Positions 1 through 64,000 of a DNA stretch of 64,000 nucleotides are shown piece by piece. The stretch's first letter is position 1. Each line of letters starts with the position of its first letter. The notes under the pieces are model-generated. The model ran no database searches and had not been told where the DNA came from. It worked only from the letters and a program-made list of their open reading frames with translations. The stretch comes from Leptolyngbya boryana PCC 6306 (lineage in GTDB: Bacteria > Cyanobacteriota > Cyanobacteriia > Leptolyngbyales > Leptolyngbyaceae): NCBI RefSeq assembly GCF_000353285.1, contig NZ_KB731326.1:124001-188000 (forward strand), in the 5' to 3' direction. The position numbers and the translations under genes were made by a program.

Positions 1-118
1 TCAGTTCAATGCCATAACGCAAATACTCTTGAACCTGTTCATATAAGACTGGTACCTCCGCTTCACGTAAATAGTATACTCTCATGCCATTAGGAAGTTT
101 CGTCTCGGAGATTCCCAT
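1..118 (-). CDS. FkbM-like methyltransferase, N-terminal fragment (runs off the window)
   Basis: An ATG at 116-118 on the minus strand opens a frame of 39 codons that leaves the window at base 1. An AAGGGA-type ribosome site lies about 8 bases upstream. The visible N-terminus contains LPNGMRVYYL followed by a short acidic and aromatic segment (VLYEQVQEYLRYGIEL). This pattern resembles the region just before the SAM-binding motif of FkbM-family O-methyltransferases in cyanobacteria. The catalytic part is outside the window, so the family call is tentative and rests on N-terminal resemblance only. Confidence 0.45.
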   Translation of the reverse strand, partial: MGISETKLPNGMRVYYLREAEVPVLYEQVQEYLRYGIEL

Positions 119-419
119 ATCAGTCCCTTTTTCTTAGGAGAACTACTGCTTTGGACATATATCTAAGCAAAGCTGTCTGTTGTCGTGGGTCTGTACCCAG
201 ATCAAACATTTTATAATTCTACGCTCTGATGAAACACGATCGCTTTTTTGGCAAAATGCAATTCTAGTATCCAATTTGAGAACGCAGTTAATTCTCTAAT
301 TGAATTAGTCTGTAAGCCAATTGATTTGAAGGCAAAATCATTTTAAGATGAGCGATTTATTTCGATGAATTCGTAAGTTGATCTACTGTGCCGATCGTTC
401 TCCTACTACTCATCTCACT
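119..419. other. Divergent intergenic region
   Basis: This stretch separates the leftward methyltransferase-like gene from the rightward adhesin gene, so it must hold two divergent promoters. It is AT-rich. I see no convincing ORF, RNA gene or strong hairpin. A TTG at 378 in frame with the adhesin is an unlikely start, because it would place 14 non-hydrophobic residues ahead of a clear signal peptide. Confidence 0.5.
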
Positions 420-2900
420 ATGATCAGACCGCTTCTTGTCTCATTATTACTACTGAGTACTCCCTTGGTAACGCTTGCTCAAGTTATTCCTGATTCGACG
501 CTCGGTACAAATTCGTCGCAGCAAACCTCTGGCTTAGTTATCAACGGCGTACCTTCAGGACGAATTGATGGAGGACTCACTCACGGAACCTCCCTTTTTC
601 ATAGCTTTCGCGAATTTAATGTTGGAACGGGACGAGGAGTATATTTCGCTTCCCCAACTGGAATTGGAACGATTTTTACGCGAGTAACAGGTGCTAACCC
701 ATCGACGATTAACGGTACGCTTGGAGTGCTTGGACAAGCTAACCTTATCTTTATCAATCCCAATGGAATTCAATTCGGTTCAGAGGCACGGCTAGATTTA
801 CGTGGCTCATTCCTTGCCAGTACTGCAAAATCAATCCAATTTCCTAACGGTGAGTTCAGCGCCACCAATCCACAAACCCCGCCACTTTTGACCGTGGCTG
901 CACCGATAGGCTTAATTTTTGATGGTGCGACAAAGCCAATTTCTGTTCAGGGTGGTGGGTATGCTTTCAACATCGAAGATCCTCAATCTCAAAGTGCTGG
1001 ACAAAATGCACCCGGACTACACGTTGATCCTGGTCGCTCTCTAACACTGATCGGTGGACCTGTCAATTTAACTGGCGGAGTCCTGATTGCACCATCTGGT
1101 CGAATTGAAGTTGGGGCTATCGATCGTGGTGTCGTTACCGTGCGACCGGATGTGCAGGGATGGAACTTCGATTACACGGGTGTCGCTCAGTTTGCACCCG
1201 TTGATCTCACAAAATTATCGCTCATTGATGCTACCGGACCGCTTGCCGGAAAAATTAACATTCAAGCTCAGTCGCTCAGTCTTTCCGATGGTTCGTTTGT
1301 CACTCTACTGAATCAAGGTGCTGGTGCTGGTGGAATTATTCAAGCAACCGTTCAAGATCGCCTCGACATTACTGGGACAACTGATGCCTTAATTGAACGC
1401 CCGATCTCGTTTGATAACTACTATCGCGCTGGGTTTGCTACGAACACACTATTTGGCACTGGAGCGGATATTAGCATTCGTACAAAGCTTCTCTCAATGA
1501 ATCAGGGGGCAGGAGTACGAACAGCGACCTCTGCTTCAGGATCGGCAGGAACGATTCGCGTTGATGCTACAGATCAAATTGATATAAAGAGAAGCTCCTT
1601 AAGGGGTCCACTCATCAGTCCGAGTTCAATTCAATCGGCGACTTTTGGTGCAGGGAGAGCTGGCAATATTACAATTAGCACTCCTGAGCTTAATCTCAGT
1701 GAGGGTGGGGCTGTATTTAATGTAAATTCCTCAAACTCAAGTGGAAACACTGGCGATATTGTCATTAACACACAGAGAACGCGCATCGAGGGTGTTGCTT
1801 CACCCTTCACGGCAAGCGTGATTTCAACAGGTTCAATTGGAACAGGCAACGCTGGAAATATTTTGCTTAATACTGACCGCCTCGATGTTCTGAATGGGGG
1901 ACAACTGACCTCAATTGCGTCAGGGGCTGGAGATTCCGGCGATATCTCGATTCGAGCCTCAGAGATCATCCTCCGGGGACGAAATTCGATTTTAACTACG
2001 CCTAGTGCAGTTGGGACTTCGATCGTACTGCTTGAACCCACTGTTCGTCCTATTTTTAACGTGAGCGGCACACCTATTGGACGTGGAGGGACGCTAAGAA
2101 TTCAATCTGAAAAAATCTCAGTTAGCGATTCCGCTCAACTTCGAGTCATCAATGAAGGAATTGGCGATGGTGGAAACTTACAAGTTCAAACGAATCGACT
2201 TGCTCTAACAAATGGTGGTTCTATCACCGCTGCAACGCAAACAGGACAAGGTGGCAATATTCTTCTGAGTATTGGTAAAGCTCTGAACCTAAGTAATAGT
2301 GAGATTTCAGCATCATCGCGTACAAGTGGACAAGGTGGCAATATCTCGATCGAGAGCGGTGTTTTTTCCGCTCTGCGTCAAAGCAGTATCTCAGCCAATG
2401 CAGCAGATGGGAGAGGTGGCAAAATCGCAATTAACAGCAAAGGGGTATTCATTGCCCCAGATAGTAGAATCACAGCAACCTCTGCCCTCGGTCGTACTTT
2501 TGATGGAACTGTTCAAATTAATACGATCGAGTCGGGCGTTAATCGAACGGCGATTCGACAACCTGCGGCACCACCCGCTGTGGGCGTGCAAGCAATTTGC
2601 CCCGCGCAATCTGATCCGAACATGAGCCAATTTATTAACAATGGTACAGGTGGAATACCACTAAGCTCTAGCACTCCGCTCACAGATTCTGCTGGTTGGA
2701 TGCCTCGAAATATTACGTTAGCCAATCCAACCGTTCGCTCTTTAACAACTCGGACAAAATTGCCAATCGTTGAATTTAGAAGTTGGCGATTTAGCCCAGA
2801 CAAAAAGACTGTCGAGCTAATTGCATCACCAGGCGCGGCTGATGTAGCTCAGTCCAACACTTCTCCGTGTCAACTCTCGTCCACTTCAGCAAAACCGTAA
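420..2900 (+). CDS. Two-partner-secretion adhesin (filamentous hemagglutinin N-terminal domain)
   Basis: The ATG at 420 gives 826 aa beginning with a classic signal peptide (MIRPLLVSLLLLSTPLVTLAQ is residues 1-21). Residues ~22-170 match the TPS secretion domain: the NVGTGRGVYF segment, then ANLIFINPNGIQFG with the NPNG signature at 113-116. The rest is Gly/Asn/Ser-rich with repeated GGNI/GxGGxI units, typical of a right-handed beta-helix. Such proteins are exported through a TpsB outer-membrane porin and act as surface adhesins or secreted effectors. No TpsB gene is in the window. The CHAT gene follows 5 bp downstream, so the two are probably co-transcribed. The TTG at 378 was rejected because it would bury the signal peptide. 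Confidence 0.88.
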   Translation: MIRPLLVSLLLLSTPLVTLAQVIPDSTLGTNSSQQTSGLVINGVPSGRIDGGLTHGTSLFHSFREFNVGTGRGVYFASPTGIGTIFTRVTGANPSTINGTLGVLGQANLIFINPNGIQFGSEARLDLRGSFLASTAKSIQFPNGEFSATNPQTPPLLTVAAPIGLIFDGATKPISVQGGGYAFNIEDPQSQSAGQNAPGLHVDPGRSLTLIGGPVNLTGGVLIAPSGRIEVGAIDRGVVTVRPDVQGWNFDYTGVAQFAPVDLTKLSLIDATGPLAGKINIQAQSLSLSDGSFVTLLNQGAGAGGIIQATVQDRLDITGTTDALIERPISFDNYYRAGFATNTLFGTGADISIRTKLLSMNQGAGVRTATSASGSAGTIRVDATDQIDIKRSSLRGPLISPSSIQSATFGAGRAGNITISTPELNLSEGGAVFNVNSSNSSGNTGDIVINTQRTRIEGVASPFTASVISTGSIGTGNAGNILLNTDRLDVLNGGQLTSIASGAGDSGDISIRASEIILRGRNSILTTPSAVGTSIVLLEPTVRPIFNVSGTPIGRGGTLRIQSEKISVSDSAQLRVINEGIGDGGNLQVQTNRLALTNGGSITAATQTGQGGNILLSIGKALNLSNSEISASSRTSGQGGNISIESGVFSALRQSSISANAADGRGGKIAINSKGVFIAPDSRITATSALGRTFDGTVQINTIESGVNRTAIRQPAAPPAVGVQAICPAQSDPNMSQFINNGTGGIPLSSSTPLTDSAGWMPRNITLANPTVRSLTTRTKLPIVEFRSWRFSPDKKTVELIASPGAADVAQSNTSPCQLSSTSAKP

Positions 2901-2905
2901 TATTT

Positions 2906-5389
2906 ATGGTGTATAAATTATTTACTCGCTTCGTTCAGTTTTTGCTTGGATTGGCGCTTGTACTTGCTTGCTCAGCACTCTCCGTGAGTTTTGGAAATAA
3001 CGTAAGTGCGAGTATGACCGCTCCTGATGAGTTGACTGCTGAGGGCTTTACCCAATTTAATCAAGGCAATACGACAGCTGCCCTAAAACTCTGGCGAGCT
3101 GCAAGTGATTCATACCGCCAGACCAAAAATCAAGAAGGAGTGATTGGGAGCGCAATCAATCAAAGCCTTGCGCTGCGATCACTCGGACAATATCCCCAGG
3201 CTTGTCAAGTGTTGGCGCAGGAAGCGCTTCAGTTGCCAAGTGCCAACACATTGTGTTCAAAACAGCTTCGCTCTACTGAAGTGTCGTCACTCGATTTGTC
3301 GCGTATTCGACCGAATTCAACGCAGCAGCTTGCTGTGCAGCATTTAGGAATAGCGCTGCAACTGATTGGGGATTTATCGAATGCAAAGCTTGCCTTGCAA
3401 TCAATCGAAAAAACAGCCGCGCCACAACGACGTGGAGAAATTCAACTAGCGCTGGGAAATGTGGAACGTGCTATTTATAGCCAACTACGCGATCGCGTTT
3501 CTCGGAGTAGCGATTCAGAAACCTTGGGAACGAGCACGATCGAGCTAAAATCGCAAGCCGAAACGGTTCTAACGCACTATGAACAAGCTGCCGCTATTGA
3601 TTCGAGCAAATTGAAAGCCCAAATCAATCAATTCAGCTTCTTAGCTGATCTATCGCAATGGATTACAACTCAGCAAGAGCAAAATAATCAGCTTCCTGAA
3701 ATTGTGGCACTCGATCAAGCGGTTCGCGATCGAATCATTAAGTTATCTCCAATCGTGGTTCAAACAAACTTTGCCGCATTTTCGCCGATCGATCAGGTGT
3801 ACGCTCGCTTGAATGTCGTCAACAGTTTAATCGAGCAAACGCAGGTCGGGCAATCCATTAATCCTGCTGCCACTCAGCTTGCCACTGAAGCACTCTCTAC
3901 TGCAAAAACACTCTCAAACCCCCGTGCGATTTCATATAGCCTCGGAACGCTTGGACGATTGGCACATCAGCGCAAAGATTTGAAAACAGCACAATCGCAA
4001 CTGAGTGAAGCGCTGTCAATGGCGGAATCCGCGCAAGCTAGCGATGCGGCTTACCAGTGGGAGCAAGAACTTGCAAAAATTGCCAAACAGCAAGGAAACG
4101 CAGCCCTCGCATTAAGGTATTACCAGTCAGCGATCGAGAATTTAGATCGGGTCCGTGGGAATCTACTGCCGATCTCCTCTGACGTACAATTGTCCTTCCG
4201 CGAACAAGTTGAACCCATCTACCGTGAGTATATGGATTTACTGGTTGAGCAGTCCCAATCAAATCTATCGCCGATTATCGAAACGTATAATCGATTGAGA
4301 ATTGCAGAAGTTGAAAATTTTTTGCAATGTGGACGTTTAGCGCTGGTTCCACTCTCGCAGCAACCGCAATCTCCGGATGAGACGATTTTTTATATTCTTA
4401 ATTTGAATCGAAGCATTGGCGTAATTGTGCAATCCGCTCTAGGAACGCAGCGTTTCTATCGCGCAGATGCGGATGCTGTTCAAAATGCGCTGAATGGAGT
4501 GACGTTTAATCTGCAAAATGTTGTTCAAAACGATCGTGTCGTGCTGCCCGATGAAACCATCCTTAAAGAGTATGGTCAAACCCTCTATGACCAGATCATT
4601 GCTCCGGCTGAACGCGCTGGATTTTTAGCGAAGAAGGGTCGGATTGCTTTTGTTTTGGATAACACGTTACAAGGAATGCCAGTTGGACTTTTATATGATG
4701 GCAAGACTTACTTGAGTCAACGGTATCCCCTACGACTCTCAATCGGCTCTGAAATTGCTCAAGATCAGCGTTCCAGAGGAAGAAACACATTGATTGCCGC
4801 TCTGAGCGAAAGCAGTCCGAGCCTTCGCGATCGCAGAATCAACCAGATACTACCGCCACTTACAAACGTTGAGTCAGAAGTTCAAGCAATTCGATCTGCA
4901 TTTCCGGGTAGCGAAATTCTTAATCAAGAGTTCACTCTGGAGCGATTGGAGGACAAAATCCAGCAGGGCAACTATGACATCATTCACATTGCGACCCACG
5001 GGCAATTTAGCTCAGTCCCTGACGAAACATTTGTCGTTGCTTGGAATCGGTTAATTACCGCTCCGCAACTAAGCGTGTTACTGAAATCCCGGACATCGGC
5101 TGAGATTGATCTGCTTGTGTTAAGCGCGTGCCAAACGGCGAAGGGCGACGTTCGCTCTACACTCGGACTGGCTGGAATCGCGGCACAGTCAGGCGCTCGC
5201 AGCACAGTCGCGAGTCTTTGGCTCGTCGATGATGCGGCGACCGCATTACTGGTGCAGAATTTCTACAGAAATCTGGCAGCCGGACAGTCAAAGGCGATCG
5301 CCTTACAACAAGCTCAAATTAGCCTGCAAAACTCCCCGTATTCAAACCCTTACTTTTGGAGTGCGTTCGTGCTGGTTGGGGCGGCTTGA
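2906..5389 (+). CDS. TPR/CHAT-domain caspase-like protease
   Basis: The ATG at 2906 was preferred over the upstream GTG at 2867, because it directly opens a signal or anchor segment (MVYKLFTRFVQFLLGLALVL). The middle is helical and TPR-like: AAALKLW near the N-terminus, then repeated A/L-rich pairs. The C-terminal ~250 residues form a CHAT domain with the expected dyad: His698 in HIATHGQF and Cys742 in LSACQTAKG, followed by GLAGIAAQSGARSTVASLWLV. CHAT proteins are clan CD cysteine proteases. In cyanobacteria they are often encoded next to hemagglutinin-type secretion-domain proteins, as here with a 5-bp gap. A role in processing or surface display of the partner is inferred. The 3' end overlaps the opposing gene by 40 bp. 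Confidence 0.88.
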   Translation: MVYKLFTRFVQFLLGLALVLACSALSVSFGNNVSASMTAPDELTAEGFTQFNQGNTTAALKLWRAASDSYRQTKNQEGVIGSAINQSLALRSLGQYPQACQVLAQEALQLPSANTLCSKQLRSTEVSSLDLSRIRPNSTQQLAVQHLGIALQLIGDLSNAKLALQSIEKTAAPQRRGEIQLALGNVERAIYSQLRDRVSRSSDSETLGTSTIELKSQAETVLTHYEQAAAIDSSKLKAQINQFSFLADLSQWITTQQEQNNQLPEIVALDQAVRDRIIKLSPIVVQTNFAAFSPIDQVYARLNVVNSLIEQTQVGQSINPAATQLATEALSTAKTLSNPRAISYSLGTLGRLAHQRKDLKTAQSQLSEALSMAESAQASDAAYQWEQELAKIAKQQGNAALALRYYQSAIENLDRVRGNLLPISSDVQLSFREQVEPIYREYMDLLVEQSQSNLSPIIETYNRLRIAEVENFLQCGRLALVPLSQQPQSPDETIFYILNLNRSIGVIVQSALGTQRFYRADADAVQNALNGVTFNLQNVVQNDRVVLPDETILKEYGQTLYDQIIAPAERAGFLAKKGRIAFVLDNTLQGMPVGLLYDGKTYLSQRYPLRLSIGSEIAQDQRSRGRNTLIAALSESSPSLRDRRINQILPPLTNVESEVQAIRSAFPGSEILNQEFTLERLEDKIQQGNYDIIHIATHGQFSSVPDETFVVAWNRLITAPQLSVLLKSRTSAEIDLLVLSACQTAKGDVRSTLGLAGIAAQSGARSTVASLWLVDDAATALLVQNFYRNLAAGQSKAIALQQAQISLQNSPYSNPYFWSAFVLVGAA

Positions 5390-6297
5390 TCTGCGGATTG
5401 TTGCGAATCTAAGCTTTCTGATACAGTTAGGCGTTGCGCTGCCTGGTCTAACTGTTTTGCCATTTCATCCTCTCCCACCAGTCGATACCGTTCGCTTAGT
5501 AACCGATACACCTGAGCGGAACGACTGCCTGCTTTCACTCGTGCCGCGAGTGCCCCGATCGATTCATCGATTAGTCCACTCGCTCGGTAAATAGAATCAA
5601 TCCCCAGTACTGTCGCTTCATCGGGGTCAAGGTTGAGTTGTTGCAGCGCTGCGATCGCGCGGCTTATCTCTGAAATTCGCGATTGCGGCAAGACGTTGAT
5701 TGTTTGTTCACCGCTCAGCAACGTCTGATTCTCGCGATGTGCCGTGATGACAATTCGATAAGCCCCCCCTGGCTTGAATGCGGGTTGATTCTCAGGATAA
5801 GCAAGCTGGGATTGAGCCGTTGCAACGCTCCACGATACAGTTCCCAAAACTCGAACTCGGTAACTTGTGGCTCCCGGAACGCTTCGCCAGCTAAATCGCG
5901 GACGTAATTTGGTGGTGTTGCTGCCGTAAGGCTCTAAAATCTGCAAGTTCGCGGCGTTGGTCCCTCGTGGGCGTACACAAAATTGGAAGCGGGTTCCACA
6001 CGCTTGCGGTCCGGTTTCTTTCGGAAGTCCGCATCCGGTTGGCGGAATTTTTCCGCTTCCGAGAGCGACAATTTTCCCAGTGGCAAAACATAATACGGTG
6101 AGGGATTGCTGAATTGTATCCCCTTGGCATAAGAGCGATCCCCGTTTGAAATTGCGATCGCCATCACTGAGGACATATGCGATCGGAATACACTGCCGAG
6201 GAATAGAATACGCAGGTTGGGGAGCAAGCAGGTCAACGATCGCAGCGGCAAACAGTCCGATCAACAAAAATGGATTGCGTTTTTCCAGATAAATCAC
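5350..6297 (-). CDS. Secreted cyanobacterial protein of unknown function
   Basis: This is 315 aa. An N-terminal hydrophobic segment (residues ~9-32, ending PQPAYS) looks like a signal peptide. A Cys-containing domain (~35-110) has Cys in RQCIPI, LLCQGD, LCFATG, GCGLP, QACGTRFQFC. A beta-rich segment follows (~120-205), with the ILEPYG..RPRFSWRSVPGATSYRVRV pattern of fibronectin-like sheets often seen next to CHAT proteins. The C-terminal ~110 residues are helical and TPR-like (IGALAARVKAGSRSAQVYRLLSERYR). It is the last gene of a leftward run after the kinase (150-bp gap). No catalytic motif is visible and the function is unknown. It overlaps the CHAT gene tail to tail. Confidence 0.75.
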   Translation of the reverse strand: MIYLEKRNPFLLIGLFAAAIVDLLAPQPAYSIPRQCIPIAYVLSDGDRNFKRGSLLCQGDTIQQSLTVLCFATGKIVALGSGKIPPTGCGLPKETGPQACGTRFQFCVRPRGTNAANLQILEPYGSNTTKLRPRFSWRSVPGATSYRVRVLGTVSWSVATAQSQLAYPENQPAFKPGGAYRIVITAHRENQTLLSGEQTINVLPQSRISEISRAIAALQQLNLDPDEATVLGIDSIYRASGLIDESIGALAARVKAGSRSAQVYRLLSERYRLVGEDEMAKQLDQAAQRLTVSESLDSQQSADQAAPTSTNALQK

Positions 6298-6447
6298 GAG
6301 ATTTTCAATTCTTACACGGTCTACGAACAGAGCGATGGCAGATACTACTTGATTAGTTAATCTATGTTCATAAAGAAAGACAATCTATCCAAGTCAATAT
6401 TCTTATCCTTCTTTAAATTTCACCATAGCTCTAAGAGCATAAATCAA

Positions 6448-8163
6448 TTATCCCTTTTGCTTATCAAGCTGTCGTTGCCATTCCTTAACTTCGGGCAAAG
6501 CCAATCTCGAAACCGAGAACTTACAGGTGCTTCTTTCAGCTTCAGCGTCAAAATTCCGTGCTTGTTTAACAAACGCCAGTAGACAATAAGTGTCAATCCG
6601 GGTTGGATCGAGCGGTAACGCTTTCTCCAGTGCCACTTGTGCTTCGGTATACTGTTTTAATCCAAACAATGCCCAACCTAAATTCTTATACAGAGATGCC
6701 AAGGTCGAGTTTGTCTGCGTTAAGTCAAGGACTGATCGCACGAGTGCTTCTGCTTCGGCGTACTGCCGCTGTCGGTTCTTCAGACGTGCAATGTTGTTGA
6801 TTGCTAGGGCTTTTAGGTCATTCGAGCCGTTTGTGGCTTTTGTGTAGTACTCGATCGCTAAAGGAATCTTACCTTGACGATCGTAAAGTGCTCCTAGATT
6901 GTAGTGTGCCTGCCAGTTGTCCGGCATTAGCTCGATCGCACGCCTGTACTGCTTGATCGCGCAAGGATCATCGCTGAGGTAGTAACATGCCAGCCCCAAA
7001 TTTGAGTGAGCATCTGAGGAGCGATCGTTGAGGCGAACCGCGACTTCAAGCTCCCTACGTGCTGTTTGATACTGCTCAGCTTGCAGATTCTGAAGACCGC
7101 GCCGCAAAGCTTCATCAGATCTCCAGGAATTAAAAATGATGCCCACTCCGATGACGATAGCAACAGAAACTCCGGTTGCAGTTACCTTAAACGCCCAAGA
7201 ATTGAGAATTCGACTCACGCGAATTCGCTGTGGCAGTTGATAAGTTAATGTTTCATAAATTGCAATCGTTGTCGGGGGACGACGATCCGGAGTGGGTGAC
7301 ATTAACGTATCAAGCCATCGTGCAAACGGTCTTGAAATTTGGGGCGCGCGTCGATGCCAGTGCAATTGATTGGTTTGGGGATCAATTAGATCGATTGGCA
7401 GTTGTGCCGTCAGCAAGCGTACCCACGTTCTACCCAACGCATAGAAATCCGAAGCAAACAAGGCTTGAGCATTAATTTGCTCCGGGGCTGAATATCCGGG
7501 TGATGTAATAACGGTAACGCTGCGACGATCTGCAGCAATCTCCGCTTGGTAAGGGTTCGTTAATTCATACACTCCACCAAAATCAATCAGTGCCAGCTTC
7601 CCACTCGGTTGCAAAATCAGGTTGCTCGGTTTGAGATCTCGATGCACGATGTGGTTCTGATGTAAGTACGCCAGTACACCCGGAAACGACTCCGGATCTT
7701 GCTCGATCTCAGGCGCAACTAATTGTCGCAGCCACTCTAGAGCCATCTTCTCAGAGATTGGTCCGTTCTGAGTAATCCATTGCTCTAGTGTTTCACCTTC
7801 CATCTTCTGCATCACAAGACATAACATCTCATGACTGTTTGGTACTGAAACTCGAAAGAAATCATCCAGATCAACACGAGGAATATTTGGATGATTTAGC
7901 CACGACAGCACCGCATATTCTCGCTCGAACAACTCAATGCGCTTGCGATCGCTCGTCTCCGCTTGAATCACTTTCATGATGCGGCGAATCGTCCCACCGT
8001 CATTATTCTCTACTACAACTTCAAAAATCTCACTGTGCTGCGTTTTCTCAATCAACGCAACGGCTCGATAGCCACGAAACAACAAGGGTGTACCACAAGC
8101 TAGACATTGATTTTCTTCCGAGCTGCGATGAGGATCAGGACAGTTTGGGTTAATGCAGTACAC
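6448..8163 (-). CDS. Ser/Thr protein kinase with N-terminal Zn ribbon, one membrane segment and C-terminal TPRs
   Basis: 571 aa. Cys3, Cys8, Cys20 and Cys23 form a four-cysteine ribbon common at the start of cyanobacterial Hanks-type kinases. The kinase domain spans ~30-300: candidate ATP lysine Lys64 (RIMKV), catalytic loop HRDLKPSN with Asp176, DFGG at 194-197, and an SPGYSAPEQ activation segment. A single hydrophobic helix at ~328-348 is followed by at least four TPR units (LEVAVRLNDRSSDAHSNLGLACY and relatives) predicted outside the cytoplasm. It lies 53 bp after the NB-ARC gene on the same strand, so co-transcription is likely. Domain order suggests a membrane sensor kinase. The substrate is not evident from sequence; the NB-ARC protein is a candidate by proximity only. 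Confidence 0.9.
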   Translation of the reverse strand: MYCINPNCPDPHRSSEENQCLACGTPLLFRGYRAVALIEKTQHSEIFEVVVENNDGGTIRRIMKVIQAETSDRKRIELFEREYAVLSWLNHPNIPRVDLDDFFRVSVPNSHEMLCLVMQKMEGETLEQWITQNGPISEKMALEWLRQLVAPEIEQDPESFPGVLAYLHQNHIVHRDLKPSNLILQPSGKLALIDFGGVYELTNPYQAEIAADRRSVTVITSPGYSAPEQINAQALFASDFYALGRTWVRLLTAQLPIDLIDPQTNQLHWHRRAPQISRPFARWLDTLMSPTPDRRPPTTIAIYETLTYQLPQRIRVSRILNSWAFKVTATGVSVAIVIGVGIIFNSWRSDEALRRGLQNLQAEQYQTARRELEVAVRLNDRSSDAHSNLGLACYYLSDDPCAIKQYRRAIELMPDNWQAHYNLGALYDRQGKIPLAIEYYTKATNGSNDLKALAINNIARLKNRQRQYAEAEALVRSVLDLTQTNSTLASLYKNLGWALFGLKQYTEAQVALEKALPLDPTRIDTYCLLAFVKQARNFDAEAERSTCKFSVSRLALPEVKEWQRQLDKQKG

Positions 8164-8215
8164 ATGCTTATTAGTTTAGTAGCCGTATCAATTATTTCGA
8201 TCTGAAATACACAGA

Positions 8216-9628
8216 TCAAGATCCACCAATAAAAGGAAACGACAGAATTACTTTTTTTACAATAGGATTTAAACCAAATAGTATCGCGTTGTTCTGCTGT
8301 TTTTCAACCAAATTCATTTCAGTTAAGTCGTTTAGTGCCTTGATTAAAGCGGACTGCGACTTCATTGAGGTAGCCAGATTAACAACCAACTGATCAAAAT
8401 GAACCGGGTCCTTTAGCGCTGCGAGATGAAATAAAAGAGCGCGATGCTCTGCATTAATTTCTTGAATTTGAGTAATGTACTCTTGACAAACGATATCAGG
8501 CACAATAACAGTGTCACAGCGCAAAAACTCTTGCACGCTTCCACTAAAAACAGTTTGAATATATTCACTAATAGAAATTAAGTACTGTGGATTCCCAGCG
8601 TAAATTTGAATCAACCTCTGCCAGTCACTTGAATTCTTTAACCCATGAGCTTCAAAAATTCGCTGTGCCTCCTTTGGCTGTAATCCCTCTAGCCGCATCG
8701 TGGCAGCCGCCCGATTTGCACGGCTTAATCGCAGCACATCGTTGAACCTGCGACGACTAATGAACAGTAAAGAGCTTTGGTGTGGCTCTTCGGCAAAAAA
8801 CCGAATCATCCGCCCATAATCCGGTGACGTATAGGGATCAAGTGCCGTAATCGCAGTGGTTCTAATCAGACTCTCCGCACTATCAAGTACGATAAGACAC
8901 CGCTGCCGCTTTATGATCTGCATCAAAACGCTCATCTTCTCAGATAACTTCTGAGGCAATTCTTTGACTTCAAACTCCTGAAGCAGCTCGTTGAGTAGTA
9001 TGTCTGGTTCTGGGGCGTGAGCGATCGATTTCCAAATAACACGATCAAAACTTTTTGCGCCAAACCGCTCAGTCCAACGCGCAGCCAAGGCTGTTTTTCC
9101 CACACCTACGTCACCGATGAGCGTGACAAGCCGATACTGGCTCAGCAACTTACCCAAGGAATCAAGTTCTTTTGACCTGCCGTAAAACCAAGACTCTGAG
9201 GGAGCGATCGCCCATTCGCCTTCACCAGGCTCGAAGATTTGGGCAATCTGATGCTGCTCTAAGTCTTGCTGTAGAAAGGAGTTGGGCATCAGTGACAACT
9301 TCTCTAAGAAACAATGAATGAAGTCGCCAAAATTTCGCTTGCCGATTTCTGCCCCATACGATCGACCGAAGACCTCTGTGAAATCTGCCCACAGTCTCGG
9401 TCCAACTTGTCCCCGTAGATAATACATCTGATATCCGGTTTTGTCTGCCACTGCCTGAAAATTCAGGCACGGATCTTGAATCAGGGTTTTCAGTAGCGCT
9501 ACCTCTGCCGCTTCAAAATCTCGATCAATCGCGACTTGTAGCAATCGGATCAGAATATTCGCATCAATTCGCGGCTCTTCTAAAGTAGGGACTTGACTAA
9601 AAATGGCAGTTTTTCTCGGTTTTTCCAT
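8216..9628 (-). CDS. vMAP-type NB-ARC ATPase (signal-transduction STAND NTPase)
   Basis: 470 aa. Residues ~35-110 match the N-terminal vWA-MoxR-associated domain found on many cyanobacterial NB-ARC proteins (FEAAEVALLKTLIQ ... VGPRLWADFTEVFG ... KRNFGDFI). The NB-ARC ATPase follows: FYGRSKELDSL at ~148, Walker A GDVGVGKTA at 172-180, Walker B CLIVLDSAE near 244-252, sensor LLFISRRRF, and a winged-helix part at the C-terminus. Relatives normally carry WD40 or TPR sensor repeats after this point; here the protein ends without them. It heads a leftward run with the kinase. STAND ATPases oligomerise on ligand binding and often drive stress or defence responses; any such role here is inferred. Confidence 0.85.
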   Translation of the reverse strand: MEKPRKTAIFSQVPTLEEPRIDANILIRLLQVAIDRDFEAAEVALLKTLIQDPCLNFQAVADKTGYQMYYLRGQVGPRLWADFTEVFGRSYGAEIGKRNFGDFIHCFLEKLSLMPNSFLQQDLEQHQIAQIFEPGEGEWAIAPSESWFYGRSKELDSLGKLLSQYRLVTLIGDVGVGKTALAARWTERFGAKSFDRVIWKSIAHAPEPDILLNELLQEFEVKELPQKLSEKMSVLMQIIKRQRCLIVLDSAESLIRTTAITALDPYTSPDYGRMIRFFAEEPHQSSLLFISRRRFNDVLRLSRANRAAATMRLEGLQPKEAQRIFEAHGLKNSSDWQRLIQIYAGNPQYLISISEYIQTVFSGSVQEFLRCDTVIVPDIVCQEYITQIQEINAEHRALLFHLAALKDPVHFDQLVVNLATSMKSQSALIKALNDLTEMNLVEKQQNNAILFGLNPIVKKVILSFPFIGGS

Positions 9629-9965
9629 ACTTCAAACCCTACTCATAGAAAATCACCTGATTAAAATAAGGTTTCCCTTCTTAACACTCAGATTTATCTT
9701 CTATCTTGCCATGCTTCTCAAAACTTCGTAAGTTGACCGAGAATTAAAAGCAGGAAAGCTGCTTTTACTCGTATTAAGCAAGCAATCTCAGCCTAAAAAC
9801 CGTTTAATTTTATGGAATAAATATTGAGAGTCTTTACGGAATTCTGCTAGCTACGCTATAAGAATAAAATCAGGTGATTTTTAGAAGTAGAGACTACCAG
9901 TACAAATAAATGTCCAAGAGCAATCCGTTTTGCTTGATGAGCCTAGCCCCTAGAAGCCAGTAATA
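9629..9965. promoter_or_regulatory. Divergent control region with two mirrored 12-bp sites
   Basis: This 337-bp AT-rich region lies between the leftward NB-ARC gene and the rightward PAS gene. It holds AATCACCTGATT at 9651-9662, close to the NB-ARC start, and its exact reverse complement AATCAGGTGATT at 9868-9879, about 90 bp before the PAS start. Flanking A/T bases also match (16 of about 17). Each site is nearly palindromic (AATCA-NN-TGATT), as expected for a dimeric regulator. The regulator is unknown. No ORF was seen here. Confidence 0.45.
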
Positions 9966-10829
9966 ATGTCTTTCCTTATTCTTCTGCTCGGTATTCTGCT
10001 GGGTATCTTCGTTGGATACCTCGTGCGATACTTTCAGGTCCGCTCTCTCAAACCCTCTGAACTGGCACGCTACAATCGCGCCGTACTGGTTGAACTTGCC
10101 CAGGAAACCGGATTTGCGGAATGGAATTTGAAGACTCTCGCAGTTAAAGCGTCAAAGCGACAAGCGGAGTTGTATGCCCTGGGTAACGATCGCTTTGAAG
10201 GGCACTATCAACAGTACTTGGAATTTGTGCATCCAGACCATCGAGTGCGATTGGATCAAGCAATCCAAGGCGCAATCTCAAGTGGAAACGAGTTTGAATT
10301 AGATTTTTGCATTGTGGATTGCGACGGCGAGGAGCGCTGGTTGCGATCAAAAGGCAAAGTTTCGATCACAGGCGGAAACCCGATGCTAATCGAAATGACG
10401 CGCGACGTGACCCGGATTAATCAGTTACAGTCAGCTTATCGCCGCCAAGAAACGAAGTGGCGAACATTAATGCAAAGTCGAGTTGAATTAGTCCTTGTTC
10501 TCGATGAAAACAATTGCATTGCCTACGTTAATTCGACGATCGAGGGGTTGCTTGGCGCTTCTGCGGATGCCCTGTTAGGCGAAGAGTTTCTAGCCTTTGT
10601 TCACCCAAGAGATCGATCGCGCGTTGCTCAAACCCTCAAAGCAATTCATCAATCTCAAAAGGTTGATCCTCAAATCCTTTATCGCCTTCAAAGTGGTCAA
10701 AATGACTGGGTGTATCTAGAAACAATTGTCTGTGATGAACGATCGATTGTTGGGGGTCTCGTTCTGCGATCATGCAAAGTTAACGTAGGTTCATTAACCA
10801 CAAAAATTCCACGATCGTCTCATTCATAA
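9966..10829 (+). CDS. Membrane-anchored tandem PAS-domain protein
   Basis: 287 aa. Residues 2-22 (SFLILLLGILLGIFVGYLV) form one transmembrane helix. Two PAS domains follow, at ~45-155 (GFAEWNLKT ... FEGHYQQYLEFVHPDHR ... ERWLRSKGKV) and ~165-275 (VELVLVLDENNCIAYVNSTIEGLLG ... FVHPRDRSRV ... WVYLET). There is no kinase, GGDEF or other output domain, so it is a sensory subunit or a truncated sensor. It is divergent from the NB-ARC gene and shares a control region with it. Its end overlaps the opposing SpoIID-like gene by 6 bp. The ligand cannot be told from sequence. Confidence 0.82.
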   Translation: MSFLILLLGILLGIFVGYLVRYFQVRSLKPSELARYNRAVLVELAQETGFAEWNLKTLAVKASKRQAELYALGNDRFEGHYQQYLEFVHPDHRVRLDQAIQGAISSGNEFELDFCIVDCDGEERWLRSKGKVSITGGNPMLIEMTRDVTRINQLQSAYRRQETKWRTLMQSRVELVLVLDENNCIAYVNSTIEGLLGASADALLGEEFLAFVHPRDRSRVAQTLKAIHQSQKVDPQILYRLQSGQNDWVYLETIVCDERSIVGGLVLRSCKVNVGSLTTKIPRSSHS

Positions 10830-11801
10830 CAGTCGAGCGAGTCCAGCTCCTCGGTAAAAGGTTCCTAAAAGGTGCAAGTGGGAATATCCCATATTTGCTA
10901 ATTGTTGCGCTGTTGCCTGTGACATTCCTTGTCCAGCATGAGCCTCCTGTGTAACTTCTTCAGTTGAAGCATATTCCGACATGAGTACTTTCCCATCTTG
11001 TACTAACACTTGATGCTGAGTTAATTCAACAGCAGCAATTGTTTCCGGAGTGATGCTTTCAAGTCCACGATACACTTGAAAGCGTTCGTCGTTCCCTAAG
11101 TCGTACCAATCGCTCGGCGGCTGCTGCATCAGCGCAACTGCATAGGATCGAGCGGCGATCGCTTGCGCTTTCAATGCTTCTGTATGCCAGCTTGATGGCA
11201 TTTCTGCGCCCACTACGCTCGTTAGATAAGTTTCTAAATCCAATGTATTAATCGCTAATAATCCGTCACCATTGTTGATTAATCGAACTCGACCGTGATA
11301 AGCGAGATCGTTAACCCAAATCGGTCCGTCTGCTTCAAGCCACAGATCATTTGTCAGTTGTCCGTTGCCAATCTGAATTCCACCTGTATTCTGGCTTGCC
11401 CAGTATGCCTGGTTCGGCTGTAATTTTGCGATCCCCCTTCCAGATGTGTCGCGGATGAGAACAGAATTTGTTCCTCCGATCGAAATTGTTTGTGCTTCAG
11501 CAACCAGGATGCGAACGTCACGAATGGACTTCTGGGAAGCAAGCGATTGTACCCCCGTTGGCGAAGGACGATCTCTCAATCGTGAAGACTTTGGTTGAGC
11601 TACAGACATTGCTGAACGATCAACCATTTGTTGAGTAGAAGTCGATCGAGACTGTTGCTCCAAACTCGATTTCGACACTGACGGTGGAATTATCGTTGAG
11701 GAAGCTGGCTCTTTATTTGCAATCGGTGTTGTTAATTGAAGAACAGCACTGAATCCAAGAAACAGCAAATTTCCCGCTGAATCAGCGATAGATCTAGGCA
11801 T
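10824..11801 (-). CDS. SpoIID/LytB-domain protein
   Basis: 325 aa starting at an ATG at 11799-11801. The N-terminal ~100 residues are hydrophobic, then Ser/Pro-rich and low complexity. The SpoIID domain covers ~120-300: RVRLINNGDGLLAINTLDLE, then YLTSVVGAEMPSSWHTEALKAQAIAARSYA, the family hallmark. SpoIID is a lytic transglycosylase acting on denuded peptidoglycan in Bacillus sporulation. Cyanobacterial homologues are not sporulation proteins and presumably remodel cell-wall glycan. The catalytic Glu is expected in the GAEMPSSWH segment and is present. The C-terminal segment (EASTEEVTQEAHAGQG in variant form) is shorter than in Bacillus proteins. Confidence 0.85.
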   Translation of the reverse strand: MPRSIADSAGNLLFLGFSAVLQLTTPIANKEPASSTIIPPSVSKSSLEQQSRSTSTQQMVDRSAMSVAQPKSSRLRDRPSPTGVQSLASQKSIRDVRILVAEAQTISIGGTNSVLIRDTSGRGIAKLQPNQAYWASQNTGGIQIGNGQLTNDLWLEADGPIWVNDLAYHGRVRLINNGDGLLAINTLDLETYLTSVVGAEMPSSWHTEALKAQAIAARSYAVALMQQPPSDWYDLGNDERFQVYRGLESITPETIAAVELTQHQVLVQDGKVLMSEYASTEEVTQEAHAGQGMSQATAQQLANMGYSHLHLLGTFYRGAGLARLL

Positions 11802-11928
11802 GATAAAAAACTGCGAGACTAGGGACAGAGCGGTAATGTTGCTTCTCTGCTTGGACTCATTGTATAACGACGATCAGAAAACAAAAAAATATTCAATATC
11901 ATGGGATATGTAATCAATTCATTTCATT

Positions 11929-12639
11929 ATGTTGTCATTAGAACAAGTTTTCTCAGAGTGGCTTGAAAACCATCCTGGAACTATTAACACTAAGACCACT
12001 TATGAACGAGGACTTAAGCAATTTTGCTTAAGTTTAGATCTAGACCAGCTAAGGCAATTGTCACCAAAATCCGTTCAAGCCAAAATTGGTGATCTGAATG
12101 GATCTGAAAACTCTTTGCGTACCTACCGAACGGCGATTCGGGCGTTCCTCAAAGATATGGGGAGTAAAGGACTCTGCGACAGCGCTTTATATCAAGCAGT
12201 TTCAGTTAACCCTAAATCTTTTAGCAAACAGCGACCCGATACTTATATCGTCTTTAAAAAAGATTTGCTCATCAATGGTGAACCAGAACTCCGCAACCGA
12301 GTAATTTTATTGCTAACGATTGCCAAGTGCAAGATTTCCGAGATTTTGCCGCTCACTTGGTTTGATGTCGATCCAGACAAGAAATCAATCAAAGTACGCT
12401 ACAAAAAGTACGAGCGCACCATTGTCTTAGATGACCCAATTTGGTCGGAATTCATCCAGTTACGTCAAGGTCGATCGCTCGATGACTATGTATTTTATGG
12501 CGCTAGAGGCAGAAAGCTCAGCTCCACACAAGTCTATGGCATTATCGAAACCGCATTAAAAAGAGTAGGCATTGATGCCGAGCCTGGAGAACTCTACGGC
12601 GCTACGAGCACAAAAAAGCGTGAATATATTCTCTTGTAG
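11929..12639 (+). CDS. Tyrosine-recombinase-like protein without catalytic residues (copy 1)
   Basis: 236 aa. Residues 1-90 resemble the SAM-like core-binding domain of phage integrases (FSEWLENHPGTINTKTTYERGLKQF ... SLRTYRTAIRAFLKDM in outline). Residues ~120-230 follow the catalytic-domain fold, but the first Arg of the usual LRxSEL motif is Lys (CKISEILPLTW), and no HxxR box or terminal Tyr is present. The related gene at 37279-38292 shares PIWSE, GRSLD, ALKRVGIDA-type blocks and the same losses. Loss of the same residues in two diverged copies suggests a kept non-catalytic role, such as DNA binding, rather than simple decay. The protein is shorter than working integrases (~300 aa). Confidence 0.72.
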   Translation: MLSLEQVFSEWLENHPGTINTKTTYERGLKQFCLSLDLDQLRQLSPKSVQAKIGDLNGSENSLRTYRTAIRAFLKDMGSKGLCDSALYQAVSVNPKSFSKQRPDTYIVFKKDLLINGEPELRNRVILLLTIAKCKISEILPLTWFDVDPDKKSIKVRYKKYERTIVLDDPIWSEFIQLRQGRSLDDYVFYGARGRKLSSTQVYGIIETALKRVGIDAEPGELYGATSTKKREYILL

Positions 12640-12821
12640 CTCACTAGCGGATGATGAAGAGCAAGGAAAAATTACTTGTGAATTGAGAAACCTTTGATAG
12701 TATGTAGATTAAATCCTTTTGACGTGCAGCATTTCCTCACTCCTCGCCCTTAGATCTGCCATTTATAGGGGAAACTATATCAATAGATATGCTTTAAAGA
12801 CCTTTCCCTAGAGTTTCTTCA

Positions 12822-13847
12822 ATGTCTTCTCCTCAAGCAAAAATCTATGCGAAAGACGCTGCGGTTTTTATCGACTTTCCCGCAGCATCGATTCGCGATC
12901 GCTATTTAGGGCGATTGGTGTACATTCCTGGGAAAACTTATGCACTTACCCATAGAAATAATGCGATAACGCCAAAGTTATTCACAGTTTTGGAGTACCA
13001 TCTTCCTGAAGACATGTCTGAGGTCGAAGTCGATTTAGTCATCAGGTCCTTTGATCCTTATACTCACATCCCCCGTTCATTAAGTCGTGTGCGGTTTCCC
13101 CGATGTCTTGATGGCAGTTTATCGCCGGAAAACTGGCAGATTAAAACCGTTCATGCTCCTGAACAGGCTGCATCGCTGAACGATGTAATTATTCCATTAC
13201 CTGGTGCCATTGAACCCTTATCGCATCAATCTAGTCAAGTTGATCCGATGAGACCCTCCGCAGGCGCTGTTTCCGTATCGACTCAGCCGATTGTTCCGAC
13301 TCGCGATCGCGGATCGAACCTAACTCAAAAGAACTCACCTTCCAATAAAGGGTTAGAGATTGTTGAACTGAAAAAAACGCAAGCTAAGCGTAATTCTGCT
13401 TCCACACCACCAGCACCCAAGCCATCTCCTGTTGGTGCTAAACAACAGTTTGAATTTATAAAATCTGATAAGGATCGAGTTCGAGAAATTCTTAAGCGCT
13501 GGGTACAATTATCGGAAGCAACTTCAGACTCCTGGCAGATTGAATGGAATGATGCAGGCTTCGTCGTTTGGGATCACTCGAATCGACTCATCTTTGAGTA
13601 TCAAGTGACTGAAGAATCTTGCCGCATCGGGTCCTCGCTGTCAGGGCTGGTTCTTCAAGAAAAGATGACTCAGATTGCACTCAAGGCTCCAAATAAATTA
13701 TCTCCAATGCACGATCGACAACTGATTGAATATGCGAACGAAGTTCTCGTTCGCGTACAAGATGCACCCACCGACACAATAGCTAGTTTCATGCAGTCAG
13801 TGTTTAAGCTCAAGCCTGCACACAAACCTAAAAAGCGATCTTCTTGA
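12822..13847 (+). CDS. Hypothetical protein with two ordered domains and a Pro/Ser linker
   Basis: 341 aa; I do not recognise the family. Residues 1-120 look folded and beta-rich (VFIDFPAASIRDRYLGRLVYIPGKTY ... FTVLEYHLPEDMSEVEVDLVIR in outline). Residues ~125-210 are a low-complexity Ser/Pro/Lys linker (SASTPPAPKPSPVGAK). Residues ~215-325 form a second domain (REILKRWVQLSEATSDSWQIEW ... VVWDHSNRLIFEYQV). The C-terminus is basic (KPAHKPKKRSS). There is no signal peptide or membrane segment. It sits between the recombinase-like gene and the Cys-rich peptide operon, all rightward, with gaps of 182 and 96 bp. Confidence 0.65.
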   Translation: MSSPQAKIYAKDAAVFIDFPAASIRDRYLGRLVYIPGKTYALTHRNNAITPKLFTVLEYHLPEDMSEVEVDLVIRSFDPYTHIPRSLSRVRFPRCLDGSLSPENWQIKTVHAPEQAASLNDVIIPLPGAIEPLSHQSSQVDPMRPSAGAVSVSTQPIVPTRDRGSNLTQKNSPSNKGLEIVELKKTQAKRNSASTPPAPKPSPVGAKQQFEFIKSDKDRVREILKRWVQLSEATSDSWQIEWNDAGFVVWDHSNRLIFEYQVTEESCRIGSSLSGLVLQEKMTQIALKAPNKLSPMHDRQLIEYANEVLVRVQDAPTDTIASFMQSVFKLKPAHKPKKRSS

Positions 13848-13992
13848 TAATGTTTTTTTAAGTTGAGCGTCAAAGTTCTAGAACTTCGATTTAGGATTAG
13901 AACAAACAGCGATTCCAATTCGTTACTAGCTTTCAAGAAATTTATGAACTCTGATCCTGCTCGAACGGACTCTCATCCGTTTGAAAATATTA

Positions 13993-15000
13993 GAGTTGTT
14001 GGGGAATAAGTTAACCTGAAGCAGCAATCTTGCTCGTTATTTCTGAGCTTAAGCTGCTTTCAAGTAGAAGTTCCATAATCCAGCAGCAGTCAGCATCAAA
14101 TGGTCATCAAAATCCTGGATGTGATTACGATAGATGGCGCTGATTGCTCGATAACGCTTGATGCCTGAGAACGCATTCTCGCAAACGACTCGCGACTGGC
14201 TCAGGGTACGATTTTCTTGCTTTTGTTCATCGCTTAACTCACCCCCTCTTGGCTTCTTGTGCGGAATGCGAATGTTCGTGTACTCGGACTGCAAGCCGTG
14301 AAACCCTAAATCGACTTCAATGGGAATCTCATCCGGGATATGAAAAGCAATCTCTTCTTCGGCTTCAAAGCGCTTGTCGTGGAGCTTTCCCTCGCGGGCT
14401 TTGCTCAACACCAACACTCGTTTGGTTTGGTCTACTGCCGCCAAATGCTTGCGGGTATGACGACGCTTTTTGCCGGAGTAGTTTTGCGTCTGCTGTTCTG
14501 CATCTTGAGGGCGTTGAATCGGACGCTCGGTTCCATCAATCATTACCCGTTCCACGCCTGGAAACATCTCCATGAAAGCGTCAATGCTGCGTAACTTGCG
14601 TTCGGGTAACACTAGCTCATGCCCCAATGCAGTTTCGAGAATCGGTTGCAGTTCATGCATCCATTCATGCGTTTGAGAACGGTCAAGGTCAAACAAAATC
14701 CCAGCTAAATCAAATGTCGGGTAGCATTTGAAGTAGAACAAAATGTAAAACAGCTTCGCTTCTGTGTTGTTCAACCTTGCTTTGCGCCCACCGCCCCTGG
14801 CTCGTTTTCGTACTGGCTTTGCCGCAGCGCGGCTTGCCTCATACGCTTGCTCAAAACTTGGTAGCAGTGCATCAAAAGCTTTGCGATTCAGCCCAGTCAA
14901 AGCTCGAAGCAAGCGGTCTTGGTTTAGTGCGCGTTCAAGGTTCAACATCAGATGCAATTCACATGATTTCTGTCTATTATTCTCTATTTCCCAACAACTC
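13993..15000 (-). mobile_element. IS5-type insertion sequence (IS427-like) with TA target duplication
   Basis: The element is 1008 bp. Its ends are inverted repeats: the left starts GAGTTGTTGGGGAATA at 13993 and the right, read inward, starts GAGTTGTTGGGAAATA from 15000. TA occurs directly outside both ends (13991-13992 and 15001-15002), the 2-bp duplication expected for the IS427 group. It carries one leftward transposase and interrupts codon 17 of the Cys-rich peptide gene. Confidence 0.88.
14049..14948 (-). CDS. IS5-family DDE transposase
   Basis: 299 aa from the ATG at 14948; a TTG three codons upstream is possible. The N-terminus has the helix-turn-helix domain of DDE_Tnp_4-type proteins (LTGLNRKAFDALLPSFEQAY). 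The catalytic core has the first Asp in MIDGTERPIQRP, the second in VDLGFHGL and the Glu in CENAFSGIKRYRA. The QNYSGKKRRHTRKHLAAVD segment between them is typical of this group. The frame is intact, so the element may still be active. It lies inside the IS at 13993-15000 and opposes the gene it interrupts. Confidence 0.92.
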   Translation of the reverse strand: MLNLERALNQDRLLRALTGLNRKAFDALLPSFEQAYEASRAAAKPVRKRARGGGRKARLNNTEAKLFYILFYFKCYPTFDLAGILFDLDRSQTHEWMHELQPILETALGHELVLPERKLRSIDAFMEMFPGVERVMIDGTERPIQRPQDAEQQTQNYSGKKRRHTRKHLAAVDQTKRVLVLSKAREGKLHDKRFEAEEEIAFHIPDEIPIEVDLGFHGLQSEYTNIRIPHKKPRGGELSDEQKQENRTLSQSRVVCENAFSGIKRYRAISAIYRNHIQDFDDHLMLTAAGLWNFYLKAA

Positions 15001-15274
15001 TATTGTCTTACCAACTGATCGCCCGGAAATTCTCGCTGCGATCGCAAGTTCACTGGGAGCGGTTGATCAAAGTCAAGAAGTTTTAGACAGCTTTCGCTCC
15101 ATTTTCGGTGGTAGCAGAATTGATGATTCTGCAATCTCAAGCATGAGTTCCTGTGGCTGCGCGATTGCGTGTGGAGGATGCAGCTGTGGCTGTTCTAGCA
15201 GTACTTCGACAACTCAACCGCTTTCCTTCGACTCTACTTCAACCTCTGAGTGGTATTCTCCCAAGTTGTTCTAA

Positions 15275-15697
15275 ATGTACAAGCTAATCGGGCAAAGCAT
15301 CGGAAGCTGCGGCTGTTGAATAGAAATCAATTGCGCGTGCTGGGATCAAGCCGCCGCTTGTGATAGCTTTGTCGCTTATCACATCGAATCTGGCAATATT
15401 CAATCTGTTTCAGTTGATTCTTTGACGATCGTGCGATGGATACAAGAAGCGAATCAAACCTCAATTCTAATGATCGACGACCACGCCACAAGCGAACAGA
15501 TTACTCAATTAGTGCAAGCATTTAATGGTTCTCTGGGCGGCATTCTTGCAGACATTAATCTTGCACTTCCGCCCTGCCAATCGGTAAATGTCTTTCCAAT
15601 TCAATACAAACCACAGCAAGGATTCGCCCAACTACGGATGAGCGGCAGTTGCATCCGTGAAAAAAATCGGTCAAAACCTTTTACCTCTTCATCATGA
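15275..15697 (+). pseudogene. DUF1326-like Cys-motif protein with an in-frame TGA at codon 15
   Basis: The ATG at 15275 follows directly on the stop of the Cys-rich peptide. The frame reads MYKLIGQSIGSCGC and then meets TGA at 15317-15319. Without that stop it continues in the same frame for 140 codons to a TGA that overlaps the DUF2182 start as ATGA (15694-15697). The continuation has the paired Cys motif (CxC, then INCACWDQAAACDSF) and the DUF1326 layout: FVAYHIESGNIQSVSVDS, ILMIDDHATSEQITQLVQAF, LPPCQSVNVFPIQYK. DUF1326 proteins usually accompany DUF2182. It may be a recent pseudogene, a readthrough gene or a recoding site; a pseudogene is most likely. The only in-frame start after the TGA (TTG 15422) would lose the Cys motif. 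Confidence 0.7.
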
Positions 15698-16461
15698 ATT
15701 CATCACGTCCATTCGGATCTACTGCTTGGATTAACTGGAGCAGTCGCCTACTTATTTGGACTATTGTTGCGATCGCGTGGCTTCTATTAATGCTCACTGG
15801 ATATGATCATCAGCACCTCACGAGGCATCACCAATCAGTCACACCGTTGACGAAAACGATTGCCAGACCCTTCGCTTCCTGGCTACTCATGACCATTGCG
15901 ATGATGTTGCCGAGTACAGTGCCAATCGCTGAGAAGTTTGTACAAATTGATGCACGACAAGCTGAAGGGACAACTCAAGCTACCTGTAATCAAATCTTGT
16001 TTTTGATTGCATGTCTAGTGATATGGTCAAGCTTCTCAATCGCGATGATTGCGATCGACATTGGACTTGATTTCTGGCTTTCTCCTCATTTCAAACATCA
16101 TGTATTGTTTCAGCCTCTGATTCTAATCGGAGTTGGAGCGTTTCAATTTACTCCAATGAAACAAGCCTGCTTAAAAGGATGCCGTTCTGTGTCCGCTTTT
16201 ATCGCTCAGTACTATCCGCAAGGCATGATTGGTAGCTGGAATTTAGGATGGCAGCATGGATTATACTGCCTTGACTGTTGTTGGGCACTCATGGTTGGAT
16301 GCGCGGCGATTGGTATAGAGAATTTAAGCAATATGCTAATTTTCACCGCAATTATGACTTTAGAGCGACTTTGGAAGTACGGAGAACACTTATCCATCTG
16401 GATTGGTGTTGTTATGATCGCTCTTGAGATCGTGCTTGTGGTCTATCCTCAGATTAACTAA
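15694..16461 (+). CDS. DUF2182 multi-pass membrane protein (predicted metal-binding)
   Basis: 255 aa with about six membrane segments. Family marks are MTIAMMLPSTVPIAEKF in the second helix region, KQACLKGCRSVSAF, the Cys-rich helix GLYCLDCCWALMVGC, and the final TLERLWKYGEHLSIWIGV. DUF2182 (COG5486) is described as a predicted metal-binding membrane protein and is often next to DUF1326 (COG5588). That pairing occurs here with a 4-bp overlap implying translational coupling. The substrate has not been established to my knowledge. With a Cys-rich peptide as first gene, metal or peptide handling at the membrane is a reasonable inference. Confidence 0.82.
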   Translation: MNSSRPFGSTAWINWSSRLLIWTIVAIAWLLLMLTGYDHQHLTRHHQSVTPLTKTIARPFASWLLMTIAMMLPSTVPIAEKFVQIDARQAEGTTQATCNQILFLIACLVIWSSFSIAMIAIDIGLDFWLSPHFKHHVLFQPLILIGVGAFQFTPMKQACLKGCRSVSAFIAQYYPQGMIGSWNLGWQHGLYCLDCCWALMVGCAAIGIENLSNMLIFTAIMTLERLWKYGEHLSIWIGVVMIALEIVLVVYPQIN

Positions 16462-16752
16462 GCAGTGACTTCCATTGCTGAATCTTCTAATTTTTTCTTG
16501 ATCGCTTTGATCAAGATAGTCACGCTCTCGCATTAATAACTTCAAGCGGCTTCGATCGACTTTAAACATTAACAATGTTATTGATAGCAGCACAAAATGC
16601 TTGTATTTCTCCTAAACTAACTTACAATGTGAGCAAGCAGCAAGACATCAATTTAGAAATCCATCCCTTCACCTAGACAAAGATTGAATAAACAAGCATA
16701 GGCTTGTAATCCCATAGCTGCTGCGTCACTACATTATCAGTGGAGAGTTATT
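16462..16752 (+). promoter_or_regulatory. Upstream region of the Ser-rich small protein, with a 16-bp inverted repeat
   Basis: This 291-bp gap contains no convincing gene. At 16692-16707 lies ACAAGC-ATAG-GCTTGT, a perfect 6-bp inverted repeat about 45 bp before the next start codon, placed well for an operator. A GGAGAG ribosome site lies just before the ATG at 16753. Confidence 0.35.
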
Positions 16753-17043
16753 ATGAGTGGAATTACCAGTTCTAATGGGTCCGTTTCGGTTGGACCTGAA
16801 GGAGTCAGCTCGAATGCTGTGTTCCTGCCAGCAGGCAACCAATCGCAGTATTCTGTTAATTTATCGACTTCGGCTGGCTCTAGCTTTGTTGGAGGCGATG
16901 TCAGTTCTCAGCTTTCAAGTTTGTTAGAGAAGTCGAAGGTTACAGGTCAGCCGCAGTCTACGACTCAAACCACCGAGATTCCTGGTGGTTTCTCGCAGAC
17001 AACTTTGTTTGCTTCTTCTAGCTCTTCTTCAATCAAGATTTGA
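16753..17043 (+). CDS. Small Ser/Gly-rich protein of unknown function
   Basis: 96 aa with a good ribosome site (GTGGAGAGTTATT before the ATG). It has no Cys, no signal peptide and no membrane segment. The sequence is Ser/Gly/Thr-rich: SGITSSNGSVSVGPEGVSSN, then FVGGDVSSQLSSLLEKSKV, ending FASSSSSSIKI. The composition is like small secreted or self-assembling proteins and like substrates of leaderless type I export. A type I exporter is encoded 2 kb downstream, but no direct link is shown. A perfect hairpin follows the stop. It is likely a real gene because of the ribosome site and the flanking signals. Confidence 0.6.
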   Translation: MSGITSSNGSVSVGPEGVSSNAVFLPAGNQSQYSVNLSTSAGSSFVGGDVSSQLSSLLEKSKVTGQPQSTTQTTEIPGGFSQTTLFASSSSSSIKI

Positions 17044-17064
17044 AGCACAGCTTGAAGAAACGCC

Positions 17065-17088
17065 AGTTGTGGACATTTCTCCACAACT
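17065..17088 (+). terminator. Hairpin after the Ser-rich gene, next to the IS630 insertion point
   Basis: AGTTGTGGA at 17065-17073 pairs perfectly with TCCACAACT at 17080-17088 around a 6-base loop. It starts 22 bp after the stop codon, as a terminator would. Any T-tract would have been displaced by the IS630 element, whose TA target begins at 17088. Confidence 0.5.
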
Positions 17089-17165
17089 AGTGGGGCATTT
17101 GGCATGAACATCGCCATTTTTTTGCTTGGTCTGCCAATATAGAAGAACCTACCTCCTGAACTACT

Positions 17166-17729
17166 ATGACTCGTCGCCAGAAACAACCTCTACGCCTGCT
17201 GAGTGCTGAAGAACAGCGAGAACTTGAACGCATTGCTCGTTGCACGAGCGAATCTGCCAGTCGTGTTGCTCGTGCCAAAGCGCTACTAGCCGTGGCACAA
17301 GGAAGCAGCTACACGGCGGCGGCTCAAGCAAGTGGAAGACGCTCAGGGGATGCTGTGGCTCAGGTCGTTGCCCGCTTCAATGCTGAGGGATTGTCCGCCT
17401 TGACCCCGCGACAGGGTGGCGGTGCAAAAACTCAGTATCAAGCTCAGCAACGGCAGCAGATTTTAGCGACCGCACAGCAACCGCCAGAACTTGCGGTCGA
17501 TGGAGTGTCACATTGGTCGCTATCAAGCTTACAACGCCGTTTGCGTCAGGATGGAGACGGTGAATTTGCCACGATTAGTACCTACACACTCTGGCAGGTC
17601 TTGCACCAGGCAGGACATAGCTGGCAGCAAAGCCGCAGTTGGTGCAAAACGGACAGTGCTTTGCGTCGTCGCAAGAGCGGAGTTGTGACCGTCACAGACC
17701 CCGATGCAGAAGTAAAAAAACTTGATTGA
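17166..17729 (+). CDS. IS630 transposase, first part (helix-turn-helix)
   Basis: 187 aa. It has the N-terminal winged-helix region of IS630 transposases: [41 protein letters not shown] and [19 protein letters not shown]. The frame ends at TGA 17727-17729 just after a run of seven A residues (17714-17720). Loss of one A in the transcript, or a +1 shift, would carry ribosomes into the second part and read [13 protein letters not shown]. This is a known expression mode for IS630-group elements with poly-A slippery sites. Confidence 0.85.
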
Positions 17730-18501
17730 GCGAGCATATCGTACCGCAGAAGCAATGGGAATTGCCGTATGGTGTCAGGATGAAGCTGGACCCTTCCAAA
17801 CCGTGCCTTATCCAGCTTCAAGTTGGCAACTCGAAGAACATCCTCAACAGCAGTCGCATGAGTATCTGCGCGAGGGAACGGCGAAGTTGCTCACCTTGTT
17901 TCATCCGCACGATGGGCAAGTTCGGGTCAAAGGGGTGGAAAGCGCCACGAACTTAGTCCTTCATGCTTGGCTCAAACAAGAACTGACACAAATCATCAAA
18001 GCGTTGCCCGAAGTCTCACAGTCGTTGCCGAGCGAACTGATTCGCTCGATGTGGCAACAGTGGCGCGAAGGATTAACCATCAAGTTCACGCTTCCAACTC
18101 AACTGCCACCCTTGCGACTGTTGTTAGTGTGGGATAACTTGATTGGACACCGAACGCCTGAACTGATGCTATGGCTGTGTGAGCAAGGCATTTTACCGCT
18201 CTACACGCCACTTTCCGGCAGTTGGCTGAACATGGCGGAATCGATTCAGCGCATTCTCAAGCGTCGCGCTCTGGATGGTCAACATCCTCAATCTCCGCAA
18301 CAAATCATTGAGCGATTAGAAACTGTTGCTCAAGTTTGGAACCAACATCCGACTCCGTTTGAGTGGGGTGGAAAACGAGCAGCACGAAGACAACGGGCAA
18401 GACTCAGACGACAGCAATATCGTTTAGGTGGGTCAGGTGCTTGTACTCAGAAAATGAATGATTCGCCTGCTGTCGCGAATGGCGATATTCATGCCAAATG
18501 A
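17722..18501 (+). CDS. IS630 transposase, second part (DDE catalytic domain)
   Basis: 259 aa in the +1 frame relative to the first part. The DDE_3 catalytic region is visible: first Asp in [16 protein letters not shown], second in [17 protein letters not shown], and the Glu in [21 protein letters not shown]. The overlap with part one is 8 bp. It is probably made only as a fusion through slippage at the A-run. Both halves are otherwise intact, so the element may be active. Confidence 0.87.
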
Positions 18502-18570
18502 CCCACTAGCGCATGTGGCAGATAATCACCAGACTTAGCCTTGCTGTTATTTCATGTCTAATGATGTGAA

Positions 18571-19086
18571 TTAACAGCAAATTTGATTGATAATGCTAAG
18601 TACCGCGATGTCCGCAACCAGATTATTTGACTGGACCGTATAAGACTCTTTTTCCGAGTTGTAGGGCGATTGTTCCACCGTCTTGCGATCGATGAATCCA
18701 AAAAACTTTAGCCATAACTCATTACAGTCAATCTGTATCCAGAGAAAGTAGTCTCCCTGATTCGTTCCTGACAACCAGTAATCGGGGATGCTCATCGTTT
18801 TTGCATCGATCGTATCTCCAGGAATGATTACGACTGTCTTTCGACTTCTGAATCGCAAAGCACTGCCATCGACCTGCTTCCAGTTCTGATAAGGAATCGT
18901 TGGATATGGCATTAGATCGTCGCTCAACCAGTCGAAACCCATCTCTAAGGCAATGTGATTAAGATAAAGTTGGTATTGAACTTGAGGGTTAAGCGTTTGA
19001 TCTAGCGTAGAGAGCGTTAACACTTTGTGGTGTAGCGATGGTTCGATCGGAACCATTGGCTGTGCCAGTGAATCTGTGTATTGCAT
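18571..19086 (-). CDS. DUF1822 family protein
   Basis: 171 aa. DUF1822 marks include LYLNHIALEMGFDWL near residue 42, then RKTVVIIPGDTIDAKTMSIP, DYWLSGTNQGDYFLWIQID and LWLKFFGFIDRKTVE. The family is nearly restricted to cyanobacteria and often sits in secretion or sensor loci. It is the last gene of the leftward secretion operon, 32 bp after the HlyD gene. At 171 aa it is shorter than many relatives. The IS630 copy lies 65 bp beyond its stop, so truncation by the IS cannot be shown. Its role is unknown. Confidence 0.75.
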   Translation of the reverse strand: MQYTDSLAQPMVPIEPSLHHKVLTLSTLDQTLNPQVQYQLYLNHIALEMGFDWLSDDLMPYPTIPYQNWKQVDGSALRFRSRKTVVIIPGDTIDAKTMSIPDYWLSGTNQGDYFLWIQIDCNELWLKFFGFIDRKTVEQSPYNSEKESYTVQSNNLVADIAVLSIINQICC

Positions 19087-19118
19087 GATTGAAAGTTGGA
19101 TTTACAAAAAATCAATTC

Positions 19119-20588
19119 TTATCGCCCGGACTTTGCCGAATCTGCTAAATTTATCAGCGACCCCAACACCAATTCGATCGGGCGTTGAGTTCTCGTTTTC
19201 ATTTGGGCGCTGATGGTCATGCCATTTTTTAACGGATGCTTTTGTGCCCCTCGCTCAAGTATCGGTTGATCTAGTCGAATCTGAGCATGGAAGAAAGGCT
19301 GCCCATTCTGGCTCTGAATCGTGTTACTGCTGATATTCGCGATCGACCCTTTGATCGCACCAAACTCAGTAAACGGCAACGCATCGATCCGCACTTCCAC
19401 CGGAGTTCCTACTTTGAGATTGGCGATATCTGCTGGACTAATTTCAACTGTTGCAACTATCGATTCGTTCGGAATCACTTGAAGTAACGGCTGACCCGGT
19501 TGCACAATGCCTCCAGGCAGCGTGACCTCTAATCCTGTCACTGTTCCGGCAGTTGGAGCCACAACTTCTTGAGCCTTTAAGTCAAGGTCGATTTGCTTGA
19601 TCTGAGCATCAAGCTTGATGAGTTGCTCTTGCGCTTCACGGAGTTTGTTGGCAATTTGGCTATCTGCCTGAACTTTCGCGTCAAGCAGTTGACGATAAAC
19701 TTCATCAAGCTGTTGCTGCGTCGTTGTTTGAGTCTTTTGCTGTTCCGCCAGCACTTGCGCTTGCTGCGTCCGTGCTTGAATAATCCGGCTTTGAACTTCA
19801 TTGGCTGCCCCAACTTGATCAAGTACTCCGTTGCGGGAAATGCCACCTTGCGCGAACAGTTGCCCTAGACGCGAGAGCTTATCGCGCTCAATCCTTAATT
19901 GGGCACCCGCATTTTCGATCTGTGCATTAGTGCCGATCGATTGCACTTGCGCTTGAGCAATTTGAATTTGCCGCTCTGATTCGATCATCCTTAATCGCTG
20001 CACAAACAAGTTATAGCTAATCAATTGATCCGGAGCCAACTCTGATGAATTATTCGTCAATTGGGCATTAATTAAGTTACGCTGCCGCAAGAGTGCTGCA
20101 ATTTCTGGCAATGTTGCTAGCACTGAATCTTGCGGATTCACGAATAGCGCTGCACTTGCCTGCCGCAGCACCGCTGCTTGCGCTGCAAACGGTTCGCGCT
20201 GTTTCTTCAGCGACAATAGCTGATTAAACAACTCTGACTTATCAATCTGCACTAATAGTTGCCCAGATTGAACAACATCGCCGTCTTTGGCAAGAACTGC
20301 TGTGATGCGCCCGCCTCGAATCGATTTGAGCGTTTGCGCCGAGGATAATGAATCAATCCGACCCCGTGCCGAAACAACGACATCCAGTTCAGCTACACAC
20401 GCCCAAACAACGGTTCCACTAAGTGTCACCACAAGTGATCCGATCACCATCATTACCCATCGGGGGCGATTGTCATATTCCGGTTCAAACGTCGATGCAA
20501 CTTGCTCTTGTTCTGTTTCAGATCGCTTGATTAAACTTAATGGGCGCTTGATGCGATAGGTCAATTGCCAAATCCAATGTTTCAGCAT
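19119..20588 (-). CDS. HlyD-family periplasmic adaptor of a type I secretion system
   Basis: 489 aa with a strong ribosome site (CTGGAG) before the ATG at 20588. One membrane helix lies at ~44-64 (VMMVIGSLVVTLSGTVVWAC). After it comes the lipoyl/beta-barrel half-motif (SARGRIDSLSSAQTLKSIRGG, DGDVVQSGQLLVQID), a long coiled-coil hairpin at ~190-345, and the closing domains (VVAPTAGTVTGLEVTLPGGIV, VEVRIDALPFTEFG, GMTISAQMKT). Membrane-fusion proteins join the ABC exporter to an outer-membrane TolC-type channel. No TolC gene is in the window. The gene follows the ABC transporter by 13 bp. Confidence 0.93.
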   Translation of the reverse strand: MLKHWIWQLTYRIKRPLSLIKRSETEQEQVASTFEPEYDNRPRWVMMVIGSLVVTLSGTVVWACVAELDVVVSARGRIDSLSSAQTLKSIRGGRITAVLAKDGDVVQSGQLLVQIDKSELFNQLLSLKKQREPFAAQAAVLRQASAALFVNPQDSVLATLPEIAALLRQRNLINAQLTNNSSELAPDQLISYNLFVQRLRMIESERQIQIAQAQVQSIGTNAQIENAGAQLRIERDKLSRLGQLFAQGGISRNGVLDQVGAANEVQSRIIQARTQQAQVLAEQQKTQTTTQQQLDEVYRQLLDAKVQADSQIANKLREAQEQLIKLDAQIKQIDLDLKAQEVVAPTAGTVTGLEVTLPGGIVQPGQPLLQVIPNESIVATVEISPADIANLKVGTPVEVRIDALPFTEFGAIKGSIANISSNTIQSQNGQPFFHAQIRLDQPILERGAQKHPLKNGMTISAQMKTRTQRPIELVLGSLINLADSAKSGR

Positions 20589-20601
20589 GATTGTTCTCCA
20601 G

Positions 20602-23600
20602 TTAACTCGGTTGTTGTAATTGTTGTTGATACAAGCAGTAATAGTTTTGCCGTCGAGCCATCAATTCCAGATGTGAGCCTTGCTCGATAATCAATCCGGA
20701 CTGCATATACAAAATCAAATCCGCTCGTCGCAAATTTGAGAGTCGGTGCGTAATAAAGAAGCACGTTGTGTCACCAAATCGCCGCATCAAGTTATCAACC
20801 ACTCGTCGCTCGGTTTCGGCATCGAGCGCACTGGTAGCCTCATCGAGAATGACTAATCGCGGATTGCGATATACCATTGCCGCGATCGCAATTCGCTGGC
20901 GTTGTCCTCCAGACAGCGATGAGCCTCGTTCTCCGACTTCTGTTCCATACCCATCAGGCAAACTTAAGATAAAATCATGCGCTTCAGCAATTTTTGCCGC
21001 TTCTACAACGGCTGCTTCATCAACATCTTCGTTCCCGCCTGCAATATTCGATCGCAGCGTTCCCCGAAATAGATTGGGTTCTTGCTGCACTACCCCGATC
21101 TGCTCACGCAAGGATTTGAGATTGATTTTGGCAATATCAATGTCGTCGATATAAACCTGCCCGCTCATCGGCGCGTAATAGCGCGGTAGCAGTTTTAATA
21201 ATGTACTTTTCCCAGAGCCGCTTTGCCCGACGACTCCGACAAAAGTTCCAGCCGGAATGTCGATCGACACTTTGTTAAGCTGTAGCTGTCCGGGCTGAAA
21301 GCCAAACTCAACCGAATCGTACTGCACATGACCCTCGATCTGAGGAAGTGCCAACCGACGCGCATCAACTTCTGAAAACTCTGGCGGTTCGTTTTTCACA
21401 TCTGCCAACAAATTCATCGATACATCAGCTTCTTGAGCATTGCGCCACAACCCGGATAAGCGTACCAATGGCTGTGTGACATATCCCGCAATGATGCGAA
21501 AAGCAATTAACTGTCCGAGCGTGAGATCGCCATTGAGTACCGCATTTGAGCCGACCCATAGCACCAATAAGCTACTAAAGTTACTGACGAAACTATTCAC
21601 TGCCTGAAACGATGCGCCTAACATCGTCGTTTTGAGTCCGGTTTTGAGATATGCCCGATACTGTTGCCGCCAGGTTGCGAGAATGGCGAATTCCATGCGT
21701 TGCGATTTAACGGTAAACATTCCGTTCAGCATCTCGATCAGATGAGACTGCATCTGAGCGTGTTGATCGGATCGCTTGCGAATCAGTTCTTGAAACACTG
21801 GAGCCGCAACCAGCGTTAAACCGATGATTACAGGGACTGTCACCAGCACGCAGACTGTTAGAACGCCACTGTAAATCAGCATTACACAGACATAGATGAT
21901 CGAAAACAGTACGTCTAGTACAACTGTAAGGAATGTAGTTGTAATAAACTGCTGCACTTTTTCGAGTTCATTAATCCGGGCAGCAATTTCACCCACAGGG
22001 CGCTTTTGAAAAAAGGGCAGTGGTAGATTAAACAGATGCTCAATAATCTGGTATCCCAACAGTAAGTCAACGCGGTTCGTCGTGTTATTTAGCAAGTAGG
22101 TTCGTGCTACGGTTATTGCCGCCTCGATTGCACTTGATCCCATCAGCAAAATTCCAAAAACTGGCAACGCTCCAGGACTAGAATTAATGATCACACGATC
22201 AACGATTTGCTGCGTCAGAAGCGGGTTAGCCAGTCCTAGAAGCTGCACGACGATCGAAGCCATCAAAACGTACAGTAGCGTTGGCGTTTGTGGCATAAAT
22301 GCGCCGATTAGCCACCACCAACCGAAGCGATCGGTACGGCTCTGGGCTTGACGACCGAGAACGATCGCAGTGCCAGTCGTATTCTTCTGAAGAACAGCAG
22401 CAATCTCACGCGAAGAACGCCGCATTAATCCCGATGGAGTCGCAAACACCACCGCCTGATCGCTGGCTTCGTACATAACGCACAATTCATCTTGAATCTG
22501 AATCAAAGCGGGCGTTTGTAGCCGGGATATACCGCCTGCGGTCGTCGGGAATTTTACTGTTTGAGCGCTTAATCCAAACGCATCTGCGATCGCAGCGTAC
22601 CAATCCATCCGATCTCGCGGTTGCGATTCAAGCTGCTGACTCCACTGCCGCAAAAATTCTGGTTTGTATGGAACTTCTAATAATTCACATACATTCCAGA
22701 ACGCAGTCACAACTGATTCCGCAAATGTTTGATTCCGCGCTGTGTGCGCTGGATAAAGTTTGGGAGTTCGATTCGGCAGAGGCCTTGGAACTGAGGTTTT
22801 TGCCAACGCTTCAAGTCGCGCCAACACTAACTCTCCGCTTCCTGAATCTGCAATGATCGCGTCTGGCGCGGGCAATAATCCGGTCGAAAGTGCGGCGCTC
22901 AAAAAGGTACGATCGATCCCTAACAGCCGGATTGGGATCGATCGGGATTTGAACTGCGGTAAGTCTGCGATCGATTCAACGATCGTTCCAATCGGTAACG
23001 ACTGATGTGTACTGCTGCTGACAAACCATAAGTATCCAGATGAAAGATGAAACGTCGGGTCGTTTTGTCCAAACCAATGCCTCACGGTCGCACAACTTTG
23101 AGTCACAATATGACGACTCACTTCGCTTAGATCTGGCAGATTGAGTTTCGTCGGAATGGTATTGCAAAAGCGCAGTAGTACATCGTACACTTCAACGAAG
23201 CTAACGTGTTTTGAGAGCGTCGGCAGTAACTCTTGCAGAATCGATTCAAAATCCTCGATCGTTAAACCGAGTGTAATGACTTCTTCGAGACCCGCGGCAC
23301 GTACTGATCCGAACGTAGACCGCCGAACAACGCTTTCCCATCCAAACACCTCCCCTTCATGCAGAACTCCAAGCGTTGGGGCTTCTTGATCCGCAGGTCC
23401 AACAACTCGCACTTGTCCTTGGACGACGCAACATACTTCGATTGGGAATGAATGTTCCGGCTGAATGACCTGTCCTGGACGAAAACTATTAATCCGAACT
23501 TTTGACGAAATCTGATAGCAAGTGTTTGGCAGCAAATCCTCGAACAATGCTGCACTGAAAAAGGTCGGCAGAAACGATCGCGGCTGAAGCGGCATTTCAC

Positions 23601-23604
23601 TCAT
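20602..23604 (-). CDS. Type I secretion ABC exporter with N-terminal cyclic-nucleotide-like domains and an inactive C39-like domain
   Basis: 1000 aa. Residues ~20-150 form a cNMP-binding-like fold (FRPGQVIQPEHSFPIEVCCVVQGQV). A C39-like domain covers ~285-415, but it lacks the catalytic CG motif (FWNVCELLEV) and the active His, so it should bind cargo without cleaving it, as in HlyB. Six membrane helices lie at ~440-700. The nucleotide domain has Walker A GQSGSGKST (~790-798), signature LSGGQRQR (~895), Walker B LVILDEATSALD (~920) and the H-loop in ITHRLSN. Its start overlaps the PPIase stop as ATGA. The RTX proteins encoded at 28276 and 35345 are natural cargo candidates. Confidence 0.93.
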   Translation of the reverse strand: MSEMPLQPRSFLPTFFSAALFEDLLPNTCYQISSKVRINSFRPGQVIQPEHSFPIEVCCVVQGQVRVVGPADQEAPTLGVLHEGEVFGWESVVRRSTFGSVRAAGLEEVITLGLTIEDFESILQELLPTLSKHVSFVEVYDVLLRFCNTIPTKLNLPDLSEVSRHIVTQSCATVRHWFGQNDPTFHLSSGYLWFVSSSTHQSLPIGTIVESIADLPQFKSRSIPIRLLGIDRTFLSAALSTGLLPAPDAIIADSGSGELVLARLEALAKTSVPRPLPNRTPKLYPAHTARNQTFAESVVTAFWNVCELLEVPYKPEFLRQWSQQLESQPRDRMDWYAAIADAFGLSAQTVKFPTTAGGISRLQTPALIQIQDELCVMYEASDQAVVFATPSGLMRRSSREIAAVLQKNTTGTAIVLGRQAQSRTDRFGWWWLIGAFMPQTPTLLYVLMASIVVQLLGLANPLLTQQIVDRVIINSSPGALPVFGILLMGSSAIEAAITVARTYLLNNTTNRVDLLLGYQIIEHLFNLPLPFFQKRPVGEIAARINELEKVQQFITTTFLTVVLDVLFSIIYVCVMLIYSGVLTVCVLVTVPVIIGLTLVAAPVFQELIRKRSDQHAQMQSHLIEMLNGMFTVKSQRMEFAILATWRQQYRAYLKTGLKTTMLGASFQAVNSFVSNFSSLLVLWVGSNAVLNGDLTLGQLIAFRIIAGYVTQPLVRLSGLWRNAQEADVSMNLLADVKNEPPEFSEVDARRLALPQIEGHVQYDSVEFGFQPGQLQLNKVSIDIPAGTFVGVVGQSGSGKSTLLKLLPRYYAPMSGQVYIDDIDIAKINLKSLREQIGVVQQEPNLFRGTLRSNIAGGNEDVDEAAVVEAAKIAEAHDFILSLPDGYGTEVGERGSSLSGGQRQRIAIAAMVYRNPRLVILDEATSALDAETERRVVDNLMRRFGDTTCFFITHRLSNLRRADLILYMQSGLIIEQGSHLELMARRQNYYCLYQQQLQQPS

Positions 23605-24404
23605 GAGTCACCCGCATTGATTTGAGCAATTTCAGCTTGTCGCGCCCGAACGGTCTGCTCGCTCAGCCAACGCGCAAATAAAGAATTGATTAACTCTGCA
23701 CGGAGGACTTCGGTTAATCGTGCGCCGTGGAACCGCTCCAACCGAACAATACAATACTGACCATTGATCTCGATTGGTCCGTATATTTTTCCGACTTCCC
23801 CCGTACAAAACAACACTCGAATCGGCTCTGGTAAGTTTGCTAGCTTCATCGGTCCCACCCATCCTTGCGTCGATCTCTCAGATCCTTCTGAATGTCGCTG
23901 AGCAATCTCACCAAAATCCTTGCCATCATCGCGAATTTGAAACAGAACCTCTGCGGCAAAGTTAGCATCGCTCGTTTGTACAAGTGAAAATTCTACTTGG
24001 TCATAGTTTGATCGCGATCGCAAAAACTCTGATTCAATCTGGGGTGCAAACTGTTGCTTGAGTTTTTGCATCCGAATTTCGCGCATCGCCTTGGACTTTA
24101 GTTGATCGATCGACATCTGATACTGTTGTGCCCGCTCGCTCAAAAATTGCTCCAATGCTTCGGGATCAGGCATTGACGCACGATCGCGTCCACTAAGTAG
24201 TTCAAATAAATCCGCTCCAGTCACTTCGATACTAGGAAGAACTTGGAAGTCAAGAAAGAGTTGTTCGAGCAAGGTGCTGAGTAATCCATAATGCGCGATC
24301 GCATTATAAAGTTGCTCACCCGTTAGCTCTAATTTGCCGAATGTAAGACAAATAGACATATTGAAACTGTTTTGCTGAAACTTCGGTACGAGCAATCGTG
24401 GCAT
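23601..24404 (-). CDS. PpiC/parvulin-type peptidyl-prolyl isomerase of the secretion operon
   Basis: 267 aa; the ATG at 24359 (MSICLTFGKLELTG) is a possible shorter start. Residues ~60-130 are helical, SurA-like. The parvulin domain lies at ~135-235: VEFSLVQTSDANFAAEVL, FGEIAQRHSEGSERSTQGWVG and KIYGPIEINGQYCIVRLER. In cyanobacteria such isomerases are commonly encoded in front of cNMP-type ABC exporters and HlyD, exactly as here. It has no signal peptide, so a cytoplasmic chaperone for export cargo is more likely than a periplasmic one. It is the first gene of the leftward operon. Confidence 0.85.
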   Translation of the reverse strand: MPRLLVPKFQQNSFNMSICLTFGKLELTGEQLYNAIAHYGLLSTLLEQLFLDFQVLPSIEVTGADLFELLSGRDRASMPDPEALEQFLSERAQQYQMSIDQLKSKAMREIRMQKLKQQFAPQIESEFLRSRSNYDQVEFSLVQTSDANFAAEVLFQIRDDGKDFGEIAQRHSEGSERSTQGWVGPMKLANLPEPIRVLFCTGEVGKIYGPIEINGQYCIVRLERFHGARLTEVLRAELINSLFARWLSEQTVRARQAEIAQINAGDS

Positions 24405-24585
24405 TAGTGCCAGTCTTTGAAGACTATCAATCCAATTAACTGGCTCAATTTTTCTTAATGCTAACGCTGGAACATGAAAATTGTGCTTACAATAAGTCTA
24501 CAAGTTTCAACCCTATTTGATATTGGATCGATTGAGTCGATCCTGCCCCGCAAGCTTTGCAAAAAGTAATGGAGAAACGGAATCT

Positions 24586-26067
24586 ATGAGTCGTTGGCTA
24601 CTCGGCGGTAGTGCTGTTGCATCGATCGCGTCTTTAGGCGTTTATGCGTTATCGCAGAACCCGCTGTCATCAAAAGCAATTCCCCCCAACCGTGAAAAGC
24701 TTTTTCAGGATCAACTGAACGAAGCTCAGGCTCTAAACAGAAAGAATCTACCGCTCGATGCAATTAAAAATACGATCGGAGTCCCAAGCAACAGTAAGCA
24801 CTTCAAATCCGCGCAAGTGCTACAAGAATCCTTGTCACAGCAAATCTTGGCTCAAGCCAAGGAAAAATACCGTCGTGGAAACATTAAAGAAGCTCTGACT
24901 GCGCTTCAAGTGATTCCAGCAGCAACCACTGCGGCTTCTGAGTCGCAGCAGTTACGGCGAACTTGGACAACAGAAGAGCAACAGCTACAGGCAATTCAAC
25001 ACTCCGCCTCGCAAGGCAACTGGAACCAAGCGATGCAGGATCTTGAAAAACTGCGATCAAGCGAAGTCTTCAACACTCCGCCTGTCCAAGCACTTCTGCA
25101 ACAAGCGATCGCTCAAACAGGTGAAACGCCAAATTCACTCATTGCCACAACTTCTCCGGCTCCACTTCCTATCACGCTATCGCAGGTTCCAACTCTCGAG
25201 GCCGTTCCTCCCCCTCCTCCACCAGAAAACGCAACCGCTGTGAATGTTGATCGAACACTGGCATCTACGGCAGAAAGGCTTGATGGCTCAGTCCCAGTTG
25301 CTCCTCTAGATCCGCCTGTATCAATCCCGATCGCTCCTCCAGATCCGCCTGTATCGATTGCTCGCGTTTTACCCCCTTCACCGCCCTCAATGGTTGCCTC
25401 AGCCCCAACTTCGAGTTCGATTCAAGCCGTTGCTTCTAAATCGCCTCGTTCTGAATCGCAGTTCGATCAAGCATCGGTTAACTCAGTCCCGATCTCGACT
25501 GTGCCTGATCCGATGAGGACTGCTACTTACACGCAGCCACCCCACGTTTCTAATCATTGGCAGCCGCGCGATCGTTCAATTGCAGATCTTCCTCGTCCAA
25601 CAGCGGACACAGTTTCTAAGCCGCCTGTACAACGGGAACTACCACCGACCCCGACAACCGTTACGGTGTCTACCCGACCGAATCATTCGCAAGCATCCAG
25701 TGAAGTAGCAGCAACCGCAAAAGCTCCAAGGCTGAATGAGGCTCCTAGCCCCATTACAGCCCCCGTCGCTGATCGATCGAACATGACTACGCTTATGAAA
25801 TATGAAACGGTTCCCTTACCCGCAGCATCGGTTGAAGAGATGCTATCTGCCTCCACCTTTAAATCGAGCCAACATCCAGCGAGACAAACCTCTGGAAGCC
25901 GCCTATTAATTGAAATGCAGAGAAAATTGACCGAGAATAACACGACTGCAACCCTATCGATTAAACCGCTTATCCCACCAACGACGGCTAAAATTCCTGA
26001 GCAAGTGACTGATCTCGCTGAGCCAAAACCTCGGTTGCATTCTGACGAATTAAACAATTCGATTTGA
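24586..26067 (+). CDS. Membrane-anchored TPR-like protein with a long Pro/Ser-rich tail
   Basis: 493 aa from the ATG at 24586, chosen for its GGAGAAA ribosome site; a TTG 69 bp upstream lacks one. An N-terminal hydrophobic helix (WLLGGSAVASIASLGVYAL) is followed by ~150 residues of paired helices (KEKYRRGNIKEALTALQVIP; SQGNWNQAMQDLEKLRSSEV), then ~280 disordered residues rich in Pro, Ser, Thr and Ala (PPPPPENATAVNVD, SIPIAPPDPPVSIARV). The gene at 26412-27263 has the same plan and is likely a paralogue. It faces the secretion operon across 180 bp. Its role is unknown; an envelope-spanning scaffold is one possibility. A terminator follows. Confidence 0.72.
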   Translation: MSRWLLGGSAVASIASLGVYALSQNPLSSKAIPPNREKLFQDQLNEAQALNRKNLPLDAIKNTIGVPSNSKHFKSAQVLQESLSQQILAQAKEKYRRGNIKEALTALQVIPAATTAASESQQLRRTWTTEEQQLQAIQHSASQGNWNQAMQDLEKLRSSEVFNTPPVQALLQQAIAQTGETPNSLIATTSPAPLPITLSQVPTLEAVPPPPPPENATAVNVDRTLASTAERLDGSVPVAPLDPPVSIPIAPPDPPVSIARVLPPSPPSMVASAPTSSSIQAVASKSPRSESQFDQASVNSVPISTVPDPMRTATYTQPPHVSNHWQPRDRSIADLPRPTADTVSKPPVQRELPPTPTTVTVSTRPNHSQASSEVAATAKAPRLNEAPSPITAPVADRSNMTTLMKYETVPLPAASVEEMLSASTFKSSQHPARQTSGSRLLIEMQRKLTENNTTATLSIKPLIPPTTAKIPEQVTDLAEPKPRLHSDELNNSI

Positions 26068-26089
26068 TGTGCATTGCTCCATTATGCAA

Positions 26090-26122
26090 GCCGACTCTAG
26101 GGCTAGGGTCGGCTTTTCTTTT
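26090..26122 (+). terminator. Rho-independent terminator
   Basis: GCCGACTCTA (26090-26099) pairs with TAGGGTCGGC (26104-26113) with one G-T wobble and a 4-base loop. It is followed by TTTTCTTTT. It starts 22 bp after the stop of the gene at 24586-26067. Confidence 0.85.
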
Positions 26123-26129
26123 ACTTGAA

Positions 26130-26213
26130 TTTATAAAATATCAATTGATATTTTATAAAAAAGCTTATCTGTATCTTAAGATTTTCTAAAATCATAAAAT
26201 ATCAATTGATATT
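26130..26213. promoter_or_regulatory. 30-bp perfect palindrome plus a second 16-bp copy of its core
   Basis: Bases 26130-26159 form a perfect 30-bp palindrome centred on CAATTG (core AATATCAATTGATATT). The 16-bp core recurs exactly at 26198-26213, with centres 61 bp (about six helical turns) apart. The rest of the 26123-26411 gap holds no gene. Two helically phased copies before the gene at 26412 suggest an operator for a dimeric regulator. Confidence 0.5.
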
Positions 26214-26411
26214 GTTTATTATTCGATGAAAAAGCTTAAGCTTTGGGGTTGCGAATGCAAAGATGTCCCCCATATACTCAACATAGAAATCGCTAGATAA
26301 CCGCGGTCTCCGGTTTGAATGATTTGAGCAACTGTGGATCGATCAGTTAAATTTGTAGGTTTCTAATTTTGCGTCACGCTTAGCAGTCCTTGCTGGACAC
26401 TCATCAACACT

Positions 26412-27263
26412 ATGAAACAGTTTGCCGCTGCTATTTCTTCGGTAAAAGTTCCTTTTGCCTTCTTGTTGTCTGTTGGTTGTGTTGCTGCTGGTTCAGTTGC
26501 GCTAACAAAGCCATCTGAACCAACATCAACATCGATCAATCCGGAGAATCAAGCAACAGCATCTGAGCTTGCACCTGAACTAATCGCTCAAATCCTTCAT
26601 TTGGAAAAGCAATCACAGTTCAAGCAAGCGCTGAATGTGCTGGAGCCGATTCAATCGGCATCACCGTCTGTCGCATTACAGTTAGTGATGCTGAAGCAGC
26701 GGCTAGCTCAATCAATCTACGATCGTGCCTTGAATGAGTATTGTAATGGCAATGTTGCAAAGGCGATTCAAATTGCAGAATCGATTCCATCCGATGCACC
26801 CAGTCGCTCTCGCTATCAAAAAGTGCAAGCTGATTGGCTACGATCTCGAACAATTGTGGATTTGGCGCAATCTTATTTTCGCCAAGGTCAATTCTCGATC
26901 GCGCTTGATTTGATTGATCAAATCCATGACACAGCTCTAAAATCGAGCAGATCAGTGCGATCTCTGCGAGCCGAAATGCAAGCGAGTCAACCTGTTGCAG
27001 CGGTCGCTCCGCCCGAATCAGTCATCGAACCCGAAATTGCCTCGCCCAAATCACACGAGCCACAAGCTTCAATCGAAAGCAAACCTTTAGTAGAGCCGCC
27101 TTCGGAGACTGAACCTGAATCGGCATCAACTTGGTCGGTTCCAAGTCAGCCTCCCTATCATTCAGCGATTTCTACCCCAGAGCGTAGCGAATCGATTGTT
27201 CAACCCCGTTCCGTGCAGTCGTCCTGCGGTCGTCCGGAGTGCGAGTTTGCAGGCTTTAATTAG
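26412..27263 (+). CDS. Secreted or anchored TPR-like protein with a Pro/Glu-rich tail
   Basis: 283 aa. The N-terminal helix (VPFAFLLSVGCVAAGSVAL, residues ~13-31) is a signal anchor or lipoprotein-like leader with one Cys at about residue 23. Residues ~55-190 form helical repeats: QILHLEKQSQFKQALNVLEP, DRALNEYCNGNVAKAIQIAE, DLAQSYFRQGQFSIALDLID. The tail is disordered (PSETEPESASTWSVPSQPPY) and ends with CGRPECEFAGFN. It shares its plan with the gene at 24586. It is preceded by the AATATCAATTGATATT sites and followed by a small secreted-protein gene 40 bp downstream. Confidence 0.7.
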   Translation: MKQFAAAISSVKVPFAFLLSVGCVAAGSVALTKPSEPTSTSINPENQATASELAPELIAQILHLEKQSQFKQALNVLEPIQSASPSVALQLVMLKQRLAQSIYDRALNEYCNGNVAKAIQIAESIPSDAPSRSRYQKVQADWLRSRTIVDLAQSYFRQGQFSIALDLIDQIHDTALKSSRSVRSLRAEMQASQPVAAVAPPESVIEPEIASPKSHEPQASIESKPLVEPPSETEPESASTWSVPSQPPYHSAISTPERSESIVQPRSVQSSCGRPECEFAGFN

Positions 27264-27303
27264 TTGAGCCTGTTTGTTCCTTGTTCTATTACCCCACTCG
27301 ATT

Positions 27304-28260
27304 ATGGCTCTACTTAACTGGCATCGGATTACTCCGGTTGTGGCGTTATTGGCTATGTTCAGTTTTCACTCACCTGCGGCGGCTGAACCGCAAGTTAGCC
27401 TCGAAGATGTTCGGCACTATCTTGCAGGCATCAGTACAAGGTCGCTGCCCAACGTTCGTTCACAAGTTGATCATCAAGCACTGGTCAAAACTTTGAAGCA
27501 GCACGATTCGACGACTGCTTGGTACATCGGGCAATGGGCAACCGAAGACGGGTTCGTGGCAGTTTACCCAGCGACAAAACCTGGAAAAGTGTGTTTGATC
27601 ACAAAGTCGAGAAGCACCGTCGCTTATGCAGACGGAAAAACTGAAGGCGCAGTGATCCGAACCTCGAATCCACTGTTCACTAATGAACGTCAGCAGTTCT
27701 TACGGTATGCTGCTTCAGATCTATTCATTCCAGTACAGTATCGCGGTAAGTCTTTTTTGGTGTGGGGACTGTATGATCCGAATAAAGCACGATCGCGCTT
27801 TCTCACCCTGGCATTTCAGAATGTTCCACCTGACTTGAATACCTTCCTTCCGTCAGGGCGAACTGCTGATGCCATTAAAGCTCAATTCTCAGCCGCTGGG
27901 TGTTCTGCGAATGTAAATCAGCCTGCAATGATGCCACAAGCGAACAAGCCAAGCGGCATGATTCAAGTAATTGATGGAATTACGATCGCAGTTGTTCCGA
28001 AGAAAGCAAATCAGTTTGACATTCAAATTAGCAACAATACTACGAGTGATTTTGGGATTTTTCCCAACCGCATCGTGGCTTTTGATCGAAATAAGCGTCG
28101 CATTCCTGTTCAGTTTTCAAGCTTAGTGCATGGAACTGTAGTTAGACCTGGTGGTGTTCTACGCGCTACCATTCGCGCAAATCGCTCACCGATGTGGATT
28201 CAAATCCCAGAAGCAACCCCGCAACGCCGTATGTTCAATTTTCAAACGCCCACTTCATGA
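27304..28260 (+). CDS. Secreted protein of unknown function
   Basis: 318 aa from the ATG at 27304; a TTG at 27274 would add ten residues. A signal peptide is clear (LALLAMFSFHSPAAAEP-type ending). The mature protein contains LEDVRHYLAGISTRSLPNVR and YIGQWATEDGFVAVYPATKPG, then a beta-rich C-terminal domain (VVPKKANQFDIQISNNTTSD, FPNRIVAFDRNKRRIPVQF). I see no enzyme motif. It sits 15 bp before the RTX gene on the same strand, so it is probably part of the rightward unit. The family is not recognised. Confidence 0.68.
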   Translation: MALLNWHRITPVVALLAMFSFHSPAAAEPQVSLEDVRHYLAGISTRSLPNVRSQVDHQALVKTLKQHDSTTAWYIGQWATEDGFVAVYPATKPGKVCLITKSRSTVAYADGKTEGAVIRTSNPLFTNERQQFLRYAASDLFIPVQYRGKSFLVWGLYDPNKARSRFLTLAFQNVPPDLNTFLPSGRTADAIKAQFSAAGCSANVNQPAMMPQANKPSGMIQVIDGITIAVVPKKANQFDIQISNNTTSDFGIFPNRIVAFDRNKRRIPVQFSSLVHGTVVRPGGVLRATIRANRSPMWIQIPEATPQRRMFNFQTPTS

Positions 28261-28275
28261 TGGTTAGACGTAACA

Positions 28276-29199
28276 ATGCAACAAAACTCCAAGACTGATC
28301 GCAACAGCGCGGGAGTGGTCACACTAGAGCAATTACATAGCTCTAGCCAGAATCATTCTTCTAGCGGATTCGCTAGCCAAGATAAAGAGATCAAAAGAGT
28401 ACTTGGCAATGTTTTTAACATCAATATTGATGTTAAAAACCACACAGATAAATCATCGTCGTCTGGGCAGAAGAAAGACGAATCGAAGTCGATCGATGCT
28501 GCCTTCAAAGACAATAAAGACCACAAAGACAAGAAAGCTCCATCGACCGGGAACAAAGAAGAAACGAAAAAGCTCGATGCCAACTTTGACCCTAAATCGA
28601 ACATCAACAGTAAAGATCAATCAAAACCATCCGGAAAGTCCAGCGATCAAAAATCTAAAGAAACTGATCTTGGCATTCCCGAAGAAGTCCTCCACATTGA
28701 TCCGGCGAAGCTCAAAGATGTGAAGTCGCTCGATGCAAGCAAAGTCAAAATCGAGCGAGATCTTGAGAAGAAGCTTGGAAAAGACGGAGACTTCCTTGAT
28801 CCTGGCGGTGGAATTAACACCGTGATCGGTGGCTTCGGCAATGATATTGTTCGCGGTGATGGTAGAGGCTTTAATACGATCGCAGGTGGCGGTGGTGAAA
28901 ACCTCTTCATCCTCGGTTCTGAAACTACTAACCGCATTTTCGACTTTGACCCGACCAAAGACCGCTTCGGATTAACAGACGGATTGCAAGTTGCAGATAT
29001 TCAGTTTGGACAAGGGACAAATCCTACGAAAGCAGGCATTGACTCGCCATTAGACAGCAATGCCACAGTGATTTTTGACAAGAACGGCGAAAACCACATC
29101 TTAGGCAGTCTCGCATTCACTAAAGCTGTTGATTTGAGCGAGAAGAATTTTGTTGTGGTTCGAGACAATGACTTGAATAAAGTTGCACAAACCGTTTAG
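28276..29199 (+). CDS. RTX-type calcium-binding protein, predicted type I secretion cargo
   Basis: 307 aa with no N-terminal signal. The first ~130 residues are disordered and very Lys/Asp/Ser-rich (SSSGQKKDESKSIDAAFKD). The C-terminal half has degenerate RTX nonapeptides (GGGINTVIGGFGNDIVRGDG, NTIAGGGGENLFILGS), then the RIFDFDPTKDRFGL segment that often follows RTX repeats. Such proteins leave through HlyB/HlyD-type exporters using an uncleaved C-terminal signal and fold on calcium binding outside. The exporter operon lies 4 kb upstream. The next gene (CHRD) starts 9 bp downstream. Confidence 0.8.
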   Translation: MQQNSKTDRNSAGVVTLEQLHSSSQNHSSSGFASQDKEIKRVLGNVFNINIDVKNHTDKSSSSGQKKDESKSIDAAFKDNKDHKDKKAPSTGNKEETKKLDANFDPKSNINSKDQSKPSGKSSDQKSKETDLGIPEEVLHIDPAKLKDVKSLDASKVKIERDLEKKLGKDGDFLDPGGGINTVIGGFGNDIVRGDGRGFNTIAGGGGENLFILGSETTNRIFDFDPTKDRFGLTDGLQVADIQFGQGTNPTKAGIDSPLDSNATVIFDKNGENHILGSLAFTKAVDLSEKNFVVVRDNDLNKVAQTV

Positions 29200-29208
29200 G
29201 AGGGATAC

Positions 29209-30045
29209 ATGGTAGCAACCCTAGAAAAAAAAGGAACGCAGTTTGGCGCTGATACTAGCATCGAACAACACAAATCGGACAATCACAATCATGGCAGCCA
29301 GGGGTCGTCGATTCAGAAAGAAGATGCGGCAAAAAGCTTGAATAAAGCTTTGGGCGGAGACGATCATAATCATGCCATTCCAGAGGGAACGATCGAGCTA
29401 CAGCGCACCGACAAAGGTGGCTACAAACAGCAAGATTTGCTGAAACAAGGCAAGCTGTTTGGTAGCGATGGCAATGATTTTCTGAACGCAAGCAAAAAAG
29501 AAATTAAAGGAACGGCAACAGGTACTGGCTCTGGAGAGTTTCCATTTCCCAACGACTCAAAAGGAACGACAACCCTCACTGCTGCATTGAAAGCAGATGG
29601 CAACCTAAAGATCGACGGCAGTTTCAAAGACTTTGATGGCGCTCCGTTGTTTAGCCAGGGAGAAAAGGAGATTGATCCTAAAGCTAAGATTCTCAACGGA
29701 TCAGATCCGAAAGCGCTTGTCGATGGATTTCTGAAAGTGCCGCATGATGTTGAAGGTAATCCACTTTCTGGAACACATTTGCACTTCGCGCCTTCTGGCG
29801 ATCAACGCGGAAACAATGCGGATGCTACTGTTGTTCGCTTCCTGGATAACAAAGTGAACCGCGATGGCAAATCTGGTAAGATTTCCGGCGACTTTAAACT
29901 CAAGCCAGAAGAACAAGCCGCCTTTGCAGCAGGAAATCTTTACGTCAATGTTCACTCGAACGTGGACGTGAATAAAGATGGAAATGCAGGTTTTCCCACC
30001 GGAGAGAATCGCGTCAACTTTAATCAGAACGTCGTTAGAAAATAG
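29209..30045 (+). CDS. CHRD-domain protein, predicted secreted
   Basis: 278 aa with a textbook ribosome site (AGGAGGGATAC) before the ATG. The N-terminal ~80 residues are polar and His-rich (HKSDNHNHGSQ; DDHNHAIPEG), a possible metal-binding segment. The CHRD (chordin-like) domain spans ~95-275: TTLTAALKADGNLKIDGSFK, GTHLHFAPSGDQRGNNADAT, and the signature NLYVNVHSNVDVN ... GFPTGENRVNF. A short GSDGNDFLNAS motif resembles a single RTX unit. There is no signal peptide, so export by the local type I system is likely. The biochemical role of bacterial CHRD domains is unknown to me. Confidence 0.85.
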   Translation: MVATLEKKGTQFGADTSIEQHKSDNHNHGSQGSSIQKEDAAKSLNKALGGDDHNHAIPEGTIELQRTDKGGYKQQDLLKQGKLFGSDGNDFLNASKKEIKGTATGTGSGEFPFPNDSKGTTTLTAALKADGNLKIDGSFKDFDGAPLFSQGEKEIDPKAKILNGSDPKALVDGFLKVPHDVEGNPLSGTHLHFAPSGDQRGNNADATVVRFLDNKVNRDGKSGKISGDFKLKPEEQAAFAAGNLYVNVHSNVDVNKDGNAGFPTGENRVNFNQNVVRK

Positions 30046-30093
30046 CCAATTGCTCAGTAAGCAATTGCGTACTGTCGCCACACATTTAAAGCA

Positions 30094-31965
30094 ATGGTTG
30101 ATCAAATTGAACAATTTTGCGATCGCTATTTCGTCATCAAGGAACTCGGTTCTGGAGGATTCAGCCGAACCTTTCTCGCTCGCGATCTCGAAATGGTTGG
30201 GTACCCATTTTGCGTCGTCAAGTGCCTGACTCTGGATGCGGCAAACGAAGTTGGCAACATGGCGGAATTGCGGCGACAGTTAATCGTTCAAGAAGCTCGC
30301 ATTCTAGAGCGATTCAAAGGATCAACTGCCAATGTTCCACGCATTCTGGCATGTCCCGAACATCATCATCCGGTATACCTTGTTGAAGAGTACATCGAAG
30401 GTCAAGTCCTGGAAGTTCTCAAGCAGCAGCCTTTTAGCGAAGCACAAATTGTTTCATTACTGCAAAATGTGTTGTCGGTTCTTGAAGTAATTCATCGCCA
30501 TCGTGTCGTTCATCAAGATATCAAGCCGAGCAACCTGATTCGTCGCAACGACGGGTCGATCTCGGTGATCGATTTTGGCGCAGCGATCGATTTAGATGAA
30601 TTCGTCGAAGACAGTTCAATCTACGGCACACCTGGCTATAGTCCACCCGAACAGCAAGACGGCAAAATTGACTTTCATACCGACTTGTATGCACTAGGAA
30701 TCACGGCGATCGAGCTGTTATCCGGGGTCGCACCCCAACAGCTTGAACGTCATCCAAATTCAGGTAAGCTACAGTGGCAGGAGCAACTCGGTGCATCGAT
30801 TCATCCAAAAGTTGCAGCAATCCTTGATCGCTTAGTTGCTCTGCGTCCTGCGGATCGCTACATAAGAGCAATCGATGTGTTGGCAGATTTACAGCAACTG
30901 CGTGTTGATTCTCGGCTCGCGGCACTTCCGAATCGAATCGGTCATTCAGTGATTCGTTCGATCCTCCAAGCTTCCCAGCCCATTGTCTCGAAATGCCGTT
31001 CGATACAGTCACAATCACTCGTGACTCCAACTATCTTTGGTTTAGCGATTATTTGTGGCTTTGGATTTGTTCCACTGGTCCCGCGTATGACCGATACAAT
31101 CGCTGCACAAATGAGCATAATACAAAATCAGCCAGTCGTTGATTTATCGCTGATTCACAAGTTACCGCTCTCCAGCACGATCGATCAGTTTCTCGTTGTC
31201 GATCATCAGCTCGTGACGTTCGATCGCAACGATCAGGTTCAAGTTTGGGATTTATCAACCGGAAAAGTTCAGCAAGGCTGGACGACCTCAGGCATGATCG
31301 AAATGCTAACAATGACACGCAATCATTTAGTGAGCCAGCGCGACGAGTCGTTGACCGTTTGGCAACTCTCCACAGGAAACGTTCTTCACCAGATCGCATT
31401 GCCCGAACCTGCCAACACTGCATCGCTGAGTGCAGATGGACAGCACCTCGCAACCGTAAGTCCTAGTCACACTTTGCGAGTGTGGAACATGACGACCGGA
31501 AAGTTACTGCGAACTGTTCCTGGGATCACTGCCGCACAGTACGCCCCAGATAATCGGCTGTTTTGTGCAACCACGCGATCGCGTATTGATGTTTGGGATG
31601 CTGAATACAGTCAATTGCAGCAAAGTTTAGCTGGACATCTCGGCAATATTACAGTGTTTAACTTTAGTGAGAATGGAACTGGATTAACCAGTACAGCGAG
31701 CGACGGCACGATCGTCTGGAATCTGGAGACTTCAGAACTCCTGCACGTGTTGCCGACCAAGGTAAGAACAGCTGCAATCTTACCGAACTATCTTGTAACT
31801 CAGCATGAAGATGGGACAGTCCGGTTGTTGGAATCAACTGGAAAACTGGTTAAGCCACTCGCTTATCTTCAAAGCAGAGTTGCTATGACCGCTAACGCTC
31901 ACTATGTCGTGCAAATCACGCCTCAACAACTCGAAATTTGGCAGCTATCTAAAACAGAACCATGA
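30094..31965 (+). CDS. Ser/Thr protein kinase fused to a WD40-like propeller
   Basis: 623 aa. The kinase domain covers ~10-275: GSGGFSRTFLARD glycine loop, Lys in FCVVKCL, catalytic loop HQDIKPSN (Gln replaces Arg of HRD, so an RD-independent kinase), DFGAA, and GTPGYSPPEQ. A membrane helix lies at ~310-330 (TPTIFGLAIICGFGFVPLV). The C-terminal ~270 residues form WD40-like blades (QVQVWDLSTGKVQQGW, LTVWQLSTGNVLHQI, TLRVWNMTTGKLLR). The stop overlaps the next start (ATGA), so kinase and polyferredoxin are translationally coupled. The nearby FHA protein is an obvious phospho-dependent partner, by inference from gene order. Confidence 0.9.
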   Translation: MVDQIEQFCDRYFVIKELGSGGFSRTFLARDLEMVGYPFCVVKCLTLDAANEVGNMAELRRQLIVQEARILERFKGSTANVPRILACPEHHHPVYLVEEYIEGQVLEVLKQQPFSEAQIVSLLQNVLSVLEVIHRHRVVHQDIKPSNLIRRNDGSISVIDFGAAIDLDEFVEDSSIYGTPGYSPPEQQDGKIDFHTDLYALGITAIELLSGVAPQQLERHPNSGKLQWQEQLGASIHPKVAAILDRLVALRPADRYIRAIDVLADLQQLRVDSRLAALPNRIGHSVIRSILQASQPIVSKCRSIQSQSLVTPTIFGLAIICGFGFVPLVPRMTDTIAAQMSIIQNQPVVDLSLIHKLPLSSTIDQFLVVDHQLVTFDRNDQVQVWDLSTGKVQQGWTTSGMIEMLTMTRNHLVSQRDESLTVWQLSTGNVLHQIALPEPANTASLSADGQHLATVSPSHTLRVWNMTTGKLLRTVPGITAAQYAPDNRLFCATTRSRIDVWDAEYSQLQQSLAGHLGNITVFNFSENGTGLTSTASDGTIVWNLETSELLHVLPTKVRTAAILPNYLVTQHEDGTVRLLESTGKLVKPLAYLQSRVAMTANAHYVVQITPQQLEIWQLSKTEP

Positions 31966-33671
31966 ACTTTTTCCGCGTCAGCGAAGGTAAACTCCAATGG
32001 ATTCGCACTGCTTTGCTTCTCGGTTGGGCAACAATCATCCTCTCAATGTTTTGGGACCCGATCACCCCTCACCTTACTAACCCTAGTGCGATCGGATCTC
32101 CGTTTCGGCTCAATCCAGACATCTACCTCAATCCAGACCGTTGCGTGAAGATTCGCGTCGATTGCATTCCAGAGCAACCCTTTTCATTGGGAACCTTGCT
32201 TTGGTGGGCAGCGATCGTGCCAGCGGCAATTCTCATTCTGCTCGTGCTTGGACATGAATTCTGGCGGCGCATTTGTCCGTTGTCATTTGTGTCGCAGATC
32301 CCCCGTGCTTTGGGCATTCAACGCACACGCAAACTGATCGACCCGATCAGCGGCGAGATTCGACGGGAACCTGTGATCATCGACGAGAACTCTTGGCTGG
32401 GTAAAAACCATCTAATCGTTCAGTTTGGCTTGTTCATTCTGGGATTGTGGGCACGACTTGTATTTGTGAACGGGCATCGATTCACGCTGGGTTGCTTTTT
32501 GATTGCCACAATCATTAGCGCGATCGTCGTAGGCTATCTATATGCCGGAAAATCCTGGTGTCAGTATTTCTGTCCGATGGCTCCGGTACAGATGGTTTAC
32601 ACCGGACCACGATCGCTGCTTGGGTCTAAAGCTCATTTACAGCCTAGAGGAGCCGTAACGCAATCAATGTGTCGTACTATCGGTGCAGATGGCGTTGAAG
32701 AGTCTGCTTGTGTAGGTTGTAAGCGTTCGTGCATCGATACCGATGCAGAAAATACATACTGGACGGAGTTGAACAAGCCAGGACGCAAATTAATCCAGTA
32801 CGGCTATTTAGGAATGGTGCTAGCGTTTTACTGGTATTTCTATCTGTACGCTGGCAACTGGGACTATTACTTCAGTGGGGCTTGGGCACATGAAGAAGCC
32901 TTGCTCGATCGATTACTTGATCCTGGTTTTTACATCAGTGGCGTTGCTGTTCCAATTCCCAAGATTATTGCCCCATTGTTGCTATTTGCAGTTGCTGTGA
33001 CTGCTACTTACTCCCTGGGCATCTGGTTAGAAAAACAGTATCGATCGTATCGTCGTCGTCAGCAGCCTGTGAGTAAAGAGCAAGCACAGCACGTCATTTT
33101 CAGCTTGTTCACTGTGGTTTCGTTTTGGGCATTTTTTGTCTTTGGCTCACGTCCGACTCTGAACCGCTTTCCGATGATTGTTCCGGCAATTAATGTCGTC
33201 ATTGTCATTGTTGGGGTATTGTGGCTGTTGCAAACGATCAATCGTAAACGTGCCCATTACGATCGTGAACGTACCTCGATCATGCTGCGCCGACAGCTAC
33301 ACCACTTTGATCTTCCTGATTCTTGGCTCGATGGTCGATCGATCGAGGATTTGAGTGCCGATGAAGTCCATTTATTAATCAAAGCATCACATGGGTCCCG
33401 CATACAGGCATATCTTGGCGTGGTGCAAGAACTGCTCGAACAGGGGGTGATCGAAGCATCAGATTCGCTCCACTTTTGCCGCAATCTCCGTCAAAGTTTG
33501 GGACTCTCGGACGGTGATCACCAAGATGTAATTCGACAGATCCCCAGTCATCTGCTGTATCACATTCCCGCTCCGCAGCCCGTTTCCACACAAACTGCAA
33601 CCGTGGTGTTTAAAGACCGTCAACGTCCAACATCGACTACGTTGCAGACCGTTCCTTATCAACGGAAATAG
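31962..33671 (+). CDS. Membrane polyferredoxin (NapH/CcoG-like 4Fe-4S protein)
   Basis: 569 aa with about seven membrane helices. Hallmarks are two half-sites of the NosR/NapH/RdxA group, WRRICPLSFVSQIPR (~95) and SWCQYFCPMAPVQMVYTGPR (~200), plus a loop CRTIGADGVEESACVGCKRSC that can hold 4Fe-4S clusters. The C-terminal ~170 residues are soluble, with no clear family. NapH-like proteins move electrons between quinol or ferredoxin and periplasmic redox partners. It lies between a kinase (4-bp overlap) and an FHA-reductase-ferredoxin fusion (3-bp gap), so the three gene products probably form one complex. The acceptor is unknown. Confidence 0.85.
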   Translation: MNFFRVSEGKLQWIRTALLLGWATIILSMFWDPITPHLTNPSAIGSPFRLNPDIYLNPDRCVKIRVDCIPEQPFSLGTLLWWAAIVPAAILILLVLGHEFWRRICPLSFVSQIPRALGIQRTRKLIDPISGEIRREPVIIDENSWLGKNHLIVQFGLFILGLWARLVFVNGHRFTLGCFLIATIISAIVVGYLYAGKSWCQYFCPMAPVQMVYTGPRSLLGSKAHLQPRGAVTQSMCRTIGADGVEESACVGCKRSCIDTDAENTYWTELNKPGRKLIQYGYLGMVLAFYWYFYLYAGNWDYYFSGAWAHEEALLDRLLDPGFYISGVAVPIPKIIAPLLLFAVAVTATYSLGIWLEKQYRSYRRRQQPVSKEQAQHVIFSLFTVVSFWAFFVFGSRPTLNRFPMIVPAINVVIVIVGVLWLLQTINRKRAHYDRERTSIMLRRQLHHFDLPDSWLDGRSIEDLSADEVHLLIKASHGSRIQAYLGVVQELLEQGVIEASDSLHFCRNLRQSLGLSDGDHQDVIRQIPSHLLYHIPAPQPVSTQTATVVFKDRQRPTSTTLQTVPYQRK

Positions 33672-33674
33672 ATC

Positions 33675-35240
33675 ATGCTAAGACTGCGATCGAGCTATCT
33701 TCCAGATTTATTCTCAGGCTCTAGCTTTGGAAAGCATCTGTTAGCTCAGAACGACCATAATCAAACGACCTGGAAAATTGGGCGATCTCCGGAGTGTGAC
33801 TTAACACTAAATGATGCCAAAATTAGTGGTACTCATGCGATTGTTCAGTTTATCGACGGCAACTTCTACTTTATGGATGTGGGGAGTAGCAATGGCTCGA
33901 TCGTCAACGGCGACCTGTTGCCGCCCAACACCTTGCATAAAATTGCCGTAGGGGACGAAATTGCAGTAGGGGAAACCTTGTTGCACGTTGATGAAGTCAT
34001 GCTGCTTCCATCTGCGACTCACACATCGAGCGTGAATGTTTCTTGGTGGATTAATCAAGATATCGATGCTCACTGTGTTGATATTATTGATGAAACCCCG
34101 GATGTGAAAACGTTCTCGTTCGTTGCAGATCCCGCACTGCTGTTTCTTTATCGTCCTGGGCAGTTTGCGCGGCTAGAGTTTCAAATCGAGGGAGAGCGAA
34201 TCGTTCGGGCGTACACGATGTCGTCAAGTCCATCTCGACCTGACCTGCTACAATTCACGGTAAAACGTGCTGTGCGCTCTGAAACAGACATTTCGGTATC
34301 GAATTGGCTGCATGATCGGTTTCAGGTTGGCAATTCGATTCGGATTTTAGGAGGTGCGAAAGGATCATTTACGCCCGCACCGCAGTTTCCACCAAAATTA
34401 CTGCTTGTCTCTGCTGGCTCAGGCATTACGCCGATGATGTCAATCTCTCGGTATCTGTCTGATTTGCGATCAACGATCGATGTCGTGTTTTTCCACTCCG
34501 CCCGGACGCTTGACGACTGCATTTTTCTCGACGAGTTAGAGTTAATTGCGAATCAAAACGTCAACTTCAAGCTCAAAATTGCACTGACGCAACCACAGCC
34601 TAAATCTGCTTGGCTTGGATTTACTGGACATTTAGATACAGCGATGCTGCAAATGATCGCACCGGATGTCGCAGAACGTCATGTGTTTGTCTGTGGTCCC
34701 GATGGCTTTATGAATCACGTCAGACAGTTGTTTGGAATAATCGACTTTCCAATCGCGCAGTATCACGAAGAAAGTTTTGGTGAAGTTGAAGGCATTCCGG
34801 TAGAGCCAATTCCGGAGACGATCAATGACGTGCCTGTTCTCGATCCGACTCCGCTTCCGACCATAGAACTTAACTCTAATGAGGTAGCTTCACCCGACAC
34901 GATCGCGCCTGAGCCAGTCCCTCAACCGAGTACTGCTCCGTCTGCATCAAGTCCGTCATCGACGACTGCTCCCACCATTCGATTTAAGCGATCCAACAAG
35001 TCAATGGCAGTTGATATAAAAACGAGCATTCTCGATGCGGCTGAAAAGCTCGGAGCCGATATTAACCTGAATGGCTGTGGGGCAGGACGATGTGGGGCGT
35101 GCAAGGTGAAGGTTTGCGGCACGATCGAGTATCCGAATAAACAGCCCAATCCGGCTGCTTTATCTGCACAAGAACATCAAAACGGCTACGTCTTATCTTG
35201 CATTGCTTATCCAATCGGCAGCGTTGAAGTAGACGCTTGA
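33675..35240 (+). CDS. FHA domain - flavin reductase - plant-type 2Fe-2S ferredoxin fusion
   Basis: 521 aa. Residues ~30-110 form an FHA phosphothreonine-binding domain: IGRSPECDL, SGTHAIVQF, VGSSNGSIVNG. Residues ~130-375 form a ferredoxin-NADP-reductase fold: FAD motif RAYTMSSSP, nucleotide motifs LLVSAGSGITPMMS and VFVCGPDGF. A Pro/Thr-rich linker (~380-430) leads to a plant-type ferredoxin domain with CGAGRCGACKV and a distal Cys in VLSCIAYP (CX4CX2C...C). It resembles Hcr/phenol-hydroxylase-type reductases with an FHA module in front. FHA should bind a phosphorylated partner, most simply a target of the kinase two genes upstream. Electrons from NAD(P)H would pass via FAD and 2Fe-2S to the polyferredoxin. 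Confidence 0.92.
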   Translation: MLRLRSSYLPDLFSGSSFGKHLLAQNDHNQTTWKIGRSPECDLTLNDAKISGTHAIVQFIDGNFYFMDVGSSNGSIVNGDLLPPNTLHKIAVGDEIAVGETLLHVDEVMLLPSATHTSSVNVSWWINQDIDAHCVDIIDETPDVKTFSFVADPALLFLYRPGQFARLEFQIEGERIVRAYTMSSSPSRPDLLQFTVKRAVRSETDISVSNWLHDRFQVGNSIRILGGAKGSFTPAPQFPPKLLLVSAGSGITPMMSISRYLSDLRSTIDVVFFHSARTLDDCIFLDELELIANQNVNFKLKIALTQPQPKSAWLGFTGHLDTAMLQMIAPDVAERHVFVCGPDGFMNHVRQLFGIIDFPIAQYHEESFGEVEGIPVEPIPETINDVPVLDPTPLPTIELNSNEVASPDTIAPEPVPQPSTAPSASSPSSTTAPTIRFKRSNKSMAVDIKTSILDAAEKLGADINLNGCGAGRCGACKVKVCGTIEYPNKQPNPAALSAQEHQNGYVLSCIAYPIGSVEVDA

Positions 35241-35344
35241 GCAGATTTTCTATCTACCAAAATCTTTATTGATGCTCGTTATCCTGTCGAGCAGTTTTCA
35301 ATCCTCCACGTTGCAAACTTTTTGTACAAATCAAGGAACTCATC

Positions 35345-36481
35345 ATGGCTCAGAAATTTCCAGTTTTTCCCACAGTTCCCACTCGTGGTGGAACCCGCAA
35401 TAACGATGTCTTGCTCGGTGACTCCAATCGCGGTAACACTTTGGTCGGCAACGGTGGTAGCGATCGCATCGTTGGCGGTCGCGGTAACGATGTGCTGGTA
35501 TCCGGCGATGCTTCTAACTTCATTTTACCGACCCCGATGCCCACGTCTCCAGAGGCAATGACACCGCTTGCCCCAACGACACCTGCAATTCAACCGCTCA
35601 CAGGAACTCCAGGCAACGATACGCTGAATGGAACCGAGCAGGCTGAGATTATCACGGCTGGTAAAGGTTCAGATACGATCTCTGGGAATGGCGGTAATGA
35701 TTTCTTTATCTGGAACCCCGGCGACGGACCAGATATTGTTCATGGTGGCGCAGGGTTAGATACTTCGGTGATCAATGGTGGCGCTGAAGGCGAGCTCTCC
35801 ATGCTGCGAATGAACAACGGAGTCGCTGTGTTCAATCGCTTGACTCAGACTCCCTTTAGCGTAACGCACGACGGAACTGAGGTTGTTCAGGTCGAGTCGA
35901 ACGAAGGGAATGACATTTTGATCGCAGACAAAATTGCAGGTTCAGGAGCGTCGCTGCTCGCATTTTCAGGCGGCGGAGGCAACGATGTCTTGTTTGCTGG
36001 AACCGTGGATACCGAGGTTTCCACAACAGGCGGTGCAGGCGATGATATCCTCATCGGCGGTCAGAAACTGAATACGATCGATGGTGGCAGCGGCAATGAT
36101 TTTCTCGTTGGCAATCAAGGCATGGATCGCTTCGTGTTTAGTTCAGGCAAACCGTTCAATACAACTGACCTCGGCGTAGACACGATCGCGAACTTCAACC
36201 CGACTCAAGACAAGATTCATTTGAGTAAAGCGACGTTTGCTTCGATTGCGACTCAACCCGGACAGACACTCGGAGCCTCTGACTTCGCGCGTGTGGATAG
36301 CGACGAAGCAGCAGCATTAAGTGCTGCCAAGATTACTTATGTTCAACCGACTGGCAGTAGCTCTGGCAAGCTGTTTTATAATGCTAACGGTGCTGAAGCT
36401 GGACTGGGCAACGGGGCGCAGTTTGCTGTAGTTGCAGGCGCTCCAGCACTAAGCGATCAAAATTTCGCACTGGTCGCGTAG
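35345..36481 (+). CDS. RTX calcium-binding protein, predicted type I secretion cargo
   Basis: 378 aa. Residues ~15-60 hold one RTX block (GGTRNNDVLLGDSNRGNTLV, VGGRGNDVLVSGD), then a Pro/Thr linker (~60-80), then further blocks: LTGTPGNDTLNGTEQAEII, SGNGGNDFFIWNPGDGPDIV, SGGGGNDVLFAG, DGGSGNDFLVGNQGMDRFVF. The ending (FNPTQDKIHLSKATF ... ALSDQNFALVA) is typical of the C-terminal export signal region. There is no N-terminal signal. It is last in the rightward train, 104 bp after the FHA fusion, and is followed by a hairpin. Export by the 19-24 kb system is likely. Confidence 0.9.
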   Translation: MAQKFPVFPTVPTRGGTRNNDVLLGDSNRGNTLVGNGGSDRIVGGRGNDVLVSGDASNFILPTPMPTSPEAMTPLAPTTPAIQPLTGTPGNDTLNGTEQAEIITAGKGSDTISGNGGNDFFIWNPGDGPDIVHGGAGLDTSVINGGAEGELSMLRMNNGVAVFNRLTQTPFSVTHDGTEVVQVESNEGNDILIADKIAGSGASLLAFSGGGGNDVLFAGTVDTEVSTTGGAGDDILIGGQKLNTIDGGSGNDFLVGNQGMDRFVFSSGKPFNTTDLGVDTIANFNPTQDKIHLSKATFASIATQPGQTLGASDFARVDSDEAAALSAAKITYVQPTGSSSGKLFYNANGAEAGLGNGAQFAVVAGAPALSDQNFALVA

Positions 36482-36506
36482 CTGCGATCCGATCGTCGTT
36501 TTCAGG

Positions 36507-36532
36507 GAGAATTGGAGGCTTTTCCAATTCTC
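36507..36532 (+). terminator. Hairpin closing the rightward gene train
   Basis: GAGAATTGGA (36507-36516) pairs perfectly with TCCAATTCTC (36523-36532) around a 6-base loop, 26 bp after the RTX stop. No T-tract follows directly, so termination strength is uncertain. Confidence 0.6.
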
Positions 36533-36829
36533 TCAGGCGGATCAAAAGCGCGAATTCTACGGGAAGCGTTTTTTACGTCATGAAGAGCGTCTAAAACCAG
36601 ATATCGCTCTGAGGCGTTCTACCGAAAGATATCGCTTAACGAAAAGCTTTTCAATGAGTGTGGTAAAGATATCTCTCGTTACTGCGATCGAAATTCTCGT
36701 ATCACCTTGAAGCGAAGTTGATTGAAGGCTTGCATCGGATAGCGCTCGAGCAATGCTTCTCACCCCTTCTAACTCTCAGTTGTACTGATAAGTTGCTCGG
36801 TTGGCGCAATTGAGCCAGGATTTTTACAA

Positions 36830-37273
36830 ATGCTAGAGTCTAACCCTGAATCAAGTTGGCTTACAAAATCTCAAGTCGATCGACTCACTCAAGTCTTAAG
36901 AGAGATCGTTGGACCGATTGCGCCAGCCCTGCTGCAAGCCTCACTCGCAGACTGTACATCGCTGTTACAACTCTTATCCAAGCTAGAACAGCAAATTCCA
37001 GAAGCTACGAGAAACAAATTTCACCAACAAACTCTTTGGCTAGTTGAAAGAGCGATCGATGATCCAGCGTTCATTAAAACGTGTGAGGAGATTCTCGAAA
37101 GATATGTTGACAGGGTAGCTGGAATGCTAGTGCTCACAATTCTGCAACAGCAACCAACAATTAGCAAATATGATTTTGTCGAGCTTCTCGCAACATCTCC
37201 AGACTCCGCTCAGAAAGACAGAGTCCGTCAAACAATGATGAATCAACATCATTCCAAAACGATAGCCAGATAA
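36830..37273 (+). CDS. Small DUF8082-like helical protein
   Basis: 147 aa. The segment LREIVGPIAPALLQASLADC with LLQLLSKLEQQIPEATRNKF resembles the helical DUF8082-type module found at the C-terminus of many cyanobacterial kinases (VGPIA ... L...IP). Here it stands alone with ~60 extra residues. It begins with ATG at 36830 and ends 5 bp before the recombinase-like gene, so the two are likely co-transcribed. A regulatory or adaptor role is guessed from the module's usual partners. The gap 36533-36829 holds no convincing gene. Confidence 0.6.
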   Translation: MLESNPESSWLTKSQVDRLTQVLREIVGPIAPALLQASLADCTSLLQLLSKLEQQIPEATRNKFHQQTLWLVERAIDDPAFIKTCEEILERYVDRVAGMLVLTILQQQPTISKYDFVELLATSPDSAQKDRVRQTMMNQHHSKTIAR

Positions 37274-37278
37274 CTCAA

Positions 37279-38292
37279 ATGATGACCAGCAGAATTAATG
37301 AGAATGATCGTCTCCTATCAGAGTGGCTAGAACAATATCGAGAGACTACCTCAACCTTCTATTCATATCGAACAGCAGGGGAGCTATTTACTCGTTTTTT
37401 GGGAGACCGCTCGATCACCGAAATTCAACCTGAAGACGTTGAGCGGTTTGTGCAGGAGTTAGAAGGCGATTCAAAACTTGCCTTTAATTCGTTGCGATCG
37501 TATAAAGCTGCAATTCGCTCATTTCTAAAATACATTTCAGCTCGTCCTGATCTGCTTCACCCTTTGAGCATTGCTCATCCACCTCGGCGTAAGCTCCCCG
37601 ACTTATACATCGATCTCCGGCTCAATGAAGTCATGCAAAAAGAAGACAATGCTCGGAATCGGGTGCTTCTCTGGTTAACGATCGTCGTCCGATGCACGAC
37701 GACCGAAGTGTTAGGACTCAGATGGCAAGATGTTGACCCCCAAGAACGCTGTCTAGTTTTGCGCGACCATACTCTACCAGAAAGCCAAGATAAAGAGCCA
37801 CGCAAGGCGTTTCTCTGTAATCCAATTTGGTCGGAACTGATTGCGCTGAGAAAAGGACGATCGCTCGATGAGCATGTTTTCCACGGTACGAGGGGAACCC
37901 GACTCGCCCCTGCTCAATTAAATCAAATTATTGTACAAGCACTGCATCGAGTTGGGATTGATGCAACGCCTCGCGACGTTTGCTTTAGCGTTAAAGGCAA
38001 AGACCGAGACTACCATCTTGCGAGTTGGACTGAAGTTCAGTCTCCAAGTTACAGTCAACTTCCGCCCTACTACGCTCCACGCACGGCTTCGATCCAAGTT
38101 GGCGGAACTGAGGTTCTTCGGATTGAAAACGGAAAGTTGCTCGACGCGAATCGCCCATGGGCTGCTCAAAACTTAACGAATGTGGCAATGTTCTGGGACG
38201 ATGAGCCTGTTTATGTTGTCGAAGCAAATCTTGTCACACTCAATCGACTGCGAATCATTACAAACGCCTACGGACTCTCTATCCTCCAGTGA
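37279..38292 (+). CDS. Tyrosine-recombinase-like protein without catalytic residues (copy 2)
   Basis: 337 aa. The core-binding-like part (residues 1-100: LSEWLEQYRETTSTFYSYRTA, FNSLRSYKAAIRSFLKYI) is followed by a catalytic-like fold in which the first Arg position holds Thr (CTTTEVLGLRWQDVDP), and there is no HxxR or active Tyr. It shares PIWSE, RKGRSLDEHVFHGTRG and ALHRVGIDATP with copy 1 at 11929. The last ~95 residues (from DRDYHLASW) are a different, beta-rich extension not seen in integrases or in copy 1. Both copies point right and lie on either side of the secretion/redox island. Confidence 0.75.
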   Translation: MMTSRINENDRLLSEWLEQYRETTSTFYSYRTAGELFTRFLGDRSITEIQPEDVERFVQELEGDSKLAFNSLRSYKAAIRSFLKYISARPDLLHPLSIAHPPRRKLPDLYIDLRLNEVMQKEDNARNRVLLWLTIVVRCTTTEVLGLRWQDVDPQERCLVLRDHTLPESQDKEPRKAFLCNPIWSELIALRKGRSLDEHVFHGTRGTRLAPAQLNQIIVQALHRVGIDATPRDVCFSVKGKDRDYHLASWTEVQSPSYSQLPPYYAPRTASIQVGGTEVLRIENGKLLDANRPWAAQNLTNVAMFWDDEPVYVVEANLVTLNRLRIITNAYGLSILQ

Positions 38293-38433
38293 TGTAGTTC
38301 ACACAATCGGTACTCATCCTAATGATTCGTTTCATTCCACAGGTGGCACGGTTGATGATACGCCAATTTTCCTGCTAGCTCTAAATGTGCATTGTTCATC
38401 ACTAGTTTGTGCAAATTATAAGATTCGTTTTAA

Positions 38434-38799
38434 CTTTACACTCCAGTTGTTTACTTTAGAAGTCATCGTAGCTCAAATAGAGAATTTAGCGTTGTTGATG
38501 CGATCGCACAAGAGTGGTTAACTGCACGAGTTCAGAATGAAGATCCCACGATTGGAACGCGACTCATCTTTACTGTGCCAGAATACACGGTCTTTTTCCC
38601 AATTCGAGATCAGTTAAAAGGCTTGATCGAAGCACGTTCGCTTGACACTCAAATTTGATCTCTCGAACCGATCGATTGGGTGAAGCAACCAGAGTGCCTA
38701 GCCGTTCTAATTGGAACGCAGCACCAACTGATTAGTGGCTTACTGAACCGTAGCACGACCAACGATCGCATATCTTTGAATATTAAAGAGAAAAAATAA
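38434..38799 (+). pseudogene. Broken gene with one in-frame TGA and no start
   Basis: A frame of 122 codons reads through one TGA (38656-38658) to TAA at 38797-38799. The first part reads REFSVVDAIAQEWLTARVQN ... VFFPIRDQLKGLIEARSLDT, the second SLEPIDWVKQPECLAVLIGT. The composition is coding-like on both sides of the stop, but there is no ATG, GTG or TTG at the 5' end, and TAA precedes it at 38431. I do not recognise the family. It is most simply a decayed gene. Confidence 0.5.
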
Positions 38800-38825
38800 T
38801 TCTAGTCCTCAATGCCTATTTTTGC

Positions 38826-39095
38826 TCAAGATGCTTTCTGAGCAAAATTTTCAATACCGAGCATTCCAATTTGATAATCCGCAAGCTCATCGAGTGAGCA
38901 AGACAGCAACTGACAGAGTTCTCTCATTTGATGAGGAGTTAATTTTGGAAAACTTTCGCCTGTTTCCCAACTGCTAACGGTTTGAGAACTGACACTTAAT
39001 GCCTCACCCAATTTTTTCTGACTTAAACCGCTCCGGCATCGTTTGAGTCGGAGCCATTCGTTAAAAGCCATAGGTGTTGATACGGGCAGCTTCAT
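38826..39095 (-). CDS. XRE-family DNA-binding regulator
   Basis: 89 aa from the ATG at 39095 (MKLPVSTPMAFNEW); a further ATG at 39071 is possible, and an upstream TTG-type start would add a Trp/His-rich tail unlike the family. The helix-turn-helix is clear: LKRCRSGLSQKKLGEALSVS, then SQTVSSWETGESFPKLTPHQ. It is a single-domain regulator of the kind found near plasmid maintenance and toxin-antitoxin genes. No toxin partner is seen beside it. The nearest gene upstream on the same strand is parB, 450 bp away. Confidence 0.8.
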   Translation of the reverse strand: MKLPVSTPMAFNEWLRLKRCRSGLSQKKLGEALSVSSQTVSSWETGESFPKLTPHQMRELCQLLSCSLDELADYQIGMLGIENFAQKAS

Positions 39096-39546
39096 ACCTT
39101 CATACCAATGGATACAAAAGACGTGCCATAAGAATACCGCAAATTTTAACAAAATGCTTGAAACGTTTTGCTGTAGTTGAAGATTCTCTGATCCACTGGA
39201 AGACTCCAGAATTTTATCGTTATCTTCCTAGAGTGGATCACTTGTCAGTAATTACAGAGGTTCTGCTTTTTCCTGAAAGTTGCGAAAAAGTATAGCAGTT
39301 CGGGAATCGTTGTGGCACGAAAGTTTGAATGAATCGATTTTTAACGCGATCGTCATTGCGTTGACTTCAAGCGATTTAATTGGCTCAAGCTCGGCTCTTG
39401 ACGAAAATCAGAACACAACTCTTTGTTGTCGTAAATCAAGGGTTTGTGGATGGTTTGTCACAGCGAAACAATCCTGCTTGAATATGAATTCAAACAGAGG
39501 CATCTCGAATTGAGCGACACACGATCGCCTATTTGGATGAGATTAG
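39096..39546. other. Intergenic region upstream of the XRE gene
   Basis: About 450 bp without a supportable gene. Short rightward frames at 39074-39295 and 39280-39513 have unlikely composition (Cys- and Trp-rich) and no ribosome sites. The region should contain the XRE promoter. No strong repeat or hairpin was noted. Confidence 0.5.
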
Positions 39547-40710
39547 TCAGGATTTTTCGGATTTCAGATACTGCTTTAACTCGCGTGTTTTTGCATTGAA
39601 GGCTGCCAGAATCTTCTTGAGTTGGCTTTCTTCAAAATCACTAAAACTCGCTTGCTCGATCGTCTGAATGAATCGATCGACTTTTCTATCCGCTTCAGAG
39701 GTAGCATTTGGGCTGTAATTTGCGATCAAGTTTGCAACATACTGTTGTGTTTCTGTTTTGCTTAACTTGTGTTTGATGACGTGTGCAGTTGCATCTGCTC
39801 GAATTCCAACAACTTCATCTTCCGCCTCAAGCCCTAAGTTCTTTGCAGAAATACGTTGAAGTGCGTCTGCTGCAAATACTTCTAGTCCATCAAATCGAAT
39901 TGCTTTCTTCAAATCTTCAGGCAGTTTAAGTTTAGGAAACACATTAGCATTGACAGAGCTAGGGTTTTGCTTAAACCGCATGAGAACTTGAAAAATCCTC
40001 AGTTCTGCTTCATCGAGATCCAAAGCTTTTAATCGAGTCTCTCGATCGTGAAGCGGAAGTCCCATTATCTCTTTTAACTGAGCAAGCTCTCCACGCCGCT
40101 CTATTCGCCGTACCGCATTTCTTAAAGCTTTTACAACTTCGTCATCGCTTAAATTGACAACGTATCGGCACTGCTGCATAAGTGCCTTAGCTAGATCTAG
40201 TGGATTTAGCCCATTGCGAATACTTGCCGCTAAAACCTTCCCGTGGAGGTCTTCTTCGGATAATTCTTGATCTAAATAAACTGCATCGAGTTCTGACCAT
40301 CTTTCTGGATTTGTCGGGAACAAGATCTCAGTTGCTGCACGCCAACGACATTCTCCATCGAATAAAATCTCTCCGGGTAGCAGAATAATAGGATCAAGCT
40401 GCCCTTCTTCTTCAAGCGAGGTTGCCATTTCAGCAATCATCGCGCTTGTAAAAGTTTCTCTTGGCTGCTTGGAATTCCGTTTGATTGCCTTAATTGAGAC
40501 TCGGACGACTCCTTTTGAGCTTAATTGTTGACGCAGATCAGCGAGTAGGGACTCGTATTTATGACGATCGCTTTCACTCAACTGGTGTTGAGAATTCTCT
40601 TGTTTCAGTCGTTGGATTTCTGCCTGTAATTCTTCAACCTGAGACTCTGCATCACTTCCAAAAAGACCCAAGAAGTCTTCATCAACTCGACGACTTTTTT
40701 CCTTAACCAT
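39547..40710 (-). CDS. parB: ParB-type partition protein
   Basis: 387 aa. An N-terminal coiled coil (EELQAEIQRLKQENSQHQLS) precedes the ParB nuclease/CTPase-like domain (~70-190): VSIKAIKRNSKQPRETF, MATSLEEEGQLDPIILLPG, LFDGECRWRAATEI. The last matches the usual GERRWRA box with Glu-Cys in place of Glu-Arg. A helix-turn-helix region and a C-terminal helical dimer domain follow. ParB binds parS-type centromere sites and is moved by ParA. Its start shares one base with the parA stop, so the two are coupled. Candidate binding sites lie beyond parA at 41690-42182. Confidence 0.88.
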   Translation of the reverse strand: MVKEKSRRVDEDFLGLFGSDAESQVEELQAEIQRLKQENSQHQLSESDRHKYESLLADLRQQLSSKGVVRVSIKAIKRNSKQPRETFTSAMIAEMATSLEEEGQLDPIILLPGEILFDGECRWRAATEILFPTNPERWSELDAVYLDQELSEEDLHGKVLAASIRNGLNPLDLAKALMQQCRYVVNLSDDEVVKALRNAVRRIERRGELAQLKEIMGLPLHDRETRLKALDLDEAELRIFQVLMRFKQNPSSVNANVFPKLKLPEDLKKAIRFDGLEVFAADALQRISAKNLGLEAEDEVVGIRADATAHVIKHKLSKTETQQYVANLIANYSPNATSEADRKVDRFIQTIEQASFSDFEESQLKKILAAFNAKTRELKQYLKSEKS

Positions 40711-41558
40711 TACACCGCTCCTCGACTTGTGTTCAATTCGTCAATCAAAGCTTGAGCAATTTCTAGGTATTGCTTTCTCACAGGTTCATTGCGACGGTAT
40801 AAGCCCAACGGAAGTCCTTTTCCAGCAGCTTTGGCAATATAGGCATTTTCTGGAATCGGAGTAAAGTATCGGAGCTTTCTTCGTTTCGCCACGACTTCGA
40901 TCGAATTTGCAATCTTTTGCTGAAATTCCCAATCAGATTTGATTCGGCTCACAACCATACCAACAATTTTCGGAGGCGGGTCGCGATCGAGGTCATTGAT
41001 TTTTTTGTCAAACCAAGCCAGCATAGTTGCCGTGCCAAATCCTGCTTTGTACTCTGGGTGAATGGGCAAGAGTACATGCGTCGAGGCAGCCAGCGCGACG
41101 AAAGGGAGTGGCTCTAGAGTTGCAGGACAATCGATAATGATGAAATCTTTGTTGATTGGGTACTGTTTGAATCGCTTCGCGAGCGTCATAACTCCCATCG
41201 GGTCTCGATCGATCTGGCGAATGCTGCCATAGAGCGGATCTCCACCAACGCACATCTGGACATTTTTCGTTTTATCCTCCCAGATGCTGATCCAGGGGTA
41301 GGCTCCATCGAACTCTGAATCTAGAACGTCAGCCGTTGTTCCAGGAATCTCTTTTGCTAATTTCCCTTGTTTTATCAGACCACAAAATAAGGCAAGGGAT
41401 AGGTTTGGATCGAGTTCGATCAAACCGACTTGAAATCCCATTACTCCAAGCTCATAGGCAAGATTGTAAGCAATGGTGGACTTACTGACACCACCCGCAT
41501 TCGTCTCGATCGATAAAACGACTGGCTTTTTGGACGTTGACTGTTTTGAAGATGCCAT
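40710..41558 (-). CDS. parA: ParA-type partition ATPase
   Basis: 282 aa. The P-loop is NAGGVSKST (residues ~20-28), where most ParA proteins have KGGxGKT/S: the signature Lys is Ala and a Gly is Ser, while the P-loop Lys is kept. Other marks are VGLIELDPNLSLALF (Walker A'), FIIIDCPATLEPLPFVALAA (Walker B) and VGMVVSRIK. ParA drives plasmid or chromosome segregation with ParB. It is first in the leftward parAB unit. A duplicated and decayed copy of its first ~30 codons lies just upstream at 41858-41950. Confidence 0.9.
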   Translation of the reverse strand: MASSKQSTSKKPVVLSIETNAGGVSKSTIAYNLAYELGVMGFQVGLIELDPNLSLALFCGLIKQGKLAKEIPGTTADVLDSEFDGAYPWISIWEDKTKNVQMCVGGDPLYGSIRQIDRDPMGVMTLAKRFKQYPINKDFIIIDCPATLEPLPFVALAASTHVLLPIHPEYKAGFGTATMLAWFDKKINDLDRDPPPKIVGMVVSRIKSDWEFQQKIANSIEVVAKRRKLRYFTPIPENAYIAKAAGKGLPLGLYRRNEPVRKQYLEIAQALIDELNTSRGAV

Positions 41559-41689
41559 AGAGCTAGTTGTAGAGTTGCTGCGCTAATTTTTGGAAGACAG
41601 TGACCTGATTGCCTGCCTTTATTGAACAATAACCGTTGAAAGCCTCATGGATAGAGACTTTCAATTCCACCAAGCCGAAGAGTAAAAGA

Positions 41690-41710
41690 TGTGGATTCTG
41701 ATATTCCACA
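41690..41710 (+). promoter_or_regulatory. 21-bp candidate parS-like site, copy 1 left
   Basis: TGTGGA-N9-TCCACA with inner bases TTCTGATAT. It faces an inverted partner at 41779-41799, with 68 bp between them. Confidence 0.6.
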
Positions 41711-41778
41711 GATGAAATACACAATATCATTATTTCCTTCACGCTGCGCTAAAGTTCTGTTATGTCTTTTCAGTTTTT

Positions 41779-41799
41779 TGTGGAATATCAGAATCCACA
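41779..41799 (-). promoter_or_regulatory. 21-bp candidate parS-like site, copy 1 right
   Basis: Exact reverse complement of the site at 41690-41710. Confidence 0.6.
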
Positions 41800-42078
41800 G
41801 CAAGAAACAGGCGAATGTTTATCGAAGATGACTTATATGCGGTGTTTTATATGAAGGTTGTAAGCAATGGTGGACTAACACCACCTGCGTTCGTCTCGAT
41901 CGACAAAACGACTGGGTTTTGAAGGTTGACTGCTTTAGAGTTGCCACAAAGCGATTGCTTGTAAAGTTGCCGAATTAAATTCTGAAAGACAGTGCCTTAT
42001 TTGTCTTTGTTAAGCGATAGACCATTGAAGTTCCCATTAGCAATGGTTTGCACTCTCGCTAGGTCAAAAATTGAAAGA

Positions 42079-42099
42079 TGTGGATTCTGGTATTCCACA
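42079..42099 (+). promoter_or_regulatory. 21-bp candidate parS-like site, copy 2 left
   Basis: The same TGTGGA-N9-TCCACA site with one change (inner bases TTCTGGTAT). Its inverted partner lies at 42162-42182, with 62 bp between them. Confidence 0.6.
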
Positions 42100-42161
42100 G
42101 ATGAAATATACAATATCATCATTTCTCTGATGATGGACTAAATTTCTACTATATTTATTCA

Positions 42162-42182
42162 TGTGGAATACCAGAATCCACA
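42162..42182 (-). promoter_or_regulatory. 21-bp candidate parS-like site, copy 2 right
   Basis: Exact reverse complement of 42079-42099. The one-base difference from the first pair is mirrored here, so each pair has been kept matched. Confidence 0.6.
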
Positions 42183-42266
42183 GCAAGGATCAAGCAACTG
42201 TTTAGTTGTAGGTGCGATCACCCTTTCGATAGAACGTATTGGATGACGATAAGTTTGATGACTTCT

Positions 42267-42851
42267 TTACTGTGCTCGCTTAGGGATGAAGGTCTTCTCA
42301 ATCTCTGTCTTGACGTATTTATCCTTGCTTGAGAGACACTGGTTGAGTTGGTCTATATGACCTAATCGACTCGTTTGATGATGCCAGATATCAGGACCAA
42401 ACCCATCTCGAAACGATGTAGAGCTGTGGATTGAGATAGCAAACCCTGTAGCATCGACATAGAAATCTCCATCGTGCCAAGAGATGCTGCTGATCGTCGT
42501 TTGTAGATTCCCTTCTGTAAAAGCGTTCGTGGGTCCGGCAACCTGAACAATACAACTTCGATTTGGGGTGCTAGCGATTTCTTGCCATGAGTTGTGATAG
42601 AGCGATCCTTGAGCAGAATAAGATCCAGTTTCAAGTGGGAATTGAGGGGGTGCAGCTTGATTTTTGGTCGGTTTGTACGGGCAGAGCGGATGAGTAGACC
42701 CTCCTGGCTCAAAACCGAAGCAGCGCCCAAATTCAGGCACAGCTAAAGCTCCAAAATATGCAGCAACTACTGTTACTATGAGAGGAACGAGATACGCGAG
42801 TTTCTTGCCCAAAGAACTTAAACGCTTATTTTGATCCTGTCTACCATTCAT
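42267..42851 (-). CDS. Membrane-anchored protein of unknown function
   Basis: 194 aa. The N-terminus is basic (MNGRQDQNKRLSSLGKK), followed by one membrane helix at ~18-42 (AYLVPLIVTVVAAYFGALAV). The rest is probably outside the cytoplasm, with Cys in RCFGF, PLCPYK, RSCIV and NQCLSS that could form two disulphides. The exported part contains SCIVQVAGPTNAFTEGN and SWHDGDFYVDATGFAISI. I do not recognise the family. It lies between the partition locus and the tyrosine recombinase on the same strand as both. Confidence 0.6.
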   Translation of the reverse strand: MNGRQDQNKRLSSLGKKLAYLVPLIVTVVAAYFGALAVPEFGRCFGFEPGGSTHPLCPYKPTKNQAAPPQFPLETGSYSAQGSLYHNSWQEIASTPNRSCIVQVAGPTNAFTEGNLQTTISSISWHDGDFYVDATGFAISIHSSTSFRDGFGPDIWHHQTSRLGHIDQLNQCLSSKDKYVKTEIEKTFIPKRAQ

Positions 42852-42963
42852 CTTAATGACAGCTCGCCTAAAACCGTTTTATGGAGGGTACTGTCTACTT
42901 TAACAGTGGAGCCTAAGTAAAAACAATCGTTCGACCTCTCGCTTTGTCGCTTAGCAACTCTGG

Positions 42964-43929
42964 TTATTCTTCAAATCGATAAAACTCTTTTTCTGCTGCG
43001 ACTTGCTCTGCTGCTTTCGTGTATCGGCGGAAGTTATTCGGATTCTTGTGACGCATGATCGTCATGATATGGTGTGGGTTCATTCCCGCCATTAAATGAT
43101 TCGTCCCAAACGTATGCCGCCCCTGATGCGAATGAAAGTCAATCCCCGTCTTCTCACTTAGCTTGTCAACGAGGGTGCGAATGCCCCCATACGCTAACCG
43201 TGCGCCTGCATTCTGGCGCGAATAGGACACAAATAGTGGATCACTGGATTCTAGTGCCTCTCCTCGTTCTTTGCGCCAGCCCAAATAGCCGTTGAGCGCT
43301 GCTCTTGCTGCTGCGTTCAGGGGCACTGTTCCCTTGCTATTTGCCTTACTTTGGCGGATATGCAAGCGCCTGCCATCTTGGTAATCTTCAACATTGAGCG
43401 CACAGACTTCACTCGCTCGCAGTCCATGTAGCAGGAGCATCAGAATTGCCAAATTTCGTTCAGGTAGGGTTGTTTCGTCGATCGCAGCATCGAGCAGTTT
43501 TTCTACTTGGGTTTCTGATAGGGCATCTGCTTCAGGTTCCGGCAGCTTGGGTAAATCAATCTCTAGAGTCGGATCAAACTCAATATAGCGAGAGCGCACC
43601 ATCCAGCCGAAAAAGTTCTTTAATGTTCCAAGAATTCGCCGCACTGTGGCATCAGAGCGCACACGTTTCCCGTTTTCTTTCTGCATCAAGTGCGCTTTGA
43701 ACTGTGCCACCATTCGTGGGCTAACCATCGCCCACGGTGCATTTGTCCAATCGGTAAAGGCTTTCAAATCTTGTCGATAGGCACGCTTACTGTTTTCTGA
43801 GAGCGATCGTGCTATCAAGAACTCTTCAATCCGAGATGCTCTCAAATCTACAGCAGGTGATATTAGTGCTGGAGATTGAGAGGCAGGAGTGCGAACAACA
43901 AAAATGGGATCAGGAATGGACTGGGGCAT
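42964..43929 (-). CDS. Active-type tyrosine recombinase (XerC/XerD-like integrase)
   Basis: 321 aa from the ATG at 43929; a GTG ten codons upstream (43959) is possible. The core-binding domain is at ~35-125 (SENSKRAYRQDLKAFTDW). All catalytic residues are visible: Arg in LHGLRASEVCAL, Lys in SKANSKGTVPL, HxxR in HSHQGRHTFGTNHL, the second His/Trp position in IMRHKNPNN and the Tyr in FRRYTKAA. It could resolve multimers of a circular replicon or integrate an element. The partition genes 1.4 kb away make a resolvase role for a plasmid plausible. Confidence 0.9.
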   Translation of the reverse strand: MPQSIPDPIFVVRTPASQSPALISPAVDLRASRIEEFLIARSLSENSKRAYRQDLKAFTDWTNAPWAMVSPRMVAQFKAHLMQKENGKRVRSDATVRRILGTLKNFFGWMVRSRYIEFDPTLEIDLPKLPEPEADALSETQVEKLLDAAIDETTLPERNLAILMLLLHGLRASEVCALNVEDYQDGRRLHIRQSKANSKGTVPLNAAARAALNGYLGWRKERGEALESSDPLFVSYSRQNAGARLAYGGIRTLVDKLSEKTGIDFHSHQGRHTFGTNHLMAGMNPHHIMTIMRHKNPNNFRRYTKAAEQVAAEKEFYRFEE

Positions 43930-44172
43930 TCTTCGGTTCAATTGCTTGCATACTTCCACCTTATCAGGATTAGCCTTTCTGGAACTGACTCGATGAATGC
44001 CCCCAATAACTAGGGCAGAGAAGCTTTCGCCAAATTCTGCTTTTTGTCGTGTTCTCTATGAGTTCTTCTCGATTTCAAAAGCTGTTGGCTCCCAAGCAAA
44101 ACCATTTGATTGGCAGTGTGTCCTAAATCTTGCTAAGGTCGAGTCGGGTTCGGAATCGTTGCTAGGTGTGGA

Positions 44173-44279
44173 GATCGAAACAAATCGAGATCCAGATCTA
44201 TTTTGATTTATCGTTTTTAGAACCTCAATTGTGAGCTAGTTTTAGAAGCTCAAGATTTTAGAACTGTTCCATTCATAAA
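44173..44279 (+). repeat. 107-bp dispersed repeat, copy A
   Basis: It starts GATCGAAACAAATCGAGATC and aligns over its whole length with 62498-62604 (about 80% identity by eye). The 3' half includes GAAGCTCAAGATTTT and GAACTGTT in both copies. Confidence 0.7.
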
Positions 44280-44321
44280 TGTTGCAATCATTGCACCGCA
44301 AGTATTTCATCAGATGATGTC

Positions 44322-44353
44322 GAAATAGATCCAGATCCGAATCTAAATCGATC
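44322..44353 (+). repeat. Short diverged copy of the dispersed repeat core
   Basis: GAAATAGATCCAGATCCGAA and the bases after it match about 27 of 32 positions of the copy at 59677-59713. Confidence 0.45.
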
Positions 44354-44609
44354 TAAGCTTATCATTCGTTTCATTCAGCACTCAGGCTCTTTCGGAACTG
44401 ACAGTCGATGATGACCCTAAATCTCGCCAGCATAGCAGTCCGTTCCTTGGTCTTCTAATTGATCGCCACCGAGTAACAGCCCTATCCACACTTCAATCCA
44501 CGGCAAGTCGATCGATTGCCCAAACGTCTATAAAGAAACCAACTCTACTTCAGCCACTTCCAAAATACGCTGAAATCGCCTTGCCTACGCTTCTATGTCC
44601 TCCTCATAC

Positions 44610-44647
44610 ATTAGTGCAATACACTTCCATTAGTGCATTACACTTCG
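44610..44647. repeat. Two adjacent 19-bp direct repeats
   Basis: ATTAGTGCAATACACTTCC (44610-44628) is followed at once by ATTAGTGCATTACACTTCG (44629-44647), 17 of 19 identical. It lies 53 bp beyond the antiporter stop. Confidence 0.6.
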
Positions 44648-44699
44648 AGGTCAATTTCTTCGACTTCAGGCGTTGCTTCCAACCCCTTATCATTTCTCC

Positions 44700-46319
44700 T
44701 TACTCGGTATCGGATTCCTGTGCCCCTATCTCCCGAACTTTGAATTCTTCCACATCGGTTAATAAAAGATACTTCCTGATCAACTCCTCGTCAAACTCGG
44801 CACGGCGATTCATTTTGTTCAGTAACTCGCGTCGTCGCTCCAGCACTTTCAGGTAAATCGATTGGTAGCCTGTTAATGAGTTCTGCCATGCAAAATTTGA
44901 TTCTGCGAGTTGCCGATCGAAAAACTTCAGATCAATTTCGAGCTTCGAGAACAAATTATCCAAGTGTTCGTTTCGCGATCGCTCTGCACCATACTTTTCT
45001 TCCAAAAATCGAAGCGAAGCCAGTGCGATTTTCTTCTGAATGATGATCTCCTGCTGTTGTTGAGGGATAAGAGTGAAGCGATCTCTGAGATGGACTTTGC
45101 GGATCAGCCAGGGCAGCGTTAATCCTTGAAATACTAGAGTAATGAGAATGACGATGAACGTGATGAAGAGAATGAGTTCACGGTAGGGAAACGGCTGTCC
45201 TACTTCAGTTAGTATCGGGACGGAAAGCGCGGAAGAGAGCGATACCACGCCGCGCATTCCCGCCCAGCCAAAAATCAGCGGACCTCGCCATCCCGGATTC
45301 GGGTCTGACACCGGGATAAAACGGCTCATCACTCTCATCCAAACAGAAGTTCCTAACGTGCAAAGCAGCCGGGTTGCGATCAGCACGATCGCGATGATCA
45401 ATCCATACCCAACAGCACTGCCTAAACTAATGTTGCCAAGCTGCTGAGTGACAAACGGCAATTCGAGTCCGATGAGCAGAAAAATCAACCCATTCAAGAC
45501 AAAGACTAGATTCGTCCATACATTCACGCCTTCAATCCGGCTCCGGTAGCTCAGTAAACTATTGCGCTTGCTCGATAAGAGCAGTCCACCACTAACGACC
45601 GCTAGCACGCCCGAAACATGAAAGTGTTCAGCAAAGTAATACAGACAGTAGGGCGTGACCAGTGTTAAGACGATTTCGATACTAGGCGTTGTCGGTAATA
45701 AGCGATGAATGCCGTAGAAAATCAAGCCAACCACGAGTCCGCTCAGGATTCCGATGAGAATAACAGCGACGAAGTTAACGGCTGCGGCTTGAAATTGGAA
45801 CTGTCCGGTGAGGACTGCCGCTAATGCGAAGCGAAACACGATCAGCGACGAGGCATCATTCAGTAGACTTTCGCCTTCGACAATGCTGACGAGCGATTTC
45901 GGCACGCTGACCCGCCGCATGATTGTCGTTGCGGAAACAGCATCAGGGGGTGAGACAATGCCACCCAACAAAAAGCCCAGCGCTAAAGTAAAACCGGGAA
46001 TAATTGCACTAGAGACGATTGCGATTACGCACGACGTTAAGAGGACGATCGGAAACGCAAACCCGATGATCAGCCCTCGCCATTTCCAGAATTCTTTCCA
46101 CGAGACTTGCCACGCCGCTTCATAGAGCAAGGGCGGGAGAAAAATAAGGAAAACTAGCTCTGGATTAATGGTGATATTTGAAAACGGAGCAACGAAACTC
46201 AGCGCGAGTCCACCCAATACAAGCACGATCGGGTAAGCCAATTGCAGCTTATTCGCGAGCATGACCAGTCCGAGAATAATCAAGATCAGGCAAATATATT
46301 GAATGAAAATGTCTTGCAT
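44700..46319 (-). CDS. CPA1-family Na+/H+ antiporter (NhaP-like)
   Basis: 539 aa. About twelve membrane helices occupy residues 1-410. Family marks are IFLPPLLYEAAWQVSW (the drug-binding-like helix of CPA1), GGIVSPPDAVSATTIMRRV, and the ion-binding ND pair in EGESLLNDASSLIVFRFAL. The C-terminal ~115 residues are a cytoplasmic helical tail (QQQQEIIIQKKIALASLRFL). It exchanges cytoplasmic Na+ or K+ for H+ at the plasma membrane. It is followed upstream by a lipoprotein methyltransferase gene 46 bp away on the same strand. Confidence 0.93.
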   Translation of the reverse strand: MQDIFIQYICLILIILGLVMLANKLQLAYPIVLVLGGLALSFVAPFSNITINPELVFLIFLPPLLYEAAWQVSWKEFWKWRGLIIGFAFPIVLLTSCVIAIVSSAIIPGFTLALGFLLGGIVSPPDAVSATTIMRRVSVPKSLVSIVEGESLLNDASSLIVFRFALAAVLTGQFQFQAAAVNFVAVILIGILSGLVVGLIFYGIHRLLPTTPSIEIVLTLVTPYCLYYFAEHFHVSGVLAVVSGGLLLSSKRNSLLSYRSRIEGVNVWTNLVFVLNGLIFLLIGLELPFVTQQLGNISLGSAVGYGLIIAIVLIATRLLCTLGTSVWMRVMSRFIPVSDPNPGWRGPLIFGWAGMRGVVSLSSALSVPILTEVGQPFPYRELILFITFIVILITLVFQGLTLPWLIRKVHLRDRFTLIPQQQQEIIIQKKIALASLRFLEEKYGAERSRNEHLDNLFSKLEIDLKFFDRQLAESNFAWQNSLTGYQSIYLKVLERRRELLNKMNRRAEFDEELIRKYLLLTDVEEFKVREIGAQESDTE

Positions 46320-46365
46320 TAGGAGTTGAGTTTATTCACACCAAGGTTTTCTCGAACAAATTTTC

Positions 46366-47004
46366 CTAACGTAAGTTAGCAGGTGGGTTTGCAGGCACAG
46401 TCCAAAAGTAGACATTGTGAGTTCGTCCATCCACTTCTACTTGTGCTGTTTGTTCGGGTTTCCACTCGCCCATATCAAAATCGTGGGAGACAATCCGCGT
46501 TCCAGGTTTCAATTGACTCAATAGCTGGGGTCGAAGTTTGACATTTAATTCGGGTAGCAAGTACAGCGTGACGACCGTTGCGTCACTAAAATTGCTTTGA
46601 AAGAGATCTTGATTGAGGAAGCGAACGCGGTCAGTTACGCCTGCTTGTTGGGCATTCGCATTTGCTTCGCTGATTCGCTCCGGATTGATATCAATTCCCA
46701 CTGCACGGCGTACCCCCCGTTGTTGCACCGCCGTAATCGGAATGCGTCCATCGCCGCTCCCTAAGTCATACAGCACATCGTTTTGATTGACGTTGGCGAT
46801 TGCTAACATGCGCTCAACGACTTGGGGTGGAGTTGGCACATACACCACATCGGGCGAACGTAACGGTGGAGACTGGACAGGAGGCGATTGTGCTTCAGCC
46901 GGAGCAGATTCAACCGTTGCATCGCTAGTGCGGCTACTACAGCCAGTACTGATGAGACTGATACTGATCGCGCAGATCACGATCGCTCGGTACAGTGAAA
47001 TCAT
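46366..47004 (-). CDS. Lipoprotein SAM-dependent methyltransferase
   Basis: 212 aa from the ATG at 47004, which has a GGAG ribosome site; the longer frame to 47157 runs inside the permease gene and is not needed. A lipobox is present (AISISLISTGCSS), so the enzyme should be lipid-anchored outside the cytoplasm. The methyltransferase fold is clear: VLYDLGSGDGRIPITAVQQR (SAM motif I), AVGIDINPERISEA, and VTLYLLPELNVKLRPQLL. A lipoprotein with a SAM-binding fold is odd, since SAM is not expected in the periplasm, yet this family is common in bacteria. It begins 17 bp after the permease stop. The substrate is unknown. Confidence 0.85.
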   Translation of the reverse strand: MISLYRAIVICAISISLISTGCSSRTSDATVESAPAEAQSPPVQSPPLRSPDVVYVPTPPQVVERMLAIANVNQNDVLYDLGSGDGRIPITAVQQRGVRRAVGIDINPERISEANANAQQAGVTDRVRFLNQDLFQSNFSDATVVTLYLLPELNVKLRPQLLSQLKPGTRIVSHDFDMGEWKPEQTAQVEVDGRTHNVYFWTVPANPPANLR

Positions 47005-47021
47005 AACTATTCTCCAGATTT

Positions 47022-48401
47022 CTAACGTTGACTCGATGAAGTTCGATTCGTCCACCACAGCAAAGGTAATCCCAGCAAAAGCACAACCACCCCAAGTAAA
47101 CCGCCCCATCCGGTATAAGCTAAACTGGCTTGCAGCATATAGAGACAAATTCCGCAAAATAAAAGTGGAGTCAGGGGATACAACGGAACTTTAAATGAAC
47201 GCTCAACATCCGGTTCGCGCCTGCGTAGGACAAACAGCGAGATGCCGCTGAGTAAAAAGAAGAACCAAAACGCAGGAGCCGTGTAGTCTACCATTGTCTC
47301 GAATCCTTGTCGGGTGATACTCCCGACAAGGACTAGCAACAGGGCAATTGCACTTTGTACCAGCAGTGCATTGGTCGGATTACTTTCGCGTCCGCGTCCC
47401 AGCAGGGAAAAAATTGAGAAGTCCCGCCCTAGTGCATAGTTCGTTCGAGCGCCTGTAAAAATGGTGGCATTGATCGAGCAAAGGGTTGCGATCGCGACTA
47501 ATCCACTGATCAAGACCACCCCAACAATCCCGACCGTCGATCGCATCAACTCAGCCACGACTGCCTCCGATGCTGCCATCCGAACCAATCCTAATTCTCG
47601 AACTAATGCCCAGTTAATCAACAGGTAGACCCCTGTGATGATTGCAATGCTCCAAACCAGAGCAAGAACAATGTTGCGCTGTCCGTTTCGCACTTCTGTC
47701 GAAATGTAGGCTGCTTCGTTCCAACCGCCATAAGTCAGCAACACAAAGACCAGAATAATCCCAAGATTGCTAGAAGCGGGAAGGCTGGCTTGAGCGGTGA
47801 TCGACGCTTGAACAGAGGTGTAAGTTGCGGGATCAATCGGAACACCCGAAGTTGCTCCAAATGAGAAGGCAAGACCAATCCCGGATACGATTAACAGCCC
47901 AGCGACTTGAGCTACGGCTAAAACATTCTGCACCCACTTGCCTTGTTGAACGCCCAGAATATTTAATCCGGTGAAAATAACAATCGCGATCGCAGCATAG
48001 ATCGAAGCAGAATAAGTGCCGAGCCGCCAAAGTTGCGAAGCATAGTCGCCGAATACAAACGCTAACAATGCGATCGACCCGGTTTGAATCACACTCAGCC
48101 GTGTCCAAGCGAATAGAAACGCGATCGCTCTGCCAAATGCACGTCTCAGGTAATAGTAGTTGCCGCCGGGATGGGGGTAGGCGGTCGCCAGTTCAGCATA
48201 GCAAAGTGCCCCAATCAACGATAGGACTCCACCTAGAACCCAGGTGAGGAGTGCAACAGTTGCACTGCCCGCGTTCGCAGCCACTAATGCAGGTGTTTCA
48301 AAGATCCCTGCACCGATCACTAAGCCGACGATTAGTGCGATCGCATCCAGCAAGGATAGTGTAGGTTTTAGCGTAGTCATTTGACGAGAGAGTAACTTCA
48401 A
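47022..48401 (-). CDS. APC-superfamily amino-acid permease
   Basis: 459 aa. A TTG at 48401 is supported by AAGGAG 7-8 bases upstream; the next ATG (codon 8, 48380) lacks a comparable site. About twelve membrane helices. The first shows the APC signature IALIVGLVIGAGIFETPALV. Other marks are AELATAYPHPGGNYYYLRRA and TYGGWNEAAYISTEVRNGQR. It imports or exchanges amino acids at the plasma membrane. It is first in a leftward run with the methyltransferase and antiporter. A small frame with a good ribosome site overlaps its start in another register (48298-48486). Confidence 0.9.
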   Translation of the reverse strand: MKLLSRQMTTLKPTLSLLDAIALIVGLVIGAGIFETPALVAANAGSATVALLTWVLGGVLSLIGALCYAELATAYPHPGGNYYYLRRAFGRAIAFLFAWTRLSVIQTGSIALLAFVFGDYASQLWRLGTYSASIYAAIAIVIFTGLNILGVQQGKWVQNVLAVAQVAGLLIVSGIGLAFSFGATSGVPIDPATYTSVQASITAQASLPASSNLGIILVFVLLTYGGWNEAAYISTEVRNGQRNIVLALVWSIAIITGVYLLINWALVRELGLVRMAASEAVVAELMRSTVGIVGVVLISGLVAIATLCSINATIFTGARTNYALGRDFSIFSLLGRGRESNPTNALLVQSAIALLLVLVGSITRQGFETMVDYTAPAFWFFFLLSGISLFVLRRREPDVERSFKVPLYPLTPLLFCGICLYMLQASLAYTGWGGLLGVVVLLLGLPLLWWTNRTSSSQR

Positions 48402-48499
48402 GATTCTGCTCCTTGATGCGAACAGTTGCGACGAGTCGTTTCTGTGCCTTCGATGCGATCGCTTTCGACTGGAGTCCTTGCATCATTGTTTCCCTCCAA

Positions 48500-48533
48500 G
48501 CTGTGCTTTTTTCCTTAGCACAGCAACCCTGCT
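48500..48533 (-). promoter_or_regulatory. Permease leader with two overlapping hairpins
   Basis: GCTGTGCT (48500-48507) pairs perfectly with AGCACAGC (48517-48524). A second, shorter hairpin, AGCAACCCTGCT at 48522-48533, shares bases with it. The two cannot form together. They lie about 100-130 bases before the permease start, where an attenuator could act, or they may simply end the aldo/keto reductase transcript. No known riboswitch was recognised. Confidence 0.35.
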
Positions 48534-48627
48534 ATGATTCGGGGCTGACCGCTGTCATTCGACTCAATCTGTCAGGATGATCTGGTCGGAGGGGCAGTTA
48601 TGCTAGACCTAAATCCTGCAATCAGCC

Positions 48628-49644
<1,017 letters not shown>

Positions 49645-49648
49645 TCAG

Positions 49649-50698
49649 TTATTCAGATTTCAGGGATGCCATATCGATTGAGAAGCGGTACTTCACATCG
49701 GATTTGAGCAAGCGATCGTAGGCTTCGTTCACTTTTTGAATCGGAATGACTTCGACATCGGCAGTGATGTTGTGTTCGCCACAAAAGTCAAGCATTTCTT
49801 GAGTTTCAGCAATGCCACCAATATTCGAGCCACCGAGCGTATGGCGACCCATAATCAGGCTGAATGCTGCAACTTCCAGGGGCATCTCAGGTGCGCCGAC
49901 CAGGGTAACATGACCATCAGGACGGAGCAGGTTGAGATAGGCGTTGATGTCGTGCTGAGCAGAAACGGTGTCGAGGATAAAATCGAAACTGCCAGCGTGC
50001 TTCTGCATCTCATCTGTGTTGCGGGAAACTACAACCTCATCAGCACCGAGGCGAAGCGCATCTTCTTTTTTGTCAGGAGACGTAGTAAAGACAACAACGT
50101 GGGCACCGAACGCATGAGCAAACTTCACGCCCATGTGACCTAATCCACCCAGACCGACCACGCCGACTTTGTTGCCCTCGCTGACTCCCCAGTGACGTAA
50201 CGGCGAGTAAGTTGTGATGCCAGCACAAAGCAGCGGCGCGACTCCAGCAAGCTTAAGGTTAGAGGGAACTCGCAGCACGAAGCGTTCATCGACGACAACG
50301 CTATCGGAGTAACCACCATAGGTCATCCCGCCAAGATGCTTATCTGGGGAGTTGTAGGTGAAGATTACGTTCGGGCAAAACTGCTCAAAATTAGCTCTGC
50401 AATGGGGGCAGGTGTGGTCTGAGTCCACCATGCAGCCCACTCCGACAAGATCACCGGACTTGAACTTCGTCACGGCTGAGCCGACTTGGGTGACCCGACC
50501 GACGATCTCGTGACCGGGAACGATCGGATAGGCTGTGTTGCTCCACTCGTTCCGCACAGCGTGGAGGTCGGAGTGGCAGATGCCGCAGAAGAGAATTTCG
50601 ATCTGGACATCGGTTTCGGTTAGATCGCGCCGCTCAATTGTGTCGGAAGTGAGGGGTGCAGTCGCACTGGCAGCAGAGTAAGCTTTTGCATTGTACAT
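49649..50698 (-). CDS. Zn-dependent NAD(P)H alcohol dehydrogenase (CAD-like, medium chain)
   Basis: 349 aa. Catalytic zinc ligands are in GICHSDLHAV (Cys), PGHEIVG (His) and LLCAGITTYSPL (Cys). The structural-zinc Cys lie in HTCPHCRANFEQFC together with VGCMVDSD. The nucleotide fold has GLGGLGHMGVK. The YahK/CAD group reduces a broad range of aldehydes to alcohols with NADPH. It is followed by the aldo/keto reductase (13-bp gap), giving two aldehyde reductases in one unit. The gap of 123 bp to the upstream SDR may hold a second promoter. Confidence 0.93.
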   Translation of the reverse strand: MYNAKAYSAASATAPLTSDTIERRDLTETDVQIEILFCGICHSDLHAVRNEWSNTAYPIVPGHEIVGRVTQVGSAVTKFKSGDLVGVGCMVDSDHTCPHCRANFEQFCPNVIFTYNSPDKHLGGMTYGGYSDSVVVDERFVLRVPSNLKLAGVAPLLCAGITTYSPLRHWGVSEGNKVGVVGLGGLGHMGVKFAHAFGAHVVVFTTSPDKKEDALRLGADEVVVSRNTDEMQKHAGSFDFILDTVSAQHDINAYLNLLRPDGHVTLVGAPEMPLEVAAFSLIMGRHTLGGSNIGGIAETQEMLDFCGEHNITADVEVIPIQKVNEAYDRLLKSDVKYRFSIDMASLKSE

Positions 50699-50821
50699 AG
50701 ATTAATGTTCCTGTAGTTGATGCTTGTGGATGTGAAGGGTGTTGTTACAGATCGTGATCGCAAATCATCGCTGTCATCTGATGATCATTCATCCACCTTC
50801 TGGACCAAGTGAGTCAGGTTC

Positions 50822-51565
50822 TTACCAAGGCTGCGGGGTTGGACCAATCGTAAATTCGGTTACGTTTGTATCTTCTGGCTGGTCGATCGCAAACGCCACC
50901 ACCTTGGCGACCCGATCCGGTGAGATGCCATATTGCTGATACAAGGCTGTCATTTGTTCAGCCACATCCTGATTGGTAATCTGACCTAACAACTCAGTGT
51001 TAATGGCAGCAGGATAAAGGGTCGCAGTCCGAATGTTCGTTCCCTCAAGAGCCGACTCCATGCGGAGAACTTCCATGAAATCACGCACGAACCATTTCGT
51101 CCCACCATACACTGCACCCCCTGGATAAGCTTTTAATCCAGCAACCGATGAAGTGGCGATCACATGCCCAGACTTTTGATTAATAAACGTTGGCAACACC
51201 GCAGCGATACCATTGAGGACACCCTTGATATTGATATCCACGGTTCGATGCCATTCATCGGTTTTCAAGGCAGACAGTGGAGAATTTGGCATGATGCCAG
51301 CGTTCAAGAAAATCACATCAACGCCACCAAAGGTTTCCTGAGCAAGCTTAACGATCGCAGTGTTATCTGATGGGTTCACCACATCCATCACTTGATATGC
51401 TGCTTGTCCGCCAGCGCTTTGAATTTCATCAACCAGTTGTCTTAGTTGGTCTTCACGACGCGCACCTAGTACGACTTTAGCGCTTTCGCTGGCAAGCAAT
51501 TTTGCAGTTGCTTCACCAATGCCTGATGATGCGCCAGTAATAATCACAACTTTGTCTTTAATCAT
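50822..51565 (-). CDS. Short-chain dehydrogenase/reductase (SDR), clp-type oxidoreductase
   Basis: 247 aa. The N-terminal cofactor loop is VVIITGASSGIGEATAKLL, the NAG motif is in IFLNAGIMPNSPL, and the catalytic Ser and YxxxK lie in IATSSVAGLKAY ... AVYGGTKWFV. The ending NVTEFTIGPTPQPW is common in SDRs of the YdfG/serine-dehydrogenase group. It uses NADP(H), acting on an unknown carbonyl or alcohol. It belongs to the leftward cluster, 51 bp after the second SDR. Confidence 0.92.
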   Translation of the reverse strand: MIKDKVVIITGASSGIGEATAKLLASESAKVVLGARREDQLRQLVDEIQSAGGQAAYQVMDVVNPSDNTAIVKLAQETFGGVDVIFLNAGIMPNSPLSALKTDEWHRTVDINIKGVLNGIAAVLPTFINQKSGHVIATSSVAGLKAYPGGAVYGGTKWFVRDFMEVLRMESALEGTNIRTATLYPAAINTELLGQITNQDVAEQMTALYQQYGISPDRVAKVVAFAIDQPEDTNVTEFTIGPTPQPW

Positions 51566-51616
51566 CTGATTCCTCTGTTTGTTGAGTAACTATTAAGTTC
51601 TCTGCTCCGACCATCA

Positions 51617-52387
51617 CTACACCGTTTGACCGCCATCGACGACCAAGGCGTGTCCGACGACGAAGGCAGCCGCGTCCGAACACAACCAGACGACAGCATT
51701 GGCGATCTCTTCGGGCTGCCCCATCCGTCCGATCGGCTCCTCTGCGATCACCTGTTCGCGTCCTTCAGCAGTGCCGCCAGTGAAGCGCCCCATCATTGGG
51801 GTATCAATATAACCAGGGGCAACGGCATTAACGCGGATGTTCTGCGAGGCGTAGTCAAGAGCCGCCGACTTGGTGAGTCCAACCACGCCATGTTTGGCGG
51901 CGGTGTATGCAGCTCCGCCCTTGATGCCGATGACCCCGGCACCTGAAGATGTGTTGACGATCGCGCCGCCACCTTGCTTGAGGAGCAGCGGGATTTCATA
52001 CTTCATGCACAGAAAAACGCCGCGCAGGTCGGTGTCTACGATCCGATCCCACTCTTGCTCTTCGATTTCCGCTGTTGCTGCATTCTTCTGCTCCACACCA
52101 GCGTTATTAAAGGCAAAGTCCAGCCGCCCAAAGGTTTCGATCGTCTTGTCCAGAGCCGCCTTCACGTCTTCGGCTTGCGCTACGTTGCATTTAATAGCGA
52201 GCGATCGTCCGCCGAGTTCTTCGATCATCTGTGCCGTTTCTTGATTGCTCTGTTCTGAAACGTCAGCGACCACCACATCAGCACCCTTACGGGCAAATGC
52301 CAGTGCTGTCGCTCGACCGATGCCGTTCGCTGCTCCGGTTACAAACGCAACCTTTCCTATGTAGTTTGCATTCTCGTTCGTTGTCAT
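51617..52387 (-). CDS. Short-chain dehydrogenase/reductase (SDR), glucose-1-dehydrogenase-like
   Basis: 256 aa. Cofactor loop KVAFVTGAANGIGRATALAF, NNAG in FAFNNAGVEQKNA, catalytic Ser in VNTSSGAGVIG and YxxxK in AAYTAAKHGVV, C-terminal VVGHALVVDGGQTV. It belongs to the classical SDR group with FabG/glucose-dehydrogenase-type members; the substrate is not predictable. A broken copy of its first ~30 codons is found at 54112-54205, on the other side of the cupin genes. Confidence 0.92.
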   Translation of the reverse strand: MTTNENANYIGKVAFVTGAANGIGRATALAFARKGADVVVADVSEQSNQETAQMIEELGGRSLAIKCNVAQAEDVKAALDKTIETFGRLDFAFNNAGVEQKNAATAEIEEQEWDRIVDTDLRGVFLCMKYEIPLLLKQGGGAIVNTSSGAGVIGIKGGAAYTAAKHGVVGLTKSAALDYASQNIRVNAVAPGYIDTPMMGRFTGGTAEGREQVIAEEPIGRMGQPEEIANAVVWLCSDAAAFVVGHALVVDGGQTV

Positions 52388-52503
52388 TTTCTACTCCTTG
52401 TGTTGCTAATTCGGAAAGTCTTTACCGGGATTTCTACGATTTATTGCTGGGTGGTGGAGCCAAGGACGTGCATCTCGATGCCCAAAAATTTCGAGCACGG
52501 AGA

Positions 52504-52998
52504 TCAAGGGCGATATTGGTCGTCGCTGACCTGTTCCATCCAGTCCACATTCTTGCCATCAAGTGCTTCCTGAAGGGCAATGTGCGTCATGGCTGTCGTC
52601 GGTGTGGCACCGTGCCAGTGTTTCACTCCTGGCGGAATTTGCACCACATCACCGGGTCTAATTTCCTGAATGGGTCTGCCCAATTGCTGGACATATCCGG
52701 AGCCAGCCGCCACAATCAGCGTCTGCCCTAACGGATGGGTATGCCACGCGGTTCGCGCATTCGGCTCGAACGTTACATTTGCGCCAGATGTGCGGGCTGG
52801 ATCGCGTGCTGCGAACAACGGGTCGATGCGGACAACCCCTGTAAAGTTTTTGGCAAGTCCTTTCGTGGAGGGCTGCGAGCCGTTTCGCCTCACCTCTACG
52901 ATTGGTGTGTTATTCAACGGGGCTTGTGCTTGTTCCACCGGAGCGAAACCCAAAGCCAGCAGAGAAGATGACACGATCGCGGTCGCAAGCAATTTCAT
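52504..52998 (-). CDS. Exported cupin-domain protein (copy A)
   Basis: 164 aa with a signal peptide ([20 protein letters not shown]). The cupin barrel has metal-site His in [16 protein letters not shown] and in [16 protein letters not shown], typical of the RmlC-like cupin-2 group. It is about 75-80% identical to copy B at 53544-53972 over the barrel, so a local duplication is clear. It could be a small dioxygenase, isomerase or decarboxylase-like protein. Its role in the aldehyde cluster is unknown. Confidence 0.9.
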
Positions 52999-53019
52999 TT
53001 CTATCTCCTTTAACGGTTT

Positions 53020-53544
53020 CTACTGAATTCGCTCGATCGTCGCTTCTACAGAGCCAGGCACATTCAATGCCTTGATGTCACCGTCTATTTTTCCGAGGAT
53101 CACGAGTCCGTCTGAGTATCCAAAATCTCGGTAATAGATCGCCAAGTTCCCCCAGGGAGCGTAATAAGCAATATCTCCAACAGATGGATCACTGCCTGGG
53201 GGTGCATCTTCTGTCGATAATCTTTTGGGCAAATTACTGATTTTTTCGGTCTTCGCGTAATCTTCTAACGTCAGCGTTAACGGCAGCAGGGAAACAAAAT
53301 CCTGCGTCGTTTTGCTGTCGATCAAGGTAGCTGTCACAACTTGGTTTCCGACCTTGATGTTGATCTTCATGCTGTTTGCTTGCGGGGTTGATAGTTCAGT
53401 CGGCAGCTTCGATGCGGCACTGCTCGGCATCCTGTTATCGGCATGGCAGGCTGAGTAACTTAGAGACATCGCTAGAGCAAAAACCCAAATTAGCAGCCTC
53501 TTCTGGTAGTTTTTTCCCTGGGTAGAGAACCTTCTGAAAAGCAT
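53020..53544 (-). CDS. Exported cyclophilin-like-fold protein
   Basis: 174 aa. The N-terminal hydrophobic stretch (LLIWVFALAMSLSYSACHAD, ~16-36) resembles a lipoprotein signal (Ser-Ala-Cys). Residues ~58-170 match the cyclophilin-like family often found with SDRs and cupins: MKINIKVGNQVVTATLIDSK, LPLTLTLEDYAKTEKISNLP, GDIAYYAPWGNLAIYYRDFG. These proteins share the fold, but prolyl isomerase activity is not expected. It is coupled to the upstream cupin by a 1-bp overlap and lies 21 bp before cupin copy A. Confidence 0.87.
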   Translation of the reverse strand: MLFRRFSTQGKNYQKRLLIWVFALAMSLSYSACHADNRMPSSAASKLPTELSTPQANSMKINIKVGNQVVTATLIDSKTTQDFVSLLPLTLTLEDYAKTEKISNLPKRLSTEDAPPGSDPSVGDIAYYAPWGNLAIYYRDFGYSDGLVILGKIDGDIKALNVPGSVEATIERIQ

Positions 53545-53972
53545 TAGGATTTTCCTTCATACTGCTCGTCGCTGACCTGTTCCATCCAATCCACCGCCTT
53601 ACCGTCGAGTGCTTCCTGAATGGCGATGTGCGTCATGGCTGTCGTAGGTGTGGCACCATGCCAATGCTTCTCACCCGGCGCAAACTGAATCGCGTCTCCG
53701 GATCGAATTTGCTCGATCGCTCCACCCCATCGCTGTACTAGACCGCAACCCGCTGTCACGATCAAGGTCTGTCCCAAAGGGTGGGTGTGCCACGCCGTTC
53801 GAGCACCAGGCTCAAACGTGACACTGGAACCGGACGTGCGGGCTGGATCATGCGCCTCGAATAGGGGATCAATGCGAACCGTGCCCGTGAAATATTCGGT
53901 TGATCCTTTGGCAGAAGGCTGTGAGCCACTTCGTTTGATGTCCATTGTCTGAATTGGGTTACTTGATGCCAC
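53544..53972 (-). CDS. Cupin-domain protein (copy B, no signal peptide)
   Basis: 142 aa from a GTG at 53972; the ATG at 53945 would remove nine residues. It matches copy A throughout: [69 protein letters not shown]. It lacks the signal peptide of copy A, so it should be cytoplasmic, or it lost its N-terminus in the duplication. The metal-binding His are intact. It is directly coupled to the cyclophilin-like gene. Confidence 0.88.
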
Positions 53973-54111
53973 ACGGGCTACTGTCCAATCGTAGAGATTG
54001 AGTACTGGCTGCTTCCTCTATAAGCAGGGATGAAAATTGTTAAGCAGCAAGGTTAGCCTTTCTACCGTTCGAGTTGTCAATCAGCAAATCCTTGCTCAAT
54101 CAAACCTGAAG

Positions 54112-54205
54112 GCTTTAGCGCTGTAGCTCGACCAATGCCGTTTGCTGCTCTGGTGACAAAAGCTACCTTGCCTGTGAAGTTTCCATTCGAGTTGGGTAGT
54201 ATGGT
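54112..54205 (-). pseudogene. SDR gene fragment
   Basis: The minus frame reads NSNGNFTGKVAFVTRAANG and then IGRATALK before losing similarity. This aligns with residues ~4-28 of the SDR at 51617-52387, with TGAANGIG changed to TRAANGIG. No start or downstream frame is kept. It marks the edge of the duplication that also produced the two cupins. Confidence 0.8.
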
Positions 54206-54222
54206 TTCTCCTGCTAGTTCGC

Positions 54223-55314
54223 TTACCGACCGAGATGCTGATTGAAAAAAGACACAAGCTTATCCCACGGGATCAGGTTCACCCGATCGTACAAATCGAC
54301 ATGTCCCGCGTTCGGAACGATGTAGAGATCCTTCGGCTCGGCTGCACGCTTGTAGGCATCTTCGCTGAACTCCCTCGAATGGGCATTGTCACCCGTGATG
54401 AACAGCATGGGACGAGGCGAAATCGTCTCAATGTCATCGAACGGGTAGAAGTTCATGAATTTGACGTTGCTGGTCAGCGTCGGATGTGTTGTCAGTTTCG
54501 GCGACGAACCTTTGGGGGTGTATTCGCCCCTGGGAGTGCGATAGAAGTCATAGAACTCACGCTCGATGGCAGTGGAGTTCTCATTGAGTTGATGCACGGT
54601 TCCGCTTGTATATTGGGTTTCGCCGCCCGTGAACTCCGCATAGCGTTGCTGGGCTGCCGCTGCGATCGCTTGCTTTCTCTGCTCAAGGGTCGTAGAATGC
54701 CTCAGCCCGTTACGATTGGCTGCACCCATGTCATACATGCTGACCGTCGCAATGGCTTTCATGCGTGGATCGATCTTGGCGGCGCTGATCACGAAGCTGC
54801 CGCTGCCGCAAATTCCAAGCGCGCCAATCCGATTCCGGTCAACGAAGGGTCGGGTGCCCAGAAAATCGACCGCAGCACTGAAATCCTCGGCATAAATATC
54901 CGGCGAAACAACGTTGCGAGGCTGCCCCTCACTCTCGCCCCAGAAGGACAAATCGAGGGACAAGGTAACGAATCCCTGCTCAGCCAGCTTTTGGGCATAT
55001 AGATTTGAACTCTGTTCTTTGACTGCGCCCATTGGGTGCCCAACAATGATTGCCGGATTCTGGGTGTTCTGATCTAAGTCTTTGGGAATGAAGAGATTCC
55101 CGGCAACCTGCATGTTGTATTGGTTTCTGAACGTAATCTTCTGCATGTTCACCTTGTCGCTTTTGTAGAAATTGTTTGCTCCCTCGACCACAGCGGACTG
55201 TTGCACGGGTGCTTGAGCGCTCTGACGCGAGACGGGTGTTTTGTCGATCGCAAATGCTGCTGTTGTGCAGATTGCACTCATCAAGAGGGTTGGTATTAGA
55301 ACGCGGTGTTTCAT
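54223..55314 (-). CDS. Exported alpha/beta hydrolase (dienelactone-hydrolase/YcjY-like)
   Basis: 363 aa from the ATG at 55314, which has GGAG about 8 bases upstream; an ATG four codons earlier is possible. The signal peptide is MKHRVLIPTLLMSAICTTAAFA-like. The hydrolase core has IIVGHPMGAVKEQ (oxyanion region), nucleophile elbow GICGSGSFVISAA, Asp in LFITGDNAHS and His in PNAGHVDLYDR. It hydrolyses an ester or lactone of unknown identity outside the cytoplasm. It is the first gene of the leftward cluster and faces the AraC-type gene. Confidence 0.88.
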   Translation of the reverse strand: MKHRVLIPTLLMSAICTTAAFAIDKTPVSRQSAQAPVQQSAVVEGANNFYKSDKVNMQKITFRNQYNMQVAGNLFIPKDLDQNTQNPAIIVGHPMGAVKEQSSNLYAQKLAEQGFVTLSLDLSFWGESEGQPRNVVSPDIYAEDFSAAVDFLGTRPFVDRNRIGALGICGSGSFVISAAKIDPRMKAIATVSMYDMGAANRNGLRHSTTLEQRKQAIAAAAQQRYAEFTGGETQYTSGTVHQLNENSTAIEREFYDFYRTPRGEYTPKGSSPKLTTHPTLTSNVKFMNFYPFDDIETISPRPMLFITGDNAHSREFSEDAYKRAAEPKDLYIVPNAGHVDLYDRVNLIPWDKLVSFFNQHLGR

Positions 55315-55326
55315 TGAGTTCTCCAT

Positions 55327-55672
55327 GTTGATGCTTTATCACGCAAAGCTTTCCCACAGCGACCAATGCCTGCCGTGGATTTGAGGATGCTTCTCGTGCA
55401 ATTCTGAGAAGCGCTTGACCAAACAAACCTGAGTGTTCTCTTGAAGAGAAATCCAGACGATTATAAGAAGCCGGAATCACGTTTCATTGCTTTAACCTCA
55501 TTCTAGGCATCCTGGAAAGCAAGCAATAGGATGATTGTCTAGGATGGTTGTACAATCCTGCAAACTTGCACCAACTTCGATTGAAGCCACGCTAGATTCT
55601 ATACAGGCTTAACTGCCAAACCCTTTCTAGACCTTGATGTGTCTATAAATCTATTTGGAACGAGTATAAGAA
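55327..55672. promoter_or_regulatory. Divergent control region of the oxidoreductase cluster
   Basis: 346 bp between the leftward cluster and the rightward AraC-type gene. It contains TTCTCT-TGA-AGAGAA (55436-55450), a perfect 6-bp inverted repeat, and a GCTTCTC ... GAGAAGC hairpin around 55390-55413. Either could be an operator. No gene was found. Confidence 0.45.
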
Positions 55673-56656
55673 ATGAACGCTGCAAGAACGAGTGAAAAGT
55701 CTGGTAGAGCTTTGATGAATGACCCTCAGGCAAAGCGCGAGGCAGACCGATCGCAAGCCAACCGGGAGGAACTGACCGAGCGAATGGCACGGGCGATTCG
55801 TCACGATGGCGTTATCGAACCGCTGAAAGGATTGCACTTCTATCGCACCTCCTTCCCTTCGGAGTGCCTGCATAGTGTCTCGATTCCTTCCTTTTGTGTG
55901 ATTGCTCAGGGCAGCAAAGAAGTGCTTTTGGGCAGCGATCGCTACCAGTACGACCCAATGCATTATTTGCTGGGGACAGTCGAACTGCCGATTGCCAGCC
56001 GAATTCTAGAAGCAACCCAGGAGAAACCGTACTTGGGTCTTCGTCTCGATCTCGACCCCACTCTGGTTGGTTCAGTCATGGTTGAGGCGGGCTATCCTTC
56101 AGGACAAAGGGGGGTGAGTGTCAAAGCCATCGATGTGAGTCCATTAGATGCAGACCTGTTGGATGCTGCTGTACGGCTCGTCAGGCTAATAGATTCCCCG
56201 GCTGAAGCGCATGTGCTCGTACCCCTGATTAAGCGGGAGATTCTCTACCGACTCCTAATGGGAGAGCAAGGAAATCGGCTGCGTCAGATTGCCGTTCTCG
56301 GTGGCTACACCCACCACATTGCTAAGGCTGTTGATCGGCTGCGTCAAGACTTTAACCTGCCGCTACGGATTGAAGCGATCGCACGGGAGTTAGGCATGAG
56401 TGTTTCGGGCTTCCATCATCACTTCAAGTCGGTTACGGCGATGAGTCCTTTGCAGTTCCAGAAGCAACTACGGCTTCAGGAGGCTCGTCGCCTTATGCTG
56501 GGGGAAAACCTGGACGCGACTAGTGCAGCTTACCGAGTCGGGTATGACGACGCTTCGCACTTCAATCGGGAGTACAAACGGCTCTTCGGTGTACCACCGA
56601 TGCGAGATGTGGCTCGGTTGCGGGAAACCGCTAGAGAGACCCTGAGTTCAACATGA
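55673..56656 (+). CDS. AraC-family transcriptional regulator with AraC_N domain
   Basis: 327 aa. The N-terminal half matches the AraC_N ligand-binding domain (FYRTSFPSECLHSVSIPSFC, QGSKEVLLGSDRYQYDPMHY, EATQEKPYLGLRLDLDP). The C-terminal ~100 residues have two helix-turn-helix motifs: IEAIARELGMSVSGFHHHF and ATSAAYRVGYDDASHFNREY. This AraC_N architecture includes E. coli YqhC, which senses reactive aldehydes and activates yqhD and dkgA. The neighbouring alcohol dehydrogenase and aldo/keto reductase make the same role likely here. It is transcribed away from the cluster. Confidence 0.92.
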   Translation: MNAARTSEKSGRALMNDPQAKREADRSQANREELTERMARAIRHDGVIEPLKGLHFYRTSFPSECLHSVSIPSFCVIAQGSKEVLLGSDRYQYDPMHYLLGTVELPIASRILEATQEKPYLGLRLDLDPTLVGSVMVEAGYPSGQRGVSVKAIDVSPLDADLLDAAVRLVRLIDSPAEAHVLVPLIKREILYRLLMGEQGNRLRQIAVLGGYTHHIAKAVDRLRQDFNLPLRIEAIARELGMSVSGFHHHFKSVTAMSPLQFQKQLRLQEARRLMLGENLDATSAAYRVGYDDASHFNREYKRLFGVPPMRDVARLRETARETLSST

Positions 56657-56699
56657 TCTCCTGTCGCATGAAGAAGACGTAGAAAGATGGTCAGCACAA

Positions 56700-56900
56700 T
56701 TGAGCGCCCATTTAGAATCCCGTCCTCAAGAAACAACGTCATTCTCAGCGTTGGTTGAGGCATTGGATCTTCCAGCCAGTGCAATTCGGCTGGCGCTGCT
56801 GCTGGGCGACCATCCCTATGAACTGCGGCGCAAGCACGACGATTTCTACAGTGAGGTGGGCATCAAGGTTGTGCGAAAAGACGAGCAGGATTCGGCCTGA
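56700..56900 (+). pseudogene. C-terminal fragment of a gene related to 61575-62339
   Basis: 66 codons. The segment LALLLGDHPYELRRKHDDFY and SEVGIKVV parallels LAFLLGNHAYRLRRTAHDFY and SPVGIRVE at the end of the protein encoded at 61575-62339. The N-terminal three quarters are missing, and no ribosome site or proper start precedes it. It is probably a relic of a second copy of that gene. Confidence 0.6.
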
Positions 56901-57249
56901 TGGAACTGACGAACACCCTATGAAGCGGCACTAACCGAGAATCGTAACCGGGATAGAGAAAGATAGGGTTCAAGATAGACTTAGAAACGGACAGATAGAG
57001 TTTGAGATAGGGCTACGCTGCATTGATGCGTTTTTTGAATTGAGCTACATCTGGAAACGCTCACGCAGTGAGGATTTAAGAAAGAGTGCTATGCTTAACC
57101 TGGATCTAAAACTATCTCATCAGCCCGCAAGAATGGGCATTTCGAGCGGGTTAACTTCAACCACGTTAAAGCCGTGAATATGGGTTAAAAAGCTTGTTTG
57201 CTGAGAGTTGTAGCAATCAGAGACTGAAATGTTAAAGTTTCGATCGAGG
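56901..57249. other. Intergenic region beside the intron
   Basis: About 350 bp with no supportable gene. It has loose GATAG-rich repeats at 56950-57010 (GATAGAGAAAGATAGGG, AGATAGAGTTTGAGATAGGG). It forms the 3' flank of the group II intron. Confidence 0.5.
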
Positions 57250-57290
57250 GTCGGGTAAGAGAGAACAGGTCGCCCTGTCTCCCTCCCCTC

Positions 57291-57325
57291 AGAACGACTC
57301 GTGATACTTTCGCATCAAGCCGCTC
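57291..57325 (-). ncRNA. Group II intron domain V
   Basis: On the minus strand this reads GAGCGGCTTGATGCGAAAGT, then ATCACGAGTCGTTCT: a short helix with GAAA tetraloop-like centre and the usual 34-35-base size. The near-identical sequence at 62679-62713 marks the second intron. Confidence 0.75.
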
Positions 57326-57337
57326 AAGCCTCATACT

Positions 57338-59053
57338 TCACAGAACTCCACCTGCATGAAGATGTTTGTGGCAGGCGACGTGCAAATGCACAAGATTGTC
57401 GATCGAATCCGTGCCGCCTACTTTCACAGCTTTGCGATGGTGGGTATGCAGTGCTTCCCCATTGAACAGATGCTCTCCACAGAGGGGGCATTGCCATTGC
57501 TGGTTTTCTGCCACTTTCCTCAGTTTCGAGCCATTCTCCCACCGGATCTTGCCGAACTTGGTCAAGCGTTTCATCCAGTAGTCGTTTAAGCTGGGGTCGT
57601 CTGGAGAAGCAATGCCTTCAACCTTAACGTGCCGCTCGATGGGAATCGATGCTGCTCGAAATAAGGAGATGAAGGTCGTCTCTCCCCGTCGATTGCGTGT
57701 TCGTGCGAAGAACGCCCATGTTCGGTTTTGATGAGTGCGGAAGTATTTTTCCTTGACCCATTTTCGACCTTTGTTCGGGTGTCTTCGTTTTGCCCAACGC
57801 CAGAGTGCTTGCCAGACTTGTTTGTCAAAGTAGGACAAGACCTGTTTGCTGCTGCCAATGCGGTAGTAGTTTCCAAACCCCCGAATGATGGGATTGAGGT
57901 AGTTGATGACCGTCTCCGGACTGACTTGTTTATGATTTTTCAGCCAGGTTCTGATCTCCTTCAACTTGTTGAGAACCTTTTGTTTTTCAGGCATTCCCAA
58001 AGTTTTACCTTTGAATTGCCGAAAAGTCACTCCTAGAAAATTCACGCCATCATTGATATTTCTGATGGTTGTCTTTTCTGGATTCAGTTCTAACCCTCTT
58101 TCCGCTAACCATTGCTGGATCACCGGGACAATCTTCTCAATATCTTTCCTCGTCGTTGCAGTTACCAGCATGTCATCTGCATAGCGAATATAACCGTATG
58201 CGTTAGACTTTCTCGTTCTGTTTCTGACTTTTCCCCGACCTTTATCAAAGAACGGGGCAGGCTTAGATTTTTGGTATTGAGATAAAAGGTCTTCTAATCC
58301 GGTCAGAGCAATGTTTGCCAAAAGTGGTGAACATATTCCCCCTTGCGGTGTGCCCTTTATGGTTGGATAGAAGATTTCGGATTCTACATACCCTGCTTTC
58401 AACCATTGCTTGATTAATTCCCTGCCTGGTATCGTTCCGATGGCATTGAGAATCGATGAATGGCTGATATGATCAAAAGCACCCTGGATATCCGCATCGA
58501 GAATCCAGCTATCCCGCGCTCTGCTAAACCGACTGTGGCACTGCCTGAGCGCATCGTGACAGCCTCTTCCGGGGCGGAACCCGTAGCTGTTGGCTTCAAA
58601 TCGAGCTTCCCAACTGGGTTCGAGTGCATTTTTGACCATTGCTTGGGCGACGCGATCTTGCAAAACAGGAATTCCGAGCGGTCTTTGTTTTCCGTTCGAT
58701 TTCGGAATATAGACCCGTTTAGTTGGGCGAACTTTCCACATCGTATATTCCTGCATCTGATGCACAAGTTTCACTCGGTCAGCGGGTGTTAAGGCTCGCT
58801 GACCATCAATCCCAGCCGTTTTCTTGCCGTGATTTTCGAGTGTGACTCGTCGCACGGATAGCAGCAGGTTCGCGTAACTGCGTAACATCAGTTTGGTCAG
58901 GCTTCTCACCCGATTCCATTGATGGTTCTGTGTCGCACGATAAATCCGCTGTCTCAGGTTTTTCACACGCTTTTTGATCAACTTCCATTGAATGGTTGTC
59001 CAATCCGTCAGTGGTGCCTTTGCTCCGATTTCAAGGTTGAATCTATCTTTCAC
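57338..59053 (-). CDS. Group II intron reverse transcriptase/maturase with HNH endonuclease
   Basis: 571 aa from a GTG at 59053. The RT domain spans ~70-340: [64 protein letters not shown] and the catalytic [13 protein letters not shown]. The maturase X domain follows (~370-470). The C-terminus is an HNH nuclease: [34 protein letters not shown]. The protein splices its own intron RNA and drives retrohoming. The frame is intact, so the element may be mobile. Confidence 0.95.
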
Positions 59054-59676
59054 TCTGGTTCAATTCCTTTACGTTGGTTTATCGTTTGAGACCATTGGGA
59101 AGTCTGCTCCCTTTCAGGATGGGGCAAAGTTAGAACCCCTATCTCTTAAGTTACTAAGAGCCTTCGCTTTCTCCCGTTTCCTTTACCCGCTAGATGATTC
59201 TGCCTTCCTTACGGTTGACTTACTCAAAGGTTCGACCTAGCTTTGAGAATCTATCGGGCTTACCCTTTTCGCTGCGCTCTACCTTCGCTTCGGACTTAGG
59301 TGCCAACTCTATTCCGGTGAGACTGGAGACCTGCTGTTCGCTACTCCTATAACTAGCAAACCTCTCCTGAAACTCTTGCGAGTGATTCAGTTTGCTCACG
59401 TACCTTTTGGTTCAGGTGTGACAACCTCATTTCACCTGTTAGTCGATAACGGAACTGATGTTGATTCACAGATGTTCACCTTATCCAGCTTTCCCTTGCC
59501 CTGACATTCCTGGAGGTTAGGAATGGTTCAGGCTTTTGTGCCTTGCACTCCATCAGGTTCATTACTTACTGCTGACGTAGGCGGGGTCAGTGACCCTTTT
59601 ACACGGGAACATGGGGCAGGAACCCAAGGGGAAGACGGCTTCCCAGTAGAGGCGCAACGCTGAAGGTCGCGCATAG

Positions 59677-59713
59677 GGATCGATTTAGTTCCGGATCTCG
59701 ATCTGTTTCGATC
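59677..59713 (-). repeat. Core copy of the dispersed repeat at the intron 5' flank
   Basis: On the minus strand it starts GATCGAAACAGATCGAGATC and matches 33 of 37 bases of the copy at 62498. The intron starts 4 bases after it, and similarity does not resume beyond the intron. Confidence 0.65.
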
Positions 59714-60175
59714 TCTACAAGCTCTAATCACAAAATAATAGATCAGGTGTTCTAAGTCTCACTGCATCTCATCAGCATTTCCAAATGTCGGTGCTTGCGG
59801 CTCACGCGAAGCGTGTTCGATTTCCTTCAGCCGAACACTGCGTGGAGCGAAGCTACCGCGCCGATACTTCTGTCGTTTCGCCTCCTGATGCCCTGGGCTA
59901 CCCTCTTCCCCGATATCGCAAGATTTCACCTTTTTTCCCCTAGAGCGCTTCGACTCAAATATTGCCTGCTCACTCCGCCACCAAGCTTCCTGCTGACCTG
60001 AAAGATTTGTCCCATCAAGATTTGCGATCGCCTGATCTAGACAGAGTAAGCGTTCAAGGATTCAGCGATTCTACCTTTCCAGTTATTCTATCAAGATCAG
60101 AATTTATAGAATTCTTGCTACATCAGCATTTCACCAATTTTACTCCCTAGAATCAGGTAGATTTGACCCAAATTT

Positions 60176-60269
60176 GATTGATTCCGCTGCTTAACTACAA
60201 ATAATAACCATTATCTGTAGTTACGGTATTGTTGCAGTATAGAATGAGGTTTTTTAAGCGGAATCAATC
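60176..60269. repeat. 94-bp MITE-like inverted-repeat element
   Basis: GATTGATTCCGCT at 60176-60188 is the exact reverse complement of AGCGGAATCAATC at 60257-60269. Inside lies a second hairpin, TAACTACA (60192-60199) with TGTAGTTA (60216-60223). The small size, terminal repeats and lack of a gene fit a miniature element or a structured RNA. No target duplication could be confirmed. Confidence 0.45.
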
Positions 60270-60438
60270 GATGATAAAAATAGGAACGCTGTGATGTCCA
60301 GACTGTCAAGAGTTTATCCGTTTCTGCAATCGATAAATTCTTGTTGTTTTAAATGGCGCAGAGGGAGCGAAATCGAGTAAAATTACCGCATGGTCGGTAT
60401 TTCAGGCGGATAAAATCAGTTTAGAGCGCGACTTTACC

Positions 60439-61026
60439 ATGACTCAAGCCAAATTGCAATTCAAAACGATCGATGAATATTTGGAATACGATGACGGCAC
60501 CGATACACACTACGAATTAGTGAATGGAGAGTTAATTGCTTTGCCAACGGAAGAACCCATTAATTCGACGATCGCGATGGTGCTCGCTTTTGCGTTTGGA
60601 GCCTTAAGCATTCCTGCTCATCGATTAGCCATTGGGCATCAAATCGAGGTTGAGTCGGATGAAGTGAGCGCACGGCAGCCAGATTTGATTGTTCATAGCG
60701 AAATGTCAATCAGCGCTTTACTATCAGGTGGGAGAATCATTCGGATGGGAATGCCTGTTCCCTTGTTGGTGGTAGAAGTTGTGTCACCTGGCGATCCGAA
60801 CAGTAAAAACTATCGGCGCGATTATATTGAAAAACCGAAAGAATATGCTGCGCGTGGGATTTCTGAACTTTGGCAGGTTGATCCGGGTCGATCCGTCGTG
60901 AACGTGCTGGAACTGGTGAACGGAGCCTATCAATCTCGTCCGTTTGCAGGAGAGGATTTGATCCTGTCGCCGCAGTTCCCAAATTTACAATTGACCGCTG
61001 CACAACTTCTAGCCGTGCCGAGATGA
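60439..61026 (+). CDS. Uma2-family endonuclease-like protein
   Basis: 195 aa, the usual size. Uma2 (formerly DUF820) has a PD-(D/E)XK nuclease fold and is greatly expanded in cyanobacteria. Visible marks are [20 protein letters not shown] at the N-terminus, ARQPDLIV with the Asp, [11 protein letters not shown] with the Glu, and [20 protein letters not shown] with the Lys. The cellular role is uncertain; most members are thought to derive from selfish nucleases. It is 16 bp upstream of the next gene on the same strand. Confidence 0.92.
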
Positions 61027-61041
61027 ACGTTAGGGTGAATC

Positions 61042-61578
61042 ATGCCGAGAAAAGCGCCTGCTAAATGTTATAAATGTGCAGCACTGCACATCGATCAGGT
61101 GCATCAACTTCACGGCAGTCCGAAAACAGACCCAGAAAATTTTCTACGCGACCCAAACATTCCATCGGACGGCTGTTATAACCTCAAACTCTGCCCACCG
61201 AAGCGATCTCGTCTTAGAAATACTGAAATAAATAGCCAGAAACAGGCGATCGAGCAGCAAGAACAACAATTTGAGCGGCTTAATATCGAGTCTCCCTATC
61301 TTGACCTTGTTTATGCCGTTTTGATTGTCTATCGGGAAGCCGGATACGATTCCCCAGTTCACGCGATCGCAGGTTCAGTGTGGAAAGGGAATGAGCAGAT
61401 TGTAGAGATTACTCCAGTGCATTGCGAAGCCATGACTCCTTCAATTATGGAAGCTTACACTGCAAATATGCTGAGTGTTCTGTACAAAGAGTATGGGATT
61501 CGCAAATTTGCTGCTCAGGTTCGTCGCGACCCCCAGTGTTGTCCCATCCGCCCTTGCTATCTGGAGGCGGTTCGATGA
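61042..61578 (+). CDS. Hypothetical Cys-containing protein
   Basis: 178 aa. The N-terminus has a CxxC pair (AKCYKCAALHIDQVH) and later Cys in GCYNLKLCPP, which could form a zinc site. Residues ~65-85 are Gln/Glu-rich and helical. The C-terminal ~100 residues look folded: SPYLDLVYAVLIVYREAGYD, VHAIAGSVWKGNEQIVEITP, PSIMEAYTANMLSVLYKEYG. It ends CCPIRPCYLEAVR. I do not recognise the family. It overlaps the next gene by 4 bp (ATGA), so they are translationally coupled. Confidence 0.7.
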   Translation: MPRKAPAKCYKCAALHIDQVHQLHGSPKTDPENFLRDPNIPSDGCYNLKLCPPKRSRLRNTEINSQKQAIEQQEQQFERLNIESPYLDLVYAVLIVYREAGYDSPVHAIAGSVWKGNEQIVEITPVHCEAMTPSIMEAYTANMLSVLYKEYGIRKFAAQVRRDPQCCPIRPCYLEAVR

Positions 61579-62339
61579 TTCGATTAGACATTCCGCTGTT
61601 TGAGCATCTCCAGGACGCGATCGCGTTTCCTCAAGAGGCACAACTCCTTGAGCTATTGCAAGAGTTTGATGCAGCCATGTTAGGACTGGAGGAGCGACAC
61701 CAGCTCGAAGTTGCTGCGGATGCGATTCTTCAACTCGCGACGATCGTGGAAGCGAAATATGTTGGTGTGATGGAACAAGTCAACACGGAATTGAAGAAAT
61801 CGAGAGATCCGGTTGTGCCGATCGACTTCTTCGATCGCTTTGTGCGGCAATCGATGTTGGTGAATTTTGAGCAATTCATTGAGCCGATTCCACTTCTGCC
61901 CTTGCCTTCTCCTTCAGCGGCGTACTGGTCGGTGCCGGATCATTTTTTTATGAAGTCTCTCTCAGAGTCAGAAATGGTCAAGGCAATTCACGAGGCGATG
62001 ATTGATGATGCGGCAGCTTTGCTGGATGCGTTACCGGATCGGAACGTCGAGCAGCCGGATTTCAATGCAATCGTCCATCTTTCGCATGGGGAAGAGATTC
62101 AGGGATGGACTGACGCACTGATCGCAATGATGGAAAAACTGCAACACCGTCATCGCGGGACGGTTTCGCTGCTTGACCTTATTTTCATGCTGAAGACTTC
62201 CCGAATCGAGTCGAAGCGCAAGGAGTGTTTCATTGACCTGTGGCTTGCGTTTCTTCTAGGCAACCATGCTTACAGGCTTCGCCGCACTGCTCATGATTTT
62301 TATAGTCCAGTCGGAATCCGAGTTGAGGTCGAGGATTGA
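61575..62339 (+). CDS. Hypothetical protein, coupled to the preceding gene
   Basis: 254 aa from the ATG at 61575 inside the ATGA overlap; the longer frame back to 61422 only shadows the upstream gene. It is acidic and helical: LFEHLQDAIAFPQEAQLLEL, LGLEERHQLEVAADAILQLA, SLLDLIFMLKTSRIESKRKE. The end LAFLLGNHAYRLRRTAHDFY is shared with the fragment at 56700-56900, so a second copy once existed nearby. There is no membrane segment or catalytic motif. The function is unknown. Confidence 0.72.
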   Translation: MIRLDIPLFEHLQDAIAFPQEAQLLELLQEFDAAMLGLEERHQLEVAADAILQLATIVEAKYVGVMEQVNTELKKSRDPVVPIDFFDRFVRQSMLVNFEQFIEPIPLLPLPSPSAAYWSVPDHFFMKSLSESEMVKAIHEAMIDDAAALLDALPDRNVEQPDFNAIVHLSHGEEIQGWTDALIAMMEKLQHRHRGTVSLLDLIFMLKTSRIESKRKECFIDLWLAFLLGNHAYRLRRTAHDFYSPVGIRVEVED

Positions 62340-62444
62340 CGGGTGTTCGTGGAGTCCAAATGGCTTGTTTTAACAGGGATTGAATGGGTTGAAAGGGATG
62401 AAGCAGATTCAAGAATGTTGGTGCAAGTTAGGCTCAGAACCGCG

Positions 62445-62465
62445 TGTGGAATACCAGAATCCACA
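62445..62465 (-). promoter_or_regulatory. Fifth copy of the 21-bp candidate parS-like site
   Basis: Identical to the site at 42162-42182, 20 kb away. No inverted partner is seen within 200 bp. It lies in the gene-free gap 62340-62637. Confidence 0.55.
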
Positions 62466-62497
62466 TTGCGATCGCGAAGCGTGTTCAAAGCTGTCGG

Positions 62498-62604
62498 GAT
62501 CGAAACAGATCGAGATCCGGAGCTATTTCGATCCATCATTTTTAGAACTACTACTGTGAGCCAGTTTCAGAAGCTCAAGATTTTTGAACTGTTGCATTTA
62601 GAAA
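62498..62604 (+). repeat. 107-bp dispersed repeat, copy B
   Basis: It aligns with 44173-44279 over the full length. It starts 32 bp after the fifth 21-bp site and ends 34 bp before the truncated intron. Confidence 0.7.
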
Positions 62605-62637
62605 AGCTGAAATACTTTCTATACCTGCGTTTCACCA

Positions 62638-63960
62638 GTCGGGTAAGAGAGAACAGGTCACCCCGTCTCCCTCCCCTCAGAACGGCTCGTGATACTTTCG
62701 CATCAAGCCGCTCAAGCCTCATGCTTCATAGAACTCCACCCGCATGAAGATGTTTATGGCAGGTGACGTGCAAATGCACGAGATTGTTGATCGAATCTGT
62801 GCCGCCTGCTTTCACACTTTCGCGATGGTGCGTATGCAGTACTTCCCCATTAAACAGATGCTCTCCACAAAGGGGGCATTTCCATTGCTGGTTTTCTGCC
62901 ACTTTCCTCAGTTTCGAGACATTCTCCCACCGAATTTTGCCGAACTTGGTCAAGCGTTTCATCCAGTAGGCGTTTAAACTGGGGTCGTCTGGAGAAGCAG
63001 TGCCTTCAACCTTAACGTGCCGCTCGATGGGAATCGATGCAGCTCGAAATAAGTAGATGAAGGTCGGTTCTCCCTGTCGATTGCGTGTTCGTGCGAAGAA
63101 CGCCCATCTCCGGTTTTGATGAGTGCGGAAGTATTTTTCCTTGACCCAATTTCGACCTTTATTTGGATGTCTTCGCTTTGCCCAACGCCAGAGTGTCTGC
63201 CATACTTGTTTATCGAAGTAGGACATGACCCGTTTGCTGCTGCCCATGCGGTAGTAGTTTCCAAACCCCCGAATGATAGGATTGAGATAGTTGATCACCG
63301 TCTCCGGGCTGACTTGTTTATGATTTTTCAGCCAGGTTCTGATCTCCTTCAACTTGTTGAGAACCTTTTGTTTTTCAGGCATCCCCAAGGTTTTCCCTTT
63401 GAATTGCCGGAAAGTCACTCCCAGAAAGTTCACACCATCATTGATATGTCTGGTCTGATAGCGGTCTTCTCTGAGCTCAGTTCCAACCCTCTTTCCGCTA
63501 ACCATTGCTGGATCACCGGGACAATATTCTCAATCTCTTCCTTCGTCGTCGCAGTGACTAGTATGTCATCCGCATACCGAATATAGCCGTATGCGTTGGA
63601 CTTTCTAGTTCTGTTTCTGACTTTCCCCCGACTTTTATCAAAGAACGGAGCGGGCTTAGATTTTTGATATTGAGATAGTAGCTCTTCAAGTCCAGTGAGG
63701 GCGATATTCGCTAAGAGGGGTGAACATATTCCCCCTTGCGGTGTGCCTTTCACAGTTGGATAGAAGACCTCGGATTCTACATACCCTGCTTTCAACCATT
63801 GCTTGATCAATTCCCTGCTTGGGATTGTCCCAATGGCGGTGAGAATCGATGAATGGCTGATATTATCAAAAGCACCCTTGATATCCGCATCGAGAATCCA
63901 GCTATCTCGCGCTCTGCTAAACCGATTGTGGCATTGCCTGAGCGCATCATGACATCCTCT
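62638..63960 (-). mobile_element. Group II intron, 5'-truncated copy
   Basis: The 3' end, including domains V and VI, matches the intron at 57250. Similarity stops sharply at 63960, inside the RT coding region at the GRGCHDA segment. The flanking sequence 63961-64000 is unrelated. Loss of the 5' part is typical of incomplete reverse transcription during retrohoming. Confidence 0.85.
62726..63960 (-). pseudogene. Broken intron reverse transcriptase/maturase
   Basis: Two overlapping frames cover the remaining RT: 63430 to at least 63810 (extending open to 63960), with YIRYADDILVTAT and [15 protein letters not shown], and 62726-63505, with the maturase and HNH parts ([20 protein letters not shown]). 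They are out of register near 63450, where the intact copy reads [15 protein letters not shown] and this copy reads EKTAIRPDISMMV in one frame and [10 protein letters not shown] in the other. With the missing N-terminus the gene cannot make a working enzyme. Confidence 0.88.
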
Positions 63961-63983
63961 AGTAAAGTCAACGACTCTCTCAC

Positions 63984-63999
63984 AAGAGCCGTTGCTCTT
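63984..63999. terminator. Small hairpin at the window end
   Basis: AAGAGC-CGTT-GCTCTT forms a perfect 6-bp stem just beyond the truncation point of the second intron. It may be a terminator or the end of another element. The window ends here, so nothing more can be said. Confidence 0.3.
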
Positions 64000-64000
64000 C

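Follow-up and report, generated by a model that had tools for sequence, protein, structure and literature searches.

Bacterial metallothioneins such as SmtA are short, Cys-rich proteins whose Cys residues occur in CxC pairs. Among mobile elements, a 3-bp ANT target duplication is generated by members of ISL2, a group within the IS5 family. Cys-rich sequences are also found in the FibroRumin family of radical-SAM-modified RiPPs, which is represented by the model TIGR04135. A close counterpart of the operon considered here is the PpoB1-PpoB2 tyrosinase operon of Marinomonas mediterranea, and a passage of PMC2855505 reports that PpoB2 of Marinomonas is involved in copper transfer to tyrosinase. 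The ISL2 group is named in a passage of PMC12730594.

We analyzed a stretch of 64,000 nt from Leptolyngbya boryana PCC 6306 (hereafter the window) that is part of a 413,092-bp plasmid contig in a genome of 7.26 Mb and five contigs. The window shares with the operon of Mar. mediterranea a gene for a PpoB2-family (DUF2182, COG5486) membrane protein; however, none of the 47 ORFs in the window with a length of 170 aa or more matches a tyrosinase family, and the window operon additionally includes a DUF1326 gene and a gene for a small Cys-rich protein. The Cys-rich protein resembles the SmtA-type metallothioneins in being short and rich in CxC pairs but, unlike these, the window sequence and its three relatives described later match no metallothionein model from Pfam or NCBIfam, have long flanks, and are encoded in a copper-chaperone operon. 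We propose, with a probability of roughly 0.6, that the Cys-rich gene, which is split by an insertion sequence (IS), opens a three-gene operon for copper handling that is largely dead in this strain, and that its intact product would hand copper over to the DUF1326 protein and PpoB2. Literature searches with the names DUF2182 and DUF1326, which would miss other spellings, returned no paper.

An IS5-Family Element within a Probable Cys-Rich Gene

The features of the operon and of the element that interrupts it are as follows.

13944..13991, + strand: putative 5' part of the Cys-rich gene ahead of the element, 16 codons beginning with ATG (from the sequence and from the position of the ExL motif and the first Cys relative to the three relatives)
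13989..13991, no strand: left copy of the target-site duplication ATT
13992..15001, - strand: IS5-family insertion sequence of 1010 bp (copies in the same genome, inverted repeats)
14049..14957, - strand: transposase ORF of the element, 302 aa (Pfam DDE_Tnp_4, 9e-27; HTH_Tnp_4, 1.6e-9)
15002..15004, no strand: right copy of the target-site duplication ATT
15005..15274, + strand: 3' part of the Cys-rich gene behind the element, 89 codons plus TAA, including the six-Cys cluster (from the sequence and the match to the relatives)
15275..15697, + strand: DUF1326 gene broken by a TGA codon (PF07040 match across the stop; 1.2e-13 after it)
15694..16461, + strand: open gene for a membrane protein of the DUF2182/PpoB2 copper-chaperone family (PF09948, 4.7e-46)

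The element encodes a DDE_Tnp_4-type transposase between inverted repeats, which places it in the IS5 family, and the initial annotation was correct in recognizing an IS5-type element that splits an ORF. However, it set the ends at 13993 and 15000 with flanking TA dinucleotides. The genome contains four full-length copies of this element and two short matches, and the ends of these copies can be read either as GAG..CTC (GAC..CTC in the copy L004) with a TA repeat or as one base wider on each side with a 3-bp repeat. All four full-length copies show the 3-bp repeat as either ATT or AAT, and TA fits all four as well but is shorter. One of the copies (L003:1500-2509) splits a response regulator gene, and this gene matches the Pfam model Response_reg with 88.0 bits if the 3-bp repeat is assumed as compared with 81.6 bits under the TA model. 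Given the longer repeat and the better response regulator score, we dropped the TA duplication, assigned the element to 13992-15001, and take 105 codons as the original frame. The DDE_Tnp_4 transposase and the 3-bp ANT duplication are common to the window element and the ISL2 group, and from its duplication the element is presumably ISL2-like.

The insertion had also been described as a recent inactivation, which the comparisons do not bear out. The window copy has 91% identity to L002 and L003, two copies without differences between them, and 79% identity to L004; with the nearest copies in the same genome at 91% identity, the age of the insertion is not readable from the element. Furthermore, a search for the empty site, i.e., the insertion point without the element, gave no such site in any of 42 genomes of the family, our own included, and thus no IS-free strain. 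The region from 13001 to 17000 of the window is identical in plasmid records of the L. boryana strains NIES-2135 and IU 594. These were the only plasmid records with the split-gene piece in a search that possibly omitted records close to the query genome, and the records listed for IAM M-101 and dg5 showed only a different copy of the IS.

Other mobile elements are present in the window. A second element at 17087-18509, which we take to be IS630-like, has inverted ends of 32 nt and contains two ORFs that overlap and match HTH and DDE_3 families; beside it, an ORF at 18571-19086 matches DUF1822 over less than half of the Pfam profile, and a 96-aa Ser-rich ORF (16753-17043) without a Pfam or NCBIfam match is located between the IS630-like element and the copper operon. 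A reverse transcriptase of the group II intron type, equipped with maturase and HNH domains, is encoded at 57338-59053 and a further maturase-HNH stretch at 62726-63505.

Uninterrupted Relatives in Other Cyanobacteria

We identified uninterrupted Cys-rich ORFs in three other genomes, i.e., G021 (strain LEGE 13415, same genus), G133 (strain FACHB-502), and G150, in which they have a length of 146 aa, 171 aa, and 160 aa, respectively, as compared with 105 aa for the window peptide. By intact relatives we mean ORFs that are intact as read from the sequence. In all three genomes, the gene order is Cys-rich ORF, short DUF1326 gene, and PpoB2-family gene, with a PF09948 match for the last gene in each case, as had been anticipated for uninterrupted homologs beside DUF1326 and DUF2182. 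The Cys-rich ORF directly adjoins the DUF1326 gene in G021 and G133, and in G150 the two are separated by a 390-aa transposase ORF (DDE_Tnp_1, L029:7446-8618), a second insertion within the same operon in a different genome.

All four sequences have six Cys within 14–16 residues, arranged as a dense cluster with CxC pairs. In the three relatives the cluster begins with C-G-C, ends with C-x-C, and is preceded by an E-I-L motif. The fourth Cys of the window peptide is shifted by one place from the pattern of G150 and G133. The piece downstream of the insertion scores 16.7 bits against an HMM of the three relatives, a score that none of 500 shuffles of the whole piece reached; shuffles limited to the Cys cluster reached it in 4 of 500 cases and shuffles of the stretch between the insertion and the cluster in 28 of 500, so that this stretch is weakly supported. 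Among 1210 open frames in the window, the frame of the downstream piece is the best match (14.8 bits; runner-up, 8.2).

The family is rare. Searching 376 genomes of the class, with at most ten candidates scored per genome, revealed no further strong match to the Cys-rich protein and three more with E values of 0.0016 to 0.0087, and no further strong relatives were found in 42 genomes of the order or in 36 genomes of the order to which G150 belongs. Genome contigs searched with the window fragment gave 369 pattern matches but no relatives, whereas the relatives' alignment gave two loci, which are the contigs of G133 and G021. Matches of the downstream piece in its own genome (E values of 0.0056 and 0.061) and in G037 (E value of 0.0082) have stops in or near the match, and we judged them to be due to chance. 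No Pfam or NCBIfam model matches the window piece or the three relatives above its cut-off, a sequence search of the PDB gave nothing useful (the sole profile match was FtsY with an E value of 0.96), and a structure model of the Cys-rich protein of a relative is poor (mean pLDDT of 43.8). When 376 genomes of the class were searched once for the Cys-rich protein and once with the DUF1326 profile, the top four matches of either search fall in the same four genomes; however, one of the alignments was built entirely from these four genomes and the other entirely from three of them, so this co-occurrence is not independent.

The Original Reading Frame

The ATG at 13944, the 16 open codons that follow it, and the frame that is open after the element to the TAA at 15274 are all present as initially annotated. 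Joining them gives 106 codons, which is arithmetically correct, but the join retains one duplicated codon and the original frame would have had 105. The Cys-rich tail does contain six Cys, in a span of 14 residues rather than 15. The split gene is real, and we regard it as likely, from the sequence comparisons, that the joined frame minus one codon is its original frame.

Of 20000 random sites on both strands of the window, 2928 (15%) have an open in-frame ATG 8–30 codons upstream; therefore, continuity of the frame alone is weak evidence, and it is the relatives that carry the case. This rate also speaks for a rival reading, in which the element inserted upstream of a shorter gene that starts elsewhere and the 16 codons are open by chance, and so does the score, to which the 16 upstream residues add hardly anything (+0.5 bit against the relatives' HMM, equaled by 286 of 500 shuffles of these residues). 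Two observations make a shorter gene distinctly unlikely. First, no in-frame ATG, GTG, or TTG is present from 15005 until the ATG at 15143, just ahead of the Cys cluster, and a start at this codon leaves 43 residues and loses the ExL region. Second, the spacing counted from 13944 agrees with that in the three relatives: in the joined protein the E-[IV]-L motif paired by the alignment occupies residue 41, as compared with residues 37, 38, and 42 in the relatives (a second, unpaired copy of the motif is at residue 24), and the first Cys is residue 66 as compared with residues 55, 61, and 62. It is this agreement in position, to which the sequence score adds no support, that suggests that the gene originally began with the 16 upstream codons.

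The DUF1326 Gene and Its In-Frame TGA

The second gene of the operon is also broken. Its codon 15 is an in-frame TGA (15317-15319) between two CxC motifs, and the TGA is identical in the NIES-2135 and IU 594 plasmid records. A scan with PF07040 detected DUF1326 in 13 of 388 genomes of the class, and only in this genome is there a stop inside the match. A structure model of the DUF1326 protein of a relative is poor (mean pLDDT of 52.1). The position of the TGA between two CxC motifs speaks for a selenocysteine codon, and either selenocysteine or a sequencing error would mean that the second gene is not broken. However, among the tRNA-Sec candidates in the genome, of which 150 of 703 were scored, none exceeded the Rfam cut-off, and the eight of ten sub-threshold matches for which loci were given proved to be ordinary tRNAs for Leu, Ser, and Gly, which led us to reject the selenocysteine reading. 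A sequencing error or a selenocysteine is also at odds with the identity of the region from 13001 to 17000 in two other records and with the DUF1326 matches of the 12 other genomes, none of which has an internal stop, and we consider an unbroken second gene most improbable.

DUF2182/PpoB2 and the Handling of Copper

The third gene is open and its product matches PF09948 with 157.5 bits (cut-off, 28.7); the corresponding proteins of the three relatives also exceed the cut-off. As here, G103, G162, and G178 have a DUF1326 gene that encodes CxC motifs and, as judged by ORF position, a DUF2182-like ORF behind it, but the DUF1326 proteins of these genomes are 200–209 aa, and the 11-kb stretches contain no free-standing small ORF with a CxC cluster. 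Downstream of the pair in G162 is a 139-aa ORF with 15 Cys and no Pfam match (L034:2756-3175) that is reminiscent of the four-helix copper-storage proteins. On a 10-kb contig of G044, a short DUF1326 gene and a DUF2182-like ORF are near genes for an HMA-domain heavy-metal P-type ATPase and for a small HMA protein of 73 aa (L027:3223-8821). Neither G044 nor G005 has a Cys-rich ORF just upstream of DUF1326.

Of the two roles that had been suggested for the peptide, i.e., a RiPP precursor or a small metal-binding peptide, the CxC cluster and the DUF1326/PpoB2 neighbors favor the second; metal binding is the best reading of the Cys-rich protein, and copper handling fits best. Copper binding by this protein is suggested by analogy, from the names of the families, the neighboring genes, and one paper on another organism. 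The intact protein would hold Cu(I) in a thiolate cluster formed by the CxC pairs and would pass it to the DUF1326 protein and the membrane protein PpoB2. These two would then deliver copper to an exported or periplasmic copper protein or, alternatively, aid in its removal. Since the IS follows codon 16 in the first gene and a TGA replaces codon 15 in the second, the operon would be largely dead in this strain. The identity of the metal, the order of transfer, and the loss of function are what we infer from the arrangement of these genes.

Is the Peptide a RiPP Precursor?

The initial annotation also considered a RiPP precursor with a double-Gly leader. In this reading, a helical leader would be cut at the IFGG site and the Cys-rich core modified and then exported as a bacteriocin-like product by the neighboring ABC transporter. 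IFGG indeed precedes the Cys cluster of the window peptide, and the window piece has a Cys/Gly-rich stretch in common with the FibroRumin family, matching TIGR04135 with 20.2 bits and an E value of 4.4e-4; however, the cut-off of this model is 45, none of the three relatives match it, and IFGG is absent from all three, which have no GG ahead of their clusters. An ABC exporter and an HlyD-type adaptor are encoded nearby and are kept in G150 and G133, and among the lower-ranking matches of the window exporter are bacteriocin and NHLP export ABC models, but these fall below their cut-offs and match from position 54, 88, or 93 on, and neither the window exporter nor that of G133 matches Peptidase_C39. 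A family scan of the 47 ORFs in the window that reach 170 aa (E value limit of 0.001, and 0.1 for part of the scan) revealed no radical SAM enzyme, YcaO, lanthipeptide synthetase, or C39 peptidase; the absence of a radical SAM family together with the low score also sets the locus apart from FibroRumin. Without GG in the relatives, a C39 domain, or a RiPP enzyme among these ORFs, a double-Gly RiPP is not supported, and we regard it as highly doubtful.

Neighboring Secretion, Redox, RTX, and CHRD Genes

The genes that flank the copper operon between 19 and 36.5 kb of the window include the following.

19119..20588, - strand: HlyD-type adaptor of a type I secretion system (Pfam; 38% identity to G133/G150)
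20602..23604, - strand: ABC exporter, nearest NCBIfam model type_I_sec_HlyB, below cut-off (45-46% identity to G133/G150)
23601..24404, - strand: PpiC-type isomerase (conserved in G133 and G150)
28276..29199, + strand: ORF resembling the non-CHRD part of the CHRD protein at L028, no Pfam match (conserved in G133 and G150)
29209..30045, + strand: CHRD-domain protein (PF07452, 8.4e-8; conserved in G021, G133, and G150)
30094..31965, + strand: protein kinase with WD40-like repeats (conserved in G133 and G150)
31962..33671, + strand: membrane protein with a weak 4Fe-4S (Fer4_5) match (52-55% identity to G133/G150)
33675..35240, + strand: FHA - NAD/FAD reductase - 2Fe-2S protein (conserved in G133 and G150)
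35345..36481, + strand: RTX (calcium-binding repeat) protein (similar to RTX proteins of G133, G150, and G021)

The ABC exporter additionally has a match to a cNMP-binding domain that is just below the cut-off. Matches to the genes of this region are found within about 17 kb around the Cys-rich gene in G133 and within about 25 kb in G150. Homologs of the FHA-reductase protein are encoded in 75 of 376 genomes of the class at an E value of 1e-30; the family is thus common and not specific to the copper operon. At other FHA-reductase loci (12 stretches, one of 4.3 kb), a CxC pattern was present in a free-standing 39-aa ORF at L083 and in a nested ORF at L087, and we judged both to be noise. We found no literature on type I secretion with RTX and CHRD proteins in cyanobacteria.

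These neighbors raise the question of whether the Cys-rich protein might itself be an exported substrate of the type I system, acting in copper scavenging or at the surface, rather than a cytoplasmic metal carrier. As judged from the sequences, the exporter, adaptor, and PpiC genes are kept near the operon in G150 and G133, and the relatives have a long C-terminal part, both of which would be consistent with secretion; but no RTX-repeat match was found in the three Cys-rich relatives, and a more obvious substrate is the RTX protein encoded nearby in this region. We therefore consider secretion of the Cys-rich protein rather unlikely. A further proposal, which we see as unlikely, would link copper loading and secretion in one island, in which a new Cu(I) carrier together with DUF1326 and PpoB2 would load a protein exported by the type I system while electrons from the Fer4_5 protein and the FHA-reductase would keep the copper reduced.

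Implications for the DUF1326 and DUF2182 Families

Returning to the reading of the split gene as part of a copper-handling operon, its relatives adjoin copper-delivery genes, and it therefore looks like a disrupted member of a small family whose proteins probably handle copper, rather than like a peptide-antibiotic gene. As an IS insertion the case is ordinary, and what changes in its interpretation is the 3-bp duplication and a frame that is one codon shorter. The rare Cys-rich family, by comparison, offers a lead on the biology of DUF1326 and DUF2182: it links these little-studied copper genes to a small Cys-rich partner for which Pfam and NCBIfam have no model, and the uninterrupted copies in other cyanobacteria make the proposed role of the Cys cluster testable.
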